This document shows, in pieces, positions 1-33,714 of a DNA stretch of 33,714 nt. Each line of letters opens with the position of its first letter. Positions within the stretch are counted from its first letter, which is position 1. The notes under the pieces are model-generated. The model was not told where the DNA came from. It made no database searches and worked only from the letters and a program-made list of their open reading frames with translations. This stretch comes from a virus: IMG/VR virus record IMGVR_UViG_3300017969_004035, positions 1 through 33,714 of that record; one strand, 5' to 3'. Position numbers and translations under genes: made by a program.

Positions 1-3000
1 AACAGTTTTCCAACTCATATATTTTATAGTCGTTATTACAATCTCCACATATCGGGTCTGAACAACCTGAGCTCATAATTTCTGTTGGATATACGTATGT
101 TGACGTTGAGCCTGACGCAGTGTCTCCTGTTAATATCGCGAAGGTATAACAAAGTGAATTATATAAGAAAGTGTCACCAATAGAAACTGAAGTGGTTCCT
201 GAAACCGAAGCAACTATATCAGGTAAGTTTAAATTTTCACAACATCCTGTCGCAATATAATAATCAAAATCACCACTTGTTCCTCCTCCACTTATTGGGT
301 TATCTTCACAACTTTCAAGAGCAACTTCATTGGCGACGTCAAGAGCAAAATCATCAAAACCTATATTATAAACATAATTAGATGATGTCGCAATTAGTTC
401 TAACTGATTAAAGTTTGGTTGTGTACCCGCTAGTCCTGCGGAATCAGTTACACCAACGGCCTGTATTTTATACTGAATATTTGTTCCATTAAAGGTACCC
501 ATACTTAACTGTGAAGCCACCTGAGCCGCGTTAAATGTGGTGTTACCAACGTTACATGGTAAGATTGTGTCGTCAATAGTAGTATTTGTTATTACTATTA
601 TATTTTTTTCTGCATTAGGGTTTGAACCCGCACCTGTTAAAATATCTGTCGCCTTTATCAACCCATACGCCAACATACCATTACCTCCCAATGGTGATGC
701 TGAGTTAATTGCGGACACAAAATTACTGTAATTATCTGTTAATCCTATTATTGGTATTACTCCTGTACCTAAAGCATCACAACTGTTAAAGAATATCGCA
801 CTTATTTGTGTTGTGCCACTATTCATATTACCCTGTAAAGTTGTCGCAATATCTATAACACCGTCTTTAATAACATTAAAGTCGTCACTAAGATTAAATG
901 TTCCTGCTATCATTACAACTATGTCCTGTTCAGGACAATCTTCGACAATACATTCACAATAATTTTCCAAACATATATCTGATATAAAGTCACCTATTCC
1001 TACTGTTAAGTTTGTAGTTATTGCACCTGAGCCCGCCCAAGTTGAGTCATACCACCAACACGTATTATTAAATGGTAATCCACTTTGCTCTGATGGTAAT
1101 GTCCCACCTGAATAAATTACACTAATACTTTCACTATTAATACAACAATTTCTTAAGTATATTCTACTCAAATTGGAGCAATCACATCTTGGGTCTGTAC
1201 AAGTAGTGATTTCTGTGGGATTAATTGTATAGAGTGAACTACCACTAAAAGTGTCTCCTGTTAAAGATTCAATAGTATAACAAAGACCATTAAATATAAA
1301 AGTATCAACGTTATATGTTGGTGTAGTTCCAGTATCTAATGCAACGACAATATCTGTTAAACCTAAACTACCACAACAGGGTGACGCTTGGTAGTAATTA
1401 TAACTGTCTCCAGTTAATGGATTTTCATCACATATATTTGCAGTAATTCCTGTTGCAATAAAATCAACAAAATCAGAAAAGACTGCTGCATTATATTGAA
1501 AATTCTCACCTGAAGAAAGAGTATTTAATTGTGCGTTATTACCATTTACAAGATTTACTGTACTAATTTTTATTTCTACGTAATCTGTGACGCTACCTAA
1601 AGGAGATGCGTATAATCCAGCCTTCATTTGATTACACAATTGTGTAGTGCTTTGTGTTGGGCACCCTGCGGTCCCTCCATTAACAAAATCACTAATACCT
1701 CCGTCAGTTATTAAAATTATAGATTTTGTTGCATCTAAGTTATCAACTGCTAATAAATCATACGCATTAGATATAGCATTAGAGCAATATGTGAATCCCC
1801 CATCATCATTAGCGTTATTAATTGCTGCCACAAAGTCATTGTAATTACTTGTTAACCCAATAACTAAATCAGTATTATCACAATCCGACCATTTTATTGC
1901 AGATAACCTGACTTCACCCAATTGCATTAAACCTTGTACGCCATTGGCTATTTCTATAACCCCTTGTTTTAGTATTGCCCATTCAGAACTGTTAATACTA
2001 CCTGATTGGTCCATCAATATAACAATATCTTGTGGATTACAAGCACTTAAACATACATCACAATCTGCGAATTCAGTAATTGTAGTTTCCACATATATCG
2101 GCTCGTCTGTCTCAACTTCATCTATAAATGTCATACATTGTACTGAACCGTCAGTAAGTTCAACGCTATATACACTTCTAAGTGTGGGTGTAAGCCCTGT
2201 CGAATATAATACATCGGGTAATAAACACTCTGTTTGTGCTGAAAGTGTGTATGAAGTAGCGTTACTCTGCCACCATAACCAAACCGCAACTTCAGTTGCT
2301 CCTGCACCTCCCGCAACCGCGGTTTCTACCATCCACGGGGCATCTGCATAATCATTATCTAAACCAAAATGATATAAATTTGTAGCCAACAATGAATTAC
2401 TACTTACGATTGTAGTTCCAGTGTTCATCATCGGTTGTAAATCACATACAGTAAAAATTTGTGTAGGTACTGTATAATCAGTGCCATTATAATCTTGTAT
2501 TGCCGTACCACCAACATATGGTACTAGTACTGAATTGTCAAAAGGAGTACACGCACTAAATCTTTGAGCTAATGGAAAATGTATATCGGTACATCCGGTA
2601 CAAGTCGAGTAATCACCTGTAACTGATTCTATAGTTAGTGGGTTTGTTATATCTCCCTCACAGTCTCTATATAAACCCTCATAACGATAGCACGATTTTT
2701 CTCCATTAGTTGCTTCAACAAAATAAAATTGTCCCTCTGTATAAGTAACACTGTTATCGTAGAAATAACTACATCCTGAAAAATATGTAAAACATTCAGG
2801 ATAGTCATTTAACACAATATTGCCTTCGGGTGTCGAGTATTCTCCTAACGCATTTAAGATGTCAGTGGTAGTTATTATACCATCATTATTATAATCCAAA
2901 AATGGGACGTTTTCAGGTGTTGGCGTTAAAACGTGATATAGTAAAGCATTAAATAATATGGTGGTACTTGCGCTATATACTATTCCATTCTCAGTATTAG

Positions 3001-5137
3001 CAGTAGTCATTAATGGTAATAAATCACAAACAGTATATATTTCTAGTGGCACCTCATATGTTATAGGACATAAATTATCCTCCCATGTAATTTGAACGTC
3101 ACTACCCGTGTAAAGTGAACCATTAATGAAAACAGTTACTGATTGAACACATGAATACTGTAATACTTGTGTTGGAAGTATATCTAATACTTGAGTAGTT
3201 ATATTAGGTACTCCAGTATTTTCATTTAAATTACATATTTGTATAATAAGAGTGTAGGTGACTGATGTTGAATTATTTGTTATTGTTACTCCACTACAAG
3301 CGTCACCACCAGGAGGAGGTGCTTGATATATTGTAGTATCGTACTGATACGGATAAGGTATGTCATCGTTTTCAAATGAATCATCTCTACAATCACAGAA
3401 CAAATGATAATCAGGACAACCACTAGGAGTAGGTGTCGGCGTATGTGTTGGAGTCGGTGTGAGACTAACAGGAACACTGATAGACGGTGTAACAGTAGGT
3501 GTAGTTGTTAATGTTGGTGTCAGAGAAGGGCTTGGGTCAGGACATTGAGGACAGTATGGTCTTAATTTTTCACATGATTCTTCAAAGGTATCTACAAAAT
3601 CTGTTGCAGATTCTGTGGTAGAATATCCAACATATGTATAACAATTTCCACTGTATTCTATAGCGTTGTTAGTATGTCCAGGAATCCAACCATCACTTAA
3701 ATTAACACCTAAATATATTTCAGGTATTTCACTTAATGGAGTGTTGTTTGAATAAAAACAGCAAGGATAAAACACACCAACTCTATAATTATTACAATTA
3801 CAACTCACACATACATTACTTATGATGTTACCAACCTCAATTATTGCCGTTGTTCCTCCACTATACAAGTTATTAGGTGGATTAAATAAACTGTAGCAAT
3901 TTCCATCTAAGTAGAATCCGTCATTTGCACTATACGTATATGAATCAGGTATTGCCACATATACATCAGGTAAGAAACTATCACCATTTAAGGTACAACA
4001 ATGTTCTGCCTTATAAAAATCAAATGAAACACCGTCAAATGGATTTTCATCACATCCAACATCCGCTACTTGTTGAGCCACTGTGGTTTCCCAATCATTA
4101 AATGTAGCCGCTGAAAAATAATTTTCTTGACCTGAAGCAATATTAATTAATTGACCTGGACTACCCGAGCTTATATTTACGGCGATAATCTTAATGGAGT
4201 CTAATGTTCCATAAAAACCTAGTTTCATTTGTAAGGCCATTTGTGTGGCACTTATACCACTACAAAATGTATTGTTATAATCAGCTAAACCTCCGTCAGT
4301 GATTAATATAATTGTTTTGTCTGAATTTGGGTTTGCATTTGAACCTCCTAACTGTGAATAAGCGGTGTCAAGGGCACTTGTCGCGTAAGTACCTCCCCCT
4401 CCATAACTTGCGTTATTGACTGCGTTTACAAAACTTGTGTGATTAGTAGTTAAATTACTTATTAGTTCGACACCTCCACACTCACCCCATTTATACGCAC
4501 TTAACTGTATTAATCCTACGTCCATTTGAGATTGTAACTGATTAGCAATCTCCACAACACCATTTTTCATTAATGTGAAATTAGGTGAAGTCACACTACC
4601 TGATTCATCTAAAAGTATTACAATATCTTGAGCATCACAAGTATCTATACATGAATCACAATCAGTAAATCCACTAACACCAATAACACCTGATGTTGCG
4701 ATAGATGTATATGTGTCATAATAGTAAAAACAGTGAAAATTACCATAATTATCTTCAAATAAAATACTATCTGAACCCGAATAAGGACTAGCTATTGGGT
4801 ACTTAATAACAACTATATCTCCACTACCGTCAGTTAAAGATGGCCTAGTATCATCTCCACACTGTCTATATTCATTAATTTGTGGTGCAACTACTGTATT
4901 ACCAAAACTTGTTTCACATCCTTCACAATCATCAAACTCAACAAAAGTACATTCGTCTGAGTTATACTCTTCTAAAACTTCATCCGTGTTTTGTTCTATA
5001 TAATAACATCCACTTTCAATACCTCCACATTCTATGAACCAAACTTCACCAACATTTAAAGTGGTTGCACCTGTAAAGTTAACCCGATATCTTAGGTTTT
5101 TATTGCAACTTTGTAATATGAATTTTGTAATACTCAT
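1..5137 (-). CDS. Giant modular tail-tip/adhesin-like protein with three vWA domains (3' end beyond window)
   Basis: The frame from ATG at 5137 stays open to the left edge, at least 1712 codons, with no stop inside the window. Three von Willebrand A domains are visible at about residues 168-362, 1034-1236 and 1400-1610. The first two have intact metal-site motifs: DESGS (D177, S179, S181) with TDGG at 280-283, and DQSGS (D1043, S1045, S1047) with TDGG at 1144-1147. The third is degenerate. Each vWA is preceded by a Cys cluster ending in QD and followed by a C(D/E)xNP motif, a CC pair and a 'CYT' module. A Pro-Thr linker lies near residues 530-575 and an EF-hand-like loop at 748-759. The start overlaps the stop of the upstream gene (ATGA), so it belongs to the baseplate operon. 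No signal peptide is seen. vWA domains usually bind ligands in a metal-dependent way, so a host-receptor-binding or tail-tip role is inferred. No exact homologue is recognised. Confidence 0.85.
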   Translation of the reverse strand, partial: MSITKFILQSCNKNLRYRVNFTGATTLNVGEVWFIECGGIESGCYYIEQNTDEVLEEYNSDECTFVEFDDCEGCETSFGNTVVAPQINEYRQCGDDTRPSLTDGSGDIVVIKYPIASPYSGSDSILFEDNYGNFHCFYYYDTYTSIATSGVIGVSGFTDCDSCIDTCDAQDIVILLDESGSVTSPNFTLMKNGVVEIANQLQSQMDVGLIQLSAYKWGECGGVELISNLTTNHTSFVNAVNNASYGGGGTYATSALDTAYSQLGGSNANPNSDKTIILITDGGLADYNNTFCSGISATQMALQMKLGFYGTLDSIKIIAVNISSGSPGQLINIASGQENYFSAATFNDWETTVAQQVADVGCDENPFDGVSFDFYKAEHCCTLNGDSFLPDVYVAIPDSYTYSANDGFYLDGNCYSLFNPPNNLYSGGTTAIIEVGNIISNVCVSCNCNNYRVGVFYPCCFYSNNTPLSEIPEIYLGVNLSDGWIPGHTNNAIEYSGNCYTYVGYSTTESATDFVDTFEESCEKLRPYCPQCPDPSPSLTPTLTTTPTVTPSISVPVSLTPTPTHTPTPTPSGCPDYHLFCDCRDDSFENDDIPYPYQYDTTIYQAPPPGGDACSGVTITNNSTSVTYTLIIQICNLNENTGVPNITTQVLDILPTQVLQYSCVQSVTVFINGSLYTGSDVQITWEDNLCPITYEVPLEIYTVCDLLPLMTTANTENGIVYSASTTILFNALLYHVLTPTPENVPFLDYNNDGIITTTDILNALGEYSTPEGNIVLNDYPECFTYFSGCSYFYDNSVTYTEGQFYFVEATNGEKSCYRYEGLYRDCEGDITNPLTIESVTGDYSTCTGCTDIHFPLAQRFSACTPFDNSVLVPYVGGTAIQDYNGTDYTVPTQIFTVCDLQPMMNTGTTIVSSNSLLATNLYHFGLDNDYADAPWMVETAVAGGAGATEVAVWLWWQSNATSYTLSAQTECLLPDVLYSTGLTPTLRSVYSVELTDGSVQCMTFIDEVETDEPIYVETTITEFADCDVCLSACNPQDIVILMDQSGSINSSEWAILKQGVIEIANGVQGLMQLGEVRLSAIKWSDCDNTDLVIGLTSNYNDFVAAINNANDDGGFTYCSNAISNAYDLLAVDNLDATKSIILITDGGISDFVNGGTAGCPTQSTTQLCNQMKAGLYASPLGSVTDYVEIKISTVNLVNGNNAQLNTLSSGENFQYNAAVFSDFVDFIATGITANICDENPLTGDSYNYYQASPCCGSLGLTDIVVALDTGTTPTYNVDTFIFNGLCYTIESLTGDTFSGSSLYTINPTEITTCTDPRCDCSNLSRIYLRNCCINSESISVIYSGGTLPSEQSGLPFNNTCWWYDSTWAGSGAITTNLTVGIGDFISDICLENYCECIVEDCPEQDIVVMIAGTFNLSDDFNVIKDGVIDIATTLQGNMNSGTTQISAIFFNSCDALGTGVIPIIGLTDNYSNFVSAINSASPLGGNGMLAYGLIKATDILTGAGSNPNAEKNIIVITNTTIDDTILPCNVGNTTFNAAQVASQLSMGTFNGTNIQYKIQAVGVTDSAGLAGTQPNFNQLELIATSSNYVYNIGFDDFALDVANEVALESCEDNPISGGGTSGDFDYYIATGCCENLNLPDIVASVSGTTSVSIGDTFLYNSLCYTFAILTGDTASGSTSTYVYPTEIMSSGCSDPICGDCNNDYKIYELENC
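308..942 (-). other. vWA-like domain 3 of the giant protein (degenerate MIDAS)
   Basis: The fold signature is kept (DIVVMIAGTFN; IVITNTTIDD; ending CEDNP), with the same spacing of about 106 residues between the two metal loops. The metal residues are replaced: D to A1411, S to T1413, S to N1415, and TDGG becomes TNTT at 1517-1520. The threonine loop is also lost (GGNGMLAYG). Confidence 0.75.
1430..2038 (-). other. vWA domain 2 of the giant protein (intact MIDAS)
   Basis: It has the same layout as domain 1: DIVILMDQSGS, then GGFTYCSNAI at the threonine loop, then ILITDGG 101 residues after the first Asp. It ends at CDENPLTGDS. It is more similar to domain 1 in its metal motifs than to domain 3. 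Confidence 0.85.
3415..3545 (-). repeat. Pro-Thr linker repeat DNA in the giant gene
   Basis: On the minus strand this stretch reads as imperfect repeats of ACACC(A/G/T)ACxCC type and encodes a Pro/Thr/Ser linker (for example TPTPTHTPTPTPS) between the first vWA region and the following Cys-rich modules. The same kind of repeat DNA occurs three times in the 628-residue gene at 10062-11948. Confidence 0.8.
4052..4636 (-). other. vWA domain 1 of the giant protein (intact MIDAS)
   Basis: The segment starts with DIVILLDESGS, the first strand and DxSxS metal-site loop. It has GGGGTYATSAL at the threonine loop and ILITDGG at the third loop. It ends at CDENP. All the usual MIDAS elements are present, so metal binding is plausible. 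Confidence 0.85.
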
Positions 5138-8085
5138 GCCGTACAATTAATATTTATGTTGACACCTGCATTTATTTGCAAATTTTTATTAGTAAAATCA
5201 TTATTACATCCAATATTTGATACTGTGATTGTACTTCCGTTTATACTATAGTCCAATCCGTCCTGAGATAAAGTACTTAGTGAACTTTCAACTGCAGTTA
5301 ACCATTGTTGACTTGATGGGTAATCTCCTCCACCATAACCTGTATAAAATAAGTCCTTTCTTAACAAAGTACCACTTAATCTAATATCAACGTACCACAT
5401 ACTAGTAAGAGTGTTCAACGTACAATCACTAACATTATAACCTTCACCCGCAACCGCAGTATTAATACTATTTATTAAGGTACTCTGTGGATTTGTTAAC
5501 CCGATATCACAACTAAGTGTTTGAGTAACACAGTCGGCACCTAATAACTGTCCTGTAAATGTGCATGGTATACAAGGTATTGGAACTAACTCACACCCTC
5601 TCTGTCTTCTCCAAACTACTTTCTGTCTTTGGAGTACATTATTTTCCATTTTTTGTCCTCCCATCCAAATGGTAGATGCGGGAATCATTTGTTCAATAAG
5701 TTTCATCCAATAGTCACCAATACCATTTGTGAAATCAATCATTTTTTGGTAAGTGTACTTGTTAGATGGTATTCCTACATTCTCTTCTGACTGCATATAT
5801 TTCCAATACACAGATTGTAGTGTGGGGTAACCACCTCCCTTTCCGTCAGTAATAGTTTGTCGATTTCTAACATTAATCATATTACGATAGAAGGTTTGCG
5901 TAAACTCAAAGAAGGTTTTTTCTTTTGGTTTTGGATTAATAACTGTCCAATCTGTACCTTCAGGGTAAGGGTATGGTGAAGTTAGACCTGTAGACGGGAA
6001 AGGGTAATTATATTTTTTTGACATATCCCATATGTCATATATTATTCCCTGACCCATGTTTAATCCCAAGTCAATATTTTTTCTATTTAATACTAATCTT
6101 TCGTCTTCAACAATATAATATGCGTTGTACCCTGCTTGTGTATTTCTTCTAAGTCCTGTCTCATTATCAGTCCATGATTTGTTATTATCTTTTATAGATG
6201 TAATACCAAATCCCAAATCCATATATGGGAAATGTCTAAATCTATTAAAGTATTTTTCTCCATAAGTGAAAGGCTCTAATGTAGTCTGAACATCAGGGTT
6301 TTGTCCTGTAAATACTGAATTAGTTGTATCTATTCTTACGGGTGCTCTGTGTTCAGGTGTTTGTTCATACCAACCCGAACCTTTTTCAAAGAATATATCT
6401 TCTGTTGGTGTCATAGATGTTGGGTATCCACTATTATCAACTGGATAATCTCCTCTTGTAGTATCTACGGGAGTTATTGATAGCTCAGTGGTAAATCCTG
6501 TATATTGTACACCCTCAAAACTAAATGTAACATTGGGGTCTAATACCGGTGTTTCAGTAGTTTTAGTTCCCCCTGTTATTGAAGCGTATTCTTCATTAAA
6601 TCTATCAATATTAATAGGTCCATCAGCAAGATATATTGTCTCATTAAACTCAATTAACGCCTCAGGGGCTCCAATCATTCTCATTAAAGCCTCTATAGAC
6701 CTTCTTGTACCTTTAGATTTAAATAGGTATGCAGAATTTAAAATTAAATTTCTATAGTATTGGTAGTCTAATTCTGTAGGTGTCTTATCCCTTGTTTGAC
6801 CAGGATAAATGGATTGGTTTTTAGTTCCAAATATACTCTGTAAAAAATTATCGTTTGTAATTAGAGATATATTAGTATCCCAACCTAATGTTTGTGCTAA
6901 ATTTTGTAGAAGTTGTGATGGTATATCATTTTTAACTGTATAATTAACAGAATTCATATATGCCAAAGCATCGATAAACTTTTTAGTTTCATCAAAACTT
7001 CTACCATATAGTTGTAATACTTTTTCTACTTTTTTGTCCTGAGTATCAAAGTCTTTAAAAGCGCCTGTTGTTAAAAATCTTGAGATTAAGTTTGCTCTGA
7101 ATTCGTCAATCTCATCGGCTATTCTATTTAAACTTTCAATATATGCCTCAAATTTTCCTGTTCGGATATCTAAGTTCCAAAACCCGTCTAATGGCCAAGT
7201 AACTTTCTGCCTAGTTTTATAAAAAGTACCATCATCACTTTCCCTCATAAACTCAAAGTCTGCAGTGTATTTAGGTGAGACAAGTCTATTTAATAAAAAA
7301 TCTTCAACTTCATCAAATGGGTCTTTAAATGCCTTTTCAGTTTCAAATTTATTAGGTTTTAACAATATACTTTTTGTTGAGTTAACTTCCCCGCTAAATG
7401 GATTACCTTCAACAACTACAGTCACCGTACCGGCAGAAAGTCTAGGTGAGGCATCAAAATCAACAAATTTATACTCAGTTTCCAAATCTTGGAAAAACAT
7501 AGCATATTTTAAGAAGTTTTTGGTTAAGTTTCTTAATGGACTAACCTCCAATGGTCTAACTGATATGTTACGGTCAGCATTTTCAGAATAATCAATATCA
7601 AAATTATTTTTAAATCTAGTAACATCTAAGTCAAAAGTAGTTAAACCTTCAACATCATCATAAGATATATTATATGCGGTATACCCTGTAGTTAATCCAT
7701 AATAAAATTTATCTATCTGAATAGAAGCAGGAAAATAATTTATTATCTTAGTTATTGACGATGAAAATCTTTTTCTTATCGAGCCATACAGTGTAAAATT
7801 TGTTACCTTGGATATGTCAAAGTTTGGGTATACCCTAAAGTTTTTAGCCATAATAAGTTTAGACTCTTCTAAACTATTAAAATCTAAATCGTTAAGAGAT
7901 ATTGGTGCCGAAAACACTCCCGTATCAAAAGTTCTATTAACTTTTTCAACAACGTTAGTGGTAAACTCAAAATTTCCTTGCGTAAGACCACCACCATCAA
8001 CCAGCTGAAATCCTACGAGTTCATCTGAAAAAGTCCCCCTAGCGTTAGGGGGAGCAGGTGGGTATCTATATTTATTGTCGGCCAT
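5134..8085 (-). CDS. Baseplate structural protein with tail-protein-I-like core and Cys-rich C-terminal tail
   Basis: The product has 983 residues. At about residues 350-475 it has a helical segment with LAQTLGWDTN followed by YLFKSKGTRRSIEALMRMIG. This resembles the 'hRrKGT...alr..l..lG' signature of phage tail protein I (P2 gpI), the family that sits with gp25- and gp6-type proteins in baseplate wedges. Near residues 797-825 is an EQMIPASTIWMGG...RQKVVW segment. Cysteines are absent from the first 830 residues. Eight then occur in the last 153 (C831, C838, C841, C852, C859, C888 and two near the end), so the tail looks like an appended, possibly disulfide-bonded module. The start overlaps the stop of the upstream gene (TAATG), and its own TGA overlaps the ATG of the giant gene. 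A gp7/gpI-like wedge role is inferred from this motif and gene order; the specific family is uncertain. Confidence 0.7.
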   Translation of the reverse strand: MADNKYRYPPAPPNARGTFSDELVGFQLVDGGGLTQGNFEFTTNVVEKVNRTFDTGVFSAPISLNDLDFNSLEESKLIMAKNFRVYPNFDISKVTNFTLYGSIRKRFSSSITKIINYFPASIQIDKFYYGLTTGYTAYNISYDDVEGLTTFDLDVTRFKNNFDIDYSENADRNISVRPLEVSPLRNLTKNFLKYAMFFQDLETEYKFVDFDASPRLSAGTVTVVVEGNPFSGEVNSTKSILLKPNKFETEKAFKDPFDEVEDFLLNRLVSPKYTADFEFMRESDDGTFYKTRQKVTWPLDGFWNLDIRTGKFEAYIESLNRIADEIDEFRANLISRFLTTGAFKDFDTQDKKVEKVLQLYGRSFDETKKFIDALAYMNSVNYTVKNDIPSQLLQNLAQTLGWDTNISLITNDNFLQSIFGTKNQSIYPGQTRDKTPTELDYQYYRNLILNSAYLFKSKGTRRSIEALMRMIGAPEALIEFNETIYLADGPINIDRFNEEYASITGGTKTTETPVLDPNVTFSFEGVQYTGFTTELSITPVDTTRGDYPVDNSGYPTSMTPTEDIFFEKGSGWYEQTPEHRAPVRIDTTNSVFTGQNPDVQTTLEPFTYGEKYFNRFRHFPYMDLGFGITSIKDNNKSWTDNETGLRRNTQAGYNAYYIVEDERLVLNRKNIDLGLNMGQGIIYDIWDMSKKYNYPFPSTGLTSPYPYPEGTDWTVINPKPKEKTFFEFTQTFYRNMINVRNRQTITDGKGGGYPTLQSVYWKYMQSEENVGIPSNKYTYQKMIDFTNGIGDYWMKLIEQMIPASTIWMGGQKMENNVLQRQKVVWRRQRGCELVPIPCIPCTFTGQLLGADCVTQTLSCDIGLTNPQSTLINSINTAVAGEGYNVSDCTLNTLTSMWYVDIRLSGTLLRKDLFYTGYGGGDYPSSQQWLTAVESSLSTLSQDGLDYSINGSTITVSNIGCNNDFTNKNLQINAGVNININCTA

Positions 8086-8993
8086 TATCCTGTGATGTTT
8101 GTAAAGTTTTTACTAAAGTCTATATTACCACCTCGGTCTTGTCGTACCTCGTATAGTAGATTATTAAACTCATCACGAATTTCATATAAGTTGTATTGCT
8201 TGTAAATGTTAAGGTTACTATCATATAATGTGTATACACCGTCTTCAATAGACTTAGTCTGATTACCGTAAAGAGCAATTGCTAATGTATCAATATCATG
8301 TTCAGCCATTTCTATCTCTACACTTATCGGATTAAAAAATGTATTTGTTATGATAATATTTTGATTTGGTTGACCAATGAATGGTGTTGCGTTTGGCTTA
8401 TTAGAAGGGGCACTAGCCGGTGATACGGTACAAAATAATAAATCACTACCGTTTTCAACATACCTATATCTAATCGATTTTTGGGATGAGTTTGTTAGGT
8501 TGGTAACAACGGGTTCACAATAAAAAGAAGATGTTATAATTCTATAAAAATTAGTTATTTTACTTCCGTCATCGTTTAAGTATTCCACTCTATGACCTAC
8601 TAATCCTTGATTTACAAATCTATTTCTAAACTGTGAAGGTACTTGATTTAAATCTACAATTATACCTTTAACGTTTGGTAACGCGGACAGTACCCCACAA
8701 TCAGTAATTGTGGTTCTTATCTCCACAGGTCTTATATAAAGAGTGTAAATACCTATCTCATTAAATTCATCAGCAGGTAATTTTAGATTATAAAGTCCCC
8801 CCAATATTTCTACGTTAGCATTTCCTCCTGTATCACCATTATGAAAATATGGTGTTAAAATTTCTGAGGCGTTTAATTTTTTTAACTCAAAATCGTTAGT
8901 AACGTCTCTTGAGGGTGTGTAATTCAAGATTATCTCCACATCTTCGGGAGACATATCTGATGGTCTTGTTGTTCCGTATGTTCCTAACGCCAT
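8085..8993 (-). CDS. Unknown baseplate/tail-associated protein, 302 aa
   Basis: I do not recognise this family. The protein looks soluble and beta-rich, with no signal peptide or membrane segment. The N-terminus (ALGTYGTTRPSDMSPEDVEI) is followed by a region with EIGIYTLYIRPVEI. There are three cysteines (near 98, 158 and 188). The C-terminal third (TLYDSNLNIYKQYNLYEIRDEFNN) is rich in Asn and Tyr. The ATG lies one base after the TAA of the preceding gene, and its own stop overlaps the next ATG. It is therefore translated together with the baseplate genes on both sides and is most likely a structural component of the tail tip. Confidence 0.6.
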   Translation of the reverse strand: MALGTYGTTRPSDMSPEDVEIILNYTPSRDVTNDFELKKLNASEILTPYFHNGDTGGNANVEILGGLYNLKLPADEFNEIGIYTLYIRPVEIRTTITDCGVLSALPNVKGIIVDLNQVPSQFRNRFVNQGLVGHRVEYLNDDGSKITNFYRIITSSFYCEPVVTNLTNSSQKSIRYRYVENGSDLLFCTVSPASAPSNKPNATPFIGQPNQNIIITNTFFNPISVEIEMAEHDIDTLAIALYGNQTKSIEDGVYTLYDSNLNIYKQYNLYEIRDEFNNLLYEVRQDRGGNIDFSKNFTNITG

Positions 8994-8994
8994 T

Positions 8995-10065
8995 TTATTC
9001 TTGTTCTTTTATTTTAAAGAAACCGTATCCGTAAGATACTAAGTCTCCTATGTTATCAACTTCTCCGAGTCTCTGTATTCCTTCGAAAGCAGAAATTTTA
9101 CCTCTATCAATAAATATTTGGGATTGTATTTCTGGCGACGATACAACACCAAATAATACTTCTTCTTTGGTAATTGGTTCTGCAACCATCATATCCGAAG
9201 TTAAACCACTAGATTCCATAACAAACGTGGTTTTTTTGTTGGGGTAATCAAAATAGTTAACCCCTTGTATTGTATAGGCTGTATATGCATCGGTCATTTC
9301 TGTGACTCTTCCGTAGTTTTCTCCGTTCTTAGTAACAACTACCGATGTATCATATTTTGTAGGTCCGTATAGTTTTAAATCCGTAAGTTTAGATGAAGTA
9401 TATCCCGAAATACTAAATGACTCATTACTTGTTTGTCCTGATATAGTATTGTTAGAGTCTCCTGTAAAAATATAATTAGCGTTAAATGAAACATTAGCCC
9501 AATTTCCTGATTGTGGTGTAAATGTCACTTCATTAGGTGCATTATTTATTTCCGCAGGTACGTTTGGTATGGTGACTTTCTTGTCTATATTGGTGACTCC
9601 CCATGGATTTTTTTGTGTTAGTTTAATAGTGTATGTCGCATTCGATGGGGCGTATTCATGTTCCATATAATCAGGAAAAACTGCAGTAAATGGTTCTACA
9701 GTACCGTCACCCCAATCAATTTCATAAGTAGATAATTTTAAAAACTTTTTAAACTCATCTGATGTGTTATATACTCTAATATTATATTCATTTGTGGTGT
9801 CTCCACTAACTGAAAAGTTACTTACCACGTCCTTCTGAAGTATAAATCCGTCAAAACCACTATAAAAACCAATATCATCAAATGTTTGATTAAATACTAT
9901 AGGTATTGTAAGACCTGTAAGTAAACTACTTCCACCTGTACCACCACTTAAAACCGCAGTCATTGCCGAATAGACGCCAAAAGTATTTCCGCTATAGGTT
10001 TTTTGGAAAATGTCACTTTTGAGTGATTCGGGAGAGATTTTTATAAAATATTTATCTTCGTTCAC
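8995..10065 (-). CDS. Tail-tip structural protein with PKD-like domain, 356 aa (GTG start)
   Basis: Residues about 82-170 fit a PKD-type beta-sandwich. STYEIDWGDGT (112-122) matches the WxWGDG core of PKD domains. It is followed by a H-x-Y element (EHEYAPSNATYTIKL) and a closing strand DKKVTIP. PKD and similar Ig-fold domains are common in extracellular surface proteins and in exposed phage proteins, where they often act as spacers or weak binding modules. The start is GTG at 10065, overlapping the TGA of the upstream gene (GTGA), which suggests translational coupling. The rest of the protein (170-356) is unrecognised. No cysteine is present. Confidence 0.65.
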   Translation of the reverse strand: MNEDKYFIKISPESLKSDIFQKTYSGNTFGVYSAMTAVLSGGTGGSSLLTGLTIPIVFNQTFDDIGFYSGFDGFILQKDVVSNFSVSGDTTNEYNIRVYNTSDEFKKFLKLSTYEIDWGDGTVEPFTAVFPDYMEHEYAPSNATYTIKLTQKNPWGVTNIDKKVTIPNVPAEINNAPNEVTFTPQSGNWANVSFNANYIFTGDSNNTISGQTSNESFSISGYTSSKLTDLKLYGPTKYDTSVVVTKNGENYGRVTEMTDAYTAYTIQGVNYFDYPNKKTTFVMESSGLTSDMMVAEPITKEEVLFGVVSSPEIQSQIFIDRGKISAFEGIQRLGEVDNIGDLVSYGYGFFKIKEQE

Positions 10066-11948
10066 GATGGATTTACATATTCATACCATTTTATGGGTGA
10101 ACCTTCTCCGATTCTTTGCCCTGTTACAACATCTTTAATACTATATTCATAATTATTAATATCTAAACTTACTTCATAATAAAAATCCTTACTTTTTTCA
10201 AAGTTAAATTTATTAGAAAAGTTAGCCTGTGTTCTGTTCATGAATCTAGTGAATTGACCCGTTTTAGCATTAAAGAATTTTGCCCCCATATATAACTTAT
10301 CAAGTTTTATATAATTTGGGTCTTTTAACCAATAAATAAAGAACCCTTCTTTATCACCAATATAATCCAAAACAAAATTTGGCAGTTTAATTTGTGCGTT
10401 GGCAGGTGCGATACTGAGTGTTGGTGTTGCACCTGAACCTATATCTTTGGGATTTGGGTTAACATTACCCTCATCTGATGGTGGTAAGTAGCTAGAACTA
10501 GGTGTAGGTGTTGGTGTTGGGTCAGGTATATTACAGTTATATAACTGTGCAACTTTATCACCTCCACCAAATTGATTAGTTAAAACTAACAAATAATCAT
10601 TGTACTGAAAATTTGGTTCGTTACTGTTGAATATCTTACCGTACCACCCACCTGAAGGTACAGGTCCATAACCATATAATTTAGTACCAACATTTAACGC
10701 ACCATAATATGTTACTGTTAAATTAGGACTCGTAGCCTCACATGCTGCATCATAACCAATAGGTGCGGGTGTTCTTATATACATAGTATACTCTGGTAGT
10801 GGTGTTGGTGTAGGTGTTGGTGTTCGTGATGGTGTTGGTGTAATACATCCGCAGTCATTATTAACAAAACCATTGTAACTATCAATCCAATCCTCAATTG
10901 GTGGGTCGGGAATTTGAACCGAAGTATTAGCGTTTGTTATTTCATAACAGACTCCATCAAAATTTTTAGAGTATCCATATGCTGGCCAGTCAAATGCATT
11001 GTTCCACAAACTAACTGATATGTATTTTGTTAGTACCTGACTATTACAATTTTCAAACGTAACCTCATACGAATTAAAATTTAAAGGCATATCTATATTT
11101 ATACTTTGTGTAGGTGATGGTGTTACATTCGGTGTGGGTAATGGTAATTTGCTCTGTGATGGTGTAGGTATAATTGTAACTTCGTCTGTCGATTTTTTAT
11201 TAACTTCCTCTAATGTTTCATAAGCCCTTTTAGCTGACTCACTCAATTCGTATTTTAATTGCTCGTGATATCCTAAATTTTTTATGTTAATTTTGGTTTC
11301 TTTTTCATTATGTTTTTTACTGTTTTCAAGAGTTATTCTTGTCACAGCATCTTTATAAATTTTAGTAGATTCATTTATTGTATATCTTAATCCACTAGAA
11401 AAACCTCCTTCAGGTATAACTTCAGGTATTAGAGGTCCCTGAACAAACCCCCCACTAGTACTTATAGGTGTAGTGCTAGACAACCTTGTTTTACCTTGTT
11501 GTGTAGGAATTATTAAAGTTAAATATATTTGTTGTGTTTCAGTATCAGTCGTATCGTATAAGTCTAACTTAAAAAAACTTCTTTTAAAGGAGTTTGCATT
11601 ATAATAAATTTCCGCCTCATTAAAACACGTACCAGTAAAATTAGGATTATCAGTAAAAACATAATCACTAACCCATAAATCCTGACTACCACCATTTGTG
11701 GTTTCAACATCTATAGACCTATCAAAAAATAAAAACTCATAATTTAATGAAGTTTTGTTTTCATTTTCATACTTTCTATGGGCATACCTTGTAACTTCAA
11801 AGTCTTCTATTGGGTTAATAACTTTTTCTATTGTCTCGTCCTCAAATTTATCTATCAAGTCATCCCTACCTAAAAGGTCAGTTTTTATCTCGATAGGTAT
11901 ATTAAGGTACCTATTACCAGGCTGTATGTTAAATCTATATTTATTCAC
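10062..11948 (-). CDS. Modular baseplate/tail protein with three Pro-Thr linkers, 628 aa (GTG start)
   Basis: The N-terminal part (1-255) and C-terminal part (about 520-628) look like one structural protein interrupted by inserted modules. The interruption contains three Pro-Thr linkers at about residues 260-281, 369-385 and 476-486. Between linkers 1 and 2 is a roughly 85-residue domain with a GVCYEI motif and a closing CGC. Between linkers 2 and 3 is a roughly 90-residue domain with YNCN near its end. The GxCY motif also recurs in the giant protein at the left end. A lysine- and glutamate-rich helical stretch lies at 200-255. The start is GTG at 11948, overlapping the upstream stop by 8 bases. 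The function is unknown; operon position says baseplate or tail fibre attachment. Confidence 0.65.
   Translation of the reverse strand: MNKYRFNIQPGNRYLNIPIEIKTDLLGRDDLIDKFEDETIEKVINPIEDFEVTRYAHRKYENENKTSLNYEFLFFDRSIDVETTNGGSQDLWVSDYVFTDNPNFTGTCFNEAEIYYNANSFKRSFFKLDLYDTTDTETQQIYLTLIIPTQQGKTRLSSTTPISTSGGFVQGPLIPEVIPEGGFSSGLRYTINESTKIYKDAVTRITLENSKKHNEKETKINIKNLGYHEQLKYELSESAKRAYETLEEVNKKSTDEVTIIPTPSQSKLPLPTPNVTPSPTQSINIDMPLNFNSYEVTFENCNSQVLTKYISVSLWNNAFDWPAYGYSKNFDGVCYEITNANTSVQIPDPPIEDWIDSYNGFVNNDCGCITPTPSRTPTPTPTPLPEYTMYIRTPAPIGYDAACEATSPNLTVTYYGALNVGTKLYGYGPVPSGGWYGKIFNSNEPNFQYNDYLLVLTNQFGGGDKVAQLYNCNIPDPTPTPTPSSSYLPPSDEGNVNPNPKDIGSGATPTLSIAPANAQIKLPNFVLDYIGDKEGFFIYWLKDPNYIKLDKLYMGAKFFNAKTGQFTRFMNRTQANFSNKFNFEKSKDFYYEVSLDINNYEYSIKDVVTGQRIGEGSPIKWYEYVNPS
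10794..10844 (-). repeat. Pro-Thr linker repeat DNA (middle linker of the 628-aa gene)
   Basis: This is a run of near-perfect hexamer units (plus strand GGTGTT/GGTGTA), encoding TPTPSRTPTPTPTPLP on the minus strand. Related copies lie at about 10491-10523 and 11106-11171 in the same gene and at 3415-3545. Confidence 0.85.
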
Positions 11949-13659
11949 AGTCGTCAGTTATTGGTGAGAAGATTATATTATTATATAAATTAATATTTCT
12001 TTTCATTGGTGTTAATAGAAAAATAATTTCTTTGAACGGGTAGTGACACCCATTAATGAATGGATTATTTAGTCCATTTCCGTCAGTGTCTACGTAGCCA
12101 TATGGATATAAGTCTCTCCATCTCCATTGATTATCATTTTTTGAAAAGAATGAATAGTCGGGAACTAAATCTACAGTATCTCTATCTCCTGTTTCAATAT
12201 AATCTGAATATACTCTTATGGGTACAGAATAGTGAGGTCTATAGGTATACCCTTCAGGTAATATATTCTCACTATTATTATCAAATATTTGTGGGTTATA
12301 AGATATTTTGTGATTTATTTCACTTAATACTGTTTCTATTTGTTCATAATGATTAAATTCACACACTCCACCCATTAACTCATCACCCTTAGATAAATTT
12401 GCATTATAATAAAATCTTTCTCCGTTCAAATCATAATATAAAGTCTCTATTGAATCTCGATTAAATACGTTGCTTATACTCCACCAATCGTCTATTTCAT
12501 TATCTTTAAAATTTAAGTCCCATCCTACTTGTATACCTGTAGTATTATTAGGGATATATGGATTATTAAACCATCCCATATAACCTTTATTTAAAACCGT
12601 CACAAAAAGTTCAGTAAGTGGTCTGTCTAAATTATCTTTAAGACCGCTGATATTAATATCCTCATCAAAGGAAAACCCTACGGTAGTGGTACCGTCTTTT
12701 ATCGAGGTTCTTTGTTGGTTATTAGGTGTTAATCCTGAATATTCAAGTTGTTTTTCAACTCTAAATGGATTTCTTTCAAATCCAAGTTTAGTTAAATCAG
12801 AATTAGTTACGTTAGTTAACACTCCATGTACTCTAACATAATATTCTGAAGTCGTCTCATCTATATTATTTATATCTGAAACTCTTTTAAAATTACCCGT
12901 AGCATAATTACCAAATAACGTATCTTCAAATCCGTAGTTGAAAATAGAAAATACGGTGTCATCATTACCAAATGAATCATCCCCTAAAGAGTAAACCTCA
13001 AAATACCTTTTACCGTCTATTTCGTTTTTAGTTTTTATCCAATCACCTAATTTAAGGTTATGTTTAAATCCACAATAAAACGTTATTAGATTTTTCCCCG
13101 AATTTTGAGTATTCAGAATATAATATGGAACTCCTTCTGTAACCACAAAATTATTTACAGAAGTACCGCTATCAAAAATTACTGAATGTTTTAAGTATTG
13201 GTCCGTCTTTTTACTCTTCGGGTACGTGACGTATGTTGTCCAATTATATGTAGAAGCACTTTTATTAACTAACTCTACATGACCTTCAATACCTCTTGTT
13301 CTGTAAAAAGTAAATTCATCATATTGTGGGTAACCTTTCCATAATGTACTACCATTAGTTATGGTATTAAAAGCATCTAAATAATATAAAGAATCTCTAA
13401 ATGGAACATAATTTGTGGCCCCACTAATTGTATTGTTAAATATATTAACTATTTTACCTGCAATTCTAAATTTTGTTGAGCGTTGTCTTTCTACATCAAA
13501 TCTTTCTTCGAGATTTACAATGACTGACCTATCACCTTCAATAATATTTTTTTTCTGAGACTGTAAATCAACATTTACTTGAATGTCTGTATTTGAAGCA
13601 CCCGCAAAACGGTCTTCTCCTCTTACAATTCGTATCTCTGATGATTTTTTATTCGTCAT
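11941..13659 (-). CDS. Unknown baseplate wedge-region protein, 572 aa
   Basis: I do not recognise a family from sequence. It is a soluble, Asn/Tyr-rich protein without signal peptide or membrane helix. The N-terminus is charged (RIVRGEDRFAGASN, then ERFDVERQRSTKFRI) and is followed by long beta-type stretches. The last 60 residues include DTDGNGLNNPF, an Asp/Asn-rich turn. The ATG overlaps the TGA of the 1842-residue gene (ATGA), and its own stop overlaps the next GTG by a few bases. In T4 the gene after 6 and 7 is 8; the similar place here makes a gp8-like role possible, but only gene order supports that. Confidence 0.55.
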   Translation of the reverse strand: MTNKKSSEIRIVRGEDRFAGASNTDIQVNVDLQSQKKNIIEGDRSVIVNLEERFDVERQRSTKFRIAGKIVNIFNNTISGATNYVPFRDSLYYLDAFNTITNGSTLWKGYPQYDEFTFYRTRGIEGHVELVNKSASTYNWTTYVTYPKSKKTDQYLKHSVIFDSGTSVNNFVVTEGVPYYILNTQNSGKNLITFYCGFKHNLKLGDWIKTKNEIDGKRYFEVYSLGDDSFGNDDTVFSIFNYGFEDTLFGNYATGNFKRVSDINNIDETTSEYYVRVHGVLTNVTNSDLTKLGFERNPFRVEKQLEYSGLTPNNQQRTSIKDGTTTVGFSFDEDINISGLKDNLDRPLTELFVTVLNKGYMGWFNNPYIPNNTTGIQVGWDLNFKDNEIDDWWSISNVFNRDSIETLYYDLNGERFYYNANLSKGDELMGGVCEFNHYEQIETVLSEINHKISYNPQIFDNNSENILPEGYTYRPHYSVPIRVYSDYIETGDRDTVDLVPDYSFFSKNDNQWRWRDLYPYGYVDTDGNGLNNPFINGCHYPFKEIIFLLTPMKRNINLYNNIIFSPITDDCE

Positions 13660-16600
13660 GGTAAATTAAAGATGTATTTTTGAATGTACCTATTCATCGC
13701 CGACTTACCTCTTTTTAATCCATAATAAAAATAGAATGGTGCACCAGTTTTAAAATTATTCACATTATCATTGTTTATCGGATAACTATCTAACGATACG
13801 TCATTTAATGACCTATTAAAAATATGACCTCTACCATAACCATAATTAGGCTTCATATATGGTGAACTTCCATTAAAGAAGTCTTCTCCTTGGTATTTTG
13901 ATGCGAATATATACTCCGTATTCCAATTATTAAATTCAGTACCAAATAAACCGTTATCTTTGATATTCCACATATAATAAGGTACGATTTGTGTTTTAGT
14001 ATATCCGAAGTAGTTAGTAGGACCTGTTGGTTCTGTACCAAATGTTGTTACTCCATTTTGTAATATACGTCTATCTATTGTATTAGATGAAAACCATATT
14101 CCAATCCTATCATCTTGTACTGTTGTTGTGTCGTCGCAATAATTACCGTCTAAAAATGGTACGACTCCATACTCAGAATTTATCGCAGCCATTTGTGCAA
14201 AATCACCATCTACTCTAGCATCAAACAATCTATTTAATGGTGAAGAGTCCCATCCATCATCTGTTAATATTCCCGCCCTAGAAAATAACTGTCCAATAGA
14301 TGCATCTCCAGTATTAGTTAATTGTTCTAAGAAACTTGTATTTACCAATCGAGAAAGTAAAAATAAATTTACCACATCGCTTGGGTCTTGGTATGATGTT
14401 GATTTAATTGTGTCGATTATGTACCCTTCAAAATCGGGTGAAAACGCGATTTCTTTAGTGAACTCATCTCTCGGACCAAGTTCCATTATAGTCGTAGGGA
14501 ACCATATATTTTTATCGTTCTGACCATAGTAGTAATCTCTTGATGGTTCTTGTCCTACAAATTGATTTGTATTATCATTAAATGGTGTTGAACGATAATA
14601 AAATGAATTTGTTTGGTTGTTAAAATATATCGGACCTTGATATCTTAATTTTTCAAAGTATTGTTGCGGGTCTCCACAATACCTATATCTTTGTACTTCA
14701 TTATCTGAATTATATAAAGTTTGTTTTTGAAAGGTAGGCATATATAAAGTACCATTTATCCAATTATTTTGGAATGCCTCCCCTATTACACCCTGACACA
14801 CTGCAAACATAAACCTCATTCTGGTTCTATATTCAAATAACATTTCTATATCCGCCCTTAGTGAACGTAATGGTTTTTTGATTACAAACACATAACATCC
14901 TTGATTTAGTCTTTCATTCCCTTCTATACCTTGGTCTAAGTCTCTAGGTATGTCACATGGCTCTTCTACCCCAAAGTTTTCACCACTACCACTATAACAT
15001 CCGAGTGGTACCATACTGTCACAATTAAATGTTGACAAAAGTTGAGCGGTTTCACATGTGGTGTCTTCAATACTATCTAGATATGCTCCACTCGCATCTG
15101 TCGGTACCATATTACCGTCAATATCAATTACAGTACCATCATCGTCACTTAAAAATAGTTGTTGTTTTAAGTTTAAATGTAGACCATATCTCCTAAAATG
15201 AGGGTATTTATGAAGCGTCGCGAATGAAAATTCAGGCTCGTCCCATCTATCTGATGTAGGAATTCTATCGGACCTAAATAATATTTTTTCTGAGTTTTTC
15301 ATAATTGTTTTAGGTACACCTCTACTGTTATTATTCTCATATCTCTTAGGTAGATACATAGGTGATACTGTTATAACTTCTCTATTTCCATTTCCACCCA
15401 ACCTTCTTTTTAATCTAGCTTCATTACTATTTAAACGGTTAGGATAACAGTATTGAAAACCTATACCTTCTATATTTGTTTGGAAATTTGGATTAATTCC
15501 GGTTTTTGGCCATGACTTATATTCACTAGAGCCTCCGATATCACCACTAAACCACATTTGTTGATAACTACCGTTAGGACAATTTTCTCCAGACGTATTT
15601 CCAAATTCATTTGCAGGTAGATTACCCATCCAATCTTTAAAATCCGGACTATCTCTTAGTTGTTTATCCATAGAGATATACTTGTTTGGGGTATAGTTAT
15701 CCCATGCCTGCCATAAATTAGGGTCAGGTCTAAATAAAAATGGTTTATGCCACAGTTTGTTATTAAAATTATATCCTGCTACATCACCTTCATAATTATA
15801 CACCTCACCGTCATTATCACAATCGTGCCAATACAATCTTCTTCTATAATAACTCGTTCCTTGTGGGTTTTGATTATCGTCAGGTCCATTGCTTTGATTC
15901 CATAGTCGATAATGTGCGATAGCACATCTTTCACCCTTGTAATTACTTCTCCAATTACCCACATTCATTCCATTCCAATTGTTTTGTATTGGAACATTCA
16001 TAAAATAATCACCTGTTACAGTATATGTCCCATTCCAATTATTTGGATTTGCAGCACTGTCTAAACTTTGTCCGAATAGTTTAGATAAATCATAGGTGAT
16101 TTTTTGTCTCGGCATGTTTGGGTCCACACCTCTTACAGCAACAATAATACGGTAATTACCAAATTTATCATCATAAAATCCACCCGCCTGTGAGTTATTT
16201 CCTGTAACTTCTTCATCTGAATTAACACCATTTTTATCACTAACCCTAAGATATCTACCTTGAGCTTCTTTTTCCCATTGTCCATAGTAATTTGTATACT
16301 TACTAAAATATCTCCATAATACACCTGTAAGAACATTCGCGGTACCATCTGCTTCGCCATTTGTGTATACGTTTACTGGTAGTTCTGAAACTGTACTTAA
16401 TTGTGTTGTGTAATTCCATATTTCCCATGGTGTAATCGCTTTAATACATTGGAAGTACTCAACTCCTGATTTAAATTTCATGTCCATTGTTGATGCAGTG
16501 TTGTATAGATATGCTGTTTTTGTGACTTCGCCACCATTAGAATCCATTGCTTTAAATTCAACAGGAATATACGATGAATCAGAATGTCCTACAGTAGTAC

Positions 16601-19184
16601 CTGTAATCCCATTACCGTCAAATTGGTTTCCTTCTGGAAACATTTGAAAGTTTGGGTCTTCAACACTAGAAGGTTCATTGAAGAAAAATAACTGTCCTTT
16701 TTCCATGGTTTCTCCTTCGTCTAAAACCATTATAAACGCATTGTCTAACCATGTGGTAACAGGGGCGTCAAAACCAAGCTGGTCGTTATGTAGTTTAGTC
16801 CGTATTCTTGTCGTTGTGGCCCTGTTTAGATAATAACCGTCTATAACTTGAGGTCTAGGTACTGAAAAATTACCTGTATCATATTTTTTAGCCACAGCTT
16901 CACTATCAAAATTAGATAAAATACCTGTATCTCCGTAAAATAGAGCTCTACGATTTAAAAGGTTTAATGCCTGTGCCCATGTGGGTTCTGAACCCAACAT
17001 CCACCTAACTCGTTTATTTGCCCCAAATAGCTGTTCAACAGTCGTAGGTTCATCTAAAACCGGATAAACCGGCGATTTATACCACTGAACTTGGTCCCTT
17101 CTGTTAAAGTTGTTTGCAACACTCCAACCCGCACATGCATCATCGTCACCCGCGCCTAAATCTTTAAGTAAATCAGTATACATACCATTTTTACTGTATT
17201 GGTCAAGACCTGACCTTATTAATTGACCTTGTAATGCCCTAACACCTAAGGTAGCGTCTGCACATCCTGTGGTATTATCAGCCTGTGCTTCATTCGCTGG
17301 AAATGCGTTATTATATAGTTCTTTATATGACGCATCAATAATAGGTCCATAGTTTTCTTCATCGGCGTAAGACTCTAACTGACCCGCAGTGTCACTGTCT
17401 TCTTCTTGTGTCTTTTTTGTTTCACATGCACAAGCCTCACAATCAGGATAACTTAACATTGGAAAGTTTATCGTGCTAAACGGACTTTCTTTAGGTGGTG
17501 GTGTTATTTCCTTTCTTACGCAATCCTCTTTACTTCTTCGTCTTGAAAAAAGTGCTATTATTAAACATATACCATATAAAACAAAATTAATTATAGTACT
17601 TATAACGATTATTAACGCCCTGAAGATTGGCCATATCAATGTAACTACGTGAGCTATAGCTAATAAGATAATTAAAGGTATCGTTAAAATACTAATTATA
17701 AAATTAAATAAAAATATAAGTGCACTACCGTTTCTTTGTGCATCAACTACAGGTAATGGGTTGTGTTCACTCTGACAAGTTTTGTCATTAATTTCTTTAA
17801 TACCTAAGTGTTTTATTCTATTCCTACCCCATTTGAATCTATCTAAATGTGACGCTATCGTATAAACTTTATTGTAATTAAATTGATAGAAACTATCCTC
17901 ACAGTTTATCGCGGCATTTTTATCATAATACTCATCCCAATCAAGTGAAAACGCATAAGATTTATTTCTATCTTCTTCGGATGGTATATCGTCAGTGGTA
18001 GTTCCTGACCATCCATGTTCTCTAATATTTGGTATTAAGTAATCGGCTCTTATAATATCGTTTTTAAGTCCTGCCTCATTTTGGTATTTAATTCTAAATC
18101 TATATTTACCTTTCGTCGGTATTCCTACTGTCGGGTCCAATGATATAATTTGTTCTCCAAACTCATCAGTTATTATGTAGTCAAGATTCATAGGAAGGTC
18201 TACCATCCATGTACCATTATCATCAATTACATTTCCCCCATCTTCTAAAAAGTATTGTTCTAAAATAGGTTGTCCCTCAGCATCAACATCAATAGTTTGC
18301 CTGATTGCCAATATCTGACCAGGTCCAGCAACAACGTCACATAATTTACCGATATCATTTTTAGGTTTGCAATTACCTTTTAGGTAATCATCTTCGGTGC
18401 TTGAGAATACTGAACCCATAAAAATAGATTGTGGTGAGATTTCGATACCTAATTCCCTCAAGTCAAAATCTGACCTTGTAATACCAACATCACACAATTC
18501 GTTTTCACCCCAAAATGGTGAGACTTCAATTTCTCTAACACTATTAACTATCTGAGGTAAGCTATTTAAGTCCTCACTTGCCTTAAATTGTTGTCCGTTA
18601 AATTGGTTTGGTACACCCATACCCATTCTTATTAAATCGGCAGGTCTCAATGAAAACTGACCCATATTAGATAGGTCTAAATCCATTACTAATTTTTGTT
18701 GACCTAATGGTACGCCAACAATCATAAAGTCACCACTATCGTTAGTCTTTACAGTGTATTTATAATACTTTTCATATACTTGTAATACTTCTTTTCTTGT
18801 TAACACATCTTCTCTTGATGGGAATGTCCCGGTGGGTGTGTGTCCCCCGTACTCTTTTTCATATGGTAATAGATTATATCTATATCCGTCATCATTCCTT
18901 ACGTTTATATTTTTATAAGGATATAAGGTAGAAATAATAGGGTCATTAGCGTCGATATTATCTAATGGTACAAAAACAGATATAGTTGCGTTTGGAACTC
19001 CGAAACCTCCGTTAGCTATAACTCTACCAACCACTATACCATAATCCGCACAAAATCTATCATATAAATCTTCCTGTCTTAATTTTAAGGATAATATTTC
19101 CAAAAAATCAAAATCTTGTTCTACATTAAGTCTGACTTCTTTGTCGACCCCTACTTCTGTTCTAAATCTATATGATTTTGGCAT
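13656..19184 (-). CDS. Very large baseplate-region protein with internal hydrophobic membrane-like segment, 1842 aa
   Basis: It is the first large gene after gp6, the place of gp7 in T4, though nearly twice the length of T4 gp7. Residues about 48-170 look like a carboxypeptidase-regulatory-type beta domain (VVGRVIANGGFGVPNATISV ... DSGDFMIVGVPLGQQKLVMD). Residues 487-547 are almost entirely hydrophobic, enough for two or three transmembrane helices. They are followed by a basic patch (RRRSKED) and a Cys cluster (CEACACETKK, 582-591). The remaining 1200 residues are Asn-, Trp- and Tyr-rich and appear beta-structured, with no recognised domain. There is no N-terminal signal peptide. The leader contains an 18-bp palindrome and no Shine-Dalgarno sequence. 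A structural role in the wedge or tail tip is inferred; a membrane-contacting function is only a possibility. Confidence 0.65.
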   Translation of the reverse strand: MPKSYRFRTEVGVDKEVRLNVEQDFDFLEILSLKLRQEDLYDRFCADYGIVVGRVIANGGFGVPNATISVFVPLDNIDANDPIISTLYPYKNINVRNDDGYRYNLLPYEKEYGGHTPTGTFPSREDVLTRKEVLQVYEKYYKYTVKTNDSGDFMIVGVPLGQQKLVMDLDLSNMGQFSLRPADLIRMGMGVPNQFNGQQFKASEDLNSLPQIVNSVREIEVSPFWGENELCDVGITRSDFDLRELGIEISPQSIFMGSVFSSTEDDYLKGNCKPKNDIGKLCDVVAGPGQILAIRQTIDVDAEGQPILEQYFLEDGGNVIDDNGTWMVDLPMNLDYIITDEFGEQIISLDPTVGIPTKGKYRFRIKYQNEAGLKNDIIRADYLIPNIREHGWSGTTTDDIPSEEDRNKSYAFSLDWDEYYDKNAAINCEDSFYQFNYNKVYTIASHLDRFKWGRNRIKHLGIKEINDKTCQSEHNPLPVVDAQRNGSALIFLFNFIISILTIPLIILLAIAHVVTLIWPIFRALIIVISTIINFVLYGICLIIALFSRRRSKEDCVRKEITPPPKESPFSTINFPMLSYPDCEACACETKKTQEEDSDTAGQLESYADEENYGPIIDASYKELYNNAFPANEAQADNTTGCADATLGVRALQGQLIRSGLDQYSKNGMYTDLLKDLGAGDDDACAGWSVANNFNRRDQVQWYKSPVYPVLDEPTTVEQLFGANKRVRWMLGSEPTWAQALNLLNRRALFYGDTGILSNFDSEAVAKKYDTGNFSVPRPQVIDGYYLNRATTTRIRTKLHNDQLGFDAPVTTWLDNAFIMVLDEGETMEKGQLFFFNEPSSVEDPNFQMFPEGNQFDGNGITGTTVGHSDSSYIPVEFKAMDSNGGEVTKTAYLYNTASTMDMKFKSGVEYFQCIKAITPWEIWNYTTQLSTVSELPVNVYTNGEADGTANVLTGVLWRYFSKYTNYYGQWEKEAQGRYLRVSDKNGVNSDEEVTGNNSQAGGFYDDKFGNYRIIVAVRGVDPNMPRQKITYDLSKLFGQSLDSAANPNNWNGTYTVTGDYFMNVPIQNNWNGMNVGNWRSNYKGERCAIAHYRLWNQSNGPDDNQNPQGTSYYRRRLYWHDCDNDGEVYNYEGDVAGYNFNNKLWHKPFLFRPDPNLWQAWDNYTPNKYISMDKQLRDSPDFKDWMGNLPANEFGNTSGENCPNGSYQQMWFSGDIGGSSEYKSWPKTGINPNFQTNIEGIGFQYCYPNRLNSNEARLKRRLGGNGNREVITVSPMYLPKRYENNNSRGVPKTIMKNSEKILFRSDRIPTSDRWDEPEFSFATLHKYPHFRRYGLHLNLKQQLFLSDDDGTVIDIDGNMVPTDASGAYLDSIEDTTCETAQLLSTFNCDSMVPLGCYSGSGENFGVEEPCDIPRDLDQGIEGNERLNQGCYVFVIKKPLRSLRADIEMLFEYRTRMRFMFAVCQGVIGEAFQNNWINGTLYMPTFQKQTLYNSDNEVQRYRYCGDPQQYFEKLRYQGPIYFNNQTNSFYYRSTPFNDNTNQFVGQEPSRDYYYGQNDKNIWFPTTIMELGPRDEFTKEIAFSPDFEGYIIDTIKSTSYQDPSDVVNLFLLSRLVNTSFLEQLTNTGDASIGQLFSRAGILTDDGWDSSPLNRLFDARVDGDFAQMAAINSEYGVVPFLDGNYCDDTTTVQDDRIGIWFSSNTIDRRILQNGVTTFGTEPTGPTNYFGYTKTQIVPYYMWNIKDNGLFGTEFNNWNTEYIFASKYQGEDFFNGSSPYMKPNYGYGRGHIFNRSLNDVSLDSYPINNDNVNNFKTGAPFYFYYGLKRGKSAMNRYIQKYIFNLP

Positions 19185-19197
19185 AAAATACTTTTAA

Positions 19198-19215
19198 GAT
19201 AAATAGTTATTTATC
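19198..19215. promoter_or_regulatory. Palindrome GATAAATA-N2-TATTTATC upstream of the 1842-aa gene
   Basis: This is a perfect 8-bp inverted repeat with a two-base centre in the 70-base gap between gp6 and the 1842-residue gene. On the minus strand GATAAATA differs at one base from the T4 late promoter box TATAAATA and sits 24 bases before the ATG, a sensible distance. It could be a late promoter, an operator or a chance AT-rich palindrome. Confidence 0.35.
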
Positions 19216-19254
19216 CTAATTTTAATTTTAAAAAAATAAAAGTATATGAATGTG

Positions 19255-21093
19255 TTATGAGAACTCTACGTTCTTAAGTTGTTTGATTCTCACTTTTATA
19301 TCTTTCTCAGGAAATCTTATTTGATATATTTGATTTGGTTGAGCGAAAATAGTATCGTCTATTAACTCAATTTGTTTGGTATTATTATCAACGTATCTTT
19401 GTGAGGTCTGAGAAGACGAATATTGCCCTCCTGTTTTGTTGAATACTTTTAAGTCTGCCAGTGTACTAACACCTGGTATGTCTTGTATGATTCTCCTAAT
19501 GTCAGATATATTTACATTCTTCCCTAATAGGTTTGTCATAGGTGATAAATAAGACTCCACACTATTAACTATATTAGTGACGACCTGTCCTTGGTTTTCT
19601 GTGGATGTCATAGCCACACTAAATTCAAACTCTAAGTCTATTACGTTCGCACTTCGTATAGAAATATAATCGTTTATCATACGGTAATTAGAAAGATAAT
19701 TCGCTATATTATCTTTTAATGTGTTTGATACGTTACTTGTTAACTTTCTGTTTGAGTCATAAGATAGTATTTCTATTTTTATCTTATTATCTTCCTCAAC
19801 TATGGCGGCCTTAGCTGGTGCACCAAATCTACTTGGCATCGTTCTTATTAGTGAGTTATAATCATTTACAGTTACTGCCCTTTTTTGTGCTGCAAAATTA
19901 AATGTAACCATGTTTCTAACTTCTTCGGTTGTTGGTAGGTCTCCTCCCCCTATTGCCGCGGTTACATTATTACACCTTAAACTTTGAAGTACATTTTGAT
20001 TAATGTTTTGTGAAGGTCCGTTAACCGCAAAATTAACATTTCCTATTTGATTAATTGTATTAACTCCTATGTTAGATGTTGTTCCCCCACCTACTCTATA
20101 CTTCACAAATAAAGTTGTATTTGCCTTAACTGTTTTACCTAAAGCAATGTTATTTTGATAGTCTTGTAACCTAAGTGGGATGCCTGTTCTTGCAAACTCA
20201 GCGAGTTGGTCGTCCGCGGTTACTGTAGCACTACCGAATTGTACTCTACAGTATCCTTCAGGTGTGTATTCCGATATAAATCTATTTTCAGTTTCTATAT
20301 ATCTTCCAACTTTAATACCTGGATTATCAGATGCTTTACTTGGGTCTTCAACAAAAATTGTATTTTCGGCTAACGCGTCAACTTCGTACCATTTATCAGG
20401 TGAAGTAATAAACTCATCATATGTCGGTGGACTAGAATATGATGTCCCGTCTTTTTGTATTAATGAAGTAATACTTATTACATTTTTTTCGGGTAAAAAG
20501 AACTCATAGAATGGTTTTACGTCATTGTTATTAATAACTTTTTTAAATACTTTTGTAGTACCATTAACAACAACTTCTCTTTTTGTTATAGTGTAGTTAA
20601 TTACTCTATTATTAGAATCAAAATTAGGTATTTTAGTTCTATTAGGGAAGCCTTTGTTATTATATTGGGTACTAAAATCAATATCGTCAGGATTTTCAAA
20701 TATTTGTCCTGCGCCTATGAATTGTGAACCCGCTCTTATAATACCTAAGTATCTACTATCTTCTTGGTCCCCAAAAGCAGGTACTGTAATAGAAACATCA
20801 ACTAATGCTATAGAGGGACGATTACCTGGTATTTTTAATCCATAAGTTCTTGCAATATTATATATTGAGGATTTTTGTTGAGCATACTGTAATACCGTTT
20901 CTTGTATACTTCTATCAATATGGTAATGTAGGTTATCACCAATCGCAGCGTTTAAATCTAAAAATACTGAATAAACGGACGCGTCATTAAAGTTATCTAT
21001 TAACTCAGGATAATATTGACGCGTAAAATTAATCAGGTCCTGTCTTAGTCCTTCAAAGTCTCTATCTGTATATGAAATTTTACGATTAGCCAT
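19255..21093 (-). CDS. 6: Baseplate wedge protein gp6-like (baseplate J family)
   Basis: The product has 612 residues, close to T4 gp6 (660). The N-terminus (ISYTDRDFEGLRQDLINFTR, then NDASVYSVFLDLNAAIGDNL) is typical of gp6-like wedge proteins. The middle includes a Gly-rich VGGGTTSNIGVNTIN segment and AAQKRAVTVNDYNSLI, the conserved 'R.vT..Dy..l' of baseplate-J-type proteins. The C-terminal third carries the expected alpha/beta domain (SANVIDLEFEFSVAM, ISDIRRIIQDIPGVSTL). In T4-like baseplates two copies of gp6 per wedge form the inner ring together with gp25 and gp53. It begins 5 bases after the gp25 stop, so it is cotranscribed with it. Identification is firm at the family level. Confidence 0.9.
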   Translation of the reverse strand: MANRKISYTDRDFEGLRQDLINFTRQYYPELIDNFNDASVYSVFLDLNAAIGDNLHYHIDRSIQETVLQYAQQKSSIYNIARTYGLKIPGNRPSIALVDVSITVPAFGDQEDSRYLGIIRAGSQFIGAGQIFENPDDIDFSTQYNNKGFPNRTKIPNFDSNNRVINYTITKREVVVNGTTKVFKKVINNNDVKPFYEFFLPEKNVISITSLIQKDGTSYSSPPTYDEFITSPDKWYEVDALAENTIFVEDPSKASDNPGIKVGRYIETENRFISEYTPEGYCRVQFGSATVTADDQLAEFARTGIPLRLQDYQNNIALGKTVKANTTLFVKYRVGGGTTSNIGVNTINQIGNVNFAVNGPSQNINQNVLQSLRCNNVTAAIGGGDLPTTEEVRNMVTFNFAAQKRAVTVNDYNSLIRTMPSRFGAPAKAAIVEEDNKIKIEILSYDSNRKLTSNVSNTLKDNIANYLSNYRMINDYISIRSANVIDLEFEFSVAMTSTENQGQVVTNIVNSVESYLSPMTNLLGKNVNISDIRRIIQDIPGVSTLADLKVFNKTGGQYSSSQTSQRYVDNNTKQIELIDDTIFAQPNQIYQIRFPEKDIKVRIKQLKNVEFS

Positions 21094-21098
21094 TTACC

Positions 21099-21578
21099 TT
21101 AAATATTAATAATAATGAAATCTCTAGTATCAAATGTACTATCTTTAATAGAATAGTCTATTTTTACTTTTGCAGTATATTCTTCAACACCTTCACCGGC
21201 GGTTCTAAATATATCAAACATTTCATAAGTGTTTTGTTGGTCTTCAATGTTTAAATTACCAATAGGGCTTTTGTCTTCATCAGTATATGGTCGTATGGTA
21301 ATATCGTTTATCTGTAAGTTGGGTATGTACTTGTCACAAGCAATCTGTATATCTGATTTTATTGCGTCAAATGTTGGTCCATCCATAGGTTCAAAAATAA
21401 ATTCATATATTCTTGTTCCAAAATCAGGTAAATAATATCTACTCCCTTTACGTGTTAGAATTAAATGTAGTAAATCCGCCCTTATTTCTTCAGGTACATT
21501 TTCAGTTAAGTCTAAGTAAGTACCATCAGCACTATCCCTAAAAGGAAAATTTACTCCATATGTTTTCTTTATTGCCAT
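21099..21578 (-). CDS. 25: Baseplate wedge protein gp25-like
   Basis: The product has 159 residues, against 132 in T4. The gp25/GpW-type lysozyme-like fold signature is visible: ADLLHLILTRKGSRYYLPDFG (34-54) followed by YEFIFEPMDG (58-67). The N-terminal YGVNFPFRDSADG is the usual lead-in. The family links the tail tube/sheath end to the wedge and is needed for sheath contraction. It is the first gene of the baseplate operon, 31 bases below the terminator that ends the nrdA transcript. The leader is very AT-rich, with TATAAAAA and TATATTTA elements that could be promoter boxes, but neither is a clean match. The C-terminal extension (about 120-159) is beta-like. Confidence 0.9.
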   Translation of the reverse strand: MAIKKTYGVNFPFRDSADGTYLDLTENVPEEIRADLLHLILTRKGSRYYLPDFGTRIYEFIFEPMDGPTFDAIKSDIQIACDKYIPNLQINDITIRPYTDEDKSPIGNLNIEDQQNTYEMFDIFRTAGEGVEEYTAKVKIDYSIKDSTFDTRDFIIINI

Positions 21579-21609
21579 AACAATAAATATAACTTATAAT
21601 ATTTTTATA

Positions 21610-21640
21610 AAAAAACCCGTGTCTAAACACGGGTCTTTTT
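21610..21640 (-). terminator. Rho-independent terminator after nrdA
   Basis: An 8-bp perfect stem (ACCCGTGT at 21615-21622 pairing with ACACGGGT at 21627-21634) with a CTAA-type loop is followed on the minus strand by seven T. A-tract/T-tract flanks make it usable in both directions. It separates the replication/nucleotide operon from the baseplate operon. Confidence 0.9.
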
Positions 21641-21641
21641 T

Positions 21642-23348
21642 TTATCCCTCACAAGCCACACACTGTAGGTCATTTAAATTTAATTTCTTCCTTGCAAATG
21701 CCTGAGCTGAATTCATAGAGTGTTGATAGTATAGTGTTTTAACTCCTAACTTCCATGAATCAATTAATAGCTTATTAACGTCTCTCGTCGGCATATCAGG
21801 TGATATCATTAAATTTAATGATTGTGACTGGTCAATATAATCCTGTCTAACCGACGCTTGATTTATGATTGATGCTTGGTTAATCTCTGCAAATGTTCTA
21901 AACACATCCTTTTGTTCGTCTGTTAGAAAATTTAGATGTTGGACTGAACCGTCCTTCTGTTTAATTGTATCCCATATTTCTTTGGTATCTTTCCCTAATT
22001 CACTTAATAGTTTTTTAAGTATCGGATTTTTAATCGTAACTTTTAATTTTGCCACGTCTTTAACGTAACAATTAGACCAAATTGGTTCAATTGATTGTGA
22101 TACTTGACCTAATATAAAAGCTGACGATGTTGTGGGCGCAATTGCATTAAGTGTTACATTTCTACGTCCGTAACCTTCAAGATATTCAGGTTCTCCAAAT
22201 TTTTCAGCTAACTCAGCGGATGCACTATATGATTTTTCTTTAATCAATTTAAACACCTCTACGTTTAACTTTGCACTTTCTTTTGTATCAAACCCTAACC
22301 CTTTTGATTGTAGTAAGGAATGCCACCCTAAAACACCTAATCCAAGGGCTCTTTGTCTCTTAGCAAAGTTATATGCCTTTTCAAGATAGAAAAACGCTCT
22401 ATTACCTTCAATAGAACCATCAGATTTTAAATCTTCAATCTTAGTTAAAAATTCAGTAACAACCGCATCTAAGAAGTATGTCATTGTCTCAACCGCATCT
22501 GTATCTTTCCATTCGTCATAATGTAATACATTCATAGACGATAAAACACAAACGAATGATTCTTCTTCTGAATTATGAAGAGCAATTTCTGAACAAAGGT
22601 TAGAATTATAAATTTTAGCACCTTTATCTCTATACACTTCAGGTGATTTATTATTCATAGTATCACTAAACATAATATACGGATATCCAATTTCTCCACG
22701 TCTTTGTATCACTTTAGCCCATATAGCCCTTTTTTTCTCATCACCATCAATCATTTCTTTCATGAAATTATCACTAACAGTAACTGCGTGTGTCAAATCT
22801 TGGATTGGGAACCCTTCTGTCCCTATTTCAAGAAATTCCATGATGTCAGGATGCTCAACAGGTAAATAAGGTGAAAAACGTCCTCTACGAGTTGCGCCCT
22901 GTGAGATATTATCAACAACACTCTCAAAAAGATTCATGAAATGAACTGCTCCAGGAGCATGACCGTTATCGGTAATATCGGCACCTCGTTCACGAATATT
23001 TCCAAAGTACCCTGAAGTACCTCCACCCATTTTACTCATTTCACCAACTTCAGCTTGTGTGTATAAAATAGATTCAATATTGTCTCCGATATTTGAACCA
23101 AAACAACTTACTGGTAGTCCTCTTTTTTTTCCAAAATTAGCCCATACAGGTGATGATAATGAATACCATCCCTTACTCATGTAGTCATATAATTTATCAG
23201 CAAATCCTTCGATTCCTAATATTTTTTCTGCATGGTCTGCAATTGTTCTAATTCTTTCAAGAGGTTCCTCACCCTCACTCAAATACCCTCTTCGAAGAAA
23301 GGTTATGGATTCCTCATTAATCCAATCAAAAGGTTTTCTATTTTCCAT
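21642..23348 (-). CDS. nrdA: Ribonucleotide reductase class I large subunit, lacking ATP-cone
   Basis: The product has 568 residues, much shorter than T4 or E. coli NrdA (about 750-760). It reduces ribonucleoside diphosphates together with NrdB. Visible catalytic residues are C82 (PVSCFGSN), N250/C252/E254 in NSNLCSEI, and C267 (SFVCVLSS), the partner of the first redox Cys. Y540-Y541 lie on the radical path (KTLYYQH), and a C-terminal C563xxC566 pair is present for re-reduction. The protein starts directly with DWINEESITFLRRGYL, so the N-terminal ATP-cone found in most NrdA proteins is absent. The cone is instead on the partner NrdB encoded just upstream. It is the last gene of the operon, with the terminator overlapping its stop. 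All key residues are intact, so it should be active. Confidence 0.95.
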   Translation of the reverse strand: MENRKPFDWINEESITFLRRGYLSEGEEPLERIRTIADHAEKILGIEGFADKLYDYMSKGWYSLSSPVWANFGKKRGLPVSCFGSNIGDNIESILYTQAEVGEMSKMGGGTSGYFGNIRERGADITDNGHAPGAVHFMNLFESVVDNISQGATRRGRFSPYLPVEHPDIMEFLEIGTEGFPIQDLTHAVTVSDNFMKEMIDGDEKKRAIWAKVIQRRGEIGYPYIMFSDTMNNKSPEVYRDKGAKIYNSNLCSEIALHNSEEESFVCVLSSMNVLHYDEWKDTDAVETMTYFLDAVVTEFLTKIEDLKSDGSIEGNRAFFYLEKAYNFAKRQRALGLGVLGWHSLLQSKGLGFDTKESAKLNVEVFKLIKEKSYSASAELAEKFGEPEYLEGYGRRNVTLNAIAPTTSSAFILGQVSQSIEPIWSNCYVKDVAKLKVTIKNPILKKLLSELGKDTKEIWDTIKQKDGSVQHLNFLTDEQKDVFRTFAEINQASIINQASVRQDYIDQSQSLNLMISPDMPTRDVNKLLIDSWKLGVKTLYYQHSMNSAQAFARKKLNLNDLQCVACEG

Positions 23349-23367
23349 TTTTTATATCGTAATTAAA

Positions 23368-24648
23368 TTAAAATAAATCGTTTGACGTAATCGATTTTGA
23401 TTTCTTACTATAATTAATACTTCTCTTATTGAAGAAATCTGTGTGTTTTGTTGTTAAAATCTCATCATCAAACCATTCAGTAGTTTCAAGTAATGTTTCA
23501 TTTATTGTAAAAATACTATCGATACCGATTGAGTTTAATGATACGTTAAATCTATGCTTTATAAACTCCATAGTTTGCTTTTTAGTTAAAAAGTCTAAGT
23601 CTCCTTTTTCAAAAATCCAATTAACTATTTCAATCTCAGCATCACACGCTTCTAAAGTCGCATCAATTAAATCTTCCACTAACTCTTCTGTCCACCAACG
23701 TGGATTTTCTTTCTTGATTAAGTTTACTAAATCAAATCCAAAATTAGCGTGAATGTTTTCTTCTTTAGATGTCGCTTCAACAGCGTTACTAATACCTTTT
23801 AACATATTTTTATGTTTGTTGAATGACATAATAACTAAAAATTGAGAAAACAGTGAAACGTTCTCAATAAACATTGAGAATAGTATTACTGACTCAAAAT
23901 AGTCTTTGTTTTCAACACTTTTAGAATTAGATATAGACTTTTCAAGGTACTTAATTCTTCTTCTAATTGCGGGTACTTGCATTAGGTTTTCAAATTCTTT
24001 ATTGAGACCTAATAACTGTATTAGGTGTGAATACGCATCTGCATGTCTTACTTCAGACTCTGCGAATGTTGCTCCAACATTACCAATTTCAGGTTTTGGC
24101 ATTCTTTTGTATATATCACCCCAAAATGTCTTAACTGCAATCTCAATTTGAGAGATTGCTAACATCGCTCTTTCAAGTGCGGTTTTTTCTTTTTCGTCTA
24201 AGTGTACTTTAAAATCTTGTATATCTGAAGTAAAATTAAACTCTGTATGTACCCAATATGAATGTCTAATGGCGTCGACAAACTCATTTAACTCAGGATA
24301 ATCATAGGGTTTTAAATTAACTCTTTTTGAGAATATGTTCGGTCTGTTTTTAGCCCTGTATACAATATACTCTTTTGCCACTTCGTTAAGACCATTATCC
24401 ATTAATTTATTTTCAACCATATCATGGATGTCATCAACGTGTGGTATTCTTTCTTTATCATTTCTAAACAACGCTTTAGTTGTAATACGAGCAATCTTTT
24501 CCGCCATCTCTTCGTCGACTTGGTTAGTGCTCTTCATCGCCTTTAAAACTGCAACTTCAATTTTTTCAGTTTTAAAAACGACTTTATCTCCGCTTCTTTT
24601 TATCACATAGCGCATATCTTTCTCTACTTTATTCATTAGATTCTCCAT
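23368..24648 (-). CDS. nrdB: Ribonucleotide reductase class I small subunit with N-terminal ATP-cone
   Basis: The product has 426 residues. Residues about 12-101 form an ATP-cone (YVIKRSGDKVVFKTEKIEVA ... KEYIVYRAKN), an allosteric nucleotide-binding domain that normally sits on NrdA. The rest is the ferritin-like radical-generating subunit. Its metal ligands are E169 (the D84 position of E. coli), E199, H202, E262, E297 and H300. A tyrosine at the radical position (Y206, seven residues after E199) is present. The cone-on-NrdB arrangement was characterised in the flavobacterium Leeuwenhoekiella blandensis, where dATP regulates activity by making NrdB oligomerise. The same logic is inferred here. 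It precedes nrdA by 19 bases and follows the helicase gene. Whether the cofactor is Fe or Mn cannot be told from the sequence. Confidence 0.95.
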   Translation of the reverse strand: MENLMNKVEKDMRYVIKRSGDKVVFKTEKIEVAVLKAMKSTNQVDEEMAEKIARITTKALFRNDKERIPHVDDIHDMVENKLMDNGLNEVAKEYIVYRAKNRPNIFSKRVNLKPYDYPELNEFVDAIRHSYWVHTEFNFTSDIQDFKVHLDEKEKTALERAMLAISQIEIAVKTFWGDIYKRMPKPEIGNVGATFAESEVRHADAYSHLIQLLGLNKEFENLMQVPAIRRRIKYLEKSISNSKSVENKDYFESVILFSMFIENVSLFSQFLVIMSFNKHKNMLKGISNAVEATSKEENIHANFGFDLVNLIKKENPRWWTEELVEDLIDATLEACDAEIEIVNWIFEKGDLDFLTKKQTMEFIKHRFNVSLNSIGIDSIFTINETLLETTEWFDDEILTTKHTDFFNKRSINYSKKSKSITSNDLF

Positions 24649-24664
24649 CTTTTAAGACAATTAA

Positions 24665-26044
24665 TTAAGATTTATTTTCTTTTTGTTTCCTTTTTTCAAG
24701 AAGTTCACGGATTCTTTCTTTGTTTTTCTCCTCCTTTTGTTCTTCAAGACCAAGGAATGTTACACTCTGCTCCGTATCGATTTCTAACATTTCATTATCA
24801 AACTTACAGTTTTCAAATACGATTCCATCTTTACCAATACGTGACTTAGTAATTGCAATGGTTGCTAAATTCATTTCTTTTTGTTGTAATGACTTAGCAA
24901 CTGAAATAATAACGTGACCAACTTGTGCCTTTTTAATTGAACCTCCCATCTGGTCTGTAGTAACAACGTCAGAAGAAATAGAACTTCTATTTCCTTGTGT
25001 TGCTGTCCAACCAACCAAGTTTAGTTCGTGACACATAGCCTCGAAACCTCTCATAACTGAACCTTCACTTTTCCATTCATCACCTAAATTCTTATCAGGT
25101 ACAACACAATCAATATAATCTAATACGACCATGTCAACCTTAGTCCCTTCAGCTATCATCTTACGAATCTGATTTTTAATCTGATTCATAGTAAGTGTGT
25201 CTGACGGTAACTTTTTGAGAACTAACTTATTCGATGCATTTTCTCTGATTTCTTGAACTTTACTTAAAACTTTGTCTTTGTGCATTGACAATAAATCGGG
25301 CGCAATTTCAGTCCATAAAGTAAAATGCTTCCTTTGAATAATCTTAGGGTTATCCTCAAAGAAAATTTGAAGAACGTTATATCCTAAGTTAAATGCGTGA
25401 TTTGAAATCTTTGTTAAGAGTGTAGATTTACCGACACCTGTTGGTGCCAAAATAACTCCTAACTCACCTTTAGCGATTCCACCTTTAAGTAGATTGTCAA
25501 TACCTGGTATTCCCATAGGGATTGGGTGTCTGAAGTCTTCCTCAAGTACTTCTTCGAGGTTTGCGAAAACCTCAGCAGTACCAGCATCTACTTCTCCAAC
25601 TTGTAAAGCTTCTCTTACCATTTCCTCCAAGTGGTCATAAGATTCAAAATCACCTTTATCAATGATTTTTTGTGCCTTAGACATGACTTTTTGAAGTTCT
25701 TGTTGTTTACAGAACTTAAGAGCTTTTTCCTGTACGAAAGATTCACCTTCGGCAGGGGCTTCTTTTACTTGCTCCATCATATCAAGAACTATCTTCTGAG
25801 CCATAGGAGACGATACTTCTGACTTAATAAGTTGTTCAAGAGTATTATACGAAGGCGTGTGTTCGTACTTTTGGTAATACTCTTTGAGAACTTGCATGAT
25901 TAACTTAAAATACTGATTATCAAAGTATTTTGGTTCAATTACATCAACAATGGAAGAAGCAAAGTCCTTATAAAGAACGATGTTATTTAATAATTGTATT
26001 TGAAATGTGTTTCCGAGATATCCGAAATTTTTTTCCTTCGACAT
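24665..26044 (-). CDS. 41: Replicative DNA helicase, DnaB/gp41-like
   Basis: The product has 459 residues, the usual length for T4 gp41-type helicases (T4: 475). An N-terminal helical domain (about 1-150) precedes the RecA-like motor. Walker A is APTGVGKST (200-208), the catalytic Glu lies in FFEDN (about 230), Walker B is MVVLDYID (305-312), and the sensor is TATQGNR (347-353). The arginine-finger region is KSRIGKDG (400-407). The C-terminus is a charged Lys/Glu helix (EEQKEEKNKERIRELLEKRK). It unwinds the fork 5' to 3' and would work with a primase, which is not encoded in this window. It sits between the 151-residue unknown and nrdB. The ATG has no Shine-Dalgarno sequence. Confidence 0.93.
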   Translation of the reverse strand: MSKEKNFGYLGNTFQIQLLNNIVLYKDFASSIVDVIEPKYFDNQYFKLIMQVLKEYYQKYEHTPSYNTLEQLIKSEVSSPMAQKIVLDMMEQVKEAPAEGESFVQEKALKFCKQQELQKVMSKAQKIIDKGDFESYDHLEEMVREALQVGEVDAGTAEVFANLEEVLEEDFRHPIPMGIPGIDNLLKGGIAKGELGVILAPTGVGKSTLLTKISNHAFNLGYNVLQIFFEDNPKIIQRKHFTLWTEIAPDLLSMHKDKVLSKVQEIRENASNKLVLKKLPSDTLTMNQIKNQIRKMIAEGTKVDMVVLDYIDCVVPDKNLGDEWKSEGSVMRGFEAMCHELNLVGWTATQGNRSSISSDVVTTDQMGGSIKKAQVGHVIISVAKSLQQKEMNLATIAITKSRIGKDGIVFENCKFDNEMLEIDTEQSVTFLGLEEQKEEKNKERIRELLEKRKQKENKS

Positions 26045-26084
26045 GTTGATTGTAATTACTAATAATGTGTTTTAATAAATATGT

Positions 26085-26540
26085 TTAAGAAAGGGTATAT
26101 TCCATATAATTCTGTGTCAATTTGTCAGAAGAAAAAACTTCAGTTAGTGACTTCAGAATAGACTTTAAATGAGGTCTTACATCTACAGTGTACCTAATCT
26201 TAGGTGGATATTTTTTTCCATCCCAACCGCGGTGCATAATAACTTCGTCATTATACTTGACGTATATGTTAAAAGTCTCATCGTCATCTGTCATAGATGT
26301 TTCTATTATTTGAGGGTCGGACATGATTTGATATTGATTTTCCAACATATACCAAACAGTTTTGGTTTTTAAATCATTGTGAATTTTACTGTATATATCA
26401 CTTACAGTATCTGCTAATTCTACACTACTTTTAGTCCCTTCATTATAACCTTTAACATTGTAGTATCTCTGTACAATGATATTGTCATTCAATGTGAGTA
26501 GAAACTCCATCTTGGTAATGTCATTCTTTTCTTTACTCAT
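26085..26540 (-). CDS. Unknown protein in the replication operon, 151 aa
   Basis: I do not recognise this family. It is a small, mixed alpha/beta soluble protein with a Lys/Glu N-terminus, then MEFLLTLNDNIIVQRYYNVK, a central helix (SDIYSKIHNDLKTKTVWYML) and a strand-turn-strand (FNIYVKYNDEVIMHRGWDGK). It has no cysteine, membrane helix or signal. An internal ATG at residue 11 is an alternative start. It lies between the 5' nuclease gene and the helicase gene, so a replication-accessory role is the natural guess, such as helicase loading or a nuclease partner. There is no motif evidence for a specific job. Confidence 0.6.
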   Translation of the reverse strand: MSKEKNDITKMEFLLTLNDNIIVQRYYNVKGYNEGTKSSVELADTVSDIYSKIHNDLKTKTVWYMLENQYQIMSDPQIIETSMTDDDETFNIYVKYNDEVIMHRGWDGKKYPPKIRYTVDVRPHLKSILKSLTEVFSSDKLTQNYMEYTLS

Positions 26541-26554
26541 TTTTTTGTTTTTTT

Positions 26555-27565
26555 TTAATTAGTTTTTCTAAATCTTCTTTTTTCTTTTCTTGTAAGTTTC
26601 ATAAAAGGTGTCAAGAAATACACCCATGCATTGTCTGTTTTTGGTAAGTATTTAAAAATTCCATCGTTCATCATCATTCTCATAAGGTTTTGATACCCTC
26701 GACCTTCAGGGTCAATATCCTCTTCGTAATACAGTTGAACGAGTTCCTTCGCTTCTTCCGTTAACAAAGGTTGTGAAAGGTCGACAAGTTGTTTGTTAAT
26801 AACATAAAACTCTTCTCCATAAACCCCTCTTTTTGTCTTTCCTGATAACAAGTTTTGTAACGCTCTATTGTCTTTATCGTTTTCATGTAGTTTTTCACCC
26901 TTTTGTAAAATGTCGTCAACAGACACTACAGAATCAAGTATCTCAGGAAAAAGTTTTGAAAAAGTCTTTTCACCAAAATAGTAGATACCATCAATATTAT
27001 CTGATTTGTCACCAGATATTATTTTGAAGGTAGCCACATTTTGGTGGGGAATTGAAATGTCTTTCAGTTTGACTTTATCCCCGTCTTTAATCATTTGTTT
27101 TTGGGATGGAGAATATATCTGCACATTCTCAGAGATGAGTTGTGTTAAGTCTTTATCCGCAGAGAATATCGTTTTGTGTTCGTCTAAAGAGATTTGACAG
27201 TAGTAGGCAATCATATCATCAGACTCGTTACCATCCACCACCACCTGACGAATAAACATCTCCTCAAGGTATTCTTTAACTCTCTTTAATTGCCAATTAA
27301 AAGATTGTTTTTGAATGTCGTTAAGTCGATTATATCGTCTATTCTCTTTATATTCCGCAAATATTTTTTTTCTCTGAACTGAGTTATCATCTCCGTCCCA
27401 AAAAACAATTACCTTGTCATAGTTGTACTCGGATATAAATTTACGTAGGGTATTCACAAAATGGTAGATGCCACCAATGTGATTACCTTTATGGTAATAT
27501 TCACGAACTCCGTGATAACCTATCTTAAATAGGTTGTTTCCGTCAACTAATAGGGTTTTTGTCAC
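26555..27565 (-). CDS. rnh: FEN-type 5'-3' exonuclease / T4 RNase H-like
   Basis: The product has 336 residues (T4 RNase H: 305). It would remove RNA primers and flaps during lagging-strand synthesis. The acidic metal-binding set of FEN/PIN nucleases is complete: D8 (LLVDGNN), D57 (VFWDGDD), E114/D116/D117 (GNESDDMI), D137 and D139 (SADKDL), D186 and D189 (SGDKSDN). The helical-arch basic motif YKENRR (72-77) is present, and the helix-hairpin region follows the last Asp pair. The C-terminus is strongly basic (KLTRKEKRRFRKTN), which probably helps DNA binding. The ATG overlaps the uvsX stop (ATGA), suggesting coupled translation of recombinase and nuclease. Confidence 0.9.
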   Translation of the reverse strand: MTKTLLVDGNNLFKIGYHGVREYYHKGNHIGGIYHFVNTLRKFISEYNYDKVIVFWDGDDNSVQRKKIFAEYKENRRYNRLNDIQKQSFNWQLKRVKEYLEEMFIRQVVVDGNESDDMIAYYCQISLDEHKTIFSADKDLTQLISENVQIYSPSQKQMIKDGDKVKLKDISIPHQNVATFKIISGDKSDNIDGIYYFGEKTFSKLFPEILDSVVSVDDILQKGEKLHENDKDNRALQNLLSGKTKRGVYGEEFYVINKQLVDLSQPLLTEEAKELVQLYYEEDIDPEGRGYQNLMRMMMNDGIFKYLPKTDNAWVYFLTPFMKLTRKEKRRFRKTN

Positions 27566-28581
27566 AACTCATTTATATCAAAGGTTCCACTATCTTCTTC
27601 CAATTTAAAGTCACCTCCTGTTCCAATAACCTCTTTCCAATATTCAGAGTGTTCTGCTTTGTAATTTTCAATAGATTTTTTTTCTTCAGTCGAATCTTTA
27701 CCTGCGAGGAATCCATGTGCTGTAACTAAGATTCTACCATCTTCATATCCTAACCCGTTGATGTGATTTTTCATTACGGATACTTTTGTTCGACTAGCGA
27801 ACTTAACTTTTCTTTTATCTTTTACCGCGGTAATCTTTGTTGTGCCCGCGTTCTTTTGATTACCAAACAGGAACACCATGGACGAATTCAACCATATAGC
27901 CTCACCTCCTTTTGCTTTGATTTTAGGTTGACCAAAGGGATTATCGGGTAATTCGACCCATGGTTGATTAACAATAACCAAAGTATTTTCATGTTTTGAG
28001 TCTGACCTTCGTGAACCTGAGATTCTTTGGTTTATACCCATACCTATTTTATCTGCGAGTACTGCCGCGTTGTGTTGTTTACCTCCTTTACCATCATAAG
28101 TCATCTTACAAGGTACAGAACCTACAGAGTCCCAAAGGAATAAAAGGTCATAATCCAAATCACCATTTTCTTGAGCGTCTAACAAAGAATTAATATAGTC
28201 GGTAATTTGTTCAATATATTCAAAGTTGTTATTAAAGATGAAAAATCCATCCCAATCCAACTCACCCGTTTCTTTATCTACCACTTCTTCACAATCAAAA
28301 CCCATAAGTTTTGCGTGGTCAAATGACCATTTTTGTTCTGTAATAATAAACACAGGAAGTATACCTCTTTTTTGTGCATCAACGGCTGCTTTAACTAAAG
28401 CAGTAGTTTTACCTGTGTCAGAATGACCCAAGAACATATTAAGGTGTCCCATAGCAGGACCTGGTACGCCAACCGCATCCAAAAATTCAGTTCCTAAATC
28501 ATAAAACCTCTGTGGTTTAAATTTTGCCGAAGAAGAGAACTGCTTCTTTATGTCTTTAAATGATTTTTTCTTAATTGCCAT
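27562..28581 (-). CDS. uvsX: UvsX/RecA-type recombinase
   Basis: The product has 339 residues, against 391 in T4 UvsX. It forms filaments on ssDNA and carries out strand exchange for recombination-dependent replication and repair. Walker A is GHSDTGKTT (52-60), Walker B is LLFLWDS (147-152), and the L2-like DNA-binding loop is around VNQPWVELPDNPFGQ with KAKGGEAIWLNSSM (204-235). The N-terminus is basic (AIKKKSFKDIKKQF) and the C-terminus is acidic (EEDSGTFDINEL), as in the family. It follows the ssDNA-binding gene in the same operon, separated by a hairpin and a palindrome. The ATG is preceded by an A-rich leader (GAAAAAAACAAAATACA) with no Shine-Dalgarno sequence. Confidence 0.93.
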   Translation of the reverse strand: MAIKKKSFKDIKKQFSSSAKFKPQRFYDLGTEFLDAVGVPGPAMGHLNMFLGHSDTGKTTALVKAAVDAQKRGILPVFIITEQKWSFDHAKLMGFDCEEVVDKETGELDWDGFFIFNNNFEYIEQITDYINSLLDAQENGDLDYDLLFLWDSVGSVPCKMTYDGKGGKQHNAAVLADKIGMGINQRISGSRRSDSKHENTLVIVNQPWVELPDNPFGQPKIKAKGGEAIWLNSSMVFLFGNQKNAGTTKITAVKDKRKVKFASRTKVSVMKNHINGLGYEDGRILVTAHGFLAGKDSTEEKKSIENYKAEHSEYWKEVIGTGGDFKLEEDSGTFDINEL

Positions 28582-28599
28582 TGTATTTTGTTTTTTTCG

Positions 28600-28616
28600 T
28601 TACGAAAATTTCGTAA
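28600..28616. promoter_or_regulatory. Perfect palindrome TTACGAAA-N-TTTCGTAA in the uvsX leader
   Basis: A 17-base inverted repeat lies about 18 bases upstream of the uvsX ATG. In RNA it would form an 8-bp hairpin just before the A-rich leader; in DNA it has the symmetry of an operator for a dimeric repressor. No recognised regulator motif matches. Confidence 0.5.
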
Positions 28617-28622
28617 TGAGAA

Positions 28623-28652
28623 AGATAGGGAAGCTTTTAGACTTCCCTATCT
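28623..28652 (-). terminator. Hairpin after the ssDNA-binding protein gene (attenuator or mRNA 3' end)
   Basis: There is a perfect 11-bp stem (AGATAGGGAAG / CTTCCCTATCT) with an 8-base loop. On the minus strand it is followed by TTTCTC rather than a long T-run, so termination is likely partial. It would let the abundant ssDNA-binding protein be made in excess over uvsX and the downstream genes, or stabilise its mRNA. Confidence 0.65.
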
Positions 28653-28667
28653 ATGGTTTTGTTTTTG

Positions 28668-29528
28668 TTAGAAAGGAAGGTCTTCGTCGACTTCCATTTT
28701 TTCTTGTGGGTCTTCAACTGTCTCAGTAGTTTCTGCCTTAGTGGTTGTTGTACCACCAATAGTTTCAGTGGTATCATCACCATAGACAAACTTCTTAAGT
28801 TCAGAATCCCATACAGGGGTCTCACCTCGTGCAACCGCCTCAAGGTATTCGATGGGTCGTTGTGCGTAAACGTCAGACCAAGTCATTTCATCTTCAACCC
28901 ATTCCTTCATTTGGTCGGAATCGTCACTCAAAGGTGCTGGGTCATCATACATAATCGTTTGGACAACTGTGTATTCGATACCTGAATTAGTTTTAGATTT
29001 AGATAGTTCGACAATCAAATCACGACCTTCGTTAGCGTCGGTGATATCACCTTTCGCTCTCCAAATTGGAATGATTTTGTCAAGGATACCCTCTTGCTTG
29101 TAGTTGTCCTTAAACCTCCAAAACTTAACTCCATCTTCTTCATTGTCACGGTCAATAACCTTAACAATATAGAATTTACGAGGACGATACTGCATCGCCA
29201 ACTTTTTATCGGACTCTTTACCTGTAGACATAAGTTCTTCATAAACCTCTGTCAAAGGAGAACGTTCTCCATCATTTTTACCTGGGTCATATAGTTTAAC
29301 CCATCGTCCGTCTACTTGGACTTCATGAAACCATACTTCTTTGAATGGTGATGAGCCGTCAGGTGTTGGGAGTATACGAACTCTAGATTGTCCTGATTTG
29401 GTTCCTTTAGGGAGATACGTAGTGAAATACTTCTTAAGACGTTGCTCCTGTGTCATACCGTCTCCGCTACCGCGGGACTCTGTGTTTTTTTCGTACTGTT
29501 GTAGTACTGCGTCGAGTGCATTTGCCAT
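28668..29528 (-). CDS. 32: Single-stranded DNA-binding protein, gp32-like
   Basis: The product has 286 residues (T4 gp32: 301). It coats ssDNA at the fork and recruits partners. The N-terminus is a short helix (ALDAVLQQYEKN), followed by the OB-fold core with YLPKGTKSGQSRVRILPTPD, FHEVQVDGRWVKLYDPGKND and PRKFYIVKVIDRDNEEDGVK. There are no cysteines at all, so the Zn-binding element of T4 gp32 is missing. A Thr-rich linker (about 255-272) leads to an acidic end EVDEDLPF, which closely resembles the DDDIPF partner-docking tip of bacterial SSB. It is the first gene of the operon, behind a Bacteroidota-type promoter. Confidence 0.88.
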   Translation of the reverse strand: MANALDAVLQQYEKNTESRGSGDGMTQEQRLKKYFTTYLPKGTKSGQSRVRILPTPDGSSPFKEVWFHEVQVDGRWVKLYDPGKNDGERSPLTEVYEELMSTGKESDKKLAMQYRPRKFYIVKVIDRDNEEDGVKFWRFKDNYKQEGILDKIIPIWRAKGDITDANEGRDLIVELSKSKTNSGIEYTVVQTIMYDDPAPLSDDSDQMKEWVEDEMTWSDVYAQRPIEYLEAVARGETPVWDSELKKFVYGDDTTETIGGTTTTKAETTETVEDPQEKMEVDEDLPF

Positions 29529-29572
29529 AGTTTTTTCTTTTATTCGTTAAAATTTTATCTGTTACTCATCAA

Positions 29573-29603
29573 CAAATATAAGTGAGAAAAGTACTAAGTC
29601 AAA
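29573..29603 (-). promoter_or_regulatory. Bacteroidota-type promoter for the ssDNA-binding/replication operon
   Basis: On the minus strand TTTG (29603-29600) is followed by exactly 19 bases and then TATATTTG (29580-29573). This matches the Bacteroidota sigma-ABfr pattern of TTTG near -33 and TAnnTTTG near -7. It lies 45 bases before the ATG at 29528, just below the upstream terminator. Confidence 0.8.
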
Positions 29604-29611
29604 TGTGGTAT

Positions 29612-29648
29612 AAATAAAAAAAGACCTCATAAGGGTCTTTTTTTATTT
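29612..29648 (-). terminator. Strong bidirectional hairpin terminator after the lipoprotein gene
   Basis: There is a perfect 15-bp stem (29612-29626 with 29634-29648; core AAAAAAAGACC / GGTCTTTTTTT) and a 7-base loop. T-runs occur on both strands. It overlaps the lipoprotein stop codon, so it ends that transcript and insulates the promoter at 29573-29603. Confidence 0.92.
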
Positions 29649-29918
29649 TGTTAAATTAGTTTTGATTATTAATAGACTATCATTGTTTGGATGAAATTCA
29701 ATTACCCATGTCATACCATTCCAATCTGTCCATTCTTCACCAATTTTAATTGTGTTCTCCCAATATCTTATAGGATATTGTCCGTCCCAATAGGTGGGAA
29801 TCATTGCGTCAAATCCAAATTTACTCGGATTTTTGTATACTTTAGTTGGGATTTGGTTATAACATCCCGTTAATAAAAAAGTAATCGATAAAAATAATAG
29901 TTTATAACCTTTCTTCAT
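29643..29918 (-). CDS. Small phage lipoprotein, 91 aa
   Basis: The start at 29918 is chosen because it gives a standard lipoprotein signal: MKKGYKLLFLSITFLLTGC, with basic residues, a hydrophobic core and the lipobox LLTGC (C19). A longer version from 29957 would add 13 residues that spoil the signal. The mature part is about 73 residues and is rich in Trp (WDGQYP, RYWENT, EEWTDWNGMTWVIEF). No Asp/Glu-rich Bacteroidota surface-export signal follows the Cys (CYNQIP), so it probably faces the periplasm. It overlaps the end of the acidic protein gene by 17 bases. Candidate roles are outer spanin-like lysis protein or superinfection exclusion; neither can be shown from sequence. Confidence 0.75.
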   Translation of the reverse strand: MKKGYKLLFLSITFLLTGCYNQIPTKVYKNPSKFGFDAMIPTYWDGQYPIRYWENTIKIGEEWTDWNGMTWVIEFHPNNDSLLIIKTNLTK

Positions 29919-30534
29919 CTTCAAATGGTTTATCAAATGACTTTTTGATATCACCATCTGAATAACTTTCTACATCATCTGAAGTAAGAACGTATTCATT
30001 CTTACCTGTCTGTTCAAGTTCATCTTGTTTGTCCATAAAAAAATCGGTGAGTTTTTGATTGTAAGGATAACTATCAAGACTTCTAAGTTGTAACTTTTCT
30101 TCAGGTGATTTCTGTCTGTATTTTTCGACTTTTTGTTCTAAGTCATTAATCTTATTTAAGATTGTATCCATCTCACCAAGTTTAGAAGTCAAATCATCTA
30201 ACTTACTAAACATTGTTTCCATATACTCGTCTTGTTTGTCCGATATTTCTTTTTGTGATGTCACTAGTTCAGTAACATCTAACTCTTCAGTGCCACTATC
30301 TTCAGTTGTTTCAATTCCTTCATCACCAACAACTTCAACGTCAGGGTCACTTTCTACATCAACAGGTTCGGGAACTTCTTCAACATCAGTTTCTGTGTCT
30401 AACCCAACATCATCCGTTTCTTCACCTCCCTCATCAGGTAATTGTGGTAATTCAGTTCCTTCCTGCTCAATGATATAATTATTTATTTTATTATATCTCT
30501 CGATTTCATTTATAATTTTTTTATCTATAGACAT
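29902..30534 (-). CDS. Acidic coiled-coil-type protein of unknown function, 210 aa
   Basis: The N-terminal 25 residues form a charged helix (KKIINEIERYNKINNYIIEQ). Residues about 30-90 are an extremely acidic, Pro-containing disordered stretch (many DE, VE, EE pairs). Residues about 90-140 form a likely coiled coil (EYMETMFSKLDDLTSKLGEM, then INDLEQKVEKYRQ). The C-terminus is again acidic (DGDIKKSFDKPFEDEERL). It has no cysteine, membrane helix or catalytic motif. It is encoded between the hub-type gene plus its small follower and the lipoprotein gene. A scaffold or adaptor for virion assembly is possible but unproven. Confidence 0.65.
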   Translation of the reverse strand: MSIDKKIINEIERYNKINNYIIEQEGTELPQLPDEGGEETDDVGLDTETDVEEVPEPVDVESDPDVEVVGDEGIETTEDSGTEELDVTELVTSQKEISDKQDEYMETMFSKLDDLTSKLGEMDTILNKINDLEQKVEKYRQKSPEEKLQLRSLDSYPYNQKLTDFFMDKQDELEQTGKNEYVLTSDDVESYSDGDIKKSFDKPFEDEERL

Positions 30535-30545
30535 TGTTGTAATTT

Positions 30546-30770
30546 TTACCCATTTAATAATGTTTTAACACCATGACGTGTTTCAACTTTCATTGTTTTA
30601 TTTACTTTCATGGTGTTATCAACTCTTTCTATTAGACCGTCCCTCATTCTGACTGTATAACAATCACCTGTGTCTAAATCACAAACCTCTTTATAACCAT
30701 TTCCGTTATCTCTTTCTGTAATTCTACTATCTTTTTGTAGATAGTCGTCTAATAATTTTTTGATGTTCAT
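30546..30770 (-). CDS. Small unknown protein, 74 aa
   Basis: The ATG at 30770 is preferred, giving MNIKKLLDDYLQKDS. A TTG at 30815 that overlaps the stop of the hub gene would add 15 residues (NILDNKHIYIKRLQ) and is the alternative. The protein is basic-acidic mixed, with CDLDTGDCYTVRMRDGL and a repeated NTMKVNKTMKVETR segment. The two cysteines are separated by seven residues. No family is recognised. It sits directly after the hub-type gene in the same transcript. Confidence 0.55.
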   Translation of the reverse strand: MNIKKLLDDYLQKDSRITERDNGNGYKEVCDLDTGDCYTVRMRDGLIERVDNTMKVNKTMKVETRHGVKTLLNG

Positions 30771-30811
30771 CTGTAATCTTTTTATATAAATATGTTTATT
30801 ATCAAGAATAT

Positions 30812-33714
30812 TCAAATTTCTCCTCTCTGTACTACTGATTTAAATATATTCAACCATTGGTCGTAATTAGTCTTGAATTTCTCGTTTGTGTTTTTTTGAT
30901 GGTTTACCTCATTTATTATATCTGATGCAGTACCACTAAATGGAGGATTAAGGTATACATTACTCATATAAAGTATTGTAAGTGTCTTAGGTAATTCGTT
31001 TGTGGTGGTTCCTTGTTCTAAAACATCGTATATAGAGTCTGCCATTGGTCCAATCGGGTTTAGTGTTGCCCTCATAAAGTCTAACGATTTATCGATAGTA
31101 TCAAATGATGCTATTGTTGTTAAAGTTTCACCGTTTTGTACACATACTTGTGAATCAAAGAATTGGTCTCTATTAGGAACTAATACGTCAGTCCTTACAT
31201 CCATAATATTATTATTATAACAATTTTCTCTGACAGACTTATTTTGTGTCGCAATTCCATATATTAAAATTTTAATTTTATCGCTTGTAAAATTATTATT
31301 ATTAACATAGTTAATTACATCTTGTGCTTGTATCGGTGTCTTCACCATATCGGTAAATGGTTTTTCAGGATATTTTGTAATTTCTTGACCTTTATCCTCA
31401 GGGGCTTGTTTAATATTTTTCATTTTAGATAGCGCTAAATTGTTTTCAGTTTCTCCTGTTTTAGCGTTTATTTCTTCCTGTCTAACTTTTTCTTGATATT
31501 GTTTTAATATTTGTCTATTTACACTTGCAACTAATTTATCTGGTGGTGAAAGTGCAAATTTTGGTATTCTAATTCCGTCAAAGTTAGTGGTAAACCCTCT
31601 GTTAGTTATATTATGTGTCACATTCATTATTAAGTAAGGTCCATAAAATAATGGTACGTTTGTAAGATTAAAATACATTGTAGGTTGTATCATCGCATTA
31701 CCTAATGATTGTACTTGACAGGTGTAACTTCGTGTTTTATAAAAGTTATACAGAGATTGTGATTGTTGAGCAACTTGTTGTCCCGATGCTTGTGAACCCA
31801 TATCTGCTAATACTTGGAATGTTGGTCCTATGTTTTTATGTTGGTTCATGTCTATAGAGACTGAGTTAAACACTCCCTGATTTCTTTTTCCGAAATCTAC
31901 TTGGAATCCTACACATCTATTACTTTCAGAATAATTAGTTTTATTTGTTTGATTTTCTCTTAATGGACAATCCGATGGGTTTGTTATATCAAATGCATCA
32001 TCACCTTTTCTAAAAGTATTATTCTGCCCTGTACCCAAATTAGCTGATGGTTCACCAACATATATACCTATCATTCTTGGTCTACTATCCTTTGTATCAA
32101 CTTCCATAAATGTACCAAATAAGTCGTTTGGTATGTCCTGTGGTAACGGTTCTCCTTTTTTAACTCTATCGTTTCGACCATAAAAATTTGTATAAGCCGG
32201 TGTTGGTATAAATGTGAAATTATTTTTTTGGTAAATTAGACCTAAAAGTCCGTACACTGACATTTTATCATTTCTACCGGTTATAAATCCTTCTAATTCA
32301 GAAATATTTACAACTACCTTATCCCCTATTGGTCTATTAGCCCTGTCTAAGAATAAAAAGTCTTCAAAAATAGTTCTGTTTTTAAAGTCTTGCCCTGCCA
32401 CCCATTTATCGTTAAGTGCTTGAAACGTTTTCCATAGTTCAAGTTTTGGTATATTTCCATCAATTTTAGACAATCCAATCGCCTCTTCAGTGATTGATAC
32501 TGAAGGTAAGTCCCTATTTAATTTTATGAATATTTGATTAAGTATATTCTCTTGGAAATTTTCCTGCTCTAACATATAATCGTTTAGGTCACCTATAAAT
32601 TTACTTTTATTCATAGATGGGTCTTGTGATTTTTTGGCTCCGTATATTTTAATTAATGGTGATAATAATTCTACATTACTTTCATTAAATTCAAATCCCA
32701 TGTCAACGAAAAAGTCAGTTAAATATGAACCGTTATCTCCATATCTAAAACCTGTTTCGGAAAAATCTCCTACGTATTCGTACATAGCTCTCCAAGCTTC
32801 AGGGTATGAACCTTTACTTGTACCTAAACTAACTCCTCCCCCTTCTGTTGGTAGAGAACCTATGACATAATTTCCGAAGTTGTATGGGTCTTTTATTTTT
32901 TGTGAAGATAATGTGGTTAATGAACCATAAACTTTATTGTTATATTTTGAGGGGTTACCAATTTTAAGTACCGTGTCTTTATTTATAAATAAATCTATGT
33001 GGTAGTTTATAAATTGATTACTTTGTGATTTAGTTAATGACGTTAAGACGTTATCAAAGTTTTGTTGTGTTTCTGGTTTTTCAACCATCAATAAAGATTT
33101 TAAAACTTCATATATATTTAAATCGTATCTATATAAGTTAGGTCCATCATATAAACTTTCTTGGTTTTCGTATACCGCTTTCCACTTTATTACATCATCG
33201 ACCGAAACTCTCCCACCCTCATATTGACTTTTAATCTCATCACTTTCCAAGAACTCTTCAAATGTTGTATTTCCTCTATTAACTAAGAATTGTGTTTTAT
33301 TTGGTGGTTGGCAAAAATTTAAAAAGTGTTCTTCAAATAAATCTAACATGTCTTTAGTAAAGACTCCAAAAATATCATCTATTGATGAATATGTTAGTGA
33401 TGTACTATTACCTAAATTAAATGCTTGTTCATTTCTATCATCAGGGTTTATATGTTTTATATACTGATTTGGTTTGGGTTTGTCAATCATTTCATTTGAG
33501 AAATACCCAAAATTAGATGACGACCATAACGCTCTTACCCCTCCGTTATAAATGGATGGATTTGTTGTTACGTTTTGTTTGTGATTACCAATTGTGTCAA
33601 AACACTCAAACCTAGCTTGATTAAATTTAGCCTGACCAAAAGAAGGAATAATTAAAACTTTATTTTCTTCGTTTTCTCTAAAATCAAAATTACCTTGTAC
33701 ATTAAAATACTGAG
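30812..33714 (-). CDS. Large baseplate-hub-like protein (5' end beyond window)
   Basis: The frame is open upstream of the internal ATG at 33490 for another 74 codons to the right edge (QYFNVQGNFDFREN ... SSSNFGYFSNEM). The true start therefore lies outside, and at least 966 codons are present here. At about 31540-31750 is a beta-barrel signature typical of tail hub proteins (gp27/gpD type): YTCQVQSLGNAMIQPTMYF, then YLIMNVTHNITNRGFTTNF. These match the 'sG...i.PG..v' and 'G.Y.V..v.H.i...GytT' pattern. After it comes a charged helix (NRQILKQYQEKVRQEEI) and a further 220 residues of mixed structure. The TGA overlaps the possible TTG start of the next gene. A hub or hub-associated structural role is inferred; the family is not certain. 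Confidence 0.7.
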   Translation of the reverse strand, partial: QYFNVQGNFDFRENEENKVLIIPSFGQAKFNQARFECFDTIGNHKQNVTTNPSIYNGGVRALWSSSNFGYFSNEMIDKPKPNQYIKHINPDDRNEQAFNLGNSTSLTYSSIDDIFGVFTKDMLDLFEEHFLNFCQPPNKTQFLVNRGNTTFEEFLESDEIKSQYEGGRVSVDDVIKWKAVYENQESLYDGPNLYRYDLNIYEVLKSLLMVEKPETQQNFDNVLTSLTKSQSNQFINYHIDLFINKDTVLKIGNPSKYNNKVYGSLTTLSSQKIKDPYNFGNYVIGSLPTEGGGVSLGTSKGSYPEAWRAMYEYVGDFSETGFRYGDNGSYLTDFFVDMGFEFNESNVELLSPLIKIYGAKKSQDPSMNKSKFIGDLNDYMLEQENFQENILNQIFIKLNRDLPSVSITEEAIGLSKIDGNIPKLELWKTFQALNDKWVAGQDFKNRTIFEDFLFLDRANRPIGDKVVVNISELEGFITGRNDKMSVYGLLGLIYQKNNFTFIPTPAYTNFYGRNDRVKKGEPLPQDIPNDLFGTFMEVDTKDSRPRMIGIYVGEPSANLGTGQNNTFRKGDDAFDITNPSDCPLRENQTNKTNYSESNRCVGFQVDFGKRNQGVFNSVSIDMNQHKNIGPTFQVLADMGSQASGQQVAQQSQSLYNFYKTRSYTCQVQSLGNAMIQPTMYFNLTNVPLFYGPYLIMNVTHNITNRGFTTNFDGIRIPKFALSPPDKLVASVNRQILKQYQEKVRQEEINAKTGETENNLALSKMKNIKQAPEDKGQEITKYPEKPFTDMVKTPIQAQDVINYVNNNNFTSDKIKILIYGIATQNKSVRENCYNNNIMDVRTDVLVPNRDQFFDSQVCVQNGETLTTIASFDTIDKSLDFMRATLNPIGPMADSIYDVLEQGTTTNELPKTLTILYMSNVYLNPPFSGTASDIINEVNHQKNTNEKFKTNYDQWLNIFKSVVQRGEI

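Follow-up and report, generated by a model that had tools for sequence, protein, structure and literature searches.

A giant modular, hypervariable vWA protein encoded behind the baseplate genes of a T4-like phage is a likely tail adhesin

For large Bacteroidota phages, little is known of the receptors or of the proteins that bind them. Von Willebrand A (vWA) domains in phage tail proteins already have precedents. In the Bacillus thuringiensis phage 0305phi8-36, a large protein of the myovirus baseplate/fibre region (gp164) carries a central vWA domain that is exchanged for another domain in relatives (PMC2147016), and gp183 of phage Rpl1 has an N-terminal similarity to a vWF A domain, detected by HHpred only (PMC9960720). 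The domains associated with tail fibres of the eCIS eBAP4 group also include vWA (PMC12923769), and the A-domain fold stands at the filament end in pilus-tip adhesins such as Mfa5 of Porphyromonas gingivalis, PilB of Streptococcus sanguinis, and RrgA. Finally, SprB of Flavobacterium johnsoniae (PF13573), a substratum adhesin (PMC9870892), is a giant modular surface protein.

The protein described here shares something with each of these systems. It is encoded in a window of 33,714 bases, which is the whole stretch of DNA that was analysed and the entire IMG/VR record, a metagenomic contig of a large aquatic virus. Like gp164, it places vWA in a large protein of the baseplate region, although the two are likened by description, and gp164 comes from a Bacillus phage, has one reported vWA domain, and is not reported to contain SprB repeats or Cys modules. 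With Rpl1 gp183 it shares the A-domain similarity in a phage protein. With the eCIS fibres it shares the character of a contractile-tail binding protein with swapped adhesion modules, vWA included, but these belong to bacterial extracellular injection systems and have a different fibre scaffold; likewise, Mfa5, PilB, and RrgA are parts of bacterial pili, not phage tails. SprB repeats recur in relatives of the window protein, but, unlike SprB, this family is phage-encoded and baseplate-linked, contains vWA and Cys modules in addition, and has no T9SS sorting domain above cut-off. Several vWA-Cys-Cys units and SprB repeats in one hypervariable phage protein were not found together in the literature searched, which covered few subscription journals. 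An earlier note on this DNA had called the architecture uncommon, which is fair, but gp164 and the eCIS fibres mean that it is not unique.

The vWA/Cys-rich gene occupies an open frame at 2..5137 on the minus strand (1,712 codons), with its ATG at 5135-5137 and no stop before the contig end, in agreement with the unterminated frame described in the earlier note. By our own estimate, the chance of an open frame of that length at 35% GC is ~1e-55. A frameshift had been raised as a reason to doubt that the frame is one gene; we take it as one intact gene because it is collinear with single frames of 2,899 (open), 2,941, and 2,340 aa in three related loci (L002, L003, and L005, respectively). Many contigs, the window among them, break within the adhesin gene, which accounts for the missing stop, and the record is probably a piece of a larger genome. 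Only the 5′ part of the gene is therefore present. Its ATG overlaps the stop of the upstream 983-aa gene as ATGA.

Pfam VWA (PF00092) matches three stretches of the window protein (4.7e-38, 131.6 bits against a cut-off of 23.8), and the positions predicted from the letters alone (near residues 168-362, 1034-1236, and 1400-1610) proved correct, the domains being located at 167-362, 1033-1240, and 1401-1612. Mapped to the DNA, vWA1 spans residues 164-363 (4049..4648), vWA2 spans residues 1031-1242 (1412..2047), and vWA3 spans residues 1402-1617 (287..934), all on the minus strand. The Rossmann-like A-domain fold expected of such domains was returned by AlphaFold for all three, with best Z scores of 21.3, 23.4, and 24.1, respectively, from models built on shallow alignments (mean pLDDT 58.7 and 70.9). 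The best fold matches were collagen VI alpha3 N2 for vWA2 (Z 23.4) and collagen VI alpha3 N5 for vWA3 (Z 24.1), and the Bacteroidota pilus-tip protein Mfa5 was matched as well (Z 22.5). Among solved structures, the closest in sequence are A domains of collagen VI, mussel PTMP1, integrin I domains, anthrax toxin receptors, and vWF A3; judged by these similarities, the window domains resemble extracellular adhesion A domains. Two further matches overlapping the vWA1 region were rejected as weak: the PHROG ‘HNH endonuclease’ (phrog_1314, E 4e-4) and Pfam CoV_NSP15_M, the latter also under its cut-off.

Iterating an HMM that was seeded with modules of this protein identified five Cys-rich modules of ~70 aa, bearing out the earlier impression that the vWA domains sit among repeated modules of this kind, and the repeated unit is vWA-Cys-Cys. 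Residues 375-449 (3791..4015, 3e-15) and 457-532 (3542..3769, 7e-8) follow vWA1, residues 1249-1320 (1178..1393, 2e-19) and 1327-1396 (950..1159, 1e-19) follow vWA2, and residues 1627-1700 (38..259, 9e-19) follow vWA3, all on the minus strand. The modules are probably disulphide-bonded. A Thr-Pro-rich linker is apparent in the sequence at residues 533-574 (3416..3541, minus strand). By eye, we also noticed a single dockerin/EF-hand-like motif, DYNNDGIITTTDILNALG, at residues 748-765 (2843-2896, minus strand), which Pfam did not report at the threshold used; a similar motif occurs in L009.

The metal sites of the vWA domains differ among copies. In an alignment of 17 vWA domains from the adhesin locus, the MIDAS (DxSxS, T, D) is intact as D-S-S-T-D in window vWA1 (DESGS...T...D) and vWA2 (DQSGS...T...D), whereas vWA3 has lost all five residues (A-T-N-G-N), so the earlier claim of intact metal sites holds for the first two domains and fails for the third. 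An intact MIDAS is common, but not universal, in the vWA family. In S. sanguinis PilB, ligand binding is independent of the MIDAS (PMC8179133). Among the relatives, intact sites were counted in three of three domains in L002, one of three in L003, one of two in L005, and the single domain of each of L042, L044, L045, and L046; therefore, every full-length vWA protein retains at least one intact MIDAS (L047 ends at the contig edge, and the available part of L009 contains only a degenerate copy). Several first copies in relatives, like window vWA3, have lost the MIDAS, and this counts, together with the PilB result, against a metal-dependent role. In a tree of the domains, the copies group mostly by position, so the triplication probably took place before these phages diverged; support is weak on several branches, and two of the degenerate first copies sit on long ones. 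The same comparison indicates that the third copy lost its MIDAS on the branch common to the window and L003. As a separate observation made by eye, a domain starting ‘VFYDGT...IR.WY...DYIVI’ recurs at residues ~1720-2040 of the L002 protein and from residues ~570 and ~1975 of the L042 protein, and it may be a further degenerate A-domain-like module.

All genes of recognised function in the window lie on the minus strand. They encode gp25-like (21099..21578; PHROG 261, 3.8e-16) and gp6-like (19255..21093; PHROG 219, 2.3e-21) baseplate wedge proteins, NrdA/NrdB, a DnaB-type helicase, a UvsX-like recombinase, and a single-strand-binding protein, and this set identifies a T4-like myovirus. The gene order is gp25, gp6, large baseplate-region proteins, and then the adhesin, which directly follows a conserved 302-aa tail-operon protein (8085..8993, minus strand; 65-100% identity in relatives) and the 983-aa baseplate-region protein (5134..8085, minus strand). 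Further upstream, a 628-aa protein (10062-11948, minus strand) contains Thr-Pro linkers and is matched only partly in most relatives with the gene, and could therefore be a second variable protein of the tail. The host is probably a member of the Bacteroidota, as favoured by a Flavobacterium phage relative, the SprB repeats, and the ATP-cone of NrdB. The only named relatives of the gp6-like protein are Flavobacterium phage immuto and Microcystis phage Mel-JY01 (~27% identity), and because the latter infects Microcystis, the host phylum is not certain. An ATP-cone (PF03477, 5e-19) is present at the N-terminus of NrdB (23368-24648, minus strand) but not seen in NrdA (21642-23348); NrdB proteins with this arrangement were described from Leeuwenhoekiella and occur mainly in Flavobacteriales (PMC5794259). 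Short-peptide-pattern scans of binned genomes found no relative of the 302-aa protein or of the vWA profile in genome contigs.

The adhesin itself had no match by direct tblastn in 50,697 phage records, nor in a single-protein pattern scan of viral contigs. The adjacent 983-aa protein, used as the query, anchored 35 related viral loci, and where the contig was long enough, a Cys-rich protein of 767 to 2,941 aa was encoded after it (apparently divided between two genes in L023). A separate scan with the vWA alignment yielded nine loci, five of them on contigs outside the 35-locus set; all nine lie directly behind the 302/~980-aa pair and encode proteins of up to 3,842 aa, so the architecture is kept in relatives. 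Within the unbiased 35-locus set, vWA was found only in near relatives, in which the 983-aa gene is at least 84% identical, and since many relatives are without vWA at this locus, the domain is not essential to the tail. The adhesin diverges or is replaced faster than its neighbours. Between the window and L002, identity is 97% for the 302-aa protein and 94% for the 983-aa protein, but 45%, over 81% of its length, for the adhesin; in L004, the neighbours are 96% and 86% identical and the adhesin has no match. In L007, L014, L023, and L027, the match is limited to the N-terminal ~70 residues, and the conserved Cys-rich region at residues 5-76 (4910..5125, minus strand) is the only part in common. 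Conserved neighbours beside a divergent or replaced adhesin are the pattern of receptor-binding proteins. No RVT_1 indicative of a diversity-generating retroelement was detected in 10 related records, none of which is known to be complete.

The missing 3′ part can be viewed through the relatives, and because the window has no 3′ end, what is said of its stalk and C-terminus comes from them. SprB repeats (PF13573), known from the gliding adhesin of Bacteroidota, score above the Pfam cut-off in L002, L003, L011, L014, L023, L046, and others, and the family is absent from all 14 control genomes; Pfam finds none in the window fragment, which stops before the corresponding region. The relatives' adhesins also contain Thr-Pro linkers, and the full-length ones carry a C-terminal domain that profile comparison shows to be homologous to the last ~110 aa of the 983-aa protein (hhalign Prob 95.5, E 1.5e-8), which makes this domain the best candidate for virion attachment. 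For a T9SS C-terminal sorting domain, Por_Secre_tail reached just 15-17 bits against a cut-off of 27, mid-protein, in L005, L011, and L042.

Taken together, these observations make it likely that the frame encodes the N-terminal part of a very large, modular, and hypervariable baseplate/tail adhesin of a T4-like myovirus with a probable Bacteroidota host, in which the vWA domains are metal-dependent binding heads. The earlier note had proposed a tail-tip receptor-binding protein; the position in the tail operon and the receptor-binding-protein-like evolution support this, while the terms ‘tail-tip’ and ‘receptor-binding’ themselves rest on position and divergence. As a virion component, the protein would present its vWA domains, with two Cys-rich modules after each, as the likely binding heads, and at least one MIDAS per protein would be retained for metal-dependent contact with a host-surface ligand. 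By homology, the missing 3′ part would consist of Thr-Pro linkers and of SprB-type Ig-like repeats forming an extended stalk, with one more C-terminal domain in some relatives, and the ~110-aa domain common to the adjacent baseplate-region protein would likely serve for virion attachment or oligomerisation. The vWA heads, shown on a stalk fixed to the baseplate, would then grip the host surface. By synteny, the locus marks one family of putative Bacteroidota-phage attachment proteins with members of up to 3,842 aa, and the MIDAS offers a simple handle for testing how they bind. Beside well-conserved neighbouring genes, the vWA modules of these phages also form a natural series, from present through degenerate to missing.

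It is doubtful that the vWA domains instead act within the virion, binding another virion part in the manner of collagen VI or vWF A domains, for example a collagen-like (Gly-X-Y) fibre encoded downstream, and helping to assemble a tail fibre network. Collagen VI does supply the solved A domains nearest in sequence, and collagen-like genes do lie downstream in the vWA phages L003, L005, and L046, but the vWA phages G003 (L042, 104,710 bases) and G011 (L044, 60,030 bases) have an intact MIDAS and no collagen match, while L015, L018, and L023 carry collagen-like genes and are without vWA. Binding to the phage's own collagen was rejected because, by co-occurrence in relatives, the presence of collagen-like genes does not track vWA; moreover, divergence or wholesale swapping of the adhesin gene is expected of host-facing parts. 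Adhesion to environmental material near hosts (algal polysaccharide, particles, or extracellular matrix), rather than to a host receptor, also appears unlikely. Hoc-type Ig domains are thought to stick phage to mucus, and both vWA and SprB-type modules serve generally in surface adhesion, but the position behind gp25/gp6 and the wholesale replacement among near-identical phages better fit host specificity. An improbable, more far-reaching version of the host-directed adhesin is that the attachment protein was assembled from the adhesion repertoire of the host phylum (SprB repeats plus metal-dependent A domains), that MIDAS-dependent contacts let the virion engage or mimic the gliding/T9SS surface machinery, and that changes of host are accompanied by duplication, inactivation, and replacement of vWA copies. 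Virions rarely contain giant Cys-rich proteins, which would suit a non-virion protein made in infection and displayed or released by the infected cell, but this is very unlikely given the ATGA overlap with a baseplate-region gene, the C-terminal domain common to the adhesins and the 983-aa product, and the absence in relatives of a T9SS C-terminal domain above cut-off.

Two observations concern the genes that follow the adhesin in relatives. Long collagen-like Gly-X-Y proteins are encoded within a few genes after it in L018 (15777-19382), L005 (21943-22941), and L023 (20796-22949). In L015, the adhesin gene and the fibre-like gene after it are separated by a GlcNAc-type glycosyltransferase (PF11397, 2.8e-67; 16607-17848), which might modify the Thr-Pro-rich tail proteins.
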